Part shown: positions 1 to 64,000 of the stretch, piece by piece
Position numbering within the stretch: the stretch's first letter is position 1
How the letters are laid out: each line of letters begins with the position of its first letter
Origin: Candidatus Vecturithrix granuli
Lineage (GTDB): Bacteria > Moduliflexota > Moduliflexia > Moduliflexales > Moduliflexaceae
DNA length: 64,000 bases
Reading direction: 5' to 3'
NCBI GenBank assembly: GCA_000739535.1
Contig: DF820463.1
Location: 834,562 to 898,561, forward strand
Notes under the pieces: generated by a model
What the model saw: only the letters and a program-made list of their open reading frames with translations
Told to the model about the DNA's origin: nothing
Databases searched by the model: none
Position numbers and translations under genes: made by a program

Positions 1-304
1 CTGCTTGCGCGGCCAAAGCAGAGCTTTGGCACTCCGAAAAATGTCCATAACCTTGTATGTCAATACAACTAACTGATATCTGGATGAATAGAATGTTGTT
101 TAGACTGATCTTTACGGATGCCTGGAATGCTTGTCAGGGGAAACATATAAATTTGATGTCAATGCAGAATCAGAGGTAAATATCTTTTGACAAATCATCT
201 CTGTTGAAATACATAATCAGATATGGATATTCACGAGAAATATTTTTCGATTCCGTTGGGCTGCATATTTTTCAAACGATGTATTCGTTGTTTCATACAG
301 CATC
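1..304. other. Intergenic region upstream of the first kinase
   Basis: I see no gene here. Near the left edge (about 12-32) is a short hairpin with arms GCCAAAGC and GCTTTGGC, followed by CACTCC. A related arrangement, with AAAGC and AGCTTT half-sites and a closing CACTCC, recurs near 13370-13420, so it may be a small dispersed repeat. The rest is AT-rich leader before the gene at 305. Confidence 0.4.
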
Positions 305-2635
305 ATGCATGAGAAAACAAAAAAAATCCTGGTCGTAGAAGATGAAAGCATTATTGGACTGTATCTGAAAAGTACCTTAATTCAGATAGGGTATGACGTT
401 GCCGCGGTCGTGATTTCAGGTGAACAGGCGATCCAGCAGGTAGAATTGACCTCCCCTGATCTGATCTTAATGGATATTAACCTGCCTGGTAGTCTGGATG
501 GCATTGAAACGGCTGAACGTATTCGAACAGCACATGACCTCCCGATTATTTATCTGACTGCAAATTCCGATGATCATGTAATCGAACGGGCCAGGGTGAC
601 AGAACCGTTTGGCTATCTGATTAAACCTGTTCATGCCAAAGAATTACATGTGACTATTGAGATGGCTTTCTACAAACATCAGATGGAACGCTCGCTCAGA
701 ATCACGAACCAGCACCTTGAACAGGAAATTCTTGAACGAAAACAGATCGAATACGAATTAGAAAAGCATCGCGGCCATCTTGAAGAGCTTGTTCAAGAAC
801 GAGCTGCTGATCTGAAAATTGCTGTAAACCGGTTGCGTACCATCATCGAAACTGTCGGGGAAGGCATCACATTGAGTGATGAAACGGGATATTTTGAAAT
901 TTTTAATTCCAAAATGGAACAGATTACCGGTTATACTCAGGAGGAAGCCAATCAAAGTCCTGATTTCTTGCGTTTGTTATACCCTGATCCTCGGGACTAT
1001 CAACAAACGCTTTTAGGATTGCAAGAAGCTCGGCAGCACCGAGAAGGCGCGCGCGATCTGGAAACCACGATCACCTCAAAAGATGGACGCCAGAAGACGC
1101 TTCTGGTTTCGACCTCTATTATCCCTGATCAAAACCGTGATTGGTATTTGAGCGCCTATCGTGATATTACCGAACGCAAACGGGCAGAAGAAGAACTGAA
1201 AAACGCAAAAGAGGCGGCGGAAGTCGCCAATCTGGCAAAGAGTCGCTTTCTGGCGAATATGAGCCATGAACTCCGTACCCCCTTAAACGCTATTCTGGGA
1301 TATGCCCAGATTTTCAAGACGGCCGACAATCTTACCAATCGCCAGATTGATGGTCTTGAGACGATTAGAAGCAGCGGAGAACATCTGTTACACCTGATTA
1401 ATGAGGTTTTAGATCTCTCAAAGGTCGAATCTGGGAAATTCGAACTGCAACGCAAAGAATTTCATCTGCCGAATTTCCTCGCCCAAATTGTCAAGATAAT
1501 GCACATCCAGGCGGAACAGCGCAGGCTGTCTTTTTTTTATGAACACGATCCGAATTTACCCTTATGGGTGTATGGCGATGAACAACGGCTCAGTGAGATT
1601 CTGATGAATTTACTCGGCAATGCCATCAAATTTACTGATGCTGGCCAGGTGAATTTTCGCGTGAAGGTCACGGGAAAAACTCAGAATCATGCGTCATGTA
1701 CTGCCACAATTCGATTTGAAGTGGAAGATACGGGCATTGGCATTGCCCCTGAACGATTTGAAGAGATTTTTTTACCCTTTCAACAAATAGCGTTTCGGCG
1801 TGCTTCAATGCAGGGGACAGGGCTGGGACTGACGATCAGCCGGAAATTTGTCGAGATGATGGGTGGTACCTTGCACGTCAGCAGTACGCCTGGCCGGGGC
1901 AGCGTGTTTACCTTTGAACTTACCTTTCCGGAAGTTGTGAGAACGATTGCGACAGAACGTCCTCATGCATTGAATATTCTTGGGTATGAAGGGGAACGAC
2001 GAATGGTTCTCGTCGCCGATGATCACAAAGGAAATCGGGCGATATTGGTTGAGCGGCTGACTTCTATCGGGTTTCAAGTACTCGAAACTGACAATGGACA
2101 AGACTGCCTTGACCTCGCGTTAAGTCACCGTCCCCATGCGATCCTTCTTGATTTGCAAATGCCGGTGCTCAATGGGTTCGAAGTCGCTCAATTGATTCAA
2201 ACCTTCCCTGAATTGAGCGATGTAATTGTGATCGCTATATCTGCCAGTGTCTATCAAGAAATCAGAGTGCAGAGTTTACAAGCCGGGTGCCAGGAATTTC
2301 TGGCGAAACCTATCGACTTCCAGACCTTACTGGAATGTTTACGCCGCTATTTGCACCTCGAATGGATTTATCAAGAAGATTCCCTTGCCTCTGATCGATC
2401 TGAATATCCTGCTGAGACTATTGCTTTACAACGAGTGCTGTTACCTCCATTAGTTCGAGAGACGCTCCTGGAACTTGCCGAACTCGGCATTGTGAAAACT
2501 CTTTTGGCAGAGTTGCAGAAGCTTGAAACGCAAGATGTTCGCTTTCAACCGCTTACTGAGTACCTACGCCAATTTGTCAAGACATATCAGTTCGATCAAC
2601 TGATCGAATTTTTACAAATCCAGCAGGAAAAATGA
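305..2635 (+). CDS. Hybrid sensor histidine kinase (REC-PAS-HisKA-HATPase-REC)
   Basis: This is a 776-residue cytoplasmic signalling protein with no membrane segment. The order is an N-terminal receiver (about 8-125, phosphoacceptor D57, conserved K107), a coiled-coil linker (about 130-175), a PAS domain (about 175-290), a HisKA dimerisation domain with the H-box SHELRTP (His about 321), an HATPase domain (N-box LLGNAIKFTDAG) and a second receiver with D616 in the pattern LLDLQMP. A short C-terminal tail follows. By family knowledge the His autophosphorylates and passes phosphate to the C-terminal Asp; the N-terminal receiver lets another kinase set its activity. The next gene starts 9 bases downstream and is also a receiver-kinase, so the two are probably co-transcribed. 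Input and output are unknown. Confidence 0.93.
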   Translation: MHEKTKKILVVEDESIIGLYLKSTLIQIGYDVAAVVISGEQAIQQVELTSPDLILMDINLPGSLDGIETAERIRTAHDLPIIYLTANSDDHVIERARVTEPFGYLIKPVHAKELHVTIEMAFYKHQMERSLRITNQHLEQEILERKQIEYELEKHRGHLEELVQERAADLKIAVNRLRTIIETVGEGITLSDETGYFEIFNSKMEQITGYTQEEANQSPDFLRLLYPDPRDYQQTLLGLQEARQHREGARDLETTITSKDGRQKTLLVSTSIIPDQNRDWYLSAYRDITERKRAEEELKNAKEAAEVANLAKSRFLANMSHELRTPLNAILGYAQIFKTADNLTNRQIDGLETIRSSGEHLLHLINEVLDLSKVESGKFELQRKEFHLPNFLAQIVKIMHIQAEQRRLSFFYEHDPNLPLWVYGDEQRLSEILMNLLGNAIKFTDAGQVNFRVKVTGKTQNHASCTATIRFEVEDTGIGIAPERFEEIFLPFQQIAFRRASMQGTGLGLTISRKFVEMMGGTLHVSSTPGRGSVFTFELTFPEVVRTIATERPHALNILGYEGERRMVLVADDHKGNRAILVERLTSIGFQVLETDNGQDCLDLALSHRPHAILLDLQMPVLNGFEVAQLIQTFPELSDVIVIAISASVYQEIRVQSLQAGCQEFLAKPIDFQTLLECLRRYLHLEWIYQEDSLASDRSEYPAETIALQRVLLPPLVRETLLELAELGIVKTLLAELQKLETQDVRFQPLTEYLRQFVKTYQFDQLIEFLQIQQEK

Positions 2636-2644
2636 GGGAACACC

Positions 2645-3835
2645 ATGGCAAGAATTTTGGTGGTAGATGATAATCCTAATAACTTAGATGTGCTTGCGGA
2701 ATTGTTCGATCAGCACGATTTTGTGGTCCTATTTGCCCTCGATGGTCGTACTGGCTTGCAACGTGCCGAATCCGGCCGACCAGACCTGATTCTACTAGAC
2801 GTGATGATGGCAAATATGGATGGTTTTGAAACCTGTCGAAAACTAAAAGCAAATAGTTCTACAAAGGATATTCCTGTCATCTTTATGACCGCCCTGACTG
2901 ATACCACTCATAAAGTCAAAGCCTTTGCAAGCGGCGCGGTAGATTATATCACCAAACCCTTTGAACCTGAAGAGGTACTCGCTCGCGTCCACACACATCT
3001 GACATTGCAGCAATTACGACAAGACCTGCAAACAAAGAATGAACAGTTGCAAGATTCTCTGGATACACTCCACAGCACGCAAGAACAATTGGTGCAGGCG
3101 AAGAAGATGGCGGCGTTAGGCCGTCTGGTGGCAGGCATTGCCCATGAGATCAATACTCCGGTCGGGGTTGGTATTACCGCCGCCTCGTTCCTTGAAAAGA
3201 AATCCCGGGAAGTAGCAGACCTGTATGCCTCCGGCAAGCTTCCACGTTCGGAGTTCGAAACATACCTCCGGCAGTCGGTAGATTCTACTGCCTCCATTCT
3301 GAGCAATCTGCAAAGAGCAGCGAAGTTGATTCAACATTTCAAACAGGTTGCCATTGATCAGCATTCCGAAGAACACCATCGCGTGAATCTGAAATTATAT
3401 TTCTCGAATCTTTTCACCGGACTTCAGGCGAAATATGAGCATTTCCCTTATCAAACCTCTCTCACCTGTCAGGAGGATTTATACGTTGATATTTATCCGG
3501 GAATGCTCGTACAAATCCTCTCGCAGCTTTTTGAAAATAGTGTACTCCACGGTTTTGAACACGCTCAAACAGGAACGATCAGCCTCGATATTCATCCGCA
3601 AGGAAACCGGCTGTTCTTGCAGTATCGGGATAATGGTAAAGGGATGAATCCGGAACAATGTGAAAGAGTGTTTGATCCGTTTTTTACAACAAAACGAGCG
3701 CAAGGGGCTGTGGGATTAGGCATGCACATTGTCTATAATTTGATTACCCAAACTCTGGGCGGAACCATTGAATGTCAGAGCGAACCAGAACAAGGAACGA
3801 CATTTTCTATTTCGCTTCCGATACTCAACACCTAA
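2645..3835 (+). CDS. Receiver-histidine kinase
   Basis: The protein has 396 residues and starts at an ATG just after a GAGGGAA ribosome-binding site. It has an N-terminal receiver (about 4-120, phosphoacceptor D52 in LLDVMM), a coiled-coil linker (about 120-155), an H-box in the form AHEINTP (His about 167) and a C-terminal HATPase (about 250-396, ending in the GLGMHIVYNL region). The H-box and the long segment before the ATPase resemble the kinase at 8791-11157, so the two probably belong to one subfamily. It lacks a sensor and DNA-binding domain; its receiver probably takes phosphate from the hybrid kinase immediately upstream. The exact target is unknown. Confidence 0.92.
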   Translation: MARILVVDDNPNNLDVLAELFDQHDFVVLFALDGRTGLQRAESGRPDLILLDVMMANMDGFETCRKLKANSSTKDIPVIFMTALTDTTHKVKAFASGAVDYITKPFEPEEVLARVHTHLTLQQLRQDLQTKNEQLQDSLDTLHSTQEQLVQAKKMAALGRLVAGIAHEINTPVGVGITAASFLEKKSREVADLYASGKLPRSEFETYLRQSVDSTASILSNLQRAAKLIQHFKQVAIDQHSEEHHRVNLKLYFSNLFTGLQAKYEHFPYQTSLTCQEDLYVDIYPGMLVQILSQLFENSVLHGFEHAQTGTISLDIHPQGNRLFLQYRDNGKGMNPEQCERVFDPFFTTKRAQGAVGLGMHIVYNLITQTLGGTIECQSEPEQGTTFSISLPILNT

Positions 3836-3907
3836 AAAAATCAAATTTTTTCTTGCAATAATTCAATAGGGAACTATATTGTAGTCTGACATAAGAAGGA
3901 AACGGAT

Positions 3908-4378
3908 GTGAACGGTATGGATGGAAAAAAATTGATTTGCGCCAATAAAAAAGCCACGCACTCATACTTTATAGAAGAACGCTATGAAACAGGTGTTGTG
4001 TTGCAGGGTACCGAAGTAAAATCTTTGCGAGAAGGGCGCGCGAATTTAAAAGAAAGTTATGCGAAAGTCAAAGATGGCGAAGTGTTTCTCTATAATTGCC
4101 ATATTAGCCCGTATTCGCATGGCAACCGTTTGAATCACGATCCGATCCGACCGCGTAAACTGTTGTTACGAAAACGTGAAATTCGTAAACTCTTTGGTAA
4201 AGTTGCTGAGCGCGGTTATACGTTGGTGCCGTTGAGTTTGTATTTTACGCGCGGGAAAGCGAAACTTGAACTTGGTTTAGGCAAAGGGAAAAAATTATAC
4301 GATAAACGGCAAACCATGAAAGAACGGGATGCCGGCCGAGAAATGGAACGCGTGTTTAAACAACGGCAAAAAGATTGA
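3908..4378 (+). CDS. smpB: SsrA-binding protein SmpB
   Basis: This is SmpB, the tmRNA-binding protein of trans-translation. The 156-residue length is normal for the family. Recognisable features are the early [15 protein letters not shown] strand, the [18 protein letters not shown] segment, the [10 protein letters not shown] loop and a basic C-terminal tail. The GTG at 3908 is preferred because AAGAAGGA lies 8 bases upstream; an in-frame ATG at 3917 is an alternative. Its RNA partner, ssrA, lies 94 bases downstream on the same strand, which supports the call. SmpB binds the tRNA-like domain of tmRNA and delivers it to stalled ribosomes. Confidence 0.97.
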
Positions 4379-4456
4379 AGTGACTAAAGTGAGCTAAAGT
4401 GACTAAAGTTTGAAGAGGTTTTCAACTTTGGTCACTTGTCACTTTAGTCACTTATA
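4376..4456. repeat. Inverted array of AGTGACTAA-type repeats (copy 1 of 3)
   Basis: The left arm has three short units built on GTGACTAAA or GTGAGCTAAA. The right arm carries the complementary units (GTCACTTTAGTCACTT). Together they form a long hairpin between smpB and ssrA. Related arrays occur at about 39337-39487 and 50435-50585. It may act as a terminator for smpB, but no clean U-tract follows. Confidence 0.7.
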
Positions 4457-4471
4457 AACTTTTGAGTTTTT

Positions 4472-4861
4472 GGGGGCGAAAAGGTTTCGACGGGGGTAGT
4501 TGAGGCTTCAGTGGCATGTCGAGGTGTCGGCACTCGTAAAACACGGCATAAAACAACTGCAGACGAATATCATACGCCTGCACTGGCAATGGCTGCGTAA
4601 GCAGACGTGCCATGCACAACCGGGTCAATAAGCACCCGGCGTTCAAAATGTCCTTTGCCTGCGAGGCATGGCGAACGTCAACAAAGCAGGCTAGCTGCCT
4701 TTTATGTTTAGGGGAAGGTCGGCGAAACCTCTACTAAACTGGCGCGGCGACTATCCTGTCGTTGGGAGGATCGTCGCGTGAGACTAAAACAACGACTACA
4801 CATGTAGATGCTGGACGCTGAATATCTTCGGACCGGGGTTCGATTCCCCGCGCCTCCACCA
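4472..4861 (+). ncRNA. ssrA: Transfer-messenger RNA (tmRNA)
   Basis: The 5' end GGGGGCG pairs with CGCCTCC near the 3' end to form the tRNA-like acceptor stem, followed by an encoded ACCA. The T-arm GGTTCGATTCC lies at about 4837-4848, and the 5' segment GAAAAGGTTTCGACGGGGG is typical of bacterial one-piece tmRNA. The tag reading frame is at 4559-4600. Length is about 390 nt and smpB is directly upstream. tmRNA rescues ribosomes stalled on broken mRNAs and tags the nascent peptide for proteolysis. Confidence 0.97.
4559..4600 (+). other. tmRNA proteolysis-tag reading frame
   Basis: Reading from a GCA resume codon gives ADEYHTPALAMAA followed by TAA. The resume codon is inferred from the usual Ala start; upstream codons are open in this frame, so it is not proven. 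The hydrophobic end ALAMAA resembles the usual ALAA/AVAA degron recognised by ClpXP and related proteases. Confidence 0.85.
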
Positions 4862-4865
4862 TATG

Positions 4866-4908
4866 AACGCCTGTTTTCAACCATGCGGTTGGAGGTAGGC
4901 GTTTTTGT
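4866..4908 (+). terminator. Rho-independent terminator of ssrA
   Basis: The arms AACGCCT and AGGCGTT enclose a second short stem (CCAACC-type pairing) and are followed by TTTTTGTTTT. It starts five bases after the tmRNA 3' end, the position expected for ssrA termination. Confidence 0.85.
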
Positions 4909-5385
4909 TTTAGTGCTAGCATCCATTACTCATCATGGAGTATAATATCAGAGCACAACCCCAAAAAAGCTTGTACATCAACGAAGAGGACTATTTTCCC
5001 GAACGAGATTCCTTCCCTGGTATCATACGCCAGACTGTTCATTTTCCAGTAACTACGCCTGTTTGTCGCCTTTATAAAGAATATGAACAGGCTTTCTTTG
5101 TTCATAACGATACATATATCTGCTCAAGAAACATAAAGAAGAAATATATTGACGAAAACAATGAAACTTTTTCATAATGTGTGAATCTATGAGAATGCCT
5201 TATGACGCTGAGTTCACTTTTCTTTGAATTGGCGGAAAAGAGCGGGACGGGATGTTTTCTCTGTTTGTGAATGTCAGCATGAATCCGAAAGGGGGTGCTC
5301 GCTTCTGGTAAATTCGATCTATAATTTTGTTGACAATGATAGGTGTAAATCTTCATAATATAGCACATTTTATGCAGGAACAGAT
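4909..5385. other. Intergenic region before the HEAT-repeat gene
   Basis: About 480 bases lie between the ssrA terminator and the palindromic repeat at 5386. Open frames here (plus 4935-5177, minus 5102-5422) have biased composition, no ribosome-binding site and no family features, so I do not call them genes. No RNA gene is recognised. Confidence 0.4.
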
Positions 5386-5447
5386 ATACCGCGAAACTCT
5401 GTTTCGCGGGGGCGAAATACAATTTCGCGCTATATTTTCACAGGAGC
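5386..5447. repeat. CGCGAAA palindromic leader repeat (copy 1)
   Basis: ACCGCGAAA and TTTCGCGG form one arm pair and GGGCGAAAT and ATTTCGCGC a second. TATATTTTCACAGGAG follows. This matches the repeats at 42083, 42201 and 61942. It lies about 75 bases upstream of the HEAT-repeat gene and is the most divergent copy; its AGGAG is not at start-codon distance. Confidence 0.75.
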
Positions 5448-5521
5448 GAGTTTGTCGTAGATCAGTGAATGTCAGGGCAGAGCAGGAGGATGTTTTTGAT
5501 CACTGAAGGAGTAAAAAGCGT

Positions 5522-6925
5522 ATGGGAACCTCAGAAAAGGAATTAATACAGATGCTTCAGTCTGATGATCCTGGGGCACAGTTACGAGCAATCAACGTCT
5601 TAAAACATACCAGATCTCAGGAAGCGATTGACGCGTTAATTGCTCAACTTGACGATTCAGATGCCAATATCCGGGCAGCGGTTACCTATACTCTGGGAAA
5701 AATTTCTTTTGATACTGTTATCCCTGCTCTGATTCAGGCATTGCAAGATCCTTTGCCCAAAGTTCGTTGGACGGCAGCCCTTGCGCTTGGCCAGAAGAAA
5801 GCCACGGCGGCAACCGATGCTCTGTTTTCCTCCTTACGTGACCAGGATGTCATTGTCCGGGGGAGCGTGGCAGAAGCGCTGGCCCTGATCGGTTCCTCAG
5901 AGGTTGAACAACGCCTGATCAGTTTGTTACAAGATGAGGATCACGATTTGCGCCGTTGGGCCTCGTATGCTCTGGGACAGATGCGGGCTGTCAATGCCAT
6001 TGACCCTCTTGTGCAGACATTGAATGATAGCAGTATCGAAGTGCGAGAAAGTGTAGTTGTGTCATTAGCGGAAATAGGCGATGATCGGGCGTTAGAATCG
6101 CTCTTAAAAACGTTGGCAGACCCAAATCCGGATGTCCGGAGCACGGCATCAGAAGTGATTCGAGAATTTAAAAGCCCACAAGCCATCAAAATGCTGCTTG
6201 ACTCACTCAAGAGCGATGATAGTCAGATACGTCGCAGTATTCTTCTGGCATTAGGCCATATACACTGTGCTGAAGCGGTACCTGAGATTATTACGTGTTT
6301 GTCAGACCAGGAGGCGATGGTGCGCAGCGGCGCGGCGTATGCGTTAGGCATGATCGCTTCGGCTGAGGCGGTTGAACCGCTGATTCGCAGCCTGACTGAC
6401 AGCGATTTGAAAGTGCAGGAAAACGCCGCGTATGCTCTGGGAAATATTCAGGCAGAGTGTGCGATTGACCCCTTAGTATCGCTCTGTGAATCTCCGCACG
6501 ATGCAGTTCGTTTGGGGGCGGTGTATGCGTTAGGGAGCTTTAAATCGAAGAGAGCTTTACCGGTCTTGCTTAAAGCGACGCAGGATGCGAGCGCCGCGAT
6601 TCGCAAGAGTGCGGTCTATGCCTTAGGACAAATTCGTTCTGCTGAAGCCATTCCATATCTTTTGCATGCGTTGAAAGATCAAAACAGCTACGTTCGCCAA
6701 AAAGCGGCTGATTCGCTTGAAAAAGTCGTGACGAGCGATGCAATAGATGAGCTTCTCGCATTCTTGCAACACGAAGCCGATGAATATGCTCGCACCGTGA
6801 TTGTGTATTTGTTAGGAGAGATTGGAGGAAGAAATCTATCTTCGATCTTACAAATGTTTGGAAATCGCGGAAGCGATGAGTTTAAAAGTGCCATTCAATC
6901 TGCCATAGGCAAACTACAACAATGA
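5522..6925 (+). CDS. HEAT-repeat (PBS lyase HEAT-like) protein
   Basis: This 467-residue protein consists almost wholly of about 14 tandem HEAT-like repeats of roughly 31 residues. The recurring signature is 'A(I/V)xPL(I/L)xxLxDxDxxVRxxAAxALGxI'. There is no signal peptide or membrane segment. Such proteins are alpha-solenoid scaffolds; the bilin-lyase name of the family is historical and does not imply phycobilin chemistry here. ATG follows GGAGTAAAAAGCGT. The next gene, a PqiC-like lipoprotein, starts 87 bases later. The partner cannot be told from sequence. Confidence 0.9.
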   Translation: MGTSEKELIQMLQSDDPGAQLRAINVLKHTRSQEAIDALIAQLDDSDANIRAAVTYTLGKISFDTVIPALIQALQDPLPKVRWTAALALGQKKATAATDALFSSLRDQDVIVRGSVAEALALIGSSEVEQRLISLLQDEDHDLRRWASYALGQMRAVNAIDPLVQTLNDSSIEVRESVVVSLAEIGDDRALESLLKTLADPNPDVRSTASEVIREFKSPQAIKMLLDSLKSDDSQIRRSILLALGHIHCAEAVPEIITCLSDQEAMVRSGAAYALGMIASAEAVEPLIRSLTDSDLKVQENAAYALGNIQAECAIDPLVSLCESPHDAVRLGAVYALGSFKSKRALPVLLKATQDASAAIRKSAVYALGQIRSAEAIPYLLHALKDQNSYVRQKAADSLEKVVTSDAIDELLAFLQHEADEYARTVIVYLLGEIGGRNLSSILQMFGNRGSDEFKSAIQSAIGKLQQ

Positions 6926-7012
6926 AATACGTGATATGTGGATGCATGAGACTGTCGCCTCAGAGCTTTAGAAACAATGGCAACACAGTATTCACGGTAA
7001 GGTGGAGATTGT

Positions 7013-7666
7013 ATGAACATACCACGCACACCAATTGTTTCTGATTCAATGAAGAAGCAGCGATTGTCTCGTATTACGGCTCTCTGGTGGGGAATCCTGG
7101 TCGTATTGAGCGGATGCGCGAGTGTTCCACCAACGCATTATTATACGTTTCAACCCATACCTGTGATTGGGAGAGAAACGCCGTCATCCCGCTATCCAGC
7201 TTCGATCGGGATTGAAGCTTATGAAGCTGAAACCCCTTACCAACAGGATAGAATTGTTTTTCGGAAATCTCCTTACGAAGTCAATTTTTATGAGTATCAT
7301 CGTTGGCTTCGTCCCCCCGCAGAATTAGTGACTGACCAGGTACAGAAATTGCTCAAAGTATCCGGACTATTTCAACAGATACAGGCTTATACCTATGACT
7401 CAACGCCAGATTATCTCTTGCGTGGTCGTATTCTCCTGTTCGATCAATGGTATAACGGAAAGGGTTCTTCTGTGCGGATTGGAATCCATTATCAATTTGT
7501 GGAACTTGCTCAAGAACAGATCCTCTGGTCAGACGTCATAGAAACCACTGCGACAGTGCCAACATTGAATATTGTGGAAACCGTGAAAGGATTTGAGTCC
7601 GCTGTGCAAGAGAACATTTCACAAGCCCTCGCCTCAATTGATAAGGTATTAGCGCACAAGGAATAA
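7013..7666 (+). CDS. PqiC/ABC-type transport auxiliary lipoprotein
   Basis: The protein has 217 residues. A basic stretch, a hydrophobic segment and the lipobox LSGC (Cys about residue 35) make it a lipoprotein, followed by SVPPTHYYTF, which matches the start of the ABC-type auxiliary (PqiC, DUF330-like) fold. Those proteins are usually outer-membrane-anchored partners of MCE-type lipid transporters, but no MCE, permease or ATPase gene is next to it here. The first ATG at 7013 has GGTGGAG upstream; ATG 7049 would give a more usual signal peptide starting MKKQRLS. It lies two bases before the next gene, implying co-translation. Confidence 0.75.
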   Translation: MNIPRTPIVSDSMKKQRLSRITALWWGILVVLSGCASVPPTHYYTFQPIPVIGRETPSSRYPASIGIEAYEAETPYQQDRIVFRKSPYEVNFYEYHRWLRPPAELVTDQVQKLLKVSGLFQQIQAYTYDSTPDYLLRGRILLFDQWYNGKGSSVRIGIHYQFVELAQEQILWSDVIETTATVPTLNIVETVKGFESAVQENISQALASIDKVLAHKE

Positions 7667-7668
7667 AT

Positions 7669-8808
7669 GTGTATATTTTGATGCCTCCCTGGAAAACTAT
7701 AGATCTACAAATCGCGCCATACATTGAAGAACTTGAAATTGTGGCTCAACGCGGACATAAAGACCCCAGCACAGAGAATTTACTCTTAGCCCTGATGGAG
7801 TTATATCATGAATACCCGACGCTGATTGAAGAATTTATTGCGCTGGTGTTACTCCGCGCTATGCAGCAGCAGCTTGAAATTACTCCCCGAGCCTTTCGAC
7901 TTTCTTTGCTGACCGCTGTTAAATTGGACCTGAGAACCCGAGAAATACGGGATTATGAGTTTTTCTCAGTAGATATGTGGAAACAGGTCGTCCTTGAATG
8001 CCTGTCCCGGGCTGATGAAGAATTTGCCAATGATTGTCTGCGAGATGTGAGTACGGTGAAAATTTATCGCTATGTGGCTCTCCAAATTCTCGGGGGATTC
8101 TTAAATCATGCCAGACCCACCTTCCCAAAGGGATTACGCATTTTAGATGGCGGGTGCAGTATCAATATTGGGTTGAAATGCTTGAATGACCTCGCAATCT
8201 TTCAGGATATTGAGTACTCGCCTGAGATTTTGCAAGTTTTGGGAGGCAAGTTACCCACTTTTCTCCTTCAATATGCGTATGGCATTGACAAATATTCGCC
8301 CAACCTGGAAAGAACCCTGGCCAGCTTGTTTCCTTCAGAGGTGAAATTTTGGGAAGCGTTATATACAAAACTGTATTATCTGAACAAAAAGAAAATCGAA
8401 TATCACCAACAAGATATTCTCTATCTTACTCAACATCAGGAATATGCGGAAGCCTTCGATATTGTCTTTCTGAGTAGTTTATTACGTCGCTTTCCACCGC
8501 ATCAAGTTGCTGAAGTCTTAGTGCAAATTGCTTATATGACAGATACTCACAGCTTTTTGGTGATTAATGAGCAAATGTCGAAAGAAACCATTGAAGGAGG
8601 GGGAACGTATGCCACTTTTATTGTGCCAAAAGAAGACCTCAAGCGGATTATCCAGCAATTTCGCGGGCGAATCGACTTGTATCAACTCTTGAATATGGCC
8701 TTACAGTTATTCGTCTATCCTGATGAAAATTGTCAAAAAGTCTTTGCTGGCAAACATTTGAAAACCTTTCTTCAGCACTATACGACATTATCAGGTCTCA
8801 TGGTCTGA
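7669..8808 (+). CDS. Divergent SAM-methyltransferase-like protein
   Basis: The protein has 379 residues and no confident family. The second half has the order of a Rossmann-fold methyltransferase: ILDGGCS (about 164-170, motif I-like), GIDKYSP (acidic loop), IEYHQQDIL (motif III-like) and FDIVFLSSLLRRF (motif IV-like). The N-terminal 150 residues are helical. I infer a methyltransferase or a degenerate relative; the substrate is unknown. The start is GTG at 7669, directly after the preceding stop, or ATG at 7681. The 3' end overlaps the convergent kinase gene by 18 bases. Confidence 0.7.
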   Translation: MYILMPPWKTIDLQIAPYIEELEIVAQRGHKDPSTENLLLALMELYHEYPTLIEEFIALVLLRAMQQQLEITPRAFRLSLLTAVKLDLRTREIRDYEFFSVDMWKQVVLECLSRADEEFANDCLRDVSTVKIYRYVALQILGGFLNHARPTFPKGLRILDGGCSINIGLKCLNDLAIFQDIEYSPEILQVLGGKLPTFLLQYAYGIDKYSPNLERTLASLFPSEVKFWEALYTKLYYLNKKKIEYHQQDILYLTQHQEYAEAFDIVFLSSLLRRFPPHQVAEVLVQIAYMTDTHSFLVINEQMSKETIEGGGTYATFIVPKEDLKRIIQQFRGRIDLYQLLNMALQLFVYPDENCQKVFAGKHLKTFLQHYTTLSGLMV

Positions 8809-11157
8809 TTCAATATCTGCGGTTTCTATTTCTTCAATAATCCGCGATGTTTTCCTCTGAGGAGTTTTCAAACGCATACCTTCTTTTGGTAGGAGAATTT
8901 CGAAGGTCGTTTTTCCTGGCGTTGATTCGAGCGTGATCGTGCCGTTATGTTTGTGAATAACCTGCTGGGCGATACTGAGACCTAATCCACTGGTTTTTCC
9001 GCGTTTGGTGGTGAAAAATGGATCAAAAATTTTGTCGCGGATGTCTTCGGGAATCCCCGGCCCATTATCACTGATTTTCACGGAAACAGCACGCGTATCT
9101 GCGGAAGTCTCTATGGTAATCGTCCCACCGGTCTCATCCAGAGCTTGTAACGCATTTTGGATAATGTGCGTCCACACCTGATTGAGTTCACTCCCTAAGC
9201 ATGTGACCTTCGGAAGTTCTCCAAAATTCTGCACAATGCGGATATTTTCCGGAATCTGACTGTGAAGAATAGTCAGCGTATTTTCCAAATCTTCATTCAA
9301 ATCTACTGTCCGTTCCTGAGCCTGATCTAAATAGGAATATGATTTTAAAGCGCGTACAATCTTTGAAATGGTTTCGATACTGATTTGATTATCCCGCGCC
9401 GATACCAGAACGCGGCTATAATTGTTCAAAAAATCCATCACACGCTGCCAATCGTAATGTTGGAACAATTGCAGAACCAGATCCACATGCTCTTCCAGGT
9501 AACAGCGAGCCAGATCTTTGGAAATGAATCGGCTATAGGCAATATTATGGTCTTTGAGGCGTTGCTCCAGCAGTTTGCTCTGTTCACGAATCGAAACTGT
9601 TGATTTCCGTTCTCGTTTTTTGGCGGACTCGATCATAACCTGGAGAAGTTGCTGGCAGATTTTCCGATGTTCAATATCAAGTCCTGCCTCCAACAAGGCT
9701 TCATAAGCAAGAAACGCCTTTTCAATATAATCTGGGATAATTTCGGAAGCCGCCTTGATTGCGCCAGCCGGAGTATTTAATTCATGGGCAATTCCTGCGA
9801 CTAATTGCCCTAATGAGGCCATTTTTTCTGATTGCACCAGTTGCGTTTGGGTTTGCGTTAGTTCTTCCAGGGTGTCATGAAGTTCTTCATTTTTTTTCTG
9901 CACTTGCGCCAACAGGTTCTTCATGCGTTTATCTTTTTCACGAAGTTGCTGCTGCATGTCGAACAATTTCAGATTGGCATCCCCCATGGTGATGATGCTT
10001 TTGCGCAATTCAAAGGTTTTTTCATTCAGTTCCTGATTCACCTCTTCCAGTCTATTTCTTAATTGATCGCGTTCAAGAGCGACTCCCAGTTGTTTTCCAA
10101 TAAAAGTGATAATGTCGACCGTTTCTTTCGGATATTGATGTTTCTCGATACTGCCCAGATTTAAGGTACCAAGCACATTTTCTGTCGCGATAATAGGGGT
10201 ACAGAGCATGGTATTCAACCGTTGTTCGAGAAACCGTCCATCTTCCAAAAAACAGCGATACCACCTGGGACGATTATGAAAAATCGGACGTTTATATTGA
10301 ATGACATATTTCAATACCGGTTCATCAAGGGGGATGTCAAGCCCTTCGGATAGAGAAGTTTGTGACGTTGGAATGAGTTCGAGCAACACAATATCTTTAA
10401 GATCTCTCAGCAGAGCCACAGTGACATAGTCGAGGGGGAGCAGTTTTTGCAATTCTTTTGCTACCCCGCTAAAAATGTCGCTGATTTTGCGGTTGGAATT
10501 AATAAAGGAGATCATCTTGGTGGTTAATGCCAATCGCTGTGTCTTGACCACAAGATTTTTATTCGCCGTCTCGAGTTGGTTGGTTTTTGTGAGTACCAAA
10601 TTTTCCAATTCCAGGTTACTTTGCTCAATGGCGCGTCGATTTTTGGAATTATCTAAGACAATCCCAATGAGCGCGGCAAACGCATTTAACAGAGGGATAT
10701 CACTCTCATTAAACGGACGGCCATCAAGGCGATTCACGACTTCAAAGGATCCTATCACCTTTTCACGAGAGCGGATAGGTACGCACAGAATCGATTGGGT
10801 TTCAAAATCGAGAATATGGCTAATGTGAGGATTATATCGGGGTTCTTTGGTAACATCGGGAGCTACCAGAGGGATTCCATGAGCCACGACCCACCCTGCA
10901 ATCCCTTCTCCCGCTTGCATGGTCATTGCCTTGAGTTCCTGGCTTTTTTCTCCCGTCACAATATAAAACTGGAGCTGCCGGGTGTGTTCATCAAGCATAA
11001 TAATGGAACTGTCTCTGACACCAATCACCTTGTTGGCAGCCTCAACAATCGAGTAAAGCTGCTCTTCTTGAGGCATTTCAGAATTAATAAACGAACACAC
11101 TTCTGTCAGGACATCAAATTTAACTTCCTCAGTGATACGATTTTGTTCGTTCTCCAC
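8791..11157 (-). CDS. Sensor histidine kinase with two GAF domains
   Basis: This is a cytoplasmic sensor kinase of about 788 residues. It has a first GAF domain (about 15-165), a coiled coil, a second GAF (about 215-385), a long coiled coil, an H-box in the form AHELNTP with a long helical insert, and a C-terminal HATPase (N-box [13 protein letters not shown]-box DNGPGIPED, then [11 protein letters not shown]). The longest frame begins at 11196, but a GTG at 11157 has AAGGAG seven bases upstream and is the better start. GAF domains bind small molecules or chromophores, so the input is probably cytoplasmic; the ligand is unknown. No cognate regulator is adjacent. Confidence 0.92.
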
Positions 11158-11534
11158 AAGCGATCTCCTTGCAAAAATGATGTTGAATGCTTTCAAAGAA
11201 ACTTGTAGAATTGTTTGCTCTGCTTGTCAATAGATTTTCTCATTTCGTTAACAAAAACGCTCATTTTTTCATCAAAAATGACATATTTCGCAAAAAAACA
11301 GTTGCCAGGAACAAGCAAGAGAGCATATACAGAAATGTGGTACTTTAATGTGGTACTTTTTCTCTGCGAATATTTTTAAGTCATTATTGAGAGTGTCAAT
11401 GCTTTGCTTTGATAGCGAAGGCCGAACTTTTGCATTTCTGACTCTATAACAATCATTCTATCCGGTTACTTACACTGTCGTGTTTCAGGAGAGCAAAGTA
11501 AAATAATTTTCACTTTGTGTACCAGAGAGATAAT
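11158..11534. other. Divergent intergenic region
   Basis: This AT-rich spacer separates the minus-strand kinase and the plus-strand exported protein. It contains a tandem pair of ATGTGGTACTTT at about 11334-11358 and probably holds both promoters. No RNA gene is recognised. Confidence 0.35.
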
Positions 11535-13343
11535 ATGAACTTTAATATGGTACGTTGCACAATCTTTGTTTGCGGATGTATTCTGCTCTTGATTTCATCC
11601 CCTCTGGAAGCTCAACCTATTCCTGCCTTAGAATCAGATGCATTGGGAAGCAGTGGCTTCGCACGTGTTTTTCCGGAATCTACCCTGGCAGTCATGGTTG
11701 TTCCCCAACTTCAGGCCACAAATGAAATACTTCAACATTATATTTCGACACTCGCTTTGATAAAATCGTTACAACCATTCTTACAAAGTATATCAATCGG
11801 ACTTCAAAAATTTGAAGATTCTTCGGGAATTCACCTTGCTGATATCGGGTCGATATTTCAGACCTCCTTTGCCATAGCGTTGCTTGATGTCGAGATACCT
11901 GAAATGACTCAAAACACTTCATGGACATTCCCAGAAGTGGCGTTGGCTGCTGAAGTCGCCAATTCGGCGGAAACTTTACAATATCTTCTGAAACGGGTGA
12001 TACACACTAATATCCAATTACCATTCCCCTCTGTCCAATTTCAGACCAGAATGGTTCATGGGATCACGCTTTGGAGTGTTTCGAATTCCCAATTTCGATT
12101 TGCGTATACTTTTCTAGATCATGTTTTTCTACTCACAACCAATCCTGAATATCTGGAGCTCCTTATCGCTACCCGACAACATTCCGCGAACGCGAAATCA
12201 TCTAATACATTCAAATCTCTCTATAATGCGGATGTATATTCTTTGACCCGTCAAGTCATAACGCAATATGACCATGATGTTTGCCTGTATGTCAATATTC
12301 ATCATATCTGGCGCAAATTACACGAGGCTTATCACGAGGATTGCACGCCTTCCCCTGCTGCTGAAACGCAAAAAGATTCCCTCCTCTGTGTCCCTCCTCC
12401 TCTCCGTTCCCTGACCTGGTTATTTTCACTGAAAGAGAACGGGGGGTATGAGCGCATTTTCTGGGAGATGAACTGTCAGGATGATCAACCGACTTCTCCG
12501 AATTGTATGTTCTGGTCTCACCTCCAGGCAACAGAAAATGGTCTTTTGATTTCTGATCAGCTTGTTCCCGCTAATATCCTCTATTATCATGCCTGGCAAT
12601 TCGATAGTTCTGGCTGGTGGCAGCGCTGGAAGCATTATCTTGACCTCTTCTTGCCTGTTAGCGACCGGGAAGACATTGATCTTCAAATCCAAAAACTCGA
12701 ACAGACCTTACAACTTCGTGTGGAATTTGACATCTTGCCAGCCTTCGGGCATGAAATAGCTATCGCATGTTATGATCCGTCACGGCAGCTTTATGTCAAG
12801 GGGCAAGAGGCTTCTATGGAAAATTTCCCTTGTATCCTGTTCATCCAGGTAGATCAACGAGAACGAATCGAATATCTCATCCAGTCAATGGCTGCGATCC
12901 CTCTCTCCAAAAACACGATTCAGGGAATGTCTGTTTATCAACTCGATTTTCCCGGGAATATCACGCCTATACGGGTCTATGCTGCGTTTATTCACGATTT
13001 TTTGACGATCACGAGTTCACAGCGTGGGCTACAACAGATCATTTCCGTTGCTCAACAAGGAGGATCCCTCGCTTTCTTACCGGATTACATCACATTGTCA
13101 GCGTTGTTTGCAAAGGAATGTTATGCGAAAAGCTATTTCAATCTCAGATATTTCTTGCAGCGCGCAGATCCTCAGCACACATCTGCTATTAGAAAGCCCA
13201 TAGCGTTGCCTGTGTTCCTGACCGGACTTTTCTCTGTCACAACCAGAACCTCCTCTGGAATGCTGACCGAATCATTTTCCACGCTTGGAGGAACAATCGT
13301 CGGAACAGGAGTGATTTTGTGGTGTATTCTAAATGTATGGTAG
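11535..13343 (+). CDS. Exported protein of unknown function (possibly DUF3352-like)
   Basis: About 602 residues from the ATG at 11535, which follows an AGAGAG site; a GTG at 11517 is also in frame. The N-terminus is a signal peptide (hydrophobic FVCGCILLLISS, likely cleaved near LEAQP). The mature start, with 'FARVFPESTLAVMVVPQLQATNE', resembles the opening of DUF3352-type proteins, but this is a weak resemblance. A hydrophobic stretch at the C-terminus (GTIVGTGVILWCILNVW) could anchor it in the membrane. I infer a periplasmic or membrane-associated protein; no function is assigned. Confidence 0.65.
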   Translation: MNFNMVRCTIFVCGCILLLISSPLEAQPIPALESDALGSSGFARVFPESTLAVMVVPQLQATNEILQHYISTLALIKSLQPFLQSISIGLQKFEDSSGIHLADIGSIFQTSFAIALLDVEIPEMTQNTSWTFPEVALAAEVANSAETLQYLLKRVIHTNIQLPFPSVQFQTRMVHGITLWSVSNSQFRFAYTFLDHVFLLTTNPEYLELLIATRQHSANAKSSNTFKSLYNADVYSLTRQVITQYDHDVCLYVNIHHIWRKLHEAYHEDCTPSPAAETQKDSLLCVPPPLRSLTWLFSLKENGGYERIFWEMNCQDDQPTSPNCMFWSHLQATENGLLISDQLVPANILYYHAWQFDSSGWWQRWKHYLDLFLPVSDREDIDLQIQKLEQTLQLRVEFDILPAFGHEIAIACYDPSRQLYVKGQEASMENFPCILFIQVDQRERIEYLIQSMAAIPLSKNTIQGMSVYQLDFPGNITPIRVYAAFIHDFLTITSSQRGLQQIISVAQQGGSLAFLPDYITLSALFAKECYAKSYFNLRYFLQRADPQHTSAIRKPIALPVFLTGLFSVTTRTSSGMLTESFSTLGGTIVGTGVILWCILNVW

Positions 13344-13497
13344 TATTTTGTAAACGAAGATTGACCCGGAGTAGAAAGCACAGCTTTGATAGGGAAAGTC
13401 ATGCTTTCGCACTCCTCTGCTTTTGAACGTTCTAAAATAACGGCGTTGCAAAAAATATAGAACTAAGTGAATCAATGGCTTGCAAAGGTACAGGTAC

Positions 13498-15033
13498 TCA
13501 AAGGGTTGAGGGGGGCACAGCTTTTGTTTCCTGCGGGATGTTCGGAAATTCTGATTCTGGGATCTCTTCCAAAGAAGAAGGTAAAGGGGCAGGGATTGGA
13601 GTAGGAACGACTCGATCCAAGGAATCCCTTAGCAGCATAAGCTGTGTTTGCTCGTCTTTTTGTAGGAGCACCCATTCATTGGTAATTTTTACGATCTCAA
13701 CAGCTTCTTCGATCTTATCATGTTCTGCGAACATTCGTTGTTTCATTGGCCGGTTACTCTCATTCAACGCCTGAAGATTTGAAAAAGATGCTTTTTTCGT
13801 ATTCCCGACATTAATAATGCCGGAAAGCTTGGCCTGAGTCAGCGCCGGGGGAAGCTGAAGTGCTTGCTGTTCTTCCCCTTTTTCCAGAATGACCAGATTC
13901 AGAGTATCCTGAATTTCTTTGAGCACAATCTGTTCTTCAGGAACTTCGCCCTGTTGAACAATATCCCCTTCCTGGAACCGTTGAATCGTCGGAAGCTGTC
14001 CGGGAACAGGATTCGGAATAGCCAGATAGGCTTCGACATTTTCTTTGGCAGCGAGATGAATCGAGATTGCGGCAAGTGTGATATTGGTAAAGTGTGTAAA
14101 TTGCTGTTGGGAAGCAACAGCATAGAGTTCCAGGGCTTGAAGTACCTCATCTCCAAGAGCTTGACGTTGTTCTTCAGAAAGGGTTGTCAGGTCGATCATG
14201 TATGACTGCTCGTCAGGTTGAGTTGCAAGAGCTTTCAGCTTCTCTTGAATTTCAGGAGGATATTGTTGGAGAAACTCCTCAAACCCTTGTACGCTAAAAA
14301 TCGCCTGTTGTCCCGGTGCGATCATTGGTCGTGAAGGTCTTGCATCAGGAACAGGAGTCGGTTGAATTTGAGAGGGAATATAAATTTGATCTCCCCACTC
14401 TAAGCGAATATTGGCATGCAAGGATTTTCCGGCCAGCAATTCCAGCCCATTAATCGTATATTCTTCCTGGTCGCTGCCAATTACTTTGATGTTTGCGAGA
14501 TTGGGAGAAGGCTGTATCTGACGCAAATTGGGAACAAGTTGGCGGAGTACTTCTATCAATTTCGTTTCTCGGGGCAACTCTGTTTCTTGTGAACTCTCCC
14601 CTTCGATCATAATCGTAATCCGAATCCTTCCGGATGTTATTACCGTCAGATTGACCATCGGCTGTTTTAGATATTTTTGGAGGAGCACTTCCAGATTTTT
14701 CCGAAACGTCGATACTTTCAGCCCTGCCGCCTGAATATCGCCTAAATAGGCAATTGTAATTTTTCCATCGGTGCGTACTGTCCCCTGCGTCGAAAAACTC
14801 TGACTTTGCCATTCAGACATGACTAACTGGTCGTAGGTGCCAATTACATATTCTCGTTCACTAATCGAGGCCACCTGGCCAGGAAGTCCCCGCGGTACAG
14901 GAACTTCCTGAGCGACAATCGTCGAGTTCCCCAGGAAGATCACTACCACTACACTCCACCATCTTAATATATGTATCGCATCAAGCATCATACCTTGAAT
15001 GCATTTAAATGGAAAATGGCTCATCATGTTCAT
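13498..15033 (-). CDS. Wza-like polysaccharide export protein with unusual C-terminus
   Basis: The protein has 511 residues. A signal sequence (VVVVIFLGNSTIVAQ) is followed by a polysaccharide-export domain (about 50-150: YVIGTYDQLVMSEWQ, VRTDGKITIAYLGDIQAAG) and an SLBB-like beta-grasp region (about 150-215, ending GDQIYIPS). The remaining nearly 300 residues, rich in Gln and Glu with two Pro-rich linkers, are not part of the usual family and I do not recognise them. The start overlaps the stop of the small upstream gene as ATGA, so it is probably translationally coupled. By family knowledge the N-terminal part contributes to a periplasmic/outer-membrane conduit for exopolysaccharide. The sugar-phosphate transferase at 16054 is divergent from it and fits the same pathway. 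Confidence 0.82.
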   Translation of the reverse strand: MNMMSHFPFKCIQGMMLDAIHILRWWSVVVVIFLGNSTIVAQEVPVPRGLPGQVASISEREYVIGTYDQLVMSEWQSQSFSTQGTVRTDGKITIAYLGDIQAAGLKVSTFRKNLEVLLQKYLKQPMVNLTVITSGRIRITIMIEGESSQETELPRETKLIEVLRQLVPNLRQIQPSPNLANIKVIGSDQEEYTINGLELLAGKSLHANIRLEWGDQIYIPSQIQPTPVPDARPSRPMIAPGQQAIFSVQGFEEFLQQYPPEIQEKLKALATQPDEQSYMIDLTTLSEEQRQALGDEVLQALELYAVASQQQFTHFTNITLAAISIHLAAKENVEAYLAIPNPVPGQLPTIQRFQEGDIVQQGEVPEEQIVLKEIQDTLNLVILEKGEEQQALQLPPALTQAKLSGIINVGNTKKASFSNLQALNESNRPMKQRMFAEHDKIEEAVEIVKITNEWVLLQKDEQTQLMLLRDSLDRVVPTPIPAPLPSSLEEIPESEFPNIPQETKAVPPSTL

Positions 15034-15209
15034 TTATTCGTCACAATCACTACTGTCGTTCCTTCAATCACTTGATTGTTTTGAGGGTTAACATAGGCGG
15101 TCAAGATGCTGATTCTCGATTTCCCGCTTGCTCCTGACGCAGCCTGAAATTTATTTTGATCAATAAGCTGGAGCAGTTGTTTTATCGCCGATTGAGGAAG
15201 AGGAAACAT
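15030..15209 (-). CDS. Small protein in the export operon
   Basis: This 59-residue frame starts MFPLPQSAIKQL and ends VVIVTNK. Its ATG follows the TAA of the upstream gene with no spacing and in the same frame, and its TGA overlaps the downstream ATG by four bases. The tight packing makes it a likely real coupled gene. It could instead be the C-terminal part of the upstream protein split by one TAA. I recognise no family. Confidence 0.55.
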   Translation of the reverse strand: MFPLPQSAIKQLLQLIDQNKFQAASGASGKSRISILTAYVNPQNNQVIEGTTVVIVTNK

Positions 15210-15642
15210 TTAGAACATTTCCCAGGGAATCCCTTCCCCCTGTGTAACCTGAAGCTGCTGCTTGAACAGAACGCTATCAACTTCCTCTAAAGCCATGCGT
15301 GTTTTATAAAAGTCACGGATGGTTAGAAACGCCTCGTCAGTCGTCTTTTCAGCAATAGTATAGACATCAATACGCTGAAAATTGGTTAATTTCATATCGA
15401 TCATCGCAACCGCCTGATTGATCAGCTCTTGTTGATCCGGAGGCAGACCTTCAGCAATCATAGCTAACTCTTGTTTGAGATTCTCGCATGAGATGCGCCA
15501 ATTTTCCAGGGCTTGATCAGACATGGCAGCATTATGCAGCGGGCCAGGATATAATTCAATTTCCTGAGCAGAACTTCCGGTACATAACAACCCAATCAGT
15601 AAAATAAAAAACCCCTCCCAAACATAAACCTCGCTTCAGCAT
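15210..15642 (-). pseudogene. Small exported protein with apparent frameshift in its signal peptide
   Basis: The open frame from about 15590 begins inside a hydrophobic segment without a good start codon. An ATG at 15642 with GGGAGA upstream opens MLKRGLCLGG in another frame. Skipping one base in the CCCC/AAAAAA homopolymer run at 15606-15615 (plus strand) joins it to FFILLIGLLCTGSSAQ, giving a textbook signal peptide (or lipobox GLLC). The mature part (about 115 residues) is helical and unrecognised. So either the base is a sequencing error or the gene is broken. It heads the three-gene minus-strand export operon. Confidence 0.6.
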
Positions 15643-16053
15643 ATTGTCTCCCTTCATCTTTCGTGCGAGCTTAATTTGCTGCGCATATTAGCGTTAGCAT
15701 ATCTCTGATGCCGCAGTGCGATATTATGCGCTGTGACAATTGGTGAAAAAAATAATAAGATAACAATAACACCCCAGCTCATTCTTGTCAAGCATTCAAA
15801 ATTTTTAAAATCGTTCTCATGATTTTTCCTGAATATAAGGAAAAGAATGAATAACGTAAATTTTCTGTTGACATCTTCTCCTTCAAAATTCTAATGCACA
15901 AATAACGAAAAAAACTTGCTGTAAAAGGAAATCTATCCCGCGCCCACATGGTTCACTCTTGAAAGAGGATGAGGCGTCGATAAAACAGAATGAAATACGA
16001 TTACACAAAACCCCCATTGTTGTGTCTACTCGGTACGGAGAGGAGATGAGAGT
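15643..16053. other. Divergent regulatory region of polysaccharide genes
   Basis: About 410 AT-rich bases separate the divergent export operon and the sugar-phosphate transferase. It presumably carries both promoters. No RNA gene, riboswitch or clear operator is recognised. Confidence 0.4.
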
Positions 16054-17457
16054 ATGTTAAAGCAAACGCATCCCTTGATTTTAACCGGTTTAATAGGGTC
16101 TGACGTGATCATGACCGTGGCTTCATGGCTGCTGGCGTATTATGTCCGCTTTCAAACGGATTTTATCCCGGTGACGAAAGGGGTGCCGTCTTTTGAGATG
16201 TATTGGAGCTTAATTACCCCGATTTTGTTGATGTGGCTGGTGATCTTCCATGTCTGCGGATTATATCGCCCGAGGCGCGGACAGTCACAGGCTGATGAGT
16301 TTGTGGCTATTTTTCAGGCGATCACGTTTGGTGCAATTATGTTAATTACCTTCAATTTCTTTCATCGTCAGCATTCTTACTCTCGTCTGGTATTCTTATA
16401 TTTTTGGGGCATTAATATTTTTGCGGTCGGAGTGAGCCGCTCATTGCTAGAAGACCTGATTGATTACGCCAGAAGCCGAGGCTATAACTTACGCCATATT
16501 TTGGTAGCAGGAGCCGGAAATGTCGGACGGGAATTAACGCGTAAAGCGCATACGTACAGAGAACTCGGGTTAAATGTGATCGGTTTTGTGGATGATGATC
16601 CGAAAAAACAAGGAAAAATCATTGAAGGCGCGCCCGTGTTAGGCAAAATTGATCAGATCCAGCAGATTATCCAGGAAAAAGGCGTGCAACAGGTATTTAT
16701 TGCTCTGCCGATGACTGCTCATGATCGTGTCATGCACATTTTGACTTCCGTTGACCAGGAATGCGTGGATGTTAAATTTATTCCCGATCTCATGCAATAT
16801 ATGAGTCTGCGTTCCGGCGTGGAAGAGTTGGATGGGATTCCGATTGTGAATTTACGCGAAACCCCAATACAAGGGTGGAACAGCGTGATTAAACGGGGAT
16901 TTGATATCGTGTTTTCAGTCTGTTTCCTAGTTCTGAGCGCCCCCATTATGGGAATTCTGGCTGTGTTAATCAAACTCACCTCGCCGGGGCCGATTTTCTA
17001 CAAACAGAAACGGATGGGTTTAGATGGACGCGTGTTTTACATGTATAAATTTCGTTCTATGCGCGTGGATGCTGAGAAGAAATCCGGAGCCGTCTGGGCC
17101 AAAAAGCACGATCCCCGCCGGACGAAACTTGGGGCCTTTATGCGTTGTACCAGTTTAGATGAATTCCCGCAATTTCTTAATGTGTTAAAAGGCGACATGA
17201 GCCTGGTCGGGCCTCGCCCGGAACGTCCTCCGTTTGTCCTCAAATTCAGAGAGAAAGTCCCCAAATACATGCTGCGGCACAAAGTCAAAGCCGGAATTAC
17301 CGGATGGGCGCAAATTAACGGGTGGCGCGGCAATACCTCGATTGAAAAACGCATTGAGTACGATTTATATTATATTCAAAATTGGTCCATTACCTTTGAT
17401 CTCAAAATTCTCATCATGACGCTTTGGAAAGGGATGATTAGTAAACACGCCTATTAA
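16054..17457 (+). CDS. Undecaprenyl-phosphate sugar phosphotransferase (WcaJ/WbaP-type)
   Basis: The 467-residue protein has four N-terminal membrane helices (about 8-125), a cytoplasmic Rossmann-like CoA_binding_3 domain starting ILVAGAGNVGREL (about 149), a further membrane hairpin (about 275-300) and the catalytic bacterial sugar-transferase domain. The latter has GPIFYKQKRMG, YKFRSM, LDEFPQFLNV and GDMSLVGPRPERP. The length is typical for full-size polyprenyl glycosylphosphotransferases. It transfers a sugar-1-phosphate (often glucose) to undecaprenyl phosphate at the inner membrane, starting exopolysaccharide repeat-unit synthesis. The sugar cannot be read from sequence. GGAGAGGAGATGAGAGT precedes the ATG. 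Confidence 0.93.
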   Translation: MLKQTHPLILTGLIGSDVIMTVASWLLAYYVRFQTDFIPVTKGVPSFEMYWSLITPILLMWLVIFHVCGLYRPRRGQSQADEFVAIFQAITFGAIMLITFNFFHRQHSYSRLVFLYFWGINIFAVGVSRSLLEDLIDYARSRGYNLRHILVAGAGNVGRELTRKAHTYRELGLNVIGFVDDDPKKQGKIIEGAPVLGKIDQIQQIIQEKGVQQVFIALPMTAHDRVMHILTSVDQECVDVKFIPDLMQYMSLRSGVEELDGIPIVNLRETPIQGWNSVIKRGFDIVFSVCFLVLSAPIMGILAVLIKLTSPGPIFYKQKRMGLDGRVFYMYKFRSMRVDAEKKSGAVWAKKHDPRRTKLGAFMRCTSLDEFPQFLNVLKGDMSLVGPRPERPPFVLKFREKVPKYMLRHKVKAGITGWAQINGWRGNTSIEKRIEYDLYYIQNWSITFDLKILIMTLWKGMISKHAY

Positions 17458-17480
17458 GCAGTGCTGCCTATTCTCATGCT

Positions 17481-18185
17481 ATGAAATTTGATGTAATTGC
17501 CTTTGACGCCGATGATACCTTGTGGCAGAATGAAACCTTGTTTGCCGCGACCAAAGATAAATTCAAAGCGCTTCTCAACCCTTATTGTTCGCCTGAAACC
17601 ATTCAAGAACAGCTTGATCATACAGAAATCCGGAATTTACGATATTTCGGTTATGGAATCAAAGGGTTTACCCTTTCGATGATTGAAACAGCCATCCAAT
17701 TGACTGATGGGCACATTCGTGGCAGCGAGATTCAGAAACTCATTGAGTTCGGAAAAGCCATGCTCACCACTCCGATCAAGCTGTTTGATCATGTTGAACA
17801 GGTATTGACAAACTTAGCGCGTTCGTATACACTGATGCTCGTGACCAAAGGCGATTTATTTGATCAGGAATCCAAGTTAGCCAGATCTGGGCTTTCCAGG
17901 TATTTCACGTATGTGGAAATTCTCAGCGAGAAAGACGCGACCAGTTATCGTACCCTGCTTCAAACCTACCACATTCCTCCGGAACGATTTCTGATGGTTG
18001 GAAATTCTCTGCGCTCAGACATTCTCCCGGTCATAGAGATCGGTGCGCGCACAGTGTATATCCCCTATGATATCACCTGGAGTCACGAGAATATTTTTCC
18101 GGAAAATCAAGGAGCCAAAGGATATTACGAATGTTGCCACATCGGAGAAGTGCCAGAGCTTCTTCACACTTTAGAACAGTGCTGA
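17481..18185 (+). CDS. HAD-superfamily hydrolase
   Basis: This 234-residue protein has the HAD motifs: motif I FDADDTLWQ (nucleophile Asp about 9, general acid about 11), motif II LVTKGD and motif IV-like MVGNSLRSDILPVIEIG. An alpha-helical cap lies between motif I and II. It starts 23 bases after the phosphotransferase stop and is likely co-transcribed. HAD proteins are mostly phosphatases; the neighbour suggests a sugar-phosphate substrate, but that is inference. Confidence 0.9.
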   Translation: MKFDVIAFDADDTLWQNETLFAATKDKFKALLNPYCSPETIQEQLDHTEIRNLRYFGYGIKGFTLSMIETAIQLTDGHIRGSEIQKLIEFGKAMLTTPIKLFDHVEQVLTNLARSYTLMLVTKGDLFDQESKLARSGLSRYFTYVEILSEKDATSYRTLLQTYHIPPERFLMVGNSLRSDILPVIEIGARTVYIPYDITWSHENIFPENQGAKGYYECCHIGEVPELLHTLEQC

Positions 18186-18187
18186 GA

Positions 18188-18226
18188 TAAAAAAATCGGG
18201 TTTTTGGGAAAACCTCGGTTTTTCTC
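18188..18226. terminator. Imperfect ACCCGGTTT-type terminator hairpin
   Basis: GGGTTTTT and AAAACC arms with flanking CGG pairing and a following T-run lie between the convergent HAD and antiporter genes. It is a divergent member of the AAACCGGGTTT hairpins at 42650, 58482, 61774 and 62750. Confidence 0.55.
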
Positions 18227-18247
18227 GCTATTGTGAAAAGAAAATTC

Positions 18248-19408
18248 TCATCCCGTCGCAAATGAATAGATCAGATACCCCGCGCCCAGGAAAGTCAGCA
18301 ATTGCGCTTCCAGCCGCGACAATTCTCTTTTGGTTCCCAGGGCAATAAAAAAGAGAATGGTGGTGATGAGTAAAAATACCAGGTGTCCGACAATCCCCGA
18401 GTTTAACTGAATGGGTTCGATGAGCGAAGTGATCCCCAGAATCAATAAAATATTAAAAATATTCGAGCCGACAACATTTCCAATTACGAGATCCATCTGA
18501 TTTTTCAAAACGCTGGCAATCGCCGCCGCCAATTCCGGCAGCGATGTGCCGACCCCGATGATCACGCCGACAACCAGCGTTCCTGCTCCCAGACCAACCG
18601 CAATGGCTGTTGCTCCGCTGACCGTAAATTCTCCTCCTAAATATAAACCGGCAATGCCAAGTCCGATCTGACTGAGAGCTTTGAGCCAGGCATGGAATTG
18701 CTCTTGTCTTCCATAGCGTTCCTCATATTTCTGCCCTACCTGCGGATTGGGAGGAACATCGGCAATCACATGAAAGGTATAGAGCAGATACATGCTCAAT
18801 CCTAATAACATCACCAGGCCGTCCTGCGCCGAAAGGTTGGGACGAATAGCAGCATAACCGAATGGAGGAACATCCAACACCTGAAAGATGATCAACAGGG
18901 TTGAGGCGAGCATGACAGGCATTTCAGCCGTAATGACGCTTTTTTGAATGTGAATTCGTCCGGCGATCCAGCCGGCAATCCCGACGACAAATCCCATGTT
19001 CGAGATGTTCGATCCGACAATATTTCCAAACGCCAGATCCGTATTGCTATTCAGAGCGGAAATAATATTCACAAAGAATTCAGGCATACTGGTTCCCAAC
19101 CCGATAATTACCACCCCGATCACGATCGGCGGAATATTCGCCTTGAGCGCAATGACCTCTGCGCCAGAGATTAACACATCGGCCGCGCGAATGAGCAGCA
19201 CGATTCCTAACAGCGCCTGGGCAAGGTGCAGCGAAAAAAAAACAACTACAAGTGCAAGCAGCAATCCGCCCACCTGTGGATAGTTTTTGAAAAACCATTT
19301 TGCCGTGGTCCCGTTGATCTTGTCCTGCCGTTGCCGGAGTTGGATAAATGGTTCGCGTCCTTCCAGAAGCAGTAATCCTATCAATACGATCCAAAATAAC
19401 ACTTCCAT
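18248..19408 (-). CDS. Calcium/sodium antiporter (CaCA family)
   Basis: This inner-membrane protein has about 386 residues and ten or so membrane segments. The two signature alpha-repeats are both present: the first has IGLGTSMPE followed by GNIVGSNISN, the second has GVGTSLPE followed by GNVVGSNIFN. A hydrophilic loop with a Pro- and Arg-rich segment separates the halves. The longest frame starts at 19459, but ATG 19408 has AAAAGGAGG eight bases upstream and is preferred. It exchanges Ca2+ for Na+ or H+; ion specificity is not readable from sequence. Confidence 0.93.
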   Translation of the reverse strand: MEVLFWIVLIGLLLLEGREPFIQLRQRQDKINGTTAKWFFKNYPQVGGLLLALVVVFFSLHLAQALLGIVLLIRAADVLISGAEVIALKANIPPIVIGVVIIGLGTSMPEFFVNIISALNSNTDLAFGNIVGSNISNMGFVVGIAGWIAGRIHIQKSVITAEMPVMLASTLLIIFQVLDVPPFGYAAIRPNLSAQDGLVMLLGLSMYLLYTFHVIADVPPNPQVGQKYEERYGRQEQFHAWLKALSQIGLGIAGLYLGGEFTVSGATAIAVGLGAGTLVVGVIIGVGTSLPELAAAIASVLKNQMDLVIGNVVGSNIFNILLILGITSLIEPIQLNSGIVGHLVFLLITTILFFIALGTKRELSRLEAQLLTFLGAGYLIYSFATG

Positions 19409-19981
19409 AGTGATATCCTCCTTTTTCCTCCCTGAATACGTATATTTAAAACAGCGCAACCCATGCTAAAGTATCAATATATCAATATATATTGATTGTT
19501 CATTCTTTTCAAAAATAAGACAACAAGAATCTGTGATTTTTTATGAAATTCAATTTCTGAATTTGCACTGGAATTTCTGAGAGTGATACCTGTTTCGTCT
19601 CTCATTCTCCGCTCAGATGACTACTTTTCTCGAGAGGCCGATTGAGAGAATTCAGTATATTTCCTGACAAACTGCACAAAAATTTGAAAATTTTTAAAAA
19701 AATATGACCAAACTACGGACCCTGGCATCAACTTTGAATATACTTAGAAGAGAGTGATACATGACATAAATATTGATTTCCCGGAAGATATTGGTGAAGA
19801 GTGGAGTCCTTTAAGTAAATGGCGCAGGTTTTCCTCCTCCTGCTGTCGTTTAGCTTCCCTCCTGTCTAATCCAGGATTTCACCTCAGCAGTGTATCTCCG
19901 GTTAATCCCATAGTTTCCGTTCGGTTCAGGGGTGGCCCCCCTACCCTCTGTTTACCGGCGGAAATTATGGGGAATAGATGA
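19409..19981. other. Long intergenic region with AT palindrome
   Basis: The segment holds a perfect 16-base palindrome ATCAATATATATTGAT at 19481-19496, about 75 bases upstream of the antiporter start, a possible operator. The right part is pyrimidine-rich and precedes the lipoprotein gene. I looked for riboswitch cores, including the cobalamin box, because a TonB receptor follows, and found none. Confidence 0.4.
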
Positions 19982-20449
19982 ATGAATATGAAACAACAAC
20001 AGAAAAAATTATTAGGCATCGTTTTGATCGCTTTTCTGATAGGATTGACAGGGTGTGAGTCGGATCGGAGTACTGACCCCATTCTCCCCGGAGAAAAAGC
20101 CGTATTAGTGATCTCGTTTTCCTCGAATCCAGTGTATGAAACGTCGAGTGGGAAATTTAAATATATCATTTTTATAGATGAAGTGAATGATACCGGAGCG
20201 ACAATTACCTCTGTGAAACTGGAAACGGTTGATGGAGAAGGGAATGTGACCGATACTGATCGACATGATGAGGCCTGGGTTCGCAGAACCTTCGGAACAT
20301 CTTATATTCGGCCGATGGGACGGCTGATGGCTAATATCGAATTAAACGCGGCATACGGCAGTGAAAGAGAAACCTGGTGGCTGAGAGGAACTGATGATGA
20401 GGGTAATTCGTTTGAATATCAGGGATCGGTTGAATTGATCAGTCGCTAG
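19982..20449 (+). CDS. Small lipoprotein
   Basis: The protein has 155 residues. Basic residues, the hydrophobic LLGIVLIAFLI and the lipobox GLTGC (Cys about 22) make it a lipoprotein. The mature part looks beta-rich (immunoglobulin-like alternation) and carries several acidic stretches; no family is recognised. ATG 19982 is used; ATG 19988 is also possible. It lies 127 bases upstream of the TonB receptor gene and could share its regulation. Confidence 0.7.
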   Translation: MNMKQQQKKLLGIVLIAFLIGLTGCESDRSTDPILPGEKAVLVISFSSNPVYETSSGKFKYIIFIDEVNDTGATITSVKLETVDGEGNVTDTDRHDEAWVRRTFGTSYIRPMGRLMANIELNAAYGSERETWWLRGTDDEGNSFEYQGSVELISR

Positions 20450-20514
20450 CCCCTTACAACGCATTCATTCAAAGGATGGAGAGAAAAATTGCTTGCGTTT
20501 TTTGTTGGGTTTGA

Positions 20515-20581
20515 TACATGGTGAATAGAAATGACTTTATCCCAGTATTGTTCAAAGGATAACACATATATTCACCATGTA
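20515..20581 (+). promoter_or_regulatory. Inverted repeat covering the TonB receptor start codon
   Basis: The arms TACATGGTGAATA (20515-20527) and TATTCACCATGTA (20569-20581) are perfect 13-base complements. The right arm includes the first ATG of the receptor. The loop contains AAAGGA, the only plausible ribosome-binding site, which is otherwise too far from the ATG. It could control translation as a hairpin or be a dyad operator. Confidence 0.55.
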
Positions 20582-22961
20582 CCGTATGAAACATCAGACA
20601 TTTTATTTCCTTCAAAGCCTGTTCGCACGTCTTCAATATGGAAGACGCCCCCTTTTTTCTTCTTGTTATCAAGCATCGTCACCCATTTCTATTGTTATTA
20701 TTCTCGTTCTGGGGGTTTTTCTCTTTGTAATAGATGGTTTTTCCTCCTTCTCTGCGGTTGAGGCAAAATCGCCGCCAACATCTGAAGCACTCCTCGAAGA
20801 AAGCGACAAGGCGACGGAAGAAACTTCAGAGCTTTCCCTGTTTGAAAGCATTCCGGTGGTGGTAACCGCCTCCAAACGGCCAGAACGCATCTCCAAAGCT
20901 GCTTCGATTATCAGTGTGATTACAGAAGAAGACATCGAACAGATGGGCGCCAGAACCATTATGGAAGTATTACGAACTATTCCGGGAGTGGAGATCATAC
21001 AAGATCTCAGTTATATTTCCCAGATTGTGGTGCGAGGCTTCCGTTCAGAGACGTCATCAGGGGTCAAAATTTTGATTGATGGGCATTCGCTCAATGATCC
21101 CTTAAGTGGAGGCGCAACCTGGTTTTACGATGATCTTCCCTTGAAAAACGTTCGGCGCATTGAAATTATTCGTGGGCCAGCCTCTGCGATTTATGGCGCC
21201 AATGCCTTTGTCAGCGTCGTCAATATTATCACCAAAAGTGCGTACGATATTGATGGGATTGATATATCTATTGGGGGGAGCAATTTCCAGACCATTAATC
21301 CCTCATTTCTTTTTGGAAAGATTCTCAACGAGCTTGAAGTTACCTTATACGCCGACTATTATACGACCGATGGCGCTGATCTTTTTTTCAAAGAGGATGC
21401 GCTGTCCACGTATGATCGTTATACTGCCCTCGATGAAATTGAGCCAATTTCCCTCGCTCCCCGAGAGTTTCGGGATGCTCGAGAAAAAATTGATCTGGCC
21501 TATACGCTGCGTTATCGTGGATTCTCGCTGCGCGGCAGGTTTATGAATAAACATCGTGAACCATTTCTTCCGTATTTTAACGATTTAGCCGCGCTCAACG
21601 ATACCTCAGAGGAAGACCTGCGCCACGCCTATACAGAAATGGAATATCGCCGATTCCTTACAGAACGCCTGGAATTCAGCACCAAAGGTTACGTTGACTA
21701 TTTTCAGGTTGATACGCGTGAACAATTTGCGCAGGGCTTGACACTTTTTGACACTGGAGGGCAAATTCTCGGGCAATATCCGAATGGACTGATCACAAAA
21801 GTCTATGCCCAGGCATACCGTATTGGCCTGGAAGAACAGATCAATTTGCGTTTATTAAAAAATAATGATCTCACTTTAGGAGCAGCGTATGAATATTGGA
21901 AGATTTACAATGCATCCCTTCTGACTAACTCAGCCAGTCTCGATCTAGGGTATCCTCCCGATAAACTCTTGAATATTGAGGATATTGACCCGGATATCGA
22001 TCTCTCTGAATCCAGGACCATCATCTCGATTTTTGCGCAGGATACCTGGAAAATTCGCAATACCCTGGATCTGACGCTTGGATTGCGTGGTGATTTTTTC
22101 AGTGATATGGGAGGAGTGTTCACCCCCAAGGCCGGAATGGTCTATCAGGCGACGCCTTCACTTAATCTGAAAGCCTTGTTTGGTTCAGCCTTTCGCCTCT
22201 CATCTTTTTTAGAATCTGTGGATTACGAATCAGATCAGGATACAACCGAAGAACTGCGCACGTTTGAAATCGGCGCGAGCTATCAACCGCTGGAATGGTT
22301 ACTGGCCGAGATGAATTATTTTTATACCGATATTAATGAACTCATCCAGGTGACAGAAGGAGAAGATACCGGCTCATATCCGATTGAGACGACGCGAATT
22401 TATCAAAATATTGGAGGCATTGATGTGCATGGTGTGGAATTCGAATTACAAGGGACAAGTGAAAAGGAAATCGGATTAGGCATTATTCCCAGAATTATGC
22501 ACACCTCTTTTCGTCTGAATTATTCGTATCAGGATGCCAGAGATGCTGAAACTCATCAAAAAGTTCCTAATATCGCTCGCCATAAAGCGAATTTGGGCAT
22601 CGGATTCAAGTTGTCTGCCGAAAAACGTCCGGATGACCGCATGAATACCCTCGGCATTTTTCGTACTTTTAGTGATGTCTTTTCATTATACTTTAACCTG
22701 CTGCTGTGTGGAGAACGAGAACGAAGCGTTGATGATGTGCGCGACTCGCTCTCTGGGTATCATGTACTCGATATGACCTTAACCACTCATGATCTATTTC
22801 ATAAAGGGGTCAATCTTTCATTCTCCATTAAGAACATGTTGAATAAAAAATATTACGATCCGTCGCCCGAATTGAGCGCAAAAACCTGGCAGACAACTAT
22901 TCCCGGCGATTTTCCGTATCCCGGGCGGACTTATGTTCTTGAACTCCGTTACACATTTTAA
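20577..22961 (+). CDS. TonB-dependent outer-membrane receptor
   Basis: The protein has 794 residues with an atypically long N-terminal extension before a signal-like hydrophobic segment (ISIVIILVLGVFLFVIDGF, about 37-56). A TonB-box-like IPVVVTASKR follows at about 90-100, then the plug domain (ISVITEEDIEQMGARTIMEVLRTIPG ... VVRGFRS ... RIEIIRGPASAIYGANAF). The rest is a beta barrel ending in aromatic RYTF as usual. It imports a siderophore, vitamin or carbohydrate using TonB energy; the ligand is unknown. ATG 20577 or 20586 could be the start. The next gene, a binding protein, begins 10 bases later, suggesting linked uptake. Confidence 0.92.
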   Translation: MYRMKHQTFYFLQSLFARLQYGRRPLFSSCYQASSPISIVIILVLGVFLFVIDGFSSFSAVEAKSPPTSEALLEESDKATEETSELSLFESIPVVVTASKRPERISKAASIISVITEEDIEQMGARTIMEVLRTIPGVEIIQDLSYISQIVVRGFRSETSSGVKILIDGHSLNDPLSGGATWFYDDLPLKNVRRIEIIRGPASAIYGANAFVSVVNIITKSAYDIDGIDISIGGSNFQTINPSFLFGKILNELEVTLYADYYTTDGADLFFKEDALSTYDRYTALDEIEPISLAPREFRDAREKIDLAYTLRYRGFSLRGRFMNKHREPFLPYFNDLAALNDTSEEDLRHAYTEMEYRRFLTERLEFSTKGYVDYFQVDTREQFAQGLTLFDTGGQILGQYPNGLITKVYAQAYRIGLEEQINLRLLKNNDLTLGAAYEYWKIYNASLLTNSASLDLGYPPDKLLNIEDIDPDIDLSESRTIISIFAQDTWKIRNTLDLTLGLRGDFFSDMGGVFTPKAGMVYQATPSLNLKALFGSAFRLSSFLESVDYESDQDTTEELRTFEIGASYQPLEWLLAEMNYFYTDINELIQVTEGEDTGSYPIETTRIYQNIGGIDVHGVEFELQGTSEKEIGLGIIPRIMHTSFRLNYSYQDARDAETHQKVPNIARHKANLGIGFKLSAEKRPDDRMNTLGIFRTFSDVFSLYFNLLLCGERERSVDDVRDSLSGYHVLDMTLTTHDLFHKGVNLSFSIKNMLNKKYYDPSPELSAKTWQTTIPGDFPYPGRTYVLELRYTF

Positions 22962-22971
22962 TCAGCAACGC

Positions 22972-23976
22972 ATGAAAGTATTTCGTCAGAGTAAATACCG
23001 TTTTGATCTTTTGACGAGTATCGCGCTGAGGCTCGCGTATGGAATCGTGATTCTTGGGGTGCTTACGCCAGGGATACAAGGTTGGTCTGCTGAACCATCC
23101 ACCTCGCGCAACGTAACCATCGCGATTGTGCAACCTCAAAATGTTCATGCGTACCAGGAAGCGGTCAATGGATTTCTCACCACGCTGAGTGCGAATTTTT
23201 CTTCGTCAGTGAATATCATGGTATATGATAGTCCGGAAGGATTATACAAAACCCTCAAACCACTCTCCGATTCAGCAGAACAGACTGGAATAGATTTGAT
23301 TGTCACCATCGGTACTAACGCCACTTCCGAGGTTTCCAGAACAATTCAACATCTTCCGATCGTGTTTTCGATGGTTCTTGATCCTGAGACGGTGGTGCAA
23401 CATCGACGTGATATGGTGGGCGCGTCCTTGAACATTCCTGTAGAACTTCAACTGAAATTCATCAAAGAAATTCTGCCAGCCGCCAAAACGGTCGGCGTCA
23501 TTTACGATCCCAACCGAAATACCGATTATGTGCAGCGCCTTCGCGCCTTTGCTGCGCCCCTTCGTTTAGAAATCAAGGCGTTTCCAGTGACATCGCAAAA
23601 AGAAATTCCTCAGGCATTGAACAGCGTAAGAGCAAAAACAGACGTGCTGTTGGGAATCGTTGACAATACGGTCTATACCTCGCGCACCACCGAATTTATT
23701 ATCCGCTTTACTATCCAGGAACAACTGCCCTTCATTGGTCTGTCGCTTTCCTATGTCAAAGCCGGAGCCTTATGTTCCCTGGTGTTTGACAATTATGATA
23801 TTGGACGGCAGACCGCAGAATTAGCCCAAAAAATTCTTACGGGCGTCTCGCCTGCCACGCTTCAGATCACGACGCCTGAAAAGCTTGATATTGCGCTGAA
23901 TCTCAGGACGGCGAAGATTGTAGGGGTCTCCATTCCAAAACAGATCCAGCGTAACGCCGCGATTGTATATGAATAG
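22972..23976 (+). CDS. ABC-type substrate-binding protein (PF04392-like)
   Basis: About 334 residues from ATG 22972; a longer frame from 22933 would overlap the receptor gene. A signal peptide (IALRLAYGIVILGVL, cleavage near GWSA) is followed by a two-lobed periplasmic-binding fold: VTIAIVQPQNVHAYQEAVNGF, DLIVTIGTNATSEV, TVGVIYDPNRNTDYVQRL and VSIPKQIQRNA near the end. These features match the 'ABC transporter substrate-binding protein' group often found without a matching ATPase or beside sensor kinases. No permease or ATPase is adjacent. Its stop overlaps the start of a membrane sensor kinase, so I infer a sensory role. Confidence 0.85.
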   Translation: MKVFRQSKYRFDLLTSIALRLAYGIVILGVLTPGIQGWSAEPSTSRNVTIAIVQPQNVHAYQEAVNGFLTTLSANFSSSVNIMVYDSPEGLYKTLKPLSDSAEQTGIDLIVTIGTNATSEVSRTIQHLPIVFSMVLDPETVVQHRRDMVGASLNIPVELQLKFIKEILPAAKTVGVIYDPNRNTDYVQRLRAFAAPLRLEIKAFPVTSQKEIPQALNSVRAKTDVLLGIVDNTVYTSRTTEFIIRFTIQEQLPFIGLSLSYVKAGALCSLVFDNYDIGRQTAELAQKILTGVSPATLQITTPEKLDIALNLRTAKIVGVSIPKQIQRNAAIVYE

Positions 23977-25735
23977 AAAAAAACAGATTACGCTCAACCA
24001 GATTTTCACGATCTCACTCACCTTGTTTGCCTTGTGCCTGATTGGCGCAGTCACCTGGTTTTTTTACCGTCAGCAGTATGCCGTGCTTTCGGGCGAATTA
24101 CAGCGGCACGGACGCGCCCTGGCGGAAAATTTGGCCTATAATAGTGAATATGGATTGTTATTTCTCGACCTGAATGGTCTGGGAAAATTAGTAGATGGCG
24201 TGGTCCAGGATCGGGACGTGCAGTTTGCCATGATCGTCAATACACAGGGGGTAATTGTCGCTGAAAAAGCGTTAAGTTCCCTGCCGGAACTCCAAAAGAA
24301 AATTCAAGAACGGGTGACGGAAATTCTGGATCTCTTAAAAGCCGGCAATGATCAGCCGCGTCCTCCTGCTCTCTATTTTACCGAACATTATGAAGGACTG
24401 TATCATATTTTTGCGCCCGTATTTGTCCCAACAGTTGATGTTGATGCGGAAAACCAGGTTATTACAGATGCACTTCCTTCAATATCTCCGCCACCTGAGC
24501 ACTCTGGCCCTCGAGAACTCCTGGGACTGGTCGTTGTGGGTATTTCTTTCGAACGCGTGACCACGTTTTTGAAAGAAATCCAATTTCAGGTGTTGGGACT
24601 CGCCCTTTTCATCGTCGTACTTTCGATTATCGTCTCACGTTTTCTGGTCAATGCTATTAGTCGTCCGATCGAAACGCTGGCCGAAGGGACGCGCCGGATT
24701 GCCCGCGGCGATTTGACCCAGGATGTCAATATTCGCACTCCGGGAGAAATCGGCGAACTGGCGGAATCTTTTAATCACATGATGCACGATTTACAGGCAT
24801 CACGCCAAGAGCTTGAACTCTGGGCGCAAACCCTGGAAAACAGAGTACGAGAACGTACGCATGAGATTGAAGAGAAAAATCAACGCTTAACCGAATTGAT
24901 TGAAAAAATGAAGCGGATCCAGGAACAACTGGTACACTCTGAAAAAATGGCATCGCTGGGGCAGCTTGTCGCGGGAATCGCCCACGAAATCAATAATCCT
25001 GTCAATTTTATTTCCGCTAATATCACCCCCTTAAAAAATTATGTGAATGAGATTAAAACCTTGATCAACCTGTACGATCAGAAATGCCTGCTGCACGAAC
25101 ACGCCCGGCAAGAAGTGCAGCAATATAAAGCAGAGGTTGATTTTACTTTTCTCATCGAGGATCTGGATGATCTGCTGGATGATATGGAAACCGGGGCAAG
25201 CCGTATTAAACGCATTGTTCAGGATTTACGCAATTTTTCCCGTCTGGATGAAGCCGAATTGAAAGTGATTGATGTGCATGAGAGTTTAAATACCACCTTA
25301 AATCTTCTCGGTCATCTCTACGAAAAGCGGGTTATGGTTCATAAACAGTATGGAAATATTCCTCCGTTAGAATGTTACGCCGGACAACTCAACCAGGTGT
25401 TCATGAATATTCTGGCAAATGCTGCGCAAGCCTGTGCCGATAAAGGCAATGTCTGGATTAGCACTCAAAGCGATGCCACCCATACCATCATCTCGATTCG
25501 TGACGATGGCAAAGGGATTCCGGAGGAAACACTCCCTAAAATTTTCGATCCTTTTTTTACCACGAAAGATGTTGGAGAAGGAACAGGTTTAGGCTTGTCA
25601 ATTTCTTATGGGATTATTGAAAAACATCATGGCGAAATTAGCGTCAGGAGCCAGGTTGGAGTCGGAACGGAATTTCGCATTCGTATTCCACAGCATTTAT
25701 CGCAAACCCTGAGAAATTTGAAAAGTGAGAATTGA
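23969..25735 (+). CDS. Membrane sensor histidine kinase (HAMP-HisKA)
   Basis: The protein has about 588 residues. ATG 23969 overlaps the stop of the binding-protein gene. It has a membrane helix (about 12-30), a periplasmic sensor region (about 31-200), a second helix (about 205-228), a HAMP domain, a coiled coil, an H-box AHEINNPVNF and an HATPase domain (NILANAAQACAD, DDGKGIPEE, GLGLSISYGI). The periplasmic part probably reads the state of the binding protein encoded directly upstream. The downstream receiver-kinase gene lies about 45 bases further and is a likely partner. Confidence 0.92.
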   Translation: MNRKKQITLNQIFTISLTLFALCLIGAVTWFFYRQQYAVLSGELQRHGRALAENLAYNSEYGLLFLDLNGLGKLVDGVVQDRDVQFAMIVNTQGVIVAEKALSSLPELQKKIQERVTEILDLLKAGNDQPRPPALYFTEHYEGLYHIFAPVFVPTVDVDAENQVITDALPSISPPPEHSGPRELLGLVVVGISFERVTTFLKEIQFQVLGLALFIVVLSIIVSRFLVNAISRPIETLAEGTRRIARGDLTQDVNIRTPGEIGELAESFNHMMHDLQASRQELELWAQTLENRVRERTHEIEEKNQRLTELIEKMKRIQEQLVHSEKMASLGQLVAGIAHEINNPVNFISANITPLKNYVNEIKTLINLYDQKCLLHEHARQEVQQYKAEVDFTFLIEDLDDLLDDMETGASRIKRIVQDLRNFSRLDEAELKVIDVHESLNTTLNLLGHLYEKRVMVHKQYGNIPPLECYAGQLNQVFMNILANAAQACADKGNVWISTQSDATHTIISIRDDGKGIPEETLPKIFDPFFTTKDVGEGTGLGLSISYGIIEKHHGEISVRSQVGVGTEFRIRIPQHLSQTLRNLKSEN

Positions 25736-25781
25736 TCTTCAATACGCAATAGTCAATTCTCAATTCTCAATAGTGAGAGGC
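25735..25781. repeat. CAATTCTCAAT short intergenic repeat (copy 1)
   Basis: The segment is built from TCAATACGCAATAGTCAATTCTCAATT-type units and ends TCAATAGTGAG. A very similar block precedes the debranching-enzyme gene at about 39823-39893, and a shorter one lies at 44840-44862. In each case a start codon follows closely. Confidence 0.6.
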
Positions 25782-26951
25782 ATGGAAAAACAGACAATTT
25801 TATATGTTGACGATGATCAAGAAAATTTGCGAGCCTTTCGACGATTATTTCGCAAGCACTATGACGTACTGATAGCCGAATCAGGAGCAGAAGGCTTACA
25901 ACTGCTTGAAGCGCATGCCCCGATTCCCGTCATTATTACGGATCAGCGGATGCCCGAGATGACTGGCATCGAATTTTTGGAACAGAGCATTCGGATTTCC
26001 CCTCATTCCGTTCGCATGATTATCACCGGCTTCACCGATGTGCAGGCTTTGATTGATTCGATCAATACCGGAAGCGTGTATCGTTATATTACCAAACCCT
26101 GGGATGAGCAAGACCTGTATGTCACGATCAAACGAGCGGTTGAAAATTACGAATTGAAAGCTCATAACGCCCAACTCCTCATTGATCTCCAGCGTCAGAA
26201 TGAAGCGTTAGAGCAATCATATCGGCAACTTCGAGAAACTCAGGACAAATTGATCGAATCAGAGAAAATGGCGTCAATCGGACGTCTTGCATCGCGTATC
26301 GCCCACGAGCTGCGTAATCCGATTCAAGGCATCCGCATGGGCATCGAATGGCTTCAACAGGATCTCCAGCATGATCAACGCTTTACCACCACCCTTCAGC
26401 ATATTGATCAGGAGATTCTTGCCGTCAACACCATTGTGCAGGATTTATTGGAATATGCACGCGACATGAAATTTGAATATACTGAAACCGATCTGTACAG
26501 CCTGCTTGATGGCATTCTATTCAACCTGTCGGATAAACTGTCGGAACGTCATCTTACCGTCCGCACGCACTATGACGACGTTGGTATGGTAGTAGTGGAT
26601 GGCATCCGCTTGCGGCAGGCCCTGCTCAATCTGGTGCAAAATGCTATTGAAGCCATGCCGGAAAACGGGACCTTAACTCTCTCCGTCACCTTGCAAGACG
26701 AGCAACAGATCGCTATCATCATTCAGGATACCGGCTGTGGTATGAGCCAAGAACAACAGCAACGCATTTTTGAGCCATTTTACACAACGAAAGATAAAGG
26801 GGTCGGACTCGGTATGTCCATCGTGCACAAAATCATTGAAGCCCACGGCGGCCAAATTCAGCTTGAAAGCCAGCAAGGGCAAGGAACTCGCGTGACCCTC
26901 CTCCTTCCCAAACATTTTTCTCCAAAAGGGATAAAAAGCTTGACACCCTGA
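25782..26951 (+). CDS. Receiver-histidine kinase
   Basis: About 389 residues from ATG 25782, which has GAGAGG just upstream; the longer frame from a GTG at 25725 runs through a repeat and is less likely. It has a receiver (VDDDQENLRAF, phosphoacceptor in IITDQRMPEMTG, conserved Lys in ITKPWDEQDL), a coiled coil, an H-box AHELRNPIQG and an HATPase with LVQNAIEAMPENG and GLGMSIVHKI. The DQRMP form is common in receivers acting in phosphorelays. It ends a putative uptake and sensing operon (TonB receptor, binding protein, sensor kinase, this gene) that contains no DNA-binding output protein. Confidence 0.9.
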   Translation: MEKQTILYVDDDQENLRAFRRLFRKHYDVLIAESGAEGLQLLEAHAPIPVIITDQRMPEMTGIEFLEQSIRISPHSVRMIITGFTDVQALIDSINTGSVYRYITKPWDEQDLYVTIKRAVENYELKAHNAQLLIDLQRQNEALEQSYRQLRETQDKLIESEKMASIGRLASRIAHELRNPIQGIRMGIEWLQQDLQHDQRFTTTLQHIDQEILAVNTIVQDLLEYARDMKFEYTETDLYSLLDGILFNLSDKLSERHLTVRTHYDDVGMVVVDGIRLRQALLNLVQNAIEAMPENGTLTLSVTLQDEQQIAIIIQDTGCGMSQEQQQRIFEPFYTTKDKGVGLGMSIVHKIIEAHGGQIQLESQQGQGTRVTLLLPKHFSPKGIKSLTP

Positions 26952-27031
26952 AATTTTTCGATGTACGTTCTTTGCATAAAGCGCAAAGCGAATTGATCAC
27001 CAACAATTCGCAATGAAGGAGGTGTTGAGAC

Positions 27032-27910
27032 ATGACAGCCATGGAGATGATCAAAAAGACAGATCACCTGTTTGAAAACATTGACCAGGATGATGAGGTT
27101 TTCTATAACAACATGACATTACCAACAGAGGATGATCTGCCTTATGATGATGGAGAACCTATGGAAACACAACGTCATAGAGATCAGATGAATCTGCTGA
27201 TTGATTCCTTGAAAGCGTACTGGAAAGATCGGAGATTGTATTATATCAGCGGGAATATGTTTTTACACTTTGATCCCCTCAATAAGAGAAAATTCAGAGG
27301 TCCCGATGTGTTTCTCGTTCTGGATGTTGACCCGCGTGAACGTAAATCCTGGGTGGTTTGGCAGGAAGGAATGCGCTTTCCTGATCTGATTATCGAATTG
27401 CTTTCCGACGCGACTCGTGCTATTGACAAGGGAGAAAAAAAGACGTTGTATGAACAGGTCTTTAGAACCGGAGAATATTATCTCTATGATCCTTTTAGCC
27501 AGGAGTTCAAAGGATATAAGCTGACAGGCAGGCATTACACCCCTGTTCTGCCGGACCAAAACTACAAAATTTATTCACCGATCACCGAATTGTTTCTCAT
27601 CATACACGATGAACGGTTGAGGTGGATGACAAAAGATGGGATGATTCTCCCCTCTACAGAAGAATTGTTTGAACAGGAAAAACAACGCGCCGAGCAGGAA
27701 AAACAACGTGCCGAGCAGGAAAAACAACGTGCCGAGCAGGAAAAACAACGCGCCGAGCAGGAAAAACAGCGTGCCGAGCAGGAAAAACAGCGTGCCGAAC
27801 AAGCGGAAGGACGTTTGCTCACAATGGCCCGTCTCATGCTGGCAAAGGGGTATAGTTCTCAGGAAGTCTGTGAATTGACCGGACTTTCTGAGGCAGAACT
27901 TGTGGTCTAA
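27032..27910 (+). CDS. Uma2-family (DUF820) restriction-endonuclease-like protein with heptad repeats
   Basis: The protein has 292 residues and a strong AAGGAGG eight bases before the ATG. The core (about 20-190) is the Uma2/DUF820 PD-(D/E)XK-like fold: GPDVFLVLDVDP, PDLIIELLSDATRAIDKGEKKTLYEQVFRTGEYYLYDP. D and E/K positions of the nuclease motif appear kept. The C-terminal part is six perfect EQEKQRA heptads plus a partial one (coiled coil), then a short helix-turn-helix-like end with SSQEVCELTGLSEAELV. Uma2 proteins are numerous in Cyanobacteria and some other large genomes; their function is unclear. Confidence 0.9.
   Translation: MTAMEMIKKTDHLFENIDQDDEVFYNNMTLPTEDDLPYDDGEPMETQRHRDQMNLLIDSLKAYWKDRRLYYISGNMFLHFDPLNKRKFRGPDVFLVLDVDPRERKSWVVWQEGMRFPDLIIELLSDATRAIDKGEKKTLYEQVFRTGEYYLYDPFSQEFKGYKLTGRHYTPVLPDQNYKIYSPITELFLIIHDERLRWMTKDGMILPSTEELFEQEKQRAEQEKQRAEQEKQRAEQEKQRAEQEKQRAEQEKQRAEQAEGRLLTMARLMLAKGYSSQEVCELTGLSEAELVV
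27671..27796 (+). repeat. Six tandem 21-bp repeats encoding EQEKQRA
   Basis: Six 21-base units lie in frame in the Uma2-like gene, differing only at third positions (CGC/CGT, CAA/CAG). The near identity suggests recent slippage and likely copy-number variation between strains. Confidence 0.95.
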
Positions 27911-28021
27911 CTAGTACTTTGTCAACATTTGAGTGACGGGTTCGTAGTAAACGCTTTAGCGTTTAAACGCCGCTTAAGCGGCTACTACGAACCCGTCGGT
28001 CAAACCTTGACAAAACACTAG
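27911..28021. mobile_element. MITE-like palindromic element flanked by CTAG
   Basis: The element starts one base after the Uma2 stop. CTAG flanks both ends. Terminal inverted repeats TACTTTGTCAACATTTGA and TCAAACCTTGACAAAACA are imperfect complements. Inside are perfect arms GACGGGTTCGTAGTA (27935-27949) and TACTACGAACCCGTC (27983-27997) and two small hairpins. No coding capacity. IS630-type elements favour CTAG sites with TA duplication, so a non-autonomous derivative is possible. Confidence 0.65.
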
Positions 28022-28066
28022 TGAATTTTGCGAGAAACTTGAAGAATGAAACAGCTCTGGATCTAT

Positions 28067-28105
28067 TCACAATCATTGACGTTCATCGAACACCAATGAT
28101 TGTGA
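28067..28105. repeat. Perfect 12-bp inverted repeat
   Basis: TCACAATCATTG (28067-28078) and CAATGATTGTGA (28094-28105) are exact complements with a 15-base spacer. It lies 313 bases upstream of the sigma-54 activator gene; it could be an operator or a structured leader. The rest of 28022-28417 shows nothing I can name. Confidence 0.5.
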
Positions 28106-28417
28106 TATAGAGAGCAAAAAATACGAGTGAATTGTCAACTTCGACGATACAGTGATTTTCCTTGTATCTTCTGATGTAATCGTACATTACTAACTATTGG
28201 TTAACTGTAGTTTTCTGCCTTACGTCATGATCCCTTCTATTATCACGGTAATTTCTCAAAAAACCTTCTTGACTTGATTCTCCCTGATCCAGATATTTAA
28301 CATGATGGAGATAATATCGTCAGGCAATATCTGTTGAAACAAGACTCCGCTTAATCGAAGTTGTCACCACGTCTTTCTGATAATGTGTATTAACCTGAGC
28401 AAGCCCGAGGGGGATGT

Positions 28418-29782
28418 ATGAAAAGAGCAACCATTCTTGTCGTCCAGCACGATGAATCGGTATTTTCTCTATTACAAGAGTATTTGGTTCGACATGAGTT
28501 TGATGTGCTGTACAAATCCCCCCTCCAACCGCTCACAACTTTGTTGGCAAACAAACATGTTGATCTTGTGATTGTGGGCCCATTTCACTCGGCACCATCA
28601 GATGTGTTAGAAGTGACGCAGGCAATCCAACAACAGAATGAACACGTTCCGATCATCATTATCACCGGCTGTAGTTCTGAAAAACAGATTTTGACAGCAC
28701 TCAAGTTAGGTGTGAGCGATTTTTTTACCCTGCCCCTTGCCTGCGAAGAGCTCTGCGCGAGCATCACTCGAATTCTTGCAAAACAGCACGGAAATGGGAC
28801 GCGTAAGATTCCGGACAGCGCATGTGAAACGATGTGGACGGCGATGATCGGCAAGACGCCGCAAATCTGCGAACTCAAAACTCAGTTGATGAACATTGCA
28901 CCAACAGAGAGTACCGTCTTAATTATTGGGGAGACCGGGACAGGCAAAGAATTGGCGGCCGAGATGATTCATCAGCACAGCCGACGCAAAAATCAGCCCT
29001 TTGTCAGCGTGAATTGCGCTGCGCTGCCTGAGACCCTCATTGAAAGCGAGCTATTCGGCTATGAACGCGGCGCGTTTACCGGCGCTGTCGCCCAGCAACC
29101 CGGGAAATTTGAGCAAGCCAGCGGAGGGACGATCTTGCTGGATGAAATTGGCGACATGGCGTATCAGGCGCAAGCCAAAATTCTGAGAACCCTTGAACAG
29201 CGCGAAATCTATCGTTTAGGCAGTCGCAAAAGTATTCCGATTGACGTGCGCGTGATTGCGGCGACTAACCACGATTTAGAGCAATTAATGCGGAAAAATG
29301 TGTTCAGAAATGACTTGTTTTACCGGCTCAATGTGGCGCAGATTGTTTTGCCGCCTTTACGCGACCGTAAAGAGGATATTCCGCTGTTACTCGATCACTT
29401 TCTGCATGTCATGAATCAGCATTTTGGCAGGCAGGTGCAACGATTTAGCGACGAAACGATCGATATGCTGCTCGCATACGATTGGCCCGGGAATATCCGC
29501 GAACTCAAGAACCTGGTCGAAGCCTCATTCATTAACCTTCCTCCTACCTCTGTTGCAGAAATCACGTTACCCACTCCATTTATCCAACGCTTCCAACTCG
29601 CCCAACAATCGCCCCAGAAAGAACGCGATCAAATTCTGACGGCTCTCTTTGCGACCAATTGGAATAAGAGCAGAGCAGCTCAAAAACTGCACTGGTCGCG
29701 CATGAGTTTATATCGCAAAATGGAAAAATATCAGATTAGCCTCTCCTCTCCAACAAACCCCACAACGAACACTGATTCGTAA
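28418..29782 (+). CDS. Sigma-54-dependent activator (NtrC-type) with degenerate receiver
   Basis: This 454-residue enhancer-binding protein has an N-terminal receiver-like domain (about 4-120), an AAA+ sigma-54 interaction domain and a C-terminal Fis-type helix-turn-helix (about 410-447: NKSRAAQKLHWSRMSLYRKME). Walker A GETGTGKE, the GAFTGA loop (about 218-223) and ILLDEIGDM are intact. The receiver is not canonical: after D49 in VDLVIVGP the phosphoacceptor position is G54, and the usual TKP lysine motif reads TLP. It probably responds to something other than Asp phosphorylation. A sigma-54 promoter follows at 30319, the likely target. Confidence 0.93.
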   Translation: MKRATILVVQHDESVFSLLQEYLVRHEFDVLYKSPLQPLTTLLANKHVDLVIVGPFHSAPSDVLEVTQAIQQQNEHVPIIIITGCSSEKQILTALKLGVSDFFTLPLACEELCASITRILAKQHGNGTRKIPDSACETMWTAMIGKTPQICELKTQLMNIAPTESTVLIIGETGTGKELAAEMIHQHSRRKNQPFVSVNCAALPETLIESELFGYERGAFTGAVAQQPGKFEQASGGTILLDEIGDMAYQAQAKILRTLEQREIYRLGSRKSIPIDVRVIAATNHDLEQLMRKNVFRNDLFYRLNVAQIVLPPLRDRKEDIPLLLDHFLHVMNQHFGRQVQRFSDETIDMLLAYDWPGNIRELKNLVEASFINLPPTSVAEITLPTPFIQRFQLAQQSPQKERDQILTALFATNWNKSRAAQKLHWSRMSLYRKMEKYQISLSSPTNPTTNTDS

Positions 29783-29826
29783 ACACCTCAAACTCTATGC
29801 GCTGAATGATCTGGGAAAAACCTCCT

Positions 29827-29866
29827 GAAAACTGTCACATAATCCTGTGACAAGTTTTCCCTTTTT
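29827..29866 (+). terminator. Terminator hairpin that also contains a dyad
   Basis: GAAAACTGTCACA and TGTGACAAGTTTTC form a stem with one bulge, followed by CCCTTTTT, 45 bases after the activator stop. This suits a rho-independent terminator. The core TGTCACA-N6-TGTGACA also resembles the dyad at 30083-30102, so it may double as an activator site. Confidence 0.65.
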
Positions 29867-29945
29867 GCGTGTTTACGCAGACATTCAAACATAACCAGAG
29901 CATTTCACATGACTTTTGCACATATAGTTGTTCAGATATTACATG

Positions 29946-30001
29946 GCGCACTTCGACTTCGCTCAATGTATGCGGGATATCGAGCGGAGTTGAAACATGT
30001 G
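29946..30001. repeat. Imperfect palindrome (CTTCGACTTCGCTCA type)
   Basis: CTTCGACTTCGCTCA pairs imperfectly with GAGCGGAGTTGAA around a short spacer, and GCAC/GTGC extends the outer ends. It resembles dispersed repeats seen in many bacterial genomes. No function is inferred. Confidence 0.5.
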
Positions 30002-30051
30002 CAAGTATTGTTCTGAAAAACGATAGGTAGAGTATGTTGTAGTTTTAGAGC

Positions 30052-30102
30052 TATCAAAATGTTAGAGCAATTCATCATGAACTGTAACAATCCGTTGTGA
30101 CA
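30052..30102 (+). promoter_or_regulatory. Candidate upstream activator site 1
   Basis: This unit begins TATCAAAATGTTAGA and ends with the dyad TGTAACA-ATCCGT-TGTGACA (30083-30102). It is an imperfect direct repeat of 30170-30220. Both lie upstream of the sigma-54 promoter at a distance usual for enhancer sites. This is inference from sequence only. Confidence 0.5.
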
Positions 30103-30169
30103 CGCACTTTTTCACATATCCTTTAGGCTCTCTTGTATCAGTATGTAGTGAAAGTCTGATTTTCAATAT

Positions 30170-30220
30170 TATCAAAGTGTTAGAATAATCTTCTCTGAAG
30201 AAGGATATCCTTGTGTAACA
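30170..30220 (+). promoter_or_regulatory. Candidate upstream activator site 2
   Basis: The unit TATCAAAGTGTTAGA ... TATCC-TTGTGTAACA repeats the pattern of 30052-30102 with the second half-site less well kept. It ends about 100 bases before the -24 element at 30319, a typical place for a sigma-54 enhancer site. Confidence 0.45.
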
Positions 30221-30318
30221 TCTATTGAAGCATCCGCGAGAAAAACCACCGTAAAACTTTGTTTCTTCTCTTGCTCTCTTTGCGTAAAATCAAGGAACAT
30301 GGCGACATTTCAATCCTG

Positions 30319-30334
30319 TGGCATAGCTCTTGCT
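30319..30334 (+). promoter_or_regulatory. Sigma-54 (-24/-12) promoter
   Basis: TGGCATAGCTCTTGCT has GG and GC elements separated by exactly 10 bases and closely matches the TGGCAC-N5-TTGCW consensus. It lies about 540 bases after the sigma-54 activator gene and 33 bases before the first plausible start codon of the DUF3467 gene. Transcription should begin near 30345. Confidence 0.75.
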
Positions 30335-30366
30335 ATAGAGAAGAAGAAACTGTCTTGTCGAAATAT

Positions 30367-30657
30367 ATGTCAATTGTGAATGGTGAATATGCAATGAAAG
30401 ATGAAAAGTCTAATCCTCTCCAGAACGACGTACTCCACGGGAATTATGCCAACTATTTCAAAGTGGGCTATAATGCCTTTGAATTTATCATTGATTTCTG
30501 CCAATGCTATGAAGATGAGCATGAACGCCATTTGTTTACCAGGGTTGTGACCAGCCCGGTTTATGCCAAAGCGCTCTTCGAAACGCTTCAGAAATCTTTG
30601 TATGACTATGAACAGTCGTTTGGGGTGATCAAAGAGAAGAGTTCAATCAAATCGTGA
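30367..30657 (+). CDS. DUF3467 family protein
   Basis: A protein of 96 residues from ATG 30367, or 87 from ATG 30394. The longer frame from 30259 is rejected because it would start upstream of the sigma-54 promoter. The core GNYANYFKVGYNAFEFIIDF ... RVVTSPVYAKAL, then an LQ-K-L-YEQ-FG-I tail, matches DUF3467, a small cytoplasmic family of unknown function seen in varied bacteria. It is the first gene after the -24/-12 promoter and probably the first of the operon to 39336. Confidence 0.85.
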   Translation: MSIVNGEYAMKDEKSNPLQNDVLHGNYANYFKVGYNAFEFIIDFCQCYEDEHERHLFTRVVTSPVYAKALFETLQKSLYDYEQSFGVIKEKSSIKS

Positions 30658-30708
30658 AAGCCACACATATCTGGTGATTGATTCGAATGAAAGGAGGTGA
30701 ATCCCATT

Positions 30709-31041
30709 ATGCTTTGTTATCATGAAAAGATCAGAAAGCAAGATATTGGGGGCGGTATCCTTGTTCAAGTTTTGGGGCACGGGCAAAATATGAATGTCTT
30801 GCATTGGAATTTTGCGGAGAAGAGTCAAGAGGTGAAGATGCACCAACATGTTGAAGAACAATTCGGCTATGTGATCAAAGGTGGATTTAACATCACCATT
30901 CAAGATGAAGTTTTTACCATTATGGCAGGTGATGCGTATTTTATTCCGTCGAATATACCACATTCATTTGCTGCTATTGGGGAAACGGAAGCGATTGACG
31001 TCTTTAGTCCTGTCAGAAAAGACATTCCGTGGAAAGAATAG
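30709..31041 (+). CDS. Cupin-domain protein (module 1)
   Basis: This 110-residue single-domain cupin starts at ATG 30709, 11 bases after AAAGGAGG. The first cupin motif has HQHVEEQFGYVIKG (His, His, Glu ligands) and the second has PSNIPHSF. The metal site looks complete. Small cupins serve as isomerases, dioxygenases or ligand sensors. A second cupin at 34674 occupies the equivalent position in the second module. Confidence 0.88.
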   Translation: MLCYHEKIRKQDIGGGILVQVLGHGQNMNVLHWNFAEKSQEVKMHQHVEEQFGYVIKGGFNITIQDEVFTIMAGDAYFIPSNIPHSFAAIGETEAIDVFSPVRKDIPWKE

Positions 31042-31097
31042 TCATCTGAAGCGTCTTTTAAGAACCTTAAAACAATCAAATAATGGAGGAAGTAGCA

Positions 31098-31862
31098 ATG
31101 GCAAAAAAAGTTTTAGTCTTAGCAACGAATTATGGTGCGTGGGCAGAAGAATTACAGGCTCCATGGGATGCATTGAAACAAGCAGGGGTCGATGTGACCC
31201 TGGCAACCTATCTGGGGAAAACACCTTTACCAATCACAATAAGCATGGATCCTGAATTTATAGATGGTTATCAAGGATATAAGGTGAATCCGGCGGAAGT
31301 CGTCAATCGGATGAAAGAGCTGTTGGCAAGCGGCGAATTGGATCATCCGATCAAAATCGCGGATGCGAAGATGGAAGATTACGACGCGTTAGTGATGACC
31401 GGCGGTCCGGGCAATCCATTGGATATTTGCAACAATCCCAAAGTTCATCGGTTAATCCTGAATGCAGTCAAAAATGATAAAATGGTCGGAGCTGTTTGCT
31501 ATTCGGTTGGAGCGCTGGCATTCACCCGGGACCCCGATAATAATTACAAAAGCGTGATTTACGGAAAAACCGTGACCGCTCATCCGCGGGTGTGGGATTT
31601 TGTGGATTTTGATCTGACCTATCCCTTGTATGGGAAAACCGACGATAATGCTGGCACAGATTTAATGACGCCGGGGTTTGGCATCCCGCTTCAAGATATT
31701 GTCGAAGATGCCGTCGGCCCCCAGGGAAAATGTATCGCTGAAGATAAAGCCACCCGCGATAAACCGTGTGTCGCCTATGATTGGCCATTTGTCACGGGAT
31801 TGTCCGTTGAGTCATCCATTGCCTACGGGCAAAAATTAGTAGAAGTTTTGTCAGGAAGATAA
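31098..31862 (+). CDS. DJ-1/PfpI family protein (module 1)
   Basis: About 254 residues from ATG 31098, which has GGAGG at the right distance; 31083 is too early. The fold is class I glutamine-amidotransferase-like: VLVLATNY start, acidic residue in AWAEELQAP, ALVMTGGPGNP loop and the nucleophile elbow GAVCYSVGAL (Cys about 134). It is longer than PfpI and closer in size to Hsp31-type glyoxalase III/chaperone proteins. By family it could act on methylglyoxal or similar carbonyl compounds; this is inference. Confidence 0.87.
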   Translation: MAKKVLVLATNYGAWAEELQAPWDALKQAGVDVTLATYLGKTPLPITISMDPEFIDGYQGYKVNPAEVVNRMKELLASGELDHPIKIADAKMEDYDALVMTGGPGNPLDICNNPKVHRLILNAVKNDKMVGAVCYSVGALAFTRDPDNNYKSVIYGKTVTAHPRVWDFVDFDLTYPLYGKTDDNAGTDLMTPGFGIPLQDIVEDAVGPQGKCIAEDKATRDKPCVAYDWPFVTGLSVESSIAYGQKLVEVLSGR

Positions 31863-31994
31863 GAAGGGCTTAGGAAGATAGCGTTATCGGAAAAAATTCC
31901 TTGTCAGTGGGTTAATTATCACCATGTATCACGATTCTTCACGCTGTGACGGATAGTTTTTTTCCGGTAACGTTAAAAAAGGAGGTATGTATTC

Positions 31995-33650
31995 ATGAAT
32001 GTCAGTGAAGCAATTGTCAAAATGCTTGAATCAGTCGGCGTAGAGCGGATGTTTGGCGGGTCGGGCCATAGTGTTGTTGGAATGTTACTAACCATCAAAA
32101 AGGCTTCTAAGCACCTGAAAGCGATCATGGTGAAAAATGAACAGGCCGCTTCTTTTATGGCCTGTGGATATGCGATGTTTTCCGATAAATTGGGGGTATG
32201 TTTCTCCTCTGGCGGCCCGGGGGAATTTAATCTCTTGTCTGGTTTGGCTGTGGCGTTATCCGATTCTTTACCGGTCTTAGCCATTTCAGGACACGTTTCA
32301 GAAGCCGAAAAGGGCAAAGGCGCGTTAAATGAATCCTCCGGCTTACGTCGCACCCCGGATGCCCGGGCGATCTTTGCGGCAACCACGAAAAAATCCTTTA
32401 TTGTGGAACATCCGGATCAAATTTGCGATATCATGGAAGAGGCCGTCAATTTGGCCTTTGAAGGTCGCCCCGGTCCTGTGCATATTCATTTGCCAAAATC
32501 GGTCGTGATGGCGGATGTGAAGAACTTTCGGGAGATTAAGCTCAACATCAAACCTGTCTTGCCTGATCCGGCAACCATCAGAGAGTTTGCGCAGGTACTT
32601 GAGAAAGCGCTCACCGCAAAAGAACAGATAGTCGCGTTAATCGGATATGGAGCGGTCAGAAGTCATGCGGAACAAGAATTGCTGGCATTTGTGGAACAAT
32701 TTCAGATCCCCTTTATTACCACGATGGATGCCAAAGGGATTCTCTCGGAAGATCATCCGTTGAGCCTGGGAGGTCTCGGTCGTTCTGGCGATCCGGGCGC
32801 CAAAAAATATTTTGATCAGTCGAAGATTGTCCTGGCGATTGGCAATTCGTTTGCCCAGAACGCAACGTATGCCTTTCAAGAAGACCTGTATCAAAACAAG
32901 GTATTAATGCACATCAATATTGACGCTGAGGAAATCAGCAAAGTCTATCACGCTGATTACAGGATGGTGAGCGATGTGAAACCTGCGATTGCCGGCTTGA
33001 CAGCCGAACTTTCGAGGACGATTCGGTCGGTTGAACCGAAAACCATCGTCAAGGAAAAATGGTATGATCTCCCGATAGAATATTCCGGCAGCAAAATTTA
33101 TCCAGCGGACATGGTCAAAGTTCTGTCGAGGAATCTCCCGGAAAATGCTATTGTGCTTGGAGATGCCGGGGCGAACATGCTCTGGTTGTATTGTTATCTC
33201 AAAATGACCAAAAGGCAAAATTATCAAAATCCCGGGAGTTTCGGACCGATGGCGAGTCATGTGAACGGCGCCATTGGGATTAAATGCGCTAATCCTGATC
33301 GCCCTGTAATTTCGGGGTGTGGCGACGGCGATTACCTGATGGCCGGATTTGAATTATTGACCGCTGTCGAGAATAATATTCCGGTGATCTGGATTGTGTT
33401 CAATAATGGCGATTTGAGTGTCAACAAATATTTTATGATCCAAACATTTGGCGAACATGCATATATGCAGTTCAAAAATCCGGATTATGCGGCTTACGCA
33501 AAAGCATGTGGAGCAGTCGGGTACACCGTGACGAAATTAGAAGATTTCGAACCGGTATTGCAGGAAGCCTTGCGCTTGAATCAGCCGGTCTTGATTGATG
33601 TCGTTATCGAATCGGAGGTGTACCCGCCATTTCATCTGGGGCGGGCGTAA
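31995..33650 (+). CDS. Thiamine-diphosphate-dependent enzyme (acetolactate-synthase-like), module 1
   Basis: The protein has 551 residues and a strong AAAGGAGG leader. It has the three-domain plan of acetolactate synthase/benzoylformate decarboxylase enzymes: N-terminal PYR domain with the catalytic Glu (about 49, in KNEQAASFMACGYA), a central domain (SLGGLGRSGDPGAKKYF) and a C-terminal PP domain with GDG (about 443-445) and NN about 26 residues on. It aligns over its whole length with the enzyme at 35126. These enzymes decarboxylate 2-keto acids or ligate aldehydes. Substrate is unknown; whether it binds FAD is not clear from sequence. Confidence 0.9.
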   Translation: MNVSEAIVKMLESVGVERMFGGSGHSVVGMLLTIKKASKHLKAIMVKNEQAASFMACGYAMFSDKLGVCFSSGGPGEFNLLSGLAVALSDSLPVLAISGHVSEAEKGKGALNESSGLRRTPDARAIFAATTKKSFIVEHPDQICDIMEEAVNLAFEGRPGPVHIHLPKSVVMADVKNFREIKLNIKPVLPDPATIREFAQVLEKALTAKEQIVALIGYGAVRSHAEQELLAFVEQFQIPFITTMDAKGILSEDHPLSLGGLGRSGDPGAKKYFDQSKIVLAIGNSFAQNATYAFQEDLYQNKVLMHINIDAEEISKVYHADYRMVSDVKPAIAGLTAELSRTIRSVEPKTIVKEKWYDLPIEYSGSKIYPADMVKVLSRNLPENAIVLGDAGANMLWLYCYLKMTKRQNYQNPGSFGPMASHVNGAIGIKCANPDRPVISGCGDGDYLMAGFELLTAVENNIPVIWIVFNNGDLSVNKYFMIQTFGEHAYMQFKNPDYAAYAKACGAVGYTVTKLEDFEPVLQEALRLNQPVLIDVVIESEVYPPFHLGRA

Positions 33651-33747
33651 AAGAGCCTCTTAAAACAGTATGACTAACTATCATGAGTGCAATGGCGTAA
33701 TCACTATCAGGATTGCGTTGTCACCGTATTTATAGCGAGGAAAATTT

Positions 33748-34197
33748 ATGCTCAAAACGTTGGATCATGTTCAACTTGTTACCAGTAACATTGAAGAAAC
33801 AAAGGAGTTCTTTACCCAAGTACTTGGCTTTACCGTGGAAAATGAGGATGATTTACAGGGGGCATGGCTTGCGAAATTGGTCAATCGTGAAGACGCACAC
33901 GCTCGCGTAGCCCAGTTGGTGCATCCCAATTCAAGAACTCATCTTCACGTGGTTGAATATATTACGCCGCGTTCTGAACCTAGTCCCAATATCAGTAGAG
34001 AACATGCCATGGGTTTTCGGCACATCGGTTTTGAAGTAGATAACATTGATGAAATGGTTGAAACATTAAAAAAACGAGGCGTCGAGTTTCGTAGCCCGGT
34101 TCAAGAATATCCCAAATGGGCTAAGAAAGCAGTATATTTTTTGGGACCCGACGGAATTCTACTAGAATTATACGAATATCTCGAAAAAAGTCACTAG
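33748..34197 (+). CDS. VOC-family (glyoxalase/dioxygenase-like) protein
   Basis: The 149-residue protein has the paired beta-alpha-beta-beta-beta modules of the VOC fold: LDHVQLVTSNIEETKEFFTQVLGF at the start, LHVVEYITP, FRHIGFEVDNIDEMVETL, and FLGPDGILLELYEY at the end. The His and Glu positions of a metal site are kept. Members include glyoxalase I, methylmalonyl-CoA epimerase and ring-cleaving dioxygenases. With the neighbouring DJ-1 and tautomerase genes a role in carbonyl chemistry is likely, but the substrate is unknown. Confidence 0.88.
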   Translation: MLKTLDHVQLVTSNIEETKEFFTQVLGFTVENEDDLQGAWLAKLVNREDAHARVAQLVHPNSRTHLHVVEYITPRSEPSPNISREHAMGFRHIGFEVDNIDEMVETLKKRGVEFRSPVQEYPKWAKKAVYFLGPDGILLELYEYLEKSH

Positions 34198-34228
34198 GCT
34201 CTATGGCGCGAGGTAATTCGCGAAACCA

Positions 34229-34273
34229 TGCGCTTCGTGCATCCTGATATGCGTGAAGGATGCACGAAGCACT
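34229..34273. terminator. Hairpin between VOC and tautomerase genes
   Basis: GCGCTTCGTGCATCC and GGATGCACGAAGCAC are near-perfect complements across a 13-base loop. No U-tract follows, so it is more likely a processing or attenuation hairpin within the operon, or a small repeat, than a strong terminator. Confidence 0.5.
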
Positions 34274-34326
34274 CACAGACAGATTCTATTCTTATAAGTC
34301 TCGTAATCAACAAAGGAGGAAATCCT

Positions 34327-34596
34327 ATGCCAGCTATTACGGTTCAAAGCTTAGAGCTTGCCCAGGAACAGAAAGAATTTCTTGCGGAAAAATTCATTAC
34401 ACTCTTCTCTGAAGTGACAAAAGTTCCTCAGGATCGCATCTATTTGTTTTTTGACGGTTATCCGCTTGATTGCACCGTGAAGGGCGGAAAATTGTTCTCG
34501 GAAAACCCTCCCAAGGGGATCGTGGGAAAATTTAACCAGACAGAACATGTCGAGTTTTTAAAAAATCTTCGAAATTCTCTTGCAGAACATGAATAG
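34327..34596 (+). CDS. Tautomerase-superfamily protein (Pro-1)
   Basis: An 89-residue protein from ATG 34327, which follows AAAGGAGG; the longer frame from 34228 runs through a hairpin. The second residue is Pro (MPAITVQS), which after Met removal gives the catalytic N-terminal Pro-1 of the 4-oxalocrotonate tautomerase/MIF superfamily. The length and the central VTKVPQDRIYLFFDGYPLD strand fit a single-module tautomerase. These enzymes interconvert enol and keto forms, matching other genes here that act on keto or aldehyde groups. Confidence 0.78.
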   Translation: MPAITVQSLELAQEQKEFLAEKFITLFSEVTKVPQDRIYLFFDGYPLDCTVKGGKLFSENPPKGIVGKFNQTEHVEFLKNLRNSLAEHE

Positions 34597-34673
34597 AAGG
34601 CTTTGTGGTTTCCTTGTTATTCTGGATAAAGAGAGATGATGAGAGCAAGTTTACTGAAAGAAGGGGCAACATT

Positions 34674-35030
34674 ATGACTAAGCTAATCTTACCCGGTTTT
34701 AAAGAGGTGCCATGGTCTACGCGTTTGATTTCCTGGCAAGAAGCGTTGAGCGAATGTATGACCATGGCAAACTGTGACCTACAGGTGTTTTTTCTTGATT
34801 ATCCGGCGGGTACCATCAGAACGACCCATTTGCATGAGGAAATTCGTCTGGTGTTTGTTCGTTGCGGGAAAGTGACCATGACGGTGGAGGATCAAACCAC
34901 AGAATTTCAGCCTGGTGATATGATTGCCCTGCTTCCCAATACACTCCACAGCCTGACAGTCCTTGGCGAAGACCCTTTACGTCTTGCGGAATTTATTATT
35001 ACCCCGATCAAGCATAAGAGGGATGAATAA
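34674..35030 (+). CDS. Cupin-domain protein (module 2)
   Basis: About 118 residues from ATG 34674 (AAGAAGGGG upstream). First motif THLHEEIRLVFVRCGKV and second motif LPNTLHSLTV give two or three His ligands and a Glu. It carries VEDQTTEFQPGDMIALLP between them, as in small metal-binding cupins. It corresponds by position to the cupin at 30709 but the two are only distantly alike. Function is unknown. Confidence 0.85.
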   Translation: MTKLILPGFKEVPWSTRLISWQEALSECMTMANCDLQVFFLDYPAGTIRTTHLHEEIRLVFVRCGKVTMTVEDQTTEFQPGDMIALLPNTLHSLTVLGEDPLRLAEFIITPIKHKRDE

Positions 35031-35034
35031 TAAC

Positions 35035-35103
35035 AGGACTGACGCTCCCTTAACCGGCCATTCGCCCTTGAGTCGAGGGGCCGGTTGAGGGAGCGTCAGT
35101 CCT
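35035..35103. repeat. Long 25-bp hairpin inside the operon
   Basis: The left arm (35035-35059, AGGACTGACGCTCCC...) and right arm (35079-35103) are complementary over 25 bases with one G/T wobble and a 19-base loop. It lies between the second cupin and second thiamine enzyme genes, with no U-tract. It may attenuate or stabilise the mRNA or be a small mobile palindrome. Confidence 0.8.
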
Positions 35104-35125
35104 GCATATAACAGGGAGGAAAAAA

Positions 35126-36772
35126 ATGGATGTTGGTCAAAGTATCATTAAGAACCTTGAATTAATTGGCGTTGACCATGTGTTCGGAGGTTCAGGGCAG
35201 GCAAATGCGTCTTTGATGGCAGCGTTAAAAGCTTCCGAAAAGATTAAAACCGTGATTGTTCGGAATGAACAAGCTGCATCATTCATGGCCTGTGGCTATG
35301 CCATGTTTTCAGATAAATTAGGCGTCTGTTTTTCGACCGCTGGACCCGGTGCATTTAATCTATTCTCTGGGCTGGCAGTAGCATATTCGGATTCGCTCCC
35401 CGTGCTTGCGATCTCAGGATATGCTTCTGTTGCGTATCAAGGCAAAGGCGCGTTAAATGAAACAACCGGTTTAAACCGAACTCCGGATTCGCAGAAAATG
35501 TTTGCGTCCACAACCAAGCAAACCTATCTGATTGAACGGCCAAGTCAGACGTGTGATGTTCTGGAAGAAGCGGTGAATACTGCCTATGAAGGCCGTCCCG
35601 GTCCCGTGCATATCCACATCCCGAAAGATATCGCGATGGCCCAGGTTCCTAACTTTCGAGAGATCGCCTTAAAAATACATCCTGTATTGCCGAAACCGGA
35701 GACTATTCAGGCTTTTGCGGATAGACTTGCCAAAGCAATCATGTATCAAGAACAGATCGCGCTGCTTATTGGTTACGGCGCCATCCGCAGTCACGCCGAA
35801 CAAGAACTCCTGAAATTGGTCGAGCAATTTCAAATTCCATTTATGACGACGATGGATGCCAAAGGGGTGCTGCCGGAAAATCATCCACTTTCGCTCGGCG
35901 TGTATGGAACATCCGGCGATCCAGGGGCAAACGCCTATTTTGACCGTGCTGCACTCATCCTGGCGTTGGGCAATTCCTTTGCTCAAAATGCGACCTTTGC
36001 TTTCAAGCCTGACTTATATGATCACAAGACGTTGCTGCACATCAATATTGATCGCAATGAAATCAATAAAGTCTATCGCGCTGATTATGCCATGATCAGC
36101 GATATTAAACCGGCGATCATTGGGATAACGGCAGAATTGGCGCAAACCATCCGTTCCGTTGAGCCAAAACAGATTGAAAAAAAGAAGTGGCATGATATGC
36201 CGCTGAATTATACCGGTGCCAAAATTCACCCTGGCGAATTCGTCAAAATCTTATCGCGGAATTTACCGGAAAATGCCATTGTTTTAGGGGATGCCGGTTC
36301 ACACATGCTCTGGCTCAATTGCTATTTGAATCTCACCAAGAACCAGCGGTATCAGAATCCAGGTACCTTTGGACCGATGGCCAGCCATACCAACGGCGCA
36401 CTCGGCGTAAAATGCGCAAATCCTGATAAAGTGGTCATTTCCGGCAGTGGCGATGGCTGCTATCTAATGGCAGGTTTTGAACTTTTGACCGCCGTTCAAA
36501 ATAACATCCCCGTCATCTGGGTGATCTTCAATAATGGTGAGTTCAATGTCATTAAGAAACTCCTTCTCAATATGTCCAATGAACCTGCCTTTATGCAGTT
36601 TGAAAATCCTGACTATGTGATGTATGCCAATGCCTGCGGCGCGGATGGTTACCGCGTGGAAAAATTGGAAGACTTCGAAGGTGTGCTCCAGAAGGCATTA
36701 CGGTCGAATAAACCCACCCTGATTGATATGGTAGTAGAATCGGAAGTCTATCCTCCGTTTAATTTAACCTGA
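35126..36772 (+). CDS. Thiamine-diphosphate-dependent enzyme (acetolactate-synthase-like), module 2
   Basis: This 548-residue protein is a full-length paralogue of the enzyme at 31995. It keeps the catalytic Glu (about 48, in RNEQAASFMACGYA), the GDG motif (about 442-444, SGSGDGCYLMAGFELL) and the NN pair (IFNNG). Differences cluster near the active-site entrance, for example YGTSGDPGANAYF and NNGEFNVIKKLL in place of GRSGDPGAKKYF and NNGDLSVNKYFM. It may use a different substrate or form a mixed tetramer with its paralogue. GGGAGGAAAAA precedes the ATG. Confidence 0.9.
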   Translation: MDVGQSIIKNLELIGVDHVFGGSGQANASLMAALKASEKIKTVIVRNEQAASFMACGYAMFSDKLGVCFSTAGPGAFNLFSGLAVAYSDSLPVLAISGYASVAYQGKGALNETTGLNRTPDSQKMFASTTKQTYLIERPSQTCDVLEEAVNTAYEGRPGPVHIHIPKDIAMAQVPNFREIALKIHPVLPKPETIQAFADRLAKAIMYQEQIALLIGYGAIRSHAEQELLKLVEQFQIPFMTTMDAKGVLPENHPLSLGVYGTSGDPGANAYFDRAALILALGNSFAQNATFAFKPDLYDHKTLLHINIDRNEINKVYRADYAMISDIKPAIIGITAELAQTIRSVEPKQIEKKKWHDMPLNYTGAKIHPGEFVKILSRNLPENAIVLGDAGSHMLWLNCYLNLTKNQRYQNPGTFGPMASHTNGALGVKCANPDKVVISGSGDGCYLMAGFELLTAVQNNIPVIWVIFNNGEFNVIKKLLLNMSNEPAFMQFENPDYVMYANACGADGYRVEKLEDFEGVLQKALRSNKPTLIDMVVESEVYPPFNLT

Positions 36773-36790
36773 CATGAAGGAGAACAGCTT

Positions 36791-37384
36791 ATGAAACTCC
36801 AAAAGCAAAAGATCGGGATATTGATAGAAGGTGATTTTTACGAGCCGGAAATCTGGTATTACAAATTTCGATTCGCAGAAGAAGGCGTGGAAGTGCGCTT
36901 TTTGACCCGCATGTGGGGCCAAACATCGGAAGTGATGACGAACGGTTTTAAAGGCCATGAATTTCAGATCCCCTTTAGCCAGATCGCTTCGGTAGAAAGC
37001 TTTGAGAATATGGATGACGCCACGCTCAAAAGCTATGCCGCAATTATTGTCCCGGCCGGACAGGTGGCAGATCGGCTGCGGTTTACAGAAGACATTCACA
37101 AGCTTCCGCCGGCGGTAGAATTCCTGAAACGGGCGTTTGCAGACAAGAAGATTCTCAAAGGGATTATCTGCCATGGGTTGTGGCTGGTCGCGCCGGCGCC
37201 GGAATTAGTGCGAGGCCGGAAAATCGTCGTACACAATAACTTGCTTGGCGACGCCAAAAACATGGGCGCGGTGTATGTGGATGAAGATGTCGTTGTGGAT
37301 GGCGATCTCGTGACTGCGCGCACGGGCGGACACTGCCATCTGTTTGCGCGTACGATTATTGAGCTGTTAGCCGAAAGGATATAG
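36791..37384 (+). CDS. DJ-1/PfpI family protein (module 2)
   Basis: This 197-residue protein follows the thiamine enzyme by 18 bases. It opens KIGILIEGDFYEPEIWYYKFRFAE, with the conserved Glu, and has the nucleophile elbow GIICHGLWLVAPA (Cys about 127, next to His as in PfpI), and ends TGGHCHLFARTIIELL. It is PfpI-like in length and differs from the longer DJ-1 protein at 31098. PfpI relatives have protease, glyoxalase III or deglycase activities reported; which applies is unknown. Confidence 0.9.
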   Translation: MKLQKQKIGILIEGDFYEPEIWYYKFRFAEEGVEVRFLTRMWGQTSEVMTNGFKGHEFQIPFSQIASVESFENMDDATLKSYAAIIVPAGQVADRLRFTEDIHKLPPAVEFLKRAFADKKILKGIICHGLWLVAPAPELVRGRKIVVHNNLLGDAKNMGAVYVDEDVVVDGDLVTARTGGHCHLFARTIIELLAERI

Positions 37385-37479
37385 ATTAATAGAATCCCTG
37401 TGAACGCTATGGCAAGTCCTCAAAAGTGTGTAGCGCGTGTAATCCGTTATTGAGTGTTCAACAAGGAGGAACAAGAACT

Positions 37480-39336
37480 ATGAATCAGATGAATTTTGAA
37501 TTTTCGGATACAATCGCCGGGTATGTCCAGGAGTATAACAAAGAGCAGGACACGTTTGTTGTCAAAACCACGGATGACCGCGAATATGTGATCAAAATCG
37601 GCGCGGAAACCTACGGGTGGATCGCCAATACGCCAGGCGAACCGCGTACCTGGCTCAGCCGCGATCAGATGCGCGCCATGCTCGAACCCGGTCGTTACCT
37701 GTTCGCTTATGGGATTTTCTACCCTGAAAAAGGCGGACATACTATCGAGACGCAGTTCATGGTCTTTCCCGGAAAAAAAGTAGGGACCTACGGCTTTGAA
37801 CGCCAAAACTGGTGGATTCAACAAATTGATGAATTAGGCAAATTTTACCTGAAGGCTCAATTCGGCGAACAGGCATTGGAGTTTGAAGACGATGCCTATA
37901 AAAAAGCGATTGACTATGACAATTATCGCACGACGATTAAGTTAAGCGGCGAAAAAGAAAAAGACAACTATCGTCAGGAAACGGATACGATCTCCCGTAT
38001 GGTCTATGGATTTGCCTCAGCCTATATGTTGACCGGCGATGACCGCTTCCTGGAAGGCGCGGAAAAAGGCACGCAATATTTGCGCGACCACATGCGTTTT
38101 TATGACGCCGATGAAAATATCGTCTATTGGTATCACGGGATTGACGTGCATGGCAAACGTGAAGATAAGGTGTTTGCCTCGGAATTCGGCGACGATTTTG
38201 ACGCGATCCCGTGCTATGAACAGATTTATGCCCTGGCCGGGCCGATTCAGACTTACCGCGTCACCGGAGATCCGCAAATTCTCAAAGACGCGGAAATGAC
38301 CGTGGATTTGTTTGACCGCTTCTATCTGGATAAAGCGCAGGGCGGCTATTTCTCGCACCTTGACCCGATTATGCTCGATCCGCGCAGTGAATCCCTGGGG
38401 GCGAACAAAGGCAAAAAGAACTGGAACTCCGTCGGCGACCATGCGCCGGCCTATTTGATTAACCTGTATCTGGCGACTGGCGAAAAACGCTATGCGGATT
38501 TCCTGGAATATACCTTTGACACCATCGAAAAATATTTCCCTGATTACGAGAACAGCCCCTTTGTGCAGGAGAAATTTTTCGAAGACTGGTCGCACGATAA
38601 TAGCCACTTATGGCAGAAAACCCGCGGCGTCGTCGGCCATAACTTGAAAATCGCCTGGAACATCACGCGCATGCACAACCTGAAACCCAAAGACAAGTAT
38701 GTAACTTTTGCCCGCAAAATCGCGGAAGAAATGGCAAAAGTCGGCATGGATACCCAGCGCGGCGGCTGGTACGATGTCATGGAGCGCAAACTGCGCGGCG
38801 ATGAAGAAGTGCATCGTTTTGCCTTCCACGATCGCAAAGCCTGGTGGCAGCAGGAACAAGGGATTCTGGCCTATCAAATTATGCATGGAGTTTTTGGTGA
38901 CGAGATTTATTTGAAACTGGCGCGGGAGTCCGCGGCGTTCTACAATGCCTTCTTCCTGGATCATGATGACGGCGGAGTCTATTTCAATGTTTTGAATAAC
39001 GGTTTACCTTATCTGATGGGCACGGAACGTTTCAAAGGCAGCCATTCGATGAGTTTTTACCATTCGTCGGAATTGTGCTTCCTGGCTGCGGTCTATATCA
39101 ATCTGCTGATCACCAAACAGCCGCTGGAACTGTACTTTAAACCCTATCCGAACGGCTTCAAACGCAATATCTTGCGCGTGTCGCCCGACATTCTGCCTCC
39201 GGGCAGCATCAAGATCGCTGAGTGCTGGATTGACGATGAACCGTACACCAATTTTGAGGTCAAAGCCTTAACCGTAAAATTGCCAGATACGAAAAAACAG
39301 GTGCGCGTCAAAGTGCGTATTGAACCGACGAAGTAA
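37480..39336 (+). CDS. N-acylglucosamine-2-epimerase-like (AGE) protein
   Basis: About 618 residues from ATG 37480, which has AAGGAGG 10 bases upstream. After about 140 residues of beta-rich N-terminus (GYVQEYNKEQDTFVVKTTDD ...) comes an (alpha/alpha)6-barrel with AGE/cellobiose-epimerase-like features: MVYGFASAYMLTGDDRFLEGA, GGYFSHLDP, NSVGDHAPAYLINLYLATGEKRY and RGGWYDVMERKL. The last 80 residues form a second beta part. Family members epimerise free sugars at C2. The N- and C-terminal extensions are unusual. It is the last gene of the proposed operon. Confidence 0.8.
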   Translation: MNQMNFEFSDTIAGYVQEYNKEQDTFVVKTTDDREYVIKIGAETYGWIANTPGEPRTWLSRDQMRAMLEPGRYLFAYGIFYPEKGGHTIETQFMVFPGKKVGTYGFERQNWWIQQIDELGKFYLKAQFGEQALEFEDDAYKKAIDYDNYRTTIKLSGEKEKDNYRQETDTISRMVYGFASAYMLTGDDRFLEGAEKGTQYLRDHMRFYDADENIVYWYHGIDVHGKREDKVFASEFGDDFDAIPCYEQIYALAGPIQTYRVTGDPQILKDAEMTVDLFDRFYLDKAQGGYFSHLDPIMLDPRSESLGANKGKKNWNSVGDHAPAYLINLYLATGEKRYADFLEYTFDTIEKYFPDYENSPFVQEKFFEDWSHDNSHLWQKTRGVVGHNLKIAWNITRMHNLKPKDKYVTFARKIAEEMAKVGMDTQRGGWYDVMERKLRGDEEVHRFAFHDRKAWWQQEQGILAYQIMHGVFGDEIYLKLARESAAFYNAFFLDHDDGGVYFNVLNNGLPYLMGTERFKGSHSMSFYHSSELCFLAAVYINLLITKQPLELYFKPYPNGFKRNILRVSPDILPPGSIKIAECWIDDEPYTNFEVKALTVKLPDTKKQVRVKVRIEPTK

Positions 39337-39487
39337 AGTTTACAAGTGAGCTAAAGTGAGCTAAAGTGACTAAAGTTTCAAGTGCCTAAAGTTAAAGAGC
39401 CTGGCAGCCCCGCCCTACTTGGGGGGAATGATGCCGATACTTTTAAGTCCCTTTAGTCCCTTTAGTCATTTGCAAACTTCCGATATG
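39337..39487. repeat. Inverted array of AGTGACTAA-type repeats (copy 2 of 3)
   Basis: AAGTGAGCTAAAGTGAGC-type units on the left and CCCTTTAGTCCCTTTAGTC units on the right form a long imperfect hairpin. It separates the epimerase-like gene from the STAS gene and may end the upstream operon. Confidence 0.7.
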
Positions 39488-39489
39488 TT

Positions 39490-39825
39490 ATGGAAATTAC
39501 TGTAAAAACTGTTGAACATGTCACTGTCTTTGAAATTGTCGGTGATATAGACGGAAAAACAGCGCCGCAGGTTTTGGAGAACGTCAAAGCCGAGGCTCCG
39601 TCAGGCGGAAAAGTCCTGTTAGACATGAGCCAGGTACCCTATATGTCCAGTGCCGGGCTGCGCGTGCTGTTATCAATCTACCGCTATGTTAGCGGCGGTC
39701 ATGGTAGTCTTGTACTGACCGGACTGAATGAAGAAATCAAAGATACGATGGATATGACAGGATTCCTCAGCCAATTTACCACGTGTGATACAGTCGCTGA
39801 GGGCATACAAGCCCTGAGCGATTGA
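39490..39825 (+). CDS. STAS-domain anti-sigma factor antagonist 1
   Basis: The 111-residue protein is a single STAS domain. The phosphorylation loop reads PYMSSAGLRVLL, with S54 at the position phosphorylated by RsbW-type kinases. VLTGLNEEIKDTMDMTGF near the end is typical. In partner switching the unphosphorylated form binds the anti-sigma kinase. The kinase and phosphatase candidates are encoded at 44864 and 43003. No clear ribosome-binding site is visible. Confidence 0.93.
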   Translation: MEITVKTVEHVTVFEIVGDIDGKTAPQVLENVKAEAPSGGKVLLDMSQVPYMSSAGLRVLLSIYRYVSGGHGSLVLTGLNEEIKDTMDMTGFLSQFTTCDTVAEGIQALSD

Positions 39826-39895
39826 GAATTGAGCGTTGAGTGTTGAGAATTGAGAATGGCTTTCATCTTCAATCCTCAATCTTCAATAGTCACTG
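39826..39895. repeat. CAATTCTCAAT short intergenic repeat (copy 2)
   Basis: GAGAATTGAG units are followed by the complementary TCAATCCTCAATCTTCAATAGT. It matches the block at 25735-25781 and lies just before the debranching-enzyme start. Confidence 0.6.
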
Positions 39896-39900
39896 GTATT

Positions 39901-42078
39901 GTGGAACGAATAGATATTCACCCAACACATAGTTATAAAGGGTACAAGCTGCGTCCTGGCCGTCCTTATCCGTTTGGAACTACGATTGTTCCGGGCGGAG
40001 TGAATTTTTCCGTGTTCTCGCGTCATGCTCATTACGCAGAACTAGTGATCTTTGAAAAAGGGTCCATGGCGCCGATGGTGGAAATCCCGTTTCGCGGCAT
40101 GTTTCTGAAAGCCGATACCGATGAACCGGTGTGGGGCGAATTTCGCATCGGCAATGTGTTTACGATGACGGTGTTCGGCCTGGATGACGAAAATATCGAA
40201 TATGGCTTTCGCATGGGTGGACCAGGAGGACATGTCGAAAAAGGACAACCGGGATTCCACCGCTTTGATCGCAACACGATTCTGCTCGATCCCTATGCAA
40301 AAGCGATTGGCGGCCGCGATGTGTGGGGTAAAACGCCCAATTGGGAAGATTCCTATCAACATCGCGCCCGTGTGGTACGCGACGATTTCGATTGGGAAGG
40401 CGATCGTCCCCTGGAAATTCCAATGGAAGACCTGATCATCTATGAAATGCACGTGCGCAGTTTTACCAAACACCCATCTTCCGGCGTGAAACATCCGGGC
40501 ACTTTTGCGGCGATCCGTGAAAAAATCCCGTATCTGAAAGAGTTAGGCGTCAATTGTCTTGAACTGATGCCGATTTTTGAGTTTGATGAATTTGAAAATA
40601 GCAAAATTAGCCCGATGACAGGCGAACTGTTGATGAATTATTGGGGCTATAGCACCGTCGGGTTCTTTGCCCCGAAGGCCGGATATGCAGCGACCGGTAA
40701 ATCCAAAGACGGCACTATGGTCGCCGATGAGTTGAAAACCCTAATCAGAGAATTACACCGCAACGAGATTGAAGTGATCCTTGATGTGGTCTATAACCAC
40801 ACGGCCGAAGGCAATGAATGGGGGCCGACCATCTCATACAAGGGGATTGATAATAGCACCTATTATATCCTGACGCCGGAAGGTTACTACTACAATTTCA
40901 GCGGCTGCGGCAATACCTTGAATTGCAACAATTCCGTGGTGCGCGACATGGTGATTGACAGCCTGCGCTATTGGGCTTCAGAATATCACATTGACGGTTT
41001 CCGGTTTGACCTGGCCTCGATTTTGTCGCGCGACCAGTCTGGCGCGCCATTGCCGAATCCGCCGTTGTTGGAATCCCTGGCCAATGATCCGATCCTCGGC
41101 AAGTGTAAATTGATTGCCGAAGCCTGGGACGCCGGCGGGTTGTATCAGGTAGGTTCCTTCCCGGCGTATGGCCGCTGGGCCGAGTGGAACGGCAAATATC
41201 GGGATACGCTGCGCAAATTCTTGAGAGGCGATCCTGGTCAGGTGGGTGATATGGTCCAGGGATTTCAGGGATCGTCGAACCTGTATTATGGACGCGGCAC
41301 AACAGCGTCGATCAATTTTGTGACCGCTCATGATGGATTCACATTGATGGACAATGTTTCGTATAATGGCAAACATAACGAAGCGAACGGCGAAAACAAT
41401 AACGACGGAGCCAATGACAATAATAGCTGGAATTGCGGTTGGGAAGGCTTCACGGAAGATGCTGGCATTCAAACCTTGCGCAAAAAACAGGTCAAAAATG
41501 CGTTGGCTATGCTGCTGGTCAGCCAGGGCGTCCCGATGATTTTGATGGGGGATGAGGCCGGACGCACGCAATTGGGCAATAATAACACCTACTGCCAGGA
41601 TAACGACCTGAATTGGTTTAATTGGGCGTTGTTAGAACAACATGCCGATCTCTTCCGCTTTGCCAGGAACATGATTGCTTTCCGCCATGCTCATCCGACC
41701 CTACGGAATCGCGATCACTTCCAACATCGGGATTATGTGGGCAGCGGGTATGCTGATATTAGCTGGCATGGTGTGAACGCCTGGAATATGGATTGGTCCT
41801 CGGACAGCCGGACGCTTGCCTTTCTCCTATGTGGGCAACATGCCAAAGGTGGGACGGCAAAAGATATGTCTATTTATGTGGCTGCCAATATGTACTGGGA
41901 ACCGCTGGAGTTTACGATTCCCGCCTTGCGGGAAGGAGTGAGATGGCATGTCTTTGCGAATACGTCGCTGCCTGCGCCTGATGATATTTGCGAACCGGGG
42001 AAGGAGGTTCCCTTTGCTGAGGGACAATACACCTATCTGGTAGGGGATCGTTCGGTCGTCATTCTTGTTGGGAAATAA
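39901..42078 (+). CDS. glgX: Glycogen debranching enzyme (GlgX/isoamylase-type, GH13)
   Basis: About 725 residues from GTG 39901; an earlier frame start (ATG 39856) lies inside a repeat. A CBM48 domain (PYPFGTTIVPGGVNFSVFSRHA) is followed by a GH13 barrel with DVVYNHTAEG, GFRFDLAS (nucleophile D about 370), LIAEAWDAGG (acid/base E about 407) and VTAHDGFTL (D about 478), and a beta-domain at the end. This matches GlgX/TreX enzymes that cleave alpha-1,6 branches of glycogen. It is unusual that the gene sits between two STAS genes; no other glycogen gene is in the window. Confidence 0.92.
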   Translation: MERIDIHPTHSYKGYKLRPGRPYPFGTTIVPGGVNFSVFSRHAHYAELVIFEKGSMAPMVEIPFRGMFLKADTDEPVWGEFRIGNVFTMTVFGLDDENIEYGFRMGGPGGHVEKGQPGFHRFDRNTILLDPYAKAIGGRDVWGKTPNWEDSYQHRARVVRDDFDWEGDRPLEIPMEDLIIYEMHVRSFTKHPSSGVKHPGTFAAIREKIPYLKELGVNCLELMPIFEFDEFENSKISPMTGELLMNYWGYSTVGFFAPKAGYAATGKSKDGTMVADELKTLIRELHRNEIEVILDVVYNHTAEGNEWGPTISYKGIDNSTYYILTPEGYYYNFSGCGNTLNCNNSVVRDMVIDSLRYWASEYHIDGFRFDLASILSRDQSGAPLPNPPLLESLANDPILGKCKLIAEAWDAGGLYQVGSFPAYGRWAEWNGKYRDTLRKFLRGDPGQVGDMVQGFQGSSNLYYGRGTTASINFVTAHDGFTLMDNVSYNGKHNEANGENNNDGANDNNSWNCGWEGFTEDAGIQTLRKKQVKNALAMLLVSQGVPMILMGDEAGRTQLGNNNTYCQDNDLNWFNWALLEQHADLFRFARNMIAFRHAHPTLRNRDHFQHRDYVGSGYADISWHGVNAWNMDWSSDSRTLAFLLCGQHAKGGTAKDMSIYVAANMYWEPLEFTIPALREGVRWHVFANTSLPAPDDICEPGKEVPFAEGQYTYLVGDRSVVILVGK

Positions 42079-42082
42079 GAAC

Positions 42083-42160
42083 TGTACCGCGAAATTCCTT
42101 TTCGCGGTACAGTTCTGTCTGATGCGCGAAAAGGAATTTCGTGCGACATTTTCAAAGGAG
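42083..42160. repeat. CGCGAAA palindromic leader repeat (copy 2)
   Basis: TGTACCGCGAAATTCC pairs with its complement (TTCGCGGTACA), then GCGCGAAAAGGAATTTCG, then ACATTTTCAAAGGAG. It ends with an AAAGGAG five bases before an ATG that opens a 42-codon frame running through copy 3; this frame is probably not a gene. Confidence 0.85.
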
Positions 42161-42200
42161 TGCTCATGAGCGGGTATTCACCCGTCATCATGAACATGAG

Positions 42201-42277
42201 ATGTACCGCGAAACTCCAGTTTCGCGGTGGTCAACAATGCGCGAAACTGGAGTTTCGCGGTACATTTTCAAAGGAGA
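42201..42277. repeat. CGCGAAA palindromic leader repeat (copy 3)
   Basis: Same plan as copies 2 and 4: TGTACCGCGAAACTCC with its complement, GCGCGAAACTGGAGTTTCGCG, then TACATTTTCAAAGGAG. Its AAAGGAG is the ribosome-binding site of the STAS gene at 42284. Confidence 0.88.
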
Positions 42278-42283
42278 ATTATT

Positions 42284-42625
42284 ATGGCTTTTGATGTGAC
42301 GTTAGAAATGGTTAAAGGAACTATTGCCAAAATTACCTTATCAGGCGAGTTAGACGCCAGTGTGGCTGCACAATTCAAGGCGAAAGTGGAAGAAGCCGCT
42401 GCCCAAAAAGCGAAACGCCTGGTGTTGATGCTGCAAGACCTGTCGTATATTGCCAGCGCCGGGATTCGAGTGCTGATTTTCGCCAAACAGAAAATGGGCT
42501 CCGGCGTGGATATTTTTGTGGTCGCGCCCCAGGAACAGGTAATGGAAACTCTGGAAATGACCGGGCTGCAATACAGTGTCGAAGTGCTCGACGTGTATGA
42601 TGCTGAAAAAATAGAAACGTTGTAA
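42284..42625 (+). CDS. STAS-domain anti-sigma factor antagonist 2
   Basis: This 113-residue single STAS domain starts at ATG 42284, seven bases after AAAGGAG inside a repeat. The loop YIASAGIRVLI has S58 in the regulated position, and VAPQEQVMETLEMTGL gives the C-terminal helix region. It is related to but distinct from STAS 1. It is likely a phospho-switch partner of the kinase at 44864 and phosphatase at 43003. Confidence 0.93.
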   Translation: MAFDVTLEMVKGTIAKITLSGELDASVAAQFKAKVEEAAAQKAKRLVLMLQDLSYIASAGIRVLIFAKQKMGSGVDIFVVAPQEQVMETLEMTGLQYSVEVLDVYDAEKIETL

Positions 42626-42649
42626 ACAGCAAATTGTGTTTGAAAGATA

Positions 42650-42680
42650 GAAACCGGGTTTTTGACAAAAACCCGGTTTC
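42650..42680. terminator. AAACCGGGTTT terminator hairpin
   Basis: GAAACCGGGTTTTT and AAAAACCCGGTTTC are perfect complements across a 3-base loop. It lies 25 bases after the STAS 2 stop. The same sequence ends other genes here. Confidence 0.75.
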
Positions 42681-42688
42681 TTACTTCT

Positions 42689-42954
42689 ACTTTGTTAAAT
42701 TCGAAAGGCGCTCCATCTCACAGCCCTGAAAGGGCGTCATCTGTCAGCATCGGGTGAAGATGGGATCGTGGCGTCGTTCGCCTTGAGCCCTGTAAGGGCG
42801 TCATCTCCGCATGCTGCCGGGATGCCGCATCCCCGAATATCCCGCCCTTTCAGGGCTGTGAGCGCGGTGCGCCATGAGGCCATCGGGCGTCACCCGATGC
42901 TGACAGATGTTGCCCTTTCAGGGCAACATGCCATGTTTTCGAATCTAACAAAGT
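42689..42954. mobile_element. Nested palindromic MITE-like element
   Basis: The ends ACTTTGTTAAATTCGAAA and TTTTCGAATCTAACAAAGT are near-perfect inverted repeats. Inside is a perfect 19-base pair of arms, CATCTGTCAGCATCGGGTG (42738-42756) and its complement (42891-42909), and three copies of the motif AGCCCTGAAAGGGCG or close variants. About 266 bases, no gene. It lies between the STAS and phosphatase genes. Confidence 0.65.
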
Positions 42955-43002
42955 CGTATTACACGCAGAGAGGAAATTTCATTTTACAGGGGAGATAATA
43001 TT

Positions 43003-44784
43003 GTGAAAGCAGATCAGCACGTAATTCTTGGGGTTGGGATGGATGAAGCATCACACGATACGCTGATGCATTATGGGAAAGAGCGTGGGTATAAAGTGAT
43101 TTTTGCCGAACATGGAGCTCAGGCCATCGAAATGCTTGCAAGATGGGAAGTTGATGTATTTTTAATACCTGGAAATTTAGCGGATATGACAGGCGAGGAT
43201 TTCATCAAGCGTCTGAAATCCGACACGCGGTTTCAGGGAATTCCTGTGCTTGTGGCAGCAGATGCTCATGAGCGGGCGCTTGTTGAAAGATGTCTTGTCC
43301 AGGGGGCGGAAGATTATCTCCTGACCCCATTCAGTCCGGTTCTGCTCAATGCAGCCGTACAACCCATCTTTGAAAAACAACGCTTGCGCGACCAACTGAC
43401 GAATCAGGCAGAAGCGCTCGCAGCGGCAGAAAAACTGGCAGACATTACGCTGATTACGTTGCCCATCGGTCTGGCCCTCTCAGAAGAAGAAAACTTTGAT
43501 CTGCTGTTAGAAAAAATTCTTCAAGAAGTCAAGTGCGCCTGTCATGCAGACGGCGGGACGTTATACCTGCGTGAAGAGAACGCGTTGAAATTTGCTATCA
43601 TGATGAACGATTCCATGCAGATGGAAATGAATGAGCATTCTGACGCTGCATCTGGCATCTCGTTGTTATCGCTCTATGATCCGACGACCGGAGAACCGAA
43701 CTACAAGCATGTTGCCACATCAGCCGCGATCCGCGGAGAAACCATTAACATTCCTGATATCTATCTGTCACAGGATTTTGATTTTTCCGGGACAAAAGCC
43801 TTTGATCAGGAGCATGGCTATCGCACAACTTCGACCTTAACAATTCCATTAAAACGCTGCGGAGGGGAAGTGACCGGCGTACTCCAATTGATCAACGCTA
43901 CAGATCCGGAAAGCAATAAGGTTGTTGCTTTTGACGCGTACATGCAGCAGTTAGCCGAATTTTTTGCGGTTCAGGCCGCAGTGGTGCTCAATAATCGCCT
44001 GTTGATGGAACATCAGAAAGATCTGCTGCGCTTTGAAAATGAATTAGAAATTGCCCGGCAGATTCAACTGAGTTTTTTGCCGGAAACGCTTCCCCAACCT
44101 CCTGGATGGGAGATTGCCGCTTGTTTTCACCCGGCACGGGAAGTCGCCGGAGATTTTTATGATGCTTTCACGCTCGATAACGATCAAAAAGTTGCCTTTG
44201 TGATCGCCGATGTCTGCGACAAGGGGGTTGGCCCCGCGCTCTTTATGGCGCTTATTCGGACGCTTCTGCGGGCGTTTACCAAATACAATCCGTCGCGTGA
44301 ATTAATGGATAACAAGCGTGCGCTCGGCGTTGAACTGACCAATGAGTATATCTGCCAAAATCAAATTGAGACCAGTATGTTTGCCACAGCCTTTACCGGG
44401 CTTCTTGATGTCGCCTCCGGCGTCTTATATTATGTGAACTGCGGACATAATCCGCCATATATTCTTGGCCCCAATGGCCTGAAAACCGCGTTAAAACCGA
44501 CTGCTCCTGTTCTTGGTGCGTTTCCCGGCGTCAAATTTCCCATTCATCAGGTCACATTAGAACCGGGCGATTTGCTTTTTACGTTTACTGACGGCCTCCC
44601 GGAAGCGCGCGACCCCAGCGGGGCCTTTTTCACGAACGAACGTATTCTCAACATTTTAGCTCAACCGATCTCTTCAGTCGCTGTCTTACTTCAACAAATG
44701 GACGCATACGTTCATGCACACATTGCCGACGCCAAACAGTTTGATGATATTACCATGTTATTGATACGACGATTGCCTGAATAA
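43003..44784 (+). CDS. SpoIIE/RsbU-type PP2C phosphatase with receiver-like and GAF domains
   Basis: The protein has 593 residues and a GTG start with GGGGAG upstream. The N-terminal receiver-like domain (about 5-125) lacks the phosphoacceptor: after D51 (VDVFLIP) the position is P56, and the Lys motif reads LTP. A GAF domain follows (about 150-335, TLYLREENALKF ... TSTLTIPLK), then a SpoIIE PP2C domain (about 355-590) with GDFYDAFTL, IADVCDKGVGPALF and FTDGLPEARD, metal ligands kept. It probably dephosphorylates the STAS proteins encoded nearby. Confidence 0.92.
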   Translation: MKADQHVILGVGMDEASHDTLMHYGKERGYKVIFAEHGAQAIEMLARWEVDVFLIPGNLADMTGEDFIKRLKSDTRFQGIPVLVAADAHERALVERCLVQGAEDYLLTPFSPVLLNAAVQPIFEKQRLRDQLTNQAEALAAAEKLADITLITLPIGLALSEEENFDLLLEKILQEVKCACHADGGTLYLREENALKFAIMMNDSMQMEMNEHSDAASGISLLSLYDPTTGEPNYKHVATSAAIRGETINIPDIYLSQDFDFSGTKAFDQEHGYRTTSTLTIPLKRCGGEVTGVLQLINATDPESNKVVAFDAYMQQLAEFFAVQAAVVLNNRLLMEHQKDLLRFENELEIARQIQLSFLPETLPQPPGWEIAACFHPAREVAGDFYDAFTLDNDQKVAFVIADVCDKGVGPALFMALIRTLLRAFTKYNPSRELMDNKRALGVELTNEYICQNQIETSMFATAFTGLLDVASGVLYYVNCGHNPPYILGPNGLKTALKPTAPVLGAFPGVKFPIHQVTLEPGDLLFTFTDGLPEARDPSGAFFTNERILNILAQPISSVAVLLQQMDAYVHAHIADAKQFDDITMLLIRRLPE

Positions 44785-44863
44785 ATTGAAGATTTGAAAC
44801 TACAGGAATTGATATATAAGCAAGAATCGCTGCTCCGCGAATATTGAATGTTCAATATTCAAT

Positions 44864-45310
44864 ATGAGCATGTTATTTATGGAAGCGTTAACTTTTCCCG
44901 GAACATTGGATTCCCTGGAACTCATCAGAAAATATGTCAAAGAAGCGGCAGAAAAGGCCGGATTGCAAAAAAAATCCACCTATCGTCTCTGTCTCGCTGT
45001 AGATGAGATTGCAGCGAATTCCGTCATTCATGGCTATGAAGAAGCTGGATTGCAAGGGGCTTTGAAGGTTCACGCTGAACTTGACGATGCCAGTTTGAAG
45101 ATCATTCTTGAAGATGAAGGCCATGCCTTTGATCCACGTCATGCGCCGCCGCCGGATCATAAGGATTTACCCATCGAAGAACGGCCGATTGGCGGTCTGG
45201 GTGTGTATCTGACTCTGAAGGGCGTTGATGAATTTCAGTATGAACGCAAAGGGAAATGGAATCGACATATCTTTAATATGCGCCGTGCCTCAGAATGCAG
45301 CCAATCATAG
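44864..45310 (+). CDS. RsbW-like anti-sigma serine kinase (HATPase)
   Basis: This 148-residue protein is a GHKL ATPase of the anti-sigma type: an N-terminal strand and helix, N-box LAVDEIAANSVIHGY, G1 box EDEGHAFDP, and a GGLGVYLTLKGVDEFQYER end. It would phosphorylate STAS proteins and hold a sigma factor or another partner. It lies 80 bases after the phosphatase. No sigma factor gene is in the window. ATG 44864 or 44870 could be used; the leader contains AATATTGAATGTTCAATATTCAAT, a small inverted repeat. Confidence 0.9.
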   Translation: MSMLFMEALTFPGTLDSLELIRKYVKEAAEKAGLQKKSTYRLCLAVDEIAANSVIHGYEEAGLQGALKVHAELDDASLKIILEDEGHAFDPRHAPPPDHKDLPIEERPIGGLGVYLTLKGVDEFQYERKGKWNRHIFNMRRASECSQS

Positions 45311-45591
45311 GTTGTACGGCGCAAAAGGGAGGCTGGCAGATTCTTCTTGCGCGTCCTATCATCGCTCAGGTCTTTTTGGGACTCCAATCCACAAAAGCAT
45401 ACTTTTAATTTTCCGCCTTTTGCCCTGCATGACAGGGCTTAACTTCCCACGCTCACAATCTTTTTTCACCTGTTCCGGGAAAATCAATCACATTATTCGC
45501 TTGACGAAACCATGAGATTTCTTTACAAGTTTTTAAAAGTAACAAATTACTGTCGTCATTGTTGATGTGTCATGGAGGATTCTATTGATTT

Positions 45592-47439
45592 ATGAGCGTT
45601 GAATCGAAAAAAGACAGTCCGGAGAAACCGAAACCGTCGAAAGGCACAGGGTTTTCACTCTGGATTGTATTGTTGCTCATCGTGGGGGCTGTAGTCTTAT
45701 ATCATTTTATGACGCTCCAGGATGAGACCATGTTGTATAGCGAATTTAAAGAACATCTGCACGCAGGCAGAGTGCTGCGCGTATTCATCGGGGAAAAGAC
45801 ACTGAGCGGTGAATTGAAACAATTGAATTCCGAGCAAAAACCGCTGACATTTACCACCCTGAGGATTGAGGACCCGGACTTAATCAGAACCTTAGAAACA
45901 CAGAAGATCGAATATTCCGGCAAAGACACACATTCCTGGCTTACAAATTTTTTGAATTGGGGGCTTCCGCTTGCACTTATTGTGTTTATTGGACTCATCA
46001 TTATCGGCCGCATTGGTCCGGGCAGCAGCATTATGTCTTTTGGCAAAAGCCGCGCCAGATTTTATGAAGAAGATGAGATGAAAGTGACGTTCGATGATGT
46101 CGCCGGTATAGACGAAGCCAAAGAGGAATTAATTGAAATTATCGAATTCCTGAGCAATCCTGAAAAATTTACCAATTTAGGCGGGAAAATTCCCAAAGGG
46201 GCATTACTGGTAGGCGCGCCCGGCACTGGCAAGACCTTGCTGGCGAAAGCTGTCGCAGGCGAAGCGAAAGTGCCGTTTCTCAGCATCAGCGGGTCGGCGT
46301 TTGTGGAAATGTTTGTGGGAGTCGGCGCATCACGGGTGCGGGATCTCTTTCACCAGGCCCAGCACAAAGCGCCGTGTATTATTTTTATTGATGAACTCGA
46401 TGCCCTGGGGAAAACCCGCGGAGTCAACCCGGTAGGCGGCCATGACGAACGCGAACAAACCCTGAATCAATTGCTGGTAGAAATGGATGGCTTCGATAGT
46501 CGGGTTGGCGTTATTATCATGGCGGCCACAAACCGACCGGAAATTTTGGATCAAGCGTTATTGCGACCGGGACGTTTTGATCGCCAGATTTTTGTTGACC
46601 GTCCGGACATCAAAGGGCGTGAAGCGATTCTCCGCGTCCATGTCAAAGAGGTGAAATTGGCAGAAGATGTTGATGTCAATGTCATTGCCGGACGGACGCC
46701 TGGGTTTGTCGGCGCGGATTTGGCGAATATCGTCAATGAAGCGGCGTTATTGGCTGCGCGCCGCGATAAACAGGCGGTAGAAATGAGTGACCTCGAAGAA
46801 GCGATTGATCGAGTGGTTGCTGGCCTGGAAAAGAAAAGCCGGGTCATGACCAAAAAAGAAAAGGAACTGATCGCTTATCATGAAGCCGGCCATGCCCTGG
46901 TTGCAAGTTTTCTGCCGAATGCCACGCCTGTCCATAAAGTCTCGATTATTCCCCGAGGCCTGGCATTGGGCGTCACCATGTTTCTGCCGACTGAAGATCG
47001 GTATTTGATGACCAAGGCGGAACTACTCGATCAGATTGGTACCGCTCTGGGTGGACGAATCGCAGAAGAATTGACATTCCAGGAAACTACCAGCGGAGCG
47101 CGCGATGATTTACGCCGTGCCTCTGAAATCGCCCGCATGATGGTCACAGAGTATGGCATGAGTGAAAAATTAGGCTTAGTAACCTTTGAAAGTAACTATC
47201 GCTCGCCCTTTCTCGATGGCTATGCTTCTGCTGAAGGCGCGTATAGTGATACAACCGCGTACCAAATTGATCAGGAAGTGAAACATATTATTGATGAAGC
47301 CTATCTTCGCGTCAGAGATATTCTGGAGCAGCACCTTGAAACGCTCCAGAATCTAGCCCGGGTGCTCCTAGAAAAAGAAGTGGTGGAACGCGAAGAATTT
47401 GACCGAATTATCGGGAAAATCCCTTTGGAAAGTGCATAA
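45592..47439 (+). CDS. ftsH: ATP-dependent zinc metalloprotease FtsH
   Basis: The 615-residue protein has the normal FtsH plan: membrane helix (about 23-41), a periplasmic domain, a second helix (about 125-143), an AAA+ domain with Walker A GAPGTGKT (about 208-215), Walker [10 protein letters not shown], second region of homology [20 protein letters not shown], and the M41 peptidase with HEAGH (about 430-434). It degrades membrane and short-lived cytoplasmic proteins. The usual conserved C-terminal tail is short. GGAGG precedes the ATG at slightly long spacing. Confidence 0.96.
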
Positions 47440-47461
47440 TTTTTATGTGTAAAGGATGATC

Positions 47462-47494
47462 ATGAAGGGGATGAATCTTTTTCATCCCCTTCAT
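47462..47494. terminator. Hairpin after ftsH
   Basis: ATGAAGGGGATGAA and TTCATCCCCTTCAT are perfect 14-base complements with loop TCTTT. A clear U-tract is lacking; it still may end the ftsH transcript. Confidence 0.6.
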
Positions 47495-47507
47495 ATCAGC
47501 GTTTATC

Positions 47508-48515
47508 ATGAGAAAGAACACACACAATTTCTGGTATCTGTTGGGAATGCTTGTGTATGCCCTCTTATTGAGTTCATGCGCGTCGCTTATGCGTGGGCCG
47601 GAAACGCCTCCAATCATCGAACATGACATTTTTGACGCTTTCGTTACGCTTCCCGGAATCCCTGAAAATATTGAAGTTAATCCAATGACAGGCAGAGTTT
47701 ATGTTGTCTATCGCGCTTACCCTGCTTTAACTGTACTTGAAGCTCAAACACTCCAGATGCTCGCCTCAGTCCCTTTACCCAAGTGTTCCCATCGTATCGG
47801 CATTGATCCCGTAAGCAATCGTATCTACGTCACGAATAAACAGAAAGGATCGATCTCAATTATTGATGGAGAGACATATTCACTAGTAAACACCCTGAAA
47901 GTCGGTCGCTGGCCTAATGGGATCACCGTCAATTCCCACACGAACACTATTTATGTTACTGATGAAAAACGAGCGATGGTGTCTATGATTGATGGCAAGA
48001 GCATGGCGGTCGTCGCCAGTATCCGTGTAGGGCGGTCCCCACGCGGGATTGCCGTAAATAGTTCGCGCAATCTTGTATATGTAGCCAATACAAAAGATGA
48101 TACGGTTTCCATCATTGATGGGAATACGCAAGAAGTTGTGAATATTATTCCTGTTGGAAGTCAACCGAACTATGTAGCAGTGGATTCTGTGTTGAATAAA
48201 GCCTTTGTTTCGAATACGCACAGCAACAATGTGTATGTGATTGATGGCGGCGATTTTCATCTGGTCGTCGGCGTGGTGCCTGTGCAAGTGAACCCCTGGG
48301 GCTTAACCGTGGATGAGACGCATAATTGGCTGTTTGTCACCAATACGAATGATCATTCCCTGTCAGTCGTGCAAACCCGGTCGCATCAAGTGCTGGCAAC
48401 CAGCCCAACCCAGGCATTTCCGATTGACGTTGCGGTCGATGGTGAACGCAAGCTCCTGTATGTGATTCACCGTGATCGGCGGGAACTATTCATCGCGCAT
48501 ATTACACAGGAATAA
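47508..48515 (+). CDS. YVTN beta-propeller lipoprotein
   Basis: The protein has 335 residues. A signal with lipobox LLSSC (Cys about 24) is followed by about seven YVTN/NHL-like propeller blades. Repeated patterns are (V)NSxxNxxYVxN-xDxTVSIIDGNT and VGRxPxGIAVNS. Such propellers sit on the cell surface or in the periplasm and bind ligands or partners. No catalytic site is visible and no specific partner is adjacent. Confidence 0.92.
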   Translation: MRKNTHNFWYLLGMLVYALLLSSCASLMRGPETPPIIEHDIFDAFVTLPGIPENIEVNPMTGRVYVVYRAYPALTVLEAQTLQMLASVPLPKCSHRIGIDPVSNRIYVTNKQKGSISIIDGETYSLVNTLKVGRWPNGITVNSHTNTIYVTDEKRAMVSMIDGKSMAVVASIRVGRSPRGIAVNSSRNLVYVANTKDDTVSIIDGNTQEVVNIIPVGSQPNYVAVDSVLNKAFVSNTHSNNVYVIDGGDFHLVVGVVPVQVNPWGLTVDETHNWLFVTNTNDHSLSVVQTRSHQVLATSPTQAFPIDVAVDGERKLLYVIHRDRRELFIAHITQE

Positions 48516-48572
48516 ACAACAGTAAAGCCTATAATAGACATCATTCCAAAATATTTCTTCCGGCGAAATTGA

Positions 48573-49592
48573 TTACATGGTTTGTGCAGATTGAGCGGCT
48601 GTAACCATTGCCTGAATGTTTTCCGGGGGAGTGTCGGGGGCAAGCGTACAGCCGGAGGCCAGAATAAAACGGCCTAATTGAGAAGCGTGTTCACACAAAC
48701 TTTTGACGCTAGCGCTGACATCCTGCGGTCGTCCGTGCAGCAGGACGCCAACCGGATCAATATTGCCTATGATCGTGATGTGTTCCGACAGGCGGCTGCG
48801 GGCTGCCACGAGATCAACCCCAGCGTCGAGTTCAAGACTGTGAGCATGACTCTGGCTCATCAAGTCCAACAGTTTAGTGGTGTTGCCGCAAATATGCAGG
48901 GTGGTGGGGATGTCGTAAGGTTGAAGTTCATCAAAGACTTGCTGCTGGTAGGGCAAGGCGAATTTTTGATAGTTTTCAGGGCCAAGTAGCATGGCCGGAG
49001 AATCTCCGGTATTCAGAATATGCGCTCCGGCTTCGGCCATGGCGCGGGCGTAACGGATGACGGTTTCCGTACAGATGTCGAGCAATTTCTTTATGAACAC
49101 CGGGTTGTCATACACATCCAGCATGACCTGATTGATGCCGCGTAAAGCGCAGGCCAGGGAAAAAGGAGATTGGTCGAAATTCCCTATCACGGCGAACTGA
49201 TCTTGTGCGCGGCGGACCGCGATTTCTAAGGCTTTGACCAGCAGGGGAAGTCGTCCATCACAGGCCGGATCAGCGGGAATCAGGCGATCAATCTGTTTTT
49301 TGTCGGCTAACAGTGGCGTGGTGCCCTGGACCGGCGCATCTTCAGAATATTGCACCGGCGCGCCCATGGCTTCGGCTGTGACCCAGGTTTCGGCTGAAAC
49401 ATAAACGCCATCATATTGAAAGCGTTCGCGGCAGGCGATGCGTGAATCGGCCAGCGTTTCCGGCGACCTGAGTTCTTCGCTGATTCTCATCCCGTTGAGC
49501 CGGGCTGCGGTTTGACCAATGATCGGCACCACCGGAATTCTATCCGGGGTTTTCCCCTGAAATACAGATAGTATGCGTTCTAATGAGGTCAT
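48573..49592 (-). CDS. Uroporphyrinogen-decarboxylase-family protein (MtaA/CmuA-like)
   Basis: The 339-residue protein has the URO-D TIM-barrel plan with SLERILSVFQGKTPDRIPVVP at the start, HICGN in the middle and ILASGCTLAPDTPPEN near the end. The His-X-Cys and distal Cys are zinc ligands in the MtaA/MtbA/CmuA corrinoid-methyltransferase branch rather than HemE. It is the last of three minus-strand genes; no corrinoid protein is adjacent. The substrate is unknown. Confidence 0.85.
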   Translation of the reverse strand: MTSLERILSVFQGKTPDRIPVVPIIGQTAARLNGMRISEELRSPETLADSRIACRERFQYDGVYVSAETWVTAEAMGAPVQYSEDAPVQGTTPLLADKKQIDRLIPADPACDGRLPLLVKALEIAVRRAQDQFAVIGNFDQSPFSLACALRGINQVMLDVYDNPVFIKKLLDICTETVIRYARAMAEAGAHILNTGDSPAMLLGPENYQKFALPYQQQVFDELQPYDIPTTLHICGNTTKLLDLMSQSHAHSLELDAGVDLVAARSRLSEHITIIGNIDPVGVLLHGRPQDVSASVKSLCEHASQLGRFILASGCTLAPDTPPENIQAMVTAAQSAQTM

Positions 49593-49664
49593 CTATTTTA
49601 TCACAGCAAGAGTGCAAAAATGAAGTTTTTGCAGCAAAAACTTCATTTTTACTGCGTTCCTGCT

Positions 49665-50429
49665 TTATCCTGATGAATGGCAATATTTCTTGAGCATCTC
49701 TCCTAACGGATCAATGTCTTCGGCGGAATATCCCAGATACGAATGTCGTCGCCAGCCTTCGGCATATTGAAATTTTTCAGACATCTTGCCCACCTCTTCC
49801 GACATCTCGCGCATAGTGATCAGATAGGCGTTTAGCCCCTGACTTTCATCTAACCAGGTTTTCTGGCTTTCATGGCAAGCCAACATCTGGGTTTTCCGGT
49901 CAATTGTAGAGCTAATATCAACATAAAAGTCTGGAATAATTGGCCGCCGCAACCCGTCAGTCAGACCGTAAGGCATGGCGTGATACAAGGTCACATTGTG
50001 TTGAATTGCCTCAACTGGCGGAGAGGATAAATAATTCGGCATTCCCCGGCAAAACGCCGCTGTGACGCCGATGCGCGAGGTATTACTATGATCTTCCATG
50101 TAATCTTCAGGAGAAGGCAGCAACATGATGTCAGGTTTGATCTGACGAATAATCGCCGTGACCTGGCGAATCAACTCTTGCGTGTAAAAGACTTCCAGAT
50201 CGTTGACCAGACTCTCGTGAAACGCAGCCCCCAGAAAAGAGGCGGCATTCTGCGCCTCCTGCCCGCGAATCCGCACAATGTCCTCGGGACGATGGATAGT
50301 CGTGCCACAACTCCCATTGGCCAGATTCATATAATGCAGATCGCAACCCGCTTCTTTCAGCAGGAACAATGTGCCTGCCATCATAAACTCAATGTCATCC
50401 GGGTGACATCCTAATGCAAAGATTTTCAT
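49665..50429 (-). CDS. PIG-L family deacetylase 1
   Basis: This 254-residue protein has the PIG-L/LmbE metal site: LGCHPDDIEF at the N-terminus and MEDHSNTSRIG mid-protein. It removes N-acetyl groups from sugars such as GlcNAc conjugates by family knowledge. It is encoded between the URO-D-family gene and a NagB-like gene, fitting amino-sugar breakdown. A second PIG-L protein, at 62027, has a different closest subfamily. Confidence 0.9.
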   Translation of the reverse strand: MKIFALGCHPDDIEFMMAGTLFLLKEAGCDLHYMNLANGSCGTTIHRPEDIVRIRGQEAQNAASFLGAAFHESLVNDLEVFYTQELIRQVTAIIRQIKPDIMLLPSPEDYMEDHSNTSRIGVTAAFCRGMPNYLSSPPVEAIQHNVTLYHAMPYGLTDGLRRPIIPDFYVDISSTIDRKTQMLACHESQKTWLDESQGLNAYLITMREMSEEVGKMSEKFQYAEGWRRHSYLGYSAEDIDPLGEMLKKYCHSSG

Positions 50430-50434
50430 AGGAG

Positions 50435-50585
50435 TGATTAAAGTTTATAAGTGACTAAAATTGAAAGGGACTAAAAGGACTAAAGGGACTAAAAGTTTAA
50501 AGTTGAAAGAAGCCTCCTCAAATTTTAATCCCTTTAGCCCCTTTAGTCTCTTTAGTCCCTTATAAACTTTAGTCACTTACAAACG
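50435..50585. repeat. Inverted array of AGTGACTAA-type repeats (copy 3 of 3)
   Basis: TTATAAGTGACTAAA, AGGGACTAAA and related units are followed by complementary CCCTTTAGC and CCCTTATAAAC units, giving a hairpin of about 150 bases between the NagB-like and PIG-L genes of a presumed operon. Confidence 0.75.
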
Positions 50586-51515
50586 TCAATGCATTTCGGC
50601 GTCGCAGGTGCCGATGCCGGGGCGATAGTAATTGAATTGGACATTCGGGTGATCTGCTAACAGCGACATGGGCACGGCGCTATCCGGCAGCTTCTTTGAG
50701 ATCATAAACGCAGTCAAACGCATCCCAAAGGGGTTATCGTGCATTCCGGCCTGCCAGATCGACACTTTCTCCGATTTCCAGGTTTCCACCGGTCCGACAC
50801 TGATCGCCTGGGAAGGCACATTGGAGACCACGCCGCCGCCAGAGGTGCGGGCATTCTGAATAATCGTCATCGGGTGCAGATTCACAATCCGTGCACTAAG
50901 TTGGCGATATTCTTGCGGCGAGGGGGGATTGTCCTGATATTTCCCTTCACGTTTGACCGGATCGTTAAAGGCCCAATGTTTCACTTCCCCCTGTCCGCCT
51001 TGCATGACCAGACAGCGCACCTTGTCAAAGGATGCTGTGTAGTCTTCGATATTGCTCTCGGTTAAAAAGTGCAGATGTTCATCCGGCATCCGCAATTTTT
51101 TGTTGATGCGATTGAAGCAGAGTTCCATATCCGCTTTGGCGAAACTCAGCGGATGCGTAATCGGAACGGCTTTGCCATTCAAATACCATTCATCCATGCC
51201 CCAAAAATGACCGTAACGTACATCAACGTGCAAATCATTGACAATTTGAGCCACAAGCGGTAACTGTTCCGTGGGGCCAATCGGGCCGCAAATCCCGGTT
51301 GGTTCATGTTCGGTAGCCTGCTGCCAGGCCCGGACATATTCCAACGCTTCCGCCACATAAAAAGATTCCAGGGTATCATAAAATTTTACCGTGAAACCCG
51401 ATCGTGATAATTGCAGCAAATCCTCTGCGCTTAATTTCGCCGCGTCGTTTAAAATCTGTTCATCCAGAGTGGTATAATCCCACCACTCCGGCGCAACTTT
51501 ACTGATGTTTCTCAT
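50586..51515 (-). CDS. Glucosamine-6-phosphate deaminase-like (NagB family) protein
   Basis: The 309-residue protein shows the NagB/RpiA/SgcA fold: an early [14 protein letters not shown] phosphate loop, [11 protein letters not shown], and late [32 protein letters not shown]. It is longer than NagB and has a divergent active-site region, so the substrate may not be glucosamine-6-phosphate. It lies first in a three-gene minus-strand set with a PIG-L deacetylase. GGAGGGAGCACT precedes the ATG. Confidence 0.82.
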
Positions 51516-51561
51516 AGTGCTCCCTCCTTATTCATATCTGGTTTTTGTAGCTTTTTTGGGG

Positions 51562-51783
51562 AACTACAAGGATTTGGTGTACAAAGGATTTGTTACTGTA
51601 AATAATTCTGTATTCAACCACAGATGAACACAGAGGAACACAGATCGTCTGAAATATCCGTGTCTATCCGTGTCTATCTGTGGTTCATTTTCAACACCGG
51701 CACAGAATTATTTACAGTAACAAGGATTTTTGATATGACATAAACAGACTGCATTACTCCTTTGTACATTCAATCCTGTAGTT
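51562..51783. repeat. Outer imperfect inverted repeat interrupted by a MITE
   Basis: AACTACAAGGATT...GTACAAAGGA (51562-51588) and TCCTTTGTAC...AATCCTGTAGTT (51758-51783) are imperfect complements. With the inner insertion and one target copy removed they would form one palindrome of about 85 bases, apparently an older element. Confidence 0.55.
51592..51721. mobile_element. 130-bp MITE with perfect TIRs and 8-bp target duplication
   Basis: The left end GTTACTGTAAATAATTCTGT (51592-51611) is the exact complement of the right end (51702-51721). AAGGATTT flanks it on both sides (51584-51591 and 51722-51729) as a clean 8-base target duplication. The interior is a further palindrome around ACCACAGATGAACACAGAG. 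There is no gene, so a transposase would act in trans. The ends look broadly IS256-like, but I cannot confirm that. Confidence 0.9.
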
Positions 51784-51784
51784 T

Positions 51785-51827
51785 CTGTTGTTTCGGGAAT
51801 AAGTCTTCGAGATTCCCGAAACAACAG
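51785..51827. terminator. Perfect 16-bp hairpin downstream of hicB
   Basis: CTGTTGTTTCGGGAAT and ATTCCCGAAACAACAG enclose an 11-base loop, 21 bases past the hicB stop on the minus strand. No U-tract on that strand; likely a transcript-ending or stabilising hairpin. Confidence 0.55.
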
Positions 51828-51847
51828 TATTGCCAATATTAACGATT

Positions 51848-52060
51848 CTAAGCAAACACAAGACAGCGTCCTTTGGGTTCAGGAATCGAGTCACCAAATT
51901 CTTGGGCTGTTTCAATCCAGAGGGTGATGGCTTGTTTGATATGTGTCAAGGCATCATCATAATTCTTGCCATGCGCCATACATCCGGGAAGTTCCGGAAC
52001 CTCGGCAATAAATGTATCATCCTCAGTACTCCAATATATGATGATTTCATATTTTCCCAT
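51848..52060 (-). CDS. hicB: HicB-family antitoxin
   Basis: The 70-residue protein is a single HicB domain: YEIIIYWSTEDDTFIAEVPELPGCMAHGKNYDDALTHIKQAI. The partial RNase-H-like fold is complete; a C-terminal DNA-binding helix-turn-helix or ribbon is absent, as in short HicB forms. It starts directly after the TAA of the hicA frame (TAAATG), with GGAGGGG in the end of hicA as ribosome-binding site. It would neutralise HicA. Confidence 0.9.
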   Translation of the reverse strand: MGKYEIIIYWSTEDDTFIAEVPELPGCMAHGKNYDDALTHIKQAITLWIETAQEFGDSIPEPKGRCLVFA

Positions 52061-52314
52061 TTAATCTTCCCCTCCAAGTTGATACTTCAAAATGATACGA
52101 CACACCTGTCTTACCTGGTAAGGTTTTGCCTTATTACCATCTCGTTGTAAGTTCACTTTTTCTTCTCCACCAAATTTTCTAAAAATATGATGGCTTCCTT
52201 TTCGTGCATATCAAAACCATAATGGCATAATAACTGGCATAAGTCGTCAAAGGCGATATTTGCATCAGATCTGCCAAATAAAATTTGATTCCGCAACTTA
52301 TCATATTTATCCAT
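52061..52314 (-). pseudogene. hicA: HicA toxin gene with apparent frameshift
   Basis: ATG 52314 opens MDKYDKLRNQILFGRSD ... CHYGFDMHE, and another frame carries the HicA core KGSHHIFRKFGG ... KPYQVRQVCRIILKYQL. They join if one A is added to the AAAA run at 52199-52202 (TTTT on the plus strand). The joined protein would have about 84 residues, normal for HicA, including the catalytic His of GSHH. So the toxin is either inactivated or affected by a homopolymer sequencing error. HicA cleaves mRNA in translating cells. Confidence 0.8.
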
Positions 52315-52320
52315 GACCGC

Positions 52321-52731
52321 CTAAAACTCCTTAAATATTCGTGCGATTGGCGTACCCGGTGCTTGTATGTCAAGATCGAGAAAATAGCCGAAAGGCGTTT
52401 GATGTACTTCGTAATCGGCGTTGAACAGACGGCGTTCCGCATTCGCTAACACTATGCGTGTGGCTTCCGGCGCGGCTTTACTTTCTGACAAATGTGCAAA
52501 AGAATGCAGGACAATCCTGGTGGTCTCATTCTTACGAGCCGCCCATTTGAGGTTTTTAATCAATTTCGTTTCCACCTCTGACAAGCGTTCTTCATCCTGA
52601 CTTTCCACATGAATAAAGCCAACAAGTGCACGTTCAAGCGCATGGGTTTTCTGAATATCAGGTACGCTTTCCAGTGCTTTGAGCGCGGTGGTATAGGCGA
52701 AGCGCTCTGCGTAGATCATCAATAATTTCAT
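52321..52731 (-). CDS. Stand-alone threonyl-tRNA editing-domain protein (archaeal type)
   Basis: This 136-residue protein matches the archaeal-type threonyl-tRNA synthetase editing domain (DTD-like fold): [14 protein letters not shown] at the start, [36 protein letters not shown] and [12 protein letters not shown] near the end. In Archaea it is the N-terminal domain of ThrRS and removes Ser from tRNA-Thr. Here no synthetase is attached. It overlaps the exonuclease gene by four bases, implying co-translation. Confidence 0.8.
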
Positions 52732-53501
52732 ACATCTACCTCAATGCCCAGCGGACAATGATCTGCGCCCATGACTTTGGGCAGAATGAAAGCATTCGTC
52801 ACATGGTCTTTGAAGGCGTCATTCACAAAAAAATAATCAATTCTCCAGCCGACATTCCGTTCGCGGGCGCGGGCGCGGAAGCTCCACCACGTATAGTAAT
52901 CCGGTTCGGGGTGAAACATTCTGAATGTGTCAACATAGCCATGGGTAATCAATTTGTCAAGCCAGGCGCGTTCTTCGGGCAGAAACCCGGAGACCGTTTC
53001 ATTTTCTTTGGGGCGAGCCAGGTCAATCGCTTTGTGCGCGGTGTTTACATCGCCGCAGAGAATCACATTTTTCCCCTGTGATGTGATCTCATCAAGAAAT
53101 GGTAAAAAAGCTTCGTAAAAATCCATTTTATACTGTAAGCGTTCTTCTGAGGATTTCCCATTGGGGAAATAGACGTTCAACAAGGTAAAATGCTCGTATT
53201 CAGCGACAAGCGTACGCCCCTCATTGTCGAAGCGCTCAACCCCGAATCCATAGGCGACATGCTTTGGTTCTTCTCTGGTATAGAGCGCCACACCGCTGTA
53301 GCCTTTGCGTTCGGCTGAGGCAAAATAGACGTGATAGCCGTCAATCGCAGTGAGCGATTCATCAAGCTGTTGTGGCTGCGCTTTGGTTTCCTGAAGACAA
53401 AAGATGTCGGGTCGTTCTTGTAAAAACCAGGTAAAACCGCCGTTTTTCTGAAAGGCTCGCAATCCGTTCACATTCCATGAAATCAATCGTCGTGCCATCA
53501 T
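52728..53501 (-). CDS. xth: Exodeoxyribonuclease III (AP endonuclease)
   Basis: The 257-residue protein is an ExoIII/ExoA-type endonuclease/exonuclease/phosphatase-fold enzyme: [24 protein letters not shown] (catalytic Glu), [14 protein letters not shown] (Asp/Asn), [10 protein letters not shown] and [12 protein letters not shown] (final catalytic Asp-His). It repairs abasic sites in DNA. ATG 53501 or 53498 may be used. It sits three bases after the ligase-acyltransferase gene stop, on the same strand. Confidence 0.95.
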
Positions 53502-53504
53502 GTG

Positions 53505-55976
53505 TCACTCTCCTAACTGTTGTTTGATTGTCTGATACACCTTCTCGGTCAATTCCTCATAGCTCAAATTTTCCGGAAAAATCGGCGGCAGAAATTGTAC
53601 ACTGATCTGCTGTTTAAACACCGGAATCGTCTTGCCTTTGGGCATCGCCTGATAGGCGCCCTGAATCACGGCCGGTACAATCGGAATATTGAGTTCACAA
53701 CTCAGGATGGCAAAGGTTTTTTTGAATTGCGCCAGTTTGCCATCGCGGGTACGTGCACCTTCGGGGAAGAGCACCATATTCTTGTTTTTTCGCAGCACTT
53801 CGGCCATTTTTTGCAAGGAACGTTTGAGTTCGCGATTAATATCCACAATGATCACATTATGATGGTCGGCAAATAATCGTTGCCAGGATTTTCGGAAATG
53901 GCGTTCTTCGGCGTAAAAATAGGTCTCTCGCAAAAGTTTGCTCTCGAAACATTGAGTAATAATCAGGGCGTCGAGATAACTCTGATGATTGGGTGTTAAA
54001 ATAAAAGGGGAATTTTGCAAATGTTCATAACCACCCACTGACAGACGAAAATATCGGCGCATCAAGAACTTTAACACATTGTTGCCCATCCCATGAATCG
54101 GAGAACTTGTGGGCAGCGACAAACTTACAGGTTCTTGTAAAATCCGATGCCAATTGATGCCTTCAGCTTCAAATTTTGTCTTCTTTTCTTGCACATAGCC
54201 GGCCAATTGCTCGACCGTGGGATGGCGCAGGATTTCATCATCGCTGATATCCAGGCCAAAGGTGCCCTGAAGGTAAGTGTGCAAGCTTACTTTATCAAGC
54301 GAATCGAGGCCCAGATCAAGTTCCAGATGGGAATCAGGATACACTGCATGAGCAGTCTGAGCTTGCAGATATTCCTTAATATTCTGGTATTCCGGGGAAT
54401 CCGGTTCTTGTTCCGGCGGAGTGGTTCGTAAGGCTTTGGCGGTGAGTTCCGGTAACTGAAAGCGCCGGATTTTTCCTAATCGGGTTTTCGGGAGTTCCTC
54501 TTTGACCACCGTAAATTTCATAATTTTTTTGGCAGGCGAGGCGCTATGATTATAGGAATCGAAGACATCCCATCGAAAATGTTCTTCGATATGGTGAATC
54601 CCTTGCTCATTGATTTTATGAAAATTCGGATAAATGACGGCCTGTAGCACATTTTCGTGCATAAACACGCCGACTTCACTGATGGTATCAAAGTTTTGCA
54701 AGAGTTTGGCTTCAATTTCTTCAGGATTAATGTTTTTGCCGCTCGGTAGCACGATAATATCTTTTTTGCGACCAGTCACAAACACATAATTCTCTTCATC
54801 TACATACCCCAGATCGCCGGTGTACAGCCATCCGTCACGAATGACTTGCGCGGTTTCGTCGGGGCGGTTGTAATAGCCTTGCATAATGTTGCGGCCTTTG
54901 GCGGTAATCTCGCCATCCACAATACGAACCTCATTCTTGGGTAATATCTGACCGCTTGCCCCTATTTTAAGCTTTCCGGGGCGAGTGAAAGAAATCATCG
55001 GGGTTGACTCAGTCATGCCATAGCCATTGAGCAGATCAAAGCCCAGGGTTTTAAAATCCCTTGCGACCTCATTATCAAGCGCGGCCCCGCCGCAGGGCAT
55101 AAACTGCATTTTGCCGCCGAAACGTTCGTGAACCTTCTTGAATACCAACTTTGAAAATTTGGGGGAATCGAGAAATTCCGCCAGTTTAAAGAGATGACGC
55201 GCCACAAAACTTTTGTCAATTTTTTCCTTGATCCCTTTTCGAATGGCGGTAAACAGTCTGGGAACCCCTATAAAAAGAGTGATCTCATGTTTTTGAAGGG
55301 TGCCGATAATATCTTCAGATTTCATAGATGGCGAAAATACGCAGGTTTCGCCAATATACAACGGAATAATAATCGTGCCCATCAGAGGATAGACATGATG
55401 TAAGGGTAGAAGCACTAACACCCGTTGCTCCGGGGTATAAATTTTCACGTCCTCAGCAACCGATTCGGCGTTGGCCAGAATATTGTCAAAGGAAATCATC
55501 ACGCCTTTGGGGCTGCCGGTGGTTCCGGACGTGTAGATAATCATCGCGGTATCATCCTTGTTCGCTTCCGGAAAATCAGGATGTTCCGGGGCTTGTATCG
55601 CTTCCAGGCTTTGCTGAAGATCTTCAAACACAAAGCATTGGATGGTGTATGACAGCGAGGAAAATGTGCTTTCAAGGTCCCTGGCTTTTTCTCTGGAACA
55701 AAAGATCACTTCAGGCTGACAATCTTCCAGAATATAGGCGACTTCCTCTGGGGTCGCCATAAAATCAATGGGCACAGCAATGCAGTAGTTCTTCCAGGCC
55801 GCATAAAAGGCATAGACCCATTCCAGGCGATTTTCCGAGTAAATCGCCACTTTTTTACAGCGCTGCGTCTGAAAGACGCTTGCATATTTTGTCACTTCTT
55901 GTAAGAGTTGCGTATAACTGACGCGCTGCTCTCCAAAAATTACTGCGGTTTTTTGATGGTCTTGTAAAAATTTCAT
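53505..55976 (-). CDS. AMP-ligase/ACP/acyltransferase fusion protein
   Basis: About 823 residues from ATG 55976 (GAGG six bases upstream; a GTG at 55988 is also in frame). The acyl-AMP ligase (about 1-520) has TSGTTGSPKGVM and DGWLYTGDLG; an ACP-like domain (about 540-605) has LGLDSLDKVS with the phosphopantetheine Ser; and a PlsC acyltransferase (about 635-825) has NHQSYLD and FPEGARTRDG. It would activate a fatty acid, load it on its own ACP and pass it to a lysophospholipid. E. coli Aas has the opposite order, acyltransferase then ligase, and no ACP. Confidence 0.93.
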   Translation of the reverse strand: MKFLQDHQKTAVIFGEQRVSYTQLLQEVTKYASVFQTQRCKKVAIYSENRLEWVYAFYAAWKNYCIAVPIDFMATPEEVAYILEDCQPEVIFCSREKARDLESTFSSLSYTIQCFVFEDLQQSLEAIQAPEHPDFPEANKDDTAMIIYTSGTTGSPKGVMISFDNILANAESVAEDVKIYTPEQRVLVLLPLHHVYPLMGTIIIPLYIGETCVFSPSMKSEDIIGTLQKHEITLFIGVPRLFTAIRKGIKEKIDKSFVARHLFKLAEFLDSPKFSKLVFKKVHERFGGKMQFMPCGGAALDNEVARDFKTLGFDLLNGYGMTESTPMISFTRPGKLKIGASGQILPKNEVRIVDGEITAKGRNIMQGYYNRPDETAQVIRDGWLYTGDLGYVDEENYVFVTGRKKDIIVLPSGKNINPEEIEAKLLQNFDTISEVGVFMHENVLQAVIYPNFHKINEQGIHHIEEHFRWDVFDSYNHSASPAKKIMKFTVVKEELPKTRLGKIRRFQLPELTAKALRTTPPEQEPDSPEYQNIKEYLQAQTAHAVYPDSHLELDLGLDSLDKVSLHTYLQGTFGLDISDDEILRHPTVEQLAGYVQEKKTKFEAEGINWHRILQEPVSLSLPTSSPIHGMGNNVLKFLMRRYFRLSVGGYEHLQNSPFILTPNHQSYLDALIITQCFESKLLRETYFYAEERHFRKSWQRLFADHHNVIIVDINRELKRSLQKMAEVLRKNKNMVLFPEGARTRDGKLAQFKKTFAILSCELNIPIVPAVIQGAYQAMPKGKTIPVFKQQISVQFLPPIFPENLSYEELTEKVYQTIKQQLGE

Positions 55977-55994
55977 GGAAGGCCTCACTGCCTT

Positions 55995-56067
55995 AAGAAT
56001 GAAGAATAGACACGAATTTTCGGGTATTCAGCAAAAATCCGAAAATTCCTGTCTAATCTTCATTCTT
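55995..56067. repeat. Imperfect palindrome between the paralogues
   Basis: AAGAATGAAGAATAGACAC-GAATTTTCGG and its complement (CCGAAAATTCCTGTCTAATCTTCATTCTT) form a long hairpin with small mismatches. It lies in the spacer between the two acyltransferase genes. Confidence 0.6.
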
Positions 56068-56154
56068 GTATTATTTAGAACAATACCTGTTCATCTCAAA
56101 TCAATACATCGAACAAATTTCTAGTTGTTTCGGATTGGTAAGAAATCAACAGAA

Positions 56155-57423
56155 TCACATCACATATTTCAACATTTCCTGCCGAACATTCTCGACAAGC
56201 TCAACTTCCTCCTTATTTTCAGGATAGACCGGAGGAAGAAAGCGCACCTGAATTTTCTTGAACAGCTTTGGCATTGCTCTTCCGGTCGGCATGGCATGAA
56301 ATGCTCCCTGAATGACAACTGGAACCACAGGAATATTCAATTCACAGCTTAACACGGCAAAAAATTTTTTAAATGAGCCAAGACATCCATTTTTGGTTCT
56401 GGTGCCTTCCGGAAAAATCAATATATTTTCTCCTTGTTGCAGTATCGCCGCCATTTTTTGCAGCGGCTCTTTCAGACGGCAATTGATATTCACAATGATG
56501 ACATTGCTGGTATCGGCCACAAATCTGCGAAAAGGTGTATGGAAATGTTTTTCTGTGGCACATACAAACAGGCGACGTAAAAACTCATTGCTTAAAAATC
56601 GGGCGATGATAAACCCATCCAAAAAACTCTGATGATTGGCAACCAGAATCATGGGCGAATCTGGAAGAGATTCATCTCCGCTTGCCTCAAGCTTGAAATA
56701 TAAGCGGACAAACGTTTTCACGATGTTCAAAATCAGTGTATGGGGAAAACGGCTTTGAGGTAAACAAATATTATTAGCTGAGATGAAAATATTCCCCCAA
56801 TCAGCCTGAGCAGATTTTGGCGCAGGAATAAAGAATTGCCCGGATTCTTTGCATTTTTTTCTGAGATATTCCGCCAATGTCTGAACCGTACAGTACTCGA
56901 CCCATTCTACTTCCGTTAAGGCTAGTCCGAAGGTTTCTTCCAAAAATATCTGAAAACGCACTTTATCCAAGGAACTTAACCCAAGATCAAGATCAAAATG
57001 GTCGTCCGGGAAAATCGTTTGTTGAGATAGCTTAGATAGAAAAGTCTCAATCATACGATATTCCTGAAATTCAGGGACAGAACCAGAACGCTCTGATTTT
57101 TGAGAAACTCGGTTCCCATACCCTGGAAGTAATTCCCTGGAAATCGATCCTTGGGGAGTTTTGGGTAAAGGCTGTTTTACTATTGTACACTGATGAATTT
57201 TCTGTGCGGGGAGAGTTCTATGATTGTATTGCTCAATCACATCCAGCCGGATGAATTCCTGAATATTCAGGATTCTTCGTTGTTGAAGGATTGCAAAATC
57301 AGGGTAAATTATCGCCTGTAAACCATTATGATTTTGAAATACCCCAATTTCTTTCACCACATCAAAACGTTGGAGAATGGTGGTTTCGATATTTTCATAA
57401 TATGGTATATGAACGTGTGTCAT
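56155..57423 (-). CDS. Truncated paralogue: ligase C-terminus/ACP/acyltransferase
   Basis: This 422-residue protein aligns with the last half of the fusion encoded next to it. It begins in what corresponds to the ligase C-terminal subdomain (IETTILQRFDVVKEIGVF ~ IEAKLLQNFDTISEVGVF), so the entire ATP/AMP-binding core is missing. The ACP part reads LDLGLSSLDKVRF (phosphopantetheine Ser kept) and the PlsC part has NHQSFLDG and FPEGTRTKNG. It may have arisen by tandem duplication and loss of about 400 residues; without a ligase it could only use acyl groups supplied by others. Confidence 0.8.
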   Translation of the reverse strand: MTHVHIPYYENIETTILQRFDVVKEIGVFQNHNGLQAIIYPDFAILQQRRILNIQEFIRLDVIEQYNHRTLPAQKIHQCTIVKQPLPKTPQGSISRELLPGYGNRVSQKSERSGSVPEFQEYRMIETFLSKLSQQTIFPDDHFDLDLGLSSLDKVRFQIFLEETFGLALTEVEWVEYCTVQTLAEYLRKKCKESGQFFIPAPKSAQADWGNIFISANNICLPQSRFPHTLILNIVKTFVRLYFKLEASGDESLPDSPMILVANHQSFLDGFIIARFLSNEFLRRLFVCATEKHFHTPFRRFVADTSNVIIVNINCRLKEPLQKMAAILQQGENILIFPEGTRTKNGCLGSFKKFFAVLSCELNIPVVPVVIQGAFHAMPTGRAMPKLFKKIQVRFLPPVYPENKEEVELVENVRQEMLKYVM

Positions 57424-57663
57424 ATTTTCTCAGTACACTGAGCAAGAAATTCCTTAAAACCCGGGTTTTTATCCGGAAATTTATGAGTACGTACTTATCC
57501 ATCTGAAATATCACCAAAAACGGGAAACTCTGTTCATGTCAAGGCAAAAGTCATCTCTTCTTTGTTATTGTCTTGACAATCTCGGAAAAGTCCACAATTT
57601 AAGTAACTACAAACATGAAGAATACGCAAGAACTTATGTCAATAACAAGAAGGAGGTTATGTA

Positions 57664-58476
57664 ATGATTGAGAGTTTGACAAATTTGAGTCCGGTATGGC
57701 AAGCATTTCTGGCAACATGTTTTACCTGGTTTGTGACTGCGCTTGGAGCGGCCATGGTGTTTTTCTTTAAAGAAATCAGTCGTAAGGCTCTTGATGGGAT
57801 GTTAGGGTTTGCCGCGGGTGTGATGATCGCTGCGAGTTTCTGGTCACTCTTAGCGCCTGCCATTGATTTATCTGAGCAAATGGGATTGACCCCCTGGATG
57901 CCGCCGCTGATCGGCTTCCTGGCCGGAGGCGCGGCACTGCGGCTTGTGGACAAACTGCTACCGCATTTACACCCTGGTTTTCCGGTTTCACAAACCGAAG
58001 GGATTCATACGTCCTGGCATAAGAGCATTCTGCTTGTCTTCGCCATTACACTCCACAATTTTCCTGAAGGGCTGGCTGTCGGAGTTGCATTTGGAGCAAT
58101 CGGAGCGGACATTCCTTCTGCTTCGCTTGCCGGTGCGATTGCGTTGGCAGTAGGTATTGGAATACAAAATTTTCCTGAGGGCACCGCAGTGTCCGTGCCA
58201 TTACGCAGATCGGGGCTTTCACGGTTTAAAAGTTTCTGGTACGGTCAACTCTCGGGCATAGTTGAACCGCTTGGCGGGGTGCTTGGGGCAATTGCCGCCC
58301 TGACGATGCGTCCGATCCTGCCGTATGCGCTGGCGTTCGCAGCCGGAGCTATGATTTTTGTGGTCGTGGAAGACGCCATTCCTGAATCCCAGCTTTCCGG
58401 GAATACGGATATTGCGACCCTGGGCGCGATGTTGGGCTTTGCCGTGATGATGAGTTTGGATGTTGCATTGGGTTGA
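57664..58476 (+). CDS. ZIP-family metal transporter
   Basis: The 270-residue protein has about eight membrane segments with the ZIP signatures HNFPEGLAVGV and QNFPEGTAVSVPL in the metal-binding helices IV and V and a late PLGGVLGAIAALT. A His-containing loop before helix IV (LLPHLHPGF) is short. ZIP proteins move Zn2+, Fe2+ or other divalent metals into the cytoplasm. AAGAAGGAGG precedes the ATG. Confidence 0.92.
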   Translation: MIESLTNLSPVWQAFLATCFTWFVTALGAAMVFFFKEISRKALDGMLGFAAGVMIAASFWSLLAPAIDLSEQMGLTPWMPPLIGFLAGGAALRLVDKLLPHLHPGFPVSQTEGIHTSWHKSILLVFAITLHNFPEGLAVGVAFGAIGADIPSASLAGAIALAVGIGIQNFPEGTAVSVPLRRSGLSRFKSFWYGQLSGIVEPLGGVLGAIAALTMRPILPYALAFAAGAMIFVVVEDAIPESQLSGNTDIATLGAMLGFAVMMSLDVALG

Positions 58477-58481
58477 GCCTG

Positions 58482-58516
58482 AAAAAAACCGAGTTTTTTG
58501 AAAAAACTCGGTTTTT
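58482..58516. terminator. Bidirectional AAACCGAGTTTT terminator
   Basis: AAAAAAACCGAGTTTTTT and AAAAAACTCGGTTTTT form a stem with a tiny loop between convergent genes, with a T-run on either strand, so it can end both. Confidence 0.85.
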
Positions 58517-58527
58517 CTGCCTGAACG

Positions 58528-60858
58528 TTATTGAAATCTCAGTTTATCAATGATTAATGCTCGCTGCGAATTTTGACTTTCCTGGTTGCGTACTGCGATA
58601 AGAGGGCGTTGTTCCTCCATGAACAGGTGAAAGGTGTAGATTTTCCATCCGGTTTCTGTGACAGTGGTTTGGGCAACGGGTTTACCATTAACAAAAATTC
58701 CCATCGCGAGTGAACGTTCACGATCATCAGCATCAAAGACGGCTCTGGCATAGATGTGAAGTTCCCATTCAACAGGCTGACCATCTTTTGAGGAAGGCAG
58801 TGAATGATACAATTTCGGGCGCACCTCAAGCTGATCCCCAGGGTTGAGCTGCCAGCCAAAAAATTTCCATTCCCGAATATATAACTGATTATTCCAGGGA
58901 TCAAGCGTTTCCGGAACCCTCTTTCCGCCGGATACACTCACATCAAGAGCATCCTCAGCTTCCATGAGTCTGGAGGGTAAGATTTTCCCCAGAGCTAATC
59001 CAACAAAACCCAGACTGATAACACTTATAATGATGAGAAAAATATGCAAATCCGGCGTAAATTTCTGTAAAAAGGAAAATGCCCCTTTGGTTTCAACCCG
59101 ACAGGCATAGATTAATGCGCCAATTCCCAGAATCCCTGCCAGTGTGAGATATGGCGCAGCCGGATTCACGCGAATCCACGAAGGGAATAGTCTGGGCAAA
59201 TTCACAGCCAGATTGCGGCTGAAGGCTTCAAGAAAATTGTTAGTGCCGTCTGCCCAATTATACCGCCACCAGGGATTAATCGTGATTGTCCAGGCAAGCA
59301 ACCCTGACCATAAGGCGCACACGCCAAACAGAATCGATTTGATGACTGAACTTTTTTGTGCAAAAAACTTCGCCAGAAACACTGCGAGCAGTGGCAGAAT
59401 CGGTAAAAAGTAGCGCAAGGGCGGAGTTGGGGCGGCATGCCAGAGCGGCCAGAGGCAAATGAACACGTAATTAAAAATCACGATTGCTGCAATCGACAAA
59501 ACGTCACGCCATTCTTGCCGGGTTAACAGGCCAAGACCAACACAAGCTAGCATATACAGCGGGGTATAGAAAAACAGGCCATACTCCTGATCAAACAATC
59601 CCCCTAGTACACCATACAACGGATTATATCCTCTGAGAAACCAGAGCATGAATGTTGAATCGCTGATCCGGCTGTCGATGAGAACGGCGAACAGGATGTT
59701 CACAAAAATGATGCTCGTCACAATGAGCGTTATCTTGAATTTTTGCCGGACACCGAGTCGCTTTTGAAACAGATGGAACAGCAAAAACAGCGCCATCGTT
59801 CCGGCTATCGGTACATAACGAGTTTTTAACAGCACAATCAATAAAAGGCAGCCGCCAATCATCACGCTATTTTTCCAAAAGCGAAAATCGCGCAGCGTCT
59901 CAGGCAGATGAAAGATTCGAATCCGGCGAACTACCCAGATTGACATCAGTGCGGCCAGAGGTTCAGGATAAATTTGCCCCATATAAATGATCATCGGAAT
60001 ACTAAACGCCGTGCAAATCCAGGTCAAAAACGACGCCATTAACGAATGAAACAGTTCATACGTCAGCAGAAACACCTGAAGCATCAGCAGAGCCGTAATC
60101 AGATTCATCTGAAAGACCGCGCCAAACTGTCCACCCAAAACATATCCAGGCAACAGTACAAAGGGAAATCCGCCTTTATGGCGATATGAATAGATTTCGG
60201 TTTCGCTGACTTGATCGCCCCAGGCTGGGCGAAGGTCATCCCAGAAAAATGTTTTGTAATCGCGGTCGCGATAATTGTTGTAGAGATTGGTATCATGATC
60301 ATGCCAGAGACTATGGGTAATCAGCAAATAGTGCGGCTCATCGCCGGTGAGCGAGGTACGCTGAATGTGATACACAGAAATCAGGGTATAGACGGCGAGA
60401 GCGGTGAGGAGCAAGCTGAGTTTGAAATATAACGGGAGGCGGGCATGAGAAAATTCTTGACCAGGAAGTTGGCGAATATGCGCTGCAAGATACGCCAGAA
60501 ACAAGCCTCCTTTTAAGACAATCAGCGCAACATACACAACAGCAAAGCACAACAGGAAATTTTTGAGATAAGGACCGGCAACTTGCAGGCCTAGAAATCC
60601 GAGTGAAAACAGATAAGTATAATCATCGTAACTCAGAAAACGACGAAACGCTGGCAGGTGGATCTTCTCATCCAAAAGCAGATACGCGCTGCTGCACAAC
60701 GCATACAGCAGCGGAATCCAGATCGCGTAAAATTTTCCCCAGGAATCATAGTGGTCAAGCTGGCATATTTTCCAAAGACCAGCGATGTTCATGCCTAATA
60801 AGATGAGTGTTCCATAGCGGAATACTAATGAAAGCCAGCGTGAAATTTTTATACACAT
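58528..60858 (-). CDS. Large multi-pass membrane protein, glycosyltransferase-like
   Basis: This 776-residue protein has about 12 hydrophobic segments through residue about 640 and a C-terminal soluble beta-rich domain (about 650-776, WKFFGWQLNPGDQLEVRP ...). The first extracytoplasmic loop has TGDEPHYLLITHSLWHDHD, like the Asp-Glu loop of GT-C (GT39/83-type) lipid-linked-sugar transferases. The GT2 gene that supplies such donors lies three bases upstream in the operon. I infer a membrane glycosyltransferase; the acceptor is unknown. Confidence 0.75.
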   Translation of the reverse strand: MCIKISRWLSLVFRYGTLILLGMNIAGLWKICQLDHYDSWGKFYAIWIPLLYALCSSAYLLLDEKIHLPAFRRFLSYDDYTYLFSLGFLGLQVAGPYLKNFLLCFAVVYVALIVLKGGLFLAYLAAHIRQLPGQEFSHARLPLYFKLSLLLTALAVYTLISVYHIQRTSLTGDEPHYLLITHSLWHDHDTNLYNNYRDRDYKTFFWDDLRPAWGDQVSETEIYSYRHKGGFPFVLLPGYVLGGQFGAVFQMNLITALLMLQVFLLTYELFHSLMASFLTWICTAFSIPMIIYMGQIYPEPLAALMSIWVVRRIRIFHLPETLRDFRFWKNSVMIGGCLLLIVLLKTRYVPIAGTMALFLLFHLFQKRLGVRQKFKITLIVTSIIFVNILFAVLIDSRISDSTFMLWFLRGYNPLYGVLGGLFDQEYGLFFYTPLYMLACVGLGLLTRQEWRDVLSIAAIVIFNYVFICLWPLWHAAPTPPLRYFLPILPLLAVFLAKFFAQKSSVIKSILFGVCALWSGLLAWTITINPWWRYNWADGTNNFLEAFSRNLAVNLPRLFPSWIRVNPAAPYLTLAGILGIGALIYACRVETKGAFSFLQKFTPDLHIFLIIISVISLGFVGLALGKILPSRLMEAEDALDVSVSGGKRVPETLDPWNNQLYIREWKFFGWQLNPGDQLEVRPKLYHSLPSSKDGQPVEWELHIYARAVFDADDRERSLAMGIFVNGKPVAQTTVTETGWKIYTFHLFMEEQRPLIAVRNQESQNSQRALIIDKLRFQ

Positions 60859-60861
60859 GGG

Positions 60862-61599
60862 TTATTTGTATTTCCCTCGCAGTAGATTATACCGGATTTT
60901 CAGCAAATCTTTCAACATCCCTAAAGAATCCGTAAACATTTTCACCCGACTATGCGGTTCATTATCCCATCGAATTGGAACTTCTTGAATTCTATAGCCT
61001 CGATGGGCCGCTAACGCTAATATTTCCACATCAAAGCTGAAATGATCAATGGTTTGCCGAGTAAACAACTCTTTTGCCACATTCTCGCGGAAACATTTAA
61101 AACCGCATTGGGTATCAGAGAATTGCGTGAGCAACAGTAAACGCGCAAGATGGTTAAAAATTTTCCCCATGCCTTCGCGATACCAGGCCTGATGTACGCG
61201 AACATTCGACTCTTTCAGACCACGTGAACCAATCGCAATATCATAGCCTTGCTGTAAAAACTGAAGCAGTTTCTCAACTTCTTCTATTGGCGTGGAGAGA
61301 TCCGCATCCGAAAACAAGATATAGTCGCCGCGAGCCTGCAACACACCCTGGCGCACGCTATAGCCTTTCCCGCGATTCACGCCATTTTGAATCAATACGC
61401 TATGTTTGATATGTTGCAAGATGTTATTCACTACCTTGACAGTTTGATCCGTGCTGCCATCATCGACAACGATCACTTCAGAGGAATACGACTGTTGCTC
61501 CAGATACGCGCATAAGCGTTTTAATGTCGTAGCAATCCGCTGTTCCTCATTGTAGGCCGGAATAACCACAGAAAGAAGAATGTCAGTCATCATCATCAC
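60862..61599 (-). CDS. Dolichyl-phosphate-sugar-synthase-like glycosyltransferase (GT2)
   Basis: The 245-residue protein has the GT-A fold: VVIPAYNEEQRI, VIVVDDGSTDQTV, DYILFSDADLSTPIEEVEKLL (DXD region), SRGLKESN, QCGFKCFRENVA and RWDNEPHSRVKMFTDS. It lacks membrane helices. It resembles ALG5/DPM-type enzymes that make polyprenyl-phosphate glucose or mannose. The membrane glycosyltransferase immediately downstream would use this donor. Confidence 0.9.
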   Translation of the reverse strand: MMMMTDILLSVVIPAYNEEQRIATTLKRLCAYLEQQSYSSEVIVVDDGSTDQTVKVVNNILQHIKHSVLIQNGVNRGKGYSVRQGVLQARGDYILFSDADLSTPIEEVEKLLQFLQQGYDIAIGSRGLKESNVRVHQAWYREGMGKIFNHLARLLLLTQFSDTQCGFKCFRENVAKELFTRQTIDHFSFDVEILALAAHRGYRIQEVPIRWDNEPHSRVKMFTDSLGMLKDLLKIRYNLLRGKYK

Positions 61600-61604
61600 T
61601 GTAA

Positions 61605-61669
61605 AGCGAAATGATCATTTCGCTCATAAAAAAGTTGTGTAATTGGAGAGCGAAATACGTATTTCGCTC
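61605..61669. repeat. CGAAAT palindromic leader repeat (copy 5, divergent)
   Basis: AGCGAAATGATCATTTCGCT (61605-61624) and GCGAAATACGTATTTCGC (61650-61667) are perfect palindromes. They lie just upstream of the minus-strand GT2 gene, like the other members upstream of their genes. Confidence 0.6.
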
Positions 61670-61773
61670 ACGGATCGATCTAAACCTGTATAGTAAAACT
61701 GTTGAAGGATGTCAAAAGATTTCTCCGAACTTCTGAATAAATAACACCCTGATCAAAATTTTAGGGGATTTCT

Positions 61774-61807
61774 AAAAACCGGGTTTCTTCAAGAAACCCG
61801 GTTTTTT
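61774..61807. repeat. AAACCGGGTTTC terminator-like hairpin
   Basis: AAAAACCGGGTTTCTT and AAGAAACCCGGTTTTTT are perfect arms with a T-run. It lies in a divergent spacer (61600-62026) where a terminator is not needed, suggesting it also moves as a repeat. Confidence 0.65.
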
Positions 61808-61941
61808 GCCTGTATCCGGTTTTTCTGCCTGGATATGTTTGGTAATGCTATTTGTCTAATTTCATGATTTTCTTCTTGACGCCAGAATGTTGGAACCGAT
61901 GTAAAGTAATGGAACGATTTACCAGTTTTTCGCCAGATCAG

Positions 61942-62019
61942 ATGTACCGCGAAATTCTTTTTCGCGGCCATGTCAGGCGTATGCGCGAAAAGGAATTTCG
62001 CGCTACATTTTTAAAGGAG
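61942..62019. repeat. CGCGAAA palindromic leader repeat (copy 4)
   Basis: TGTACCGCGAAATTC... , GCGCGAAAAGGAATTTCGCGC and CTACATTTTTAAAGGAG, near-identical to copies 2 and 3. Its AAAGGAGG is the ribosome-binding site of the deacetylase gene at 62027. Confidence 0.88.
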
Positions 62020-62026
62020 GAAGAAT

Positions 62027-62746
62027 ATGCTTGATGTGTTAGCAATCGGGGCGCACCCGGACGATTGTGAAATTACGATGGGTGGAACTATTTGTGTATT
62101 AAAACAGCTTGGCTACAAAGTGGGCATCTGTGATTTGTGCGCCGGAGAAGCTGGAACTTACGGCTCGGCGGAAATTCGCAAAGCGGAACTCGCACGCGCC
62201 AGTGAAATCCTGCAATTAGATGCACGGATTACGTTGGACATGCCTGATGGCAATATTCGCAACACTGAAGAAAATCGTTTAAAACTGATTGAAGTCATTC
62301 GAACACACCAGCCGGAAATCGTATTTGGGTTTGCGCACGAACTCACGCGGCACCCGGATCATTACTTTGCCGGAAAACTCGTGAAAGAGTGCAGCTTTTT
62401 GGCCGGATTGGAGAAAATTACGACGGCCCATCCAGCGCACCGGCCTTCGACGTTCATTATGTTTAAAGGCTTACGCGCTTATGAAAAGCCGGATTTCGTT
62501 GTGGATGTCACCCAGGTGTGGAACCAGAAATTGGAGGCTATTCGCGCCTATGAATCGCAGGTGACGGCCGATGGTGAAAATGATGAGAAGACCAAAACCT
62601 TTATCCGTTCGCACACGTTTTGGGAACTGATTGATGCTAGCGCGCGTGTCTCAGGGGCGATGATCGGCGTCAAATACGGCGAACCCTTCTATTGTGAAAC
62701 GTCGGTCAGACTTGCCGATATTCCTGCGGCGTTTACCCGGAAATAA
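62027..62746 (+). CDS. bshB1: PIG-L deacetylase 2, BshB1-like
   Basis: The 239-residue protein has AIGAHPDDCEITMGGT at the start, a long GEAGTYGSAEIRKAELARAS helix segment, DMPDGNIRNTEENRLKLIEVIR, RHPDHYFAGKLV and PDFVVDVTQVWNQKLEAIRAYESQV. This order is that of BshB1, the deacetylase making GlcN-malate in bacillithiol synthesis. BshA and BshC are not in the window, so the pathway is not shown. The metal ligands are present. Its start is fixed by the AAAGGAGG supplied by a repeat. Confidence 0.8.
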   Translation: MLDVLAIGAHPDDCEITMGGTICVLKQLGYKVGICDLCAGEAGTYGSAEIRKAELARASEILQLDARITLDMPDGNIRNTEENRLKLIEVIRTHQPEIVFGFAHELTRHPDHYFAGKLVKECSFLAGLEKITTAHPAHRPSTFIMFKGLRAYEKPDFVVDVTQVWNQKLEAIRAYESQVTADGENDEKTKTFIRSHTFWELIDASARVSGAMIGVKYGEPFYCETSVRLADIPAAFTRK

Positions 62747-62749
62747 CCA

Positions 62750-62782
62750 AGAAACCGGGTTTTTTCAAAAAACCCGGTTTCT
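62750..62782 (+). terminator. AAACCGGGTTTT terminator
   Basis: GAAACCGGGTTTTTT and AAAAAACCCGGTTTC form a near-perfect stem starting 4 bases after the deacetylase stop, followed by TTTC. It would stop the deacetylase transcript before the ABC gene. Confidence 0.8.
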
Positions 62783-62799
62783 TTCAGTAAATATATCCT

Positions 62800-64000
62800 G
62801 TGAAAAATTTACAGACACTTGTTCCGTTTCTGAAACAGCATTCTGTCGAACTGCTGATAGGCTTTGTTTTCATGCTGCTGCAAAATTATGGTTACATGAA
62901 AGTCCCGGCCTATATGCAAAAGGCGGTAGATGAGATTAGCGCGGCCAACCGCTTTGACGTCATCTTCTCTCATCTGCTGATGATCGGCTTCTATACCGTG
63001 CTGCTCGTTGTCTCGATGTTTCTAATGCGCAAGCTTATTATCGGCGTTTCGCGCAAAATCGAATATCAATTGCGCGAAAAATTGTATCAGAAACTCCTCG
63101 CGGTTGATATGGCATTTTTTTTGAAAAATGAAACCGGGGACCTGGTCTCGCGCTGTACGAACGATGTCGGTGAGGTTAGAACGCTGCTGGGGCCGGGGCT
63201 GATGTATATCCCGAACTCCTTGAGTCGCGTAGTGTTGTTTATCCCTATTTTATTCGGGTTAAGTGCGCCTTTACTGCTGATCATTCTCGGTATGTTAGTG
63301 TTCGTTGTCGCGCTGATTCTTATGACCATGCCGCGCCTGCGTCCGCTTTTCCGCCAGATTCAAGAATTTTTAGGCGTCATCAATAATCGCGTCTGGCAGG
63401 TGATTGCTGGCATGACTACCATCAAGCTTTATACCCTTGAGGCCATCGAAACCGACCGATTTAAAGATTTAAACCAGGAATATATTCAACGCCAGATGCA
63501 ATTAGTCAAAGCGCGAGGATTTCTCTGGCCCTTGTTTATTTTTATCTTTTCTCTGACCGAATTGTTCATTTTATGGATTGGTGGATCGCAAGTCATTCGG
63601 GAGCAGATGACCATCGGTGAACTCTTGCAGTTTAACGTGATGGTCGGGCAGCTTACCTTTCCTGTGCTTTCGCTGGGATGGGTGTTGTCGCTCTTCCAAC
63701 AAGGCATCAGTGCCATGGGGCGCATTAACTATATTTTAGAATACCCGGTGGAACAACGCGACGATTGGCAACCCATAGAGAGCGAGACACTGATGTTTCG
63801 CACCCATAATTTGACCTATCGCTACCCGGCTCATCAGACGGAAAATGCACAGTCAGAGCCGCGGCCTGACACTCGTGATGATCAGGTCTTGCGCCAGATT
63901 AATGTCACGATTCGACCGGGGCAGATTGTCGGGATTACCGGCACGATCGGCAGCGGCAAAACCACATTCATCAATTTGTTAACTGGTTTGTATAAACCTG
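62800..64000 (+). CDS. ABC exporter (permease-ATPase), partial
   Basis: The open frame from GTG 62800 runs past the window edge (at least 400 residues). It is a type IV exporter half-transporter: membrane domain of about six helices (about 12-325, with DMAFFLKNETGDLVSRCTNDV coupling region), linker, then the nucleotide-binding domain with an A-loop Tyr (LTYRYPAH) and Walker A GTIGSGKTT at about 380-388. The signature and Walker B motifs lie outside. It resembles MsbA/YheH-type exporters; cargo is unknown. There is no strong ribosome-binding site. Confidence 0.9.
   Translation, partial: MKNLQTLVPFLKQHSVELLIGFVFMLLQNYGYMKVPAYMQKAVDEISAANRFDVIFSHLLMIGFYTVLLVVSMFLMRKLIIGVSRKIEYQLREKLYQKLLAVDMAFFLKNETGDLVSRCTNDVGEVRTLLGPGLMYIPNSLSRVVLFIPILFGLSAPLLLIILGMLVFVVALILMTMPRLRPLFRQIQEFLGVINNRVWQVIAGMTTIKLYTLEAIETDRFKDLNQEYIQRQMQLVKARGFLWPLFIFIFSLTELFILWIGGSQVIREQMTIGELLQFNVMVGQLTFPVLSLGWVLSLFQQGISAMGRINYILEYPVEQRDDWQPIESETLMFRTHNLTYRYPAHQTENAQSEPRPDTRDDQVLRQINVTIRPGQIVGITGTIGSGKTTFINLLTGLYKP

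What the first reader, a model, noticed from the sequence alone, without database searches (positions are those of the whole stretch)
30319..39336. Sigma-54-driven operon built from two versions of a cupin / DJ-1 / thiamine-enzyme module
After a -24/-12 promoter the genes run: DUF3467, cupin, DJ-1 (254 aa), thiamine enzyme, VOC protein, Pro-1 tautomerase, cupin, thiamine enzyme, DJ-1 (197 aa), AGE-like epimerase. The thiamine enzymes are full-length paralogues, so the cupin/DJ-1/thiamine set appears twice in different order. DJ-1, VOC and tautomerase families all handle carbonyl or keto-enol groups, and AGE proteins epimerise sugars. I infer a pathway that makes or detoxifies a reactive keto or aldehyde compound, possibly sugar-derived. 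I know of no described operon with this set.
Basis: partly seen in the sequence, partly recalled or inferred. Interest (0 to 1): 0.75.

Follow-up and report, generated by a model that had tools for sequence, protein, structure and literature searches.

The report
icfG-type glycogen-control cluster with DJ-1/thiamine pair
The ten genes are the front half of a widespread, mostly unstudied bacterial gene cluster that pairs a thiamine-dependent enzyme and DJ-1 proteins with glycogen-handling enzymes and a phosphorylation switch, like the carbon-control (icfG) operon known from cyanobacteria.

Summary
The genes are real and at the stated coordinates. From AGE onward this is the order of the Synechocystis icfG operon (slr1855-slr1861), linked to glucose and inorganic-carbon metabolism. 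The 'no described operon' claim is therefore half wrong. The conservation test is passed strongly: 38 loci from at least 11 phyla carry the TPP enzyme with this gene set, and AGE clusters in Deinococcota, Cyanobacteriota and Actinomycetota extend it. Of 23 relatives with at least 13.5 kb of DNA, DJ1A is present in 23, cupin 21, DJ1B 20, AGE 19, GlgX 17. The thiamine enzyme and DJ1A occur as neighbouring pairs in three diverged lineages. 'Two versions of one module' is only partly right: the TPP enzymes are paralogues (67.5%), but the two DJ-1s show no sequence similarity and the cupins almost none. The sigma-54 site is weak statistically and not conserved. My model: a switch-gated branch from glycogen (GlgX, AGE) into carbonyl chemistry (DJ-1, TPP, tautomerase, VOC). 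Substrates are unknown. Filed as a new variant of a known kind.

The parts
28418..29782 (+). Sigma-54 activator (response regulator + AAA+ with GAFTGA + Fis HTH); lies upstream, not conserved with the cluster
   Evidence: Pfam; absent from related loci
30319..30333 (+). Possible -24/-12 (sigma-54) promoter TGGCATAGCTCTTGC
   Evidence: 7 found vs 3.4 expected in window; not conserved in relatives
30364..30657 (+). DUF3467 protein
   Evidence: PF11950, 57.8 bits
30697..31041 (+). cupA, Cupin_2; present in 21 of 23 long related loci
31098..31862 (+). DJ1A, Hsp31/glyoxalase-III-like DJ-1 protein, invariant E18 and C134
31995..33650 (+). TPPA, thiamine diphosphate enzyme of the acetolactate-synthase-like superfamily
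33748..34197 (+). VOC/glyoxalase-like protein
   Evidence: PF00903
34324..34596 (+). Pro-1 tautomerase (TAUT), next to the TPP gene in type-I relatives
   Evidence: PF01361
34674..35030 (+). cupB, Cupin_2, in only a few relatives
35126..36772 (+). TPPB, paralogue of TPPA (67.5%), 65-72% identical to Omnitrophota type-I enzymes
36791..37384 (+). DJ1B, PfpI-type DJ-1 protein, 64% identical to the Deinococcus and Runella cluster members
37483..39336 (+). AGE-superfamily sugar epimerase/isomerase with N- and C-terminal extensions; invariant H386 and H527; fused to STAS in other bacteria
39490..39825 (+). STAS1, anti-sigma-antagonist-like, SSAG phosphosite motif
   Evidence: PF01740; sequence
39850..42078 (+). 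GlgX, isoamylase-type glycogen debranching enzyme; 70% identical to the Nostoc plasmid cluster GlgX
42227..42625 (+). STAS2, ASAG motif; the STAS type found fused to AGE elsewhere
43003..44784 (+). Response regulator-GAF-SpoIIE (PP2C-type) phosphatase, IcfG/RsbU-like
   Evidence: PF07228 143 bits
44864..45310 (+). RsbW/SpoIIAB-like HATPase_c_2 protein (putative STAS kinase)
   Evidence: PF13581 84 bits

Best explanation
The finding is the enzymatic front of a roughly 15-kb icfG-type cluster (30319 to 45310). Shown: gene content, order, wide conservation, intact catalytic residues, STAS-AGE fusions elsewhere. Inferred: GlgX frees malto-oligosaccharides from glycogen; AGE epimerises or isomerises a free sugar from that pool; the DJ1A-TPP pair, helped by tautomerase, VOC, cupins and DJ1B, converts or clears keto/aldehyde compounds derived from it. 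The SpoIIE phosphatase and RsbW-like kinase set the phosphorylation of the two STAS proteins, which gate the branch either by binding the enzymes (AGE::STAS fusions) or by releasing a sigma factor, as for SigC in Synechocystis.
For: Order AGE-STAS-GlgX-STAS-PP2C-HATPase equals slr1855-1857, 1859-1861 as described in PMC8670252 and PMC12329169. Nostoc NIES-3756 plasmid: DJ1B-AGE-STAS-GlgX, identities 32/64/47/70%. 38 loci of at least 11 phyla with the set; 44 Rhizobium/actinomycete-type loci of the same TPP family have none of it. AGE is rare (11/296 Bacteroidota, 1/296 Actinomycetota, 2/145 Omnitrophota) but is found in 16 of 20 genomes with the cluster-type TPP. In the random Bacteroidota draw all four complete loci with a close AGE carry DJ1A2-TPP2-DJ1B-VOC-GlgX-AGE. 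AGE::STAS fusions. Glycogen genes nearby: GlgE/GlgB in Streptomyces, GlgC in a spirochaete, and a second STAS-GlgX pair about 5.5 kb from a GlgC-like gene in the own genome. AGE fold closest to D-mannose isomerase, cellobiose and glucose 2-epimerases. DJ1A fold closest to REP24, glyoxalase III, Hsp31.
Against: No substrate is identified for any enzyme. No expression or single-transcript evidence: the gap 42625-43003 is 377 bp with a terminator-like hairpin at 42907. Synechocystis sequences themselves could not be compared. TPP and DJ1A are not reported for the Synechocystis operon in the papers read. No cognate sigma factor sits in the cluster.
Confidence: 0.62

Rival explanations
1. The cluster makes and exports a small sugar-derived metabolite: GlgX/AGE supply the sugar, the TPP-DJ1A pair builds or cleaves the carbon skeleton, and variable oxidoreductases tailor it.
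For: Variable accessory genes in relatives: GMC oxidoreductases, EthD, SnoaL/NTF2-like, ABM monooxygenase, alpha/beta hydrolases, Nif11-type precursor peptides, and an MFS transporter in type-I loci.
Against: No backbone synthase; in the window itself no exporter or tailoring oxidoreductase lies in the unit; the regulatory half matches a primary carbon-control operon.
Confidence: 0.25
2. General carbonyl/desiccation stress protection: DJ-1 and VOC proteins detoxify or repair glycation that arises when glycogen is mobilised; the partner switch is a stress-response switch.
For: DJ1A glyoxalase-III-like fold; two DJ-1 proteins in most loci; carriers include Deinococcus and a desert cyanobacterium.
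Against: Does not explain the pairing of DJ1A with a TPP enzyme or the AGE; no glyoxalase equivalog cut-off is reached; in Synechocystis the operon is repressed by salt (PMC8670252).
Confidence: 0.2
3. One reading: a sigma-54-driven stand-alone operon of two duplicated cupin/DJ-1/TPP modules.
For: Sigma-54 activator upstream, a correctly spaced TGGC-N7-TTGC site, rpoN present, TPP paralogues.
Against: Site statistically weak and not conserved; DJ-1s and cupins not duplicates; the unit continues into STAS-GlgX-STAS-PP2C-HATPase.
Confidence: 0.1

Closest known systems
icfG operon slr1852-slr1862 of Synechocystis sp. PCC 6803
   Same: AGE, STAS, GlgX, STAS, PP2C phosphatase, RsbW-like kinase in the same order (PMC8670252, PMC12329169); linked to glucose/inorganic-carbon control
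   Different: TPP enzymes, DJ1A, tautomerase, VOC and the cupins are not reported for it; a carboxymuconolactone decarboxylase (slr1853) is; phosphatase sensor domains may differ
RsbVWU / SpoIIAA-AB-E partner-switching systems
   Same: STAS, HATPase_c_2 and SpoIIE phosphatase set
   Different: two STAS proteins interleaved with metabolic enzymes, STAS fused to AGE in relatives, no sigma gene in the cluster
AGE-superfamily glucose/cellobiose 2-epimerases and D-mannose isomerase
   Same: alpha/alpha barrel, two conserved histidines; Z 22-25 over 354-375 residues
   Different: 14-20% identity; about 100-residue N-terminal and 60-70-residue C-terminal extensions; NCBIfam equivalog cut-offs far from met
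Acetolactate-synthase-like TPP enzymes, nearest solved relatives BbmA and CsmA
   Same: three TPP domains, catalytic Glu, GDG-NN motif
   Different: below every equivalog cut-off shown; AHAS FQ motif and arginine replaced
Hsp31 / glyoxalase III / REP24 DJ-1 proteins
   Same: fold and invariant Glu/Cys of DJ1A
   Different: about 20% identity; residue after the nucleophile is Tyr (Phe in one relative), not His

Membership tests
icfG-type operon | AGE-STAS-GlgX-STAS-PP2C-RsbW-like kinase in this order | tested here: met
   Pfam on window proteins against the published gene list
icfG-type operon | Sequence orthology to the Synechocystis proteins | not testable with these tools
   That genome could not be reached; a Nostoc plasmid cluster stands in: AGE 64%, STAS 47%, GlgX 70%
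icfG-type operon | Kinase phosphorylates, phosphatase dephosphorylates the STAS proteins | not testable with these tools
   Only the SSAG/ASAG motifs are seen
Acetohydroxyacid synthase (TPPA/TPPB) | Score over the curated cut-off of TIGR00118 or another ALS equivalog | tested here: not met
   317 and 328 bits against 538
Acetohydroxyacid synthase (TPPA/TPPB) | GTDAFQE motif and active-site Arg (RFDDR) | tested here: not met
   Aligned residues GKGALNE and GNSFAQN in TPPB; GNS invariant in 23 sequences; role of these residues from general knowledge
ThDP-dependent enzyme superfamily | Three TPP domains, catalytic Glu, GDG...NN cofactor motif | tested here: met
Glyoxalase III / Hsp31 (DJ1A) | Fold with Glu and nucleophile Cys | tested here: met
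Glyoxalase III / Hsp31 (DJ1A) | Curated equivalog score | tested here: not met
   TIGR01383 27 of 131 bits, NF003168 23 of 365
AGE epimerase superfamily | GlcNAc_2-epim domain with both catalytic histidines | tested here: met
   64.6 bits over cut-off 23.4; H386 and H527 align to cellobiose 2-epimerase and are invariant in 19 sequences
Known anti-phage defence system | Match of enzyme genes to PADLOC models | tested here: not met
   Only GlgX hits a GlgB-like model, nine others none

The most novel reading that the evidence does not exclude
An undescribed glycogen-fed metabolic branch, spread across many phyla and plasmids, in which STAS domains gate sugar enzymes directly rather than a sigma factor, and in which one slot is filled by any of three co-diverged TPP-DJ1A pairs that act as a single catalytic unit.
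Probability: 0.35. Interest if true: 0.78.

Novelty: new variant of a known kind. Interest (0 to 1): 0.58.

Why it matters
The icfG operon has been studied for three decades as a cyanobacterial carbon-control locus, and the papers read here give no account of why an AGE epimerase and a debranching enzyme sit among the switch proteins. Showing that the same core occurs in anaerobic candidate phyla, Deinococcus, Streptomyces and Bacteroidota, joined to a DJ-1/TPP pair, makes it a general bacterial system and gives cultivable carriers in which its chemistry and the STAS-enzyme link can be tested.

Tried and rejected
AHAS function for the TPP enzymes: rejected on cut-offs and residues. Anti-phage defence: no support. 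Conserved sigma-54 control: not supported. TPPA/TPPB as a recent local duplication: not supported; both fall near the base of type I and group together in 10% of bootstrap trees. DJ1A of the window belongs to the type-II clade (100/99) although its TPPs are type-I-like, so the window looks like a hybrid of two lineages. BbmA/CsmA literature search gave nothing useful. Paper searches for the whole set found none. A SigB/F/G sigma search of the own genome found only sub-cut-off homologues, so no obvious cognate sigma factor was identified.
Full report
OBSERVATION. The two TPP enzymes are 67.5% identical over full length. The two DJ-1 proteins give no significant BLAST match to each other, and the two cupins match at 29% over 48 residues. 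So only the TPP enzyme is clearly duplicated. The promoter-like sequence TGGCATAGCTCTTGC (30319-30333) has the right spacing; seven such sites occur in the window against 3.4 expected, and related loci carry the pattern at about that background density. A sigma-54 activator lies just upstream (28418-29782) and the genome encodes RpoN, so sigma-54 control remains possible but is not shown.

THE UNIT IS LONGER. Downstream of AGE lie STAS (39490), GlgX (39850), STAS (42227), a response regulator-GAF-SpoIIE phosphatase (43003) and an RsbW-like ATPase (44864). This order equals that published for the Synechocystis icfG operon: Slr1855 N-acetylglucosamine 2-epimerase, Slr1856 STAS, Slr1857 GlgX1, Slr1859 STAS, Slr1860 IcfG, Slr1861 kinase (PMC8670252; PMC12329169). 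In that organism Slr1861 is an anti-sigma factor for SigC, phosphorylates the two STAS proteins, IcfG dephosphorylates Slr1856, and mutants are impaired in glucose and low-carbon growth. I could not compare the Synechocystis proteins directly. A Nostoc plasmid cluster (L096) served instead: AGE 64%, STAS1 47%, GlgX 70% identical.

CONSERVATION. A scan of 84,980 species genomes with TPPB returned 79 loci. Thirty-eight carry the gene set or, on short contigs, part of it, from at least 11 phyla: Omnitrophota, Bacteroidota, Riflebacteria, Spirochaetota, Balneolota, Myxococcota, Mcinerneyibacteriota, Pseudomonadota (one Alphaproteobacterium), Elusimicrobiota, Kiritimatiellota, Bacillota. In the 23 loci of 13.5 kb or more: DJ1A 23, cupA 21, DJ1B 20, AGE 19, GlgX 17, tautomerase 16, STAS1 15, STAS2 14; DJ1A ends within 2.5 kb upstream of TPP in 31 of 38 loci. 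Forty-four loci of the same TPP family, mostly from rhizobia and actinomycetes, carry none of these neighbours. They sit instead beside a catalase/peroxidase-type protein (33 loci) and others.

TEST FROM THE OTHER SIDE. AGE was used as an independent anchor. On plasmids it finds full-length relatives in Deinococcus, Nostoc, Runella, Gemmobacter, Gloeothece, Gloeocapsopsis and Streptomyces. Most of their clusters contain DJ1B and, outside most cyanobacteria, a DJ1A-TPP pair that is only 30-36% / 23-26% identical to the window's although AGE is mostly 50-64% identical. In whole genomes AGE is rare: 11 of 296 Bacteroidota, 1 of 296 Actinomycetota, 2 of 145 Omnitrophota. Each of these samples includes its centre genome, which was chosen because it carries the TPP. 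AGE occurs in 16 of 20 genomes that carry the cluster-type TPP. In the random Bacteroidota draw, four complete loci with a close AGE all read DJ1A2-TPP2-DJ1B-VOC-GlgX-AGE, with AGE 722 aa long, the size of the AGE::STAS fusion; one contig cut at AGE shows DJ1B-GMC-TPP2-DJ1A2, and one 6.9-kb contig shows AGE-GlgX only. Four more distant AGEs (42-45%) lack the TPP nearby. Planobispora has DJ1A2-TPP2-GMC-DJ1B-AGE-STAS-GlgX-STAS-HATPase-PP2C-MinD.

EVOLUTION. The TPP tree separates type I (tautomerase-linked), type II (DUF2878-linked, 100/100) and the Rhizobium/actinomycete outgroup (100/100); TPPA and TPPB both sit near the base of type I with moderate support (81/90) and are not clear sisters. 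The window's DJ1A belongs to the type-II DJ1A clade with 100/99 support. In single-TPP relatives DJ1A type follows TPP type. The window therefore looks like a hybrid of two lineages.

ENZYMES. TPPA/TPPB keep the catalytic Glu and the GDG...NN cofactor motif but fall far below acetolactate-synthase cut-offs, and in TPPB the AHAS motif GTDAFQE and its arginine (RFDDR) are replaced by GKGALNE and GNSFAQN. The functional meaning of these AHAS residues is from general knowledge. DJ1A has an invariant E18 and C134; its model (pLDDT 92.7) is closest to REP24, glyoxalase III of Candida, Hsp31 and SAV0551. AGE has invariant H386 and H527, which align with the histidines of a cellobiose 2-epimerase; its barrel (model pLDDT 78.7, with weak loops, two of which hold these histidines or lie next to them) matches D-mannose isomerase, cellobiose 2-epimerases (Z 23-25) and glucose 2-epimerase (Z 22; 354-375 residues, rmsd 3.1-3.7).

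LINK BETWEEN SWITCH AND ENZYMES. In Nostoc, Gloeothece and Gemmobacter STAS is fused to the C-terminus of AGE, and that STAS matches STAS2 rather than STAS1. In the window's own genome a second STAS-GlgX pair lies on contig 19, GlgX 70% identical, about 5.5 kb from a GlgC-like gene (GlgC by reading the sequence). Streptomyces clusters include GlgE and GlgB; a spirochaete cluster includes GlgC. These tie STAS to glycogen enzymes repeatedly.

MODEL. Shown: content, order, conservation, fusions, intact catalytic residues. Inferred: glycogen is debranched (GlgX), a released sugar is epimerised or isomerised (AGE), and a DJ1A-TPP pair with helpers handles a carbonyl compound; the kinase/phosphatase pair sets STAS phosphorylation and so gates the enzymes or a sigma factor. 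Whether the branch is catabolic, protective or biosynthetic is open. Variable oxidoreductases, EthD, SnoaL-like and Nif11 genes in relatives favour biosynthesis in some of them; nothing in the window does.

NOVELTY. Part of the set is a described operon (icfG); the union with the DJ1A-TPP pair and its spread I did not find described in the open papers searched, which omit most subscription journals. Hence 'new variant of a known kind'.

Noticed in passing
L008-L010, L045-L089 (flanks of the TPP gene): Rhizobial and actinomycete relatives of the TPP enzyme sit next to a ~970-aa catalase/haem-peroxidase-type protein (33 of 44 loci), a 473-aa family (19 loci) and a patatin (13 loci): a second, different conserved neighbourhood of the same TPP family.
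   Followed up: partly
L134:7952-10597 (G000:C19): A second STAS-GlgX pair, GlgX 70% identical to the window's, with a GlgC-like gene at L134:16148-17518 in the same genome.
   Followed up: partly
L100:15164-15824: Nostoc ATCC 53789 plasmid: two Nif11-type leader-peptide genes between EthD and GMC oxidoreductase genes inside an AGE-DJ1B-DJ1A-TPP cluster.
   Followed up: no
L012:12078-14069 and homologues: Type-I clusters carry a ~665-aa protein with three Lcl_C domains, plus FGE-sulfatase-like proteins and an MFS transporter; no clear signal peptide on the Lcl_C protein.
   Followed up: partly
window 27571-27910: Protein 27032-27910 has a run of EQEKQRA heptad repeats before its C-terminus.
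   Followed up: no
window 45592-48515: FtsH-like protease and a YVTN-type beta-propeller lipoprotein-like protein directly downstream of the cluster.
   Followed up: no
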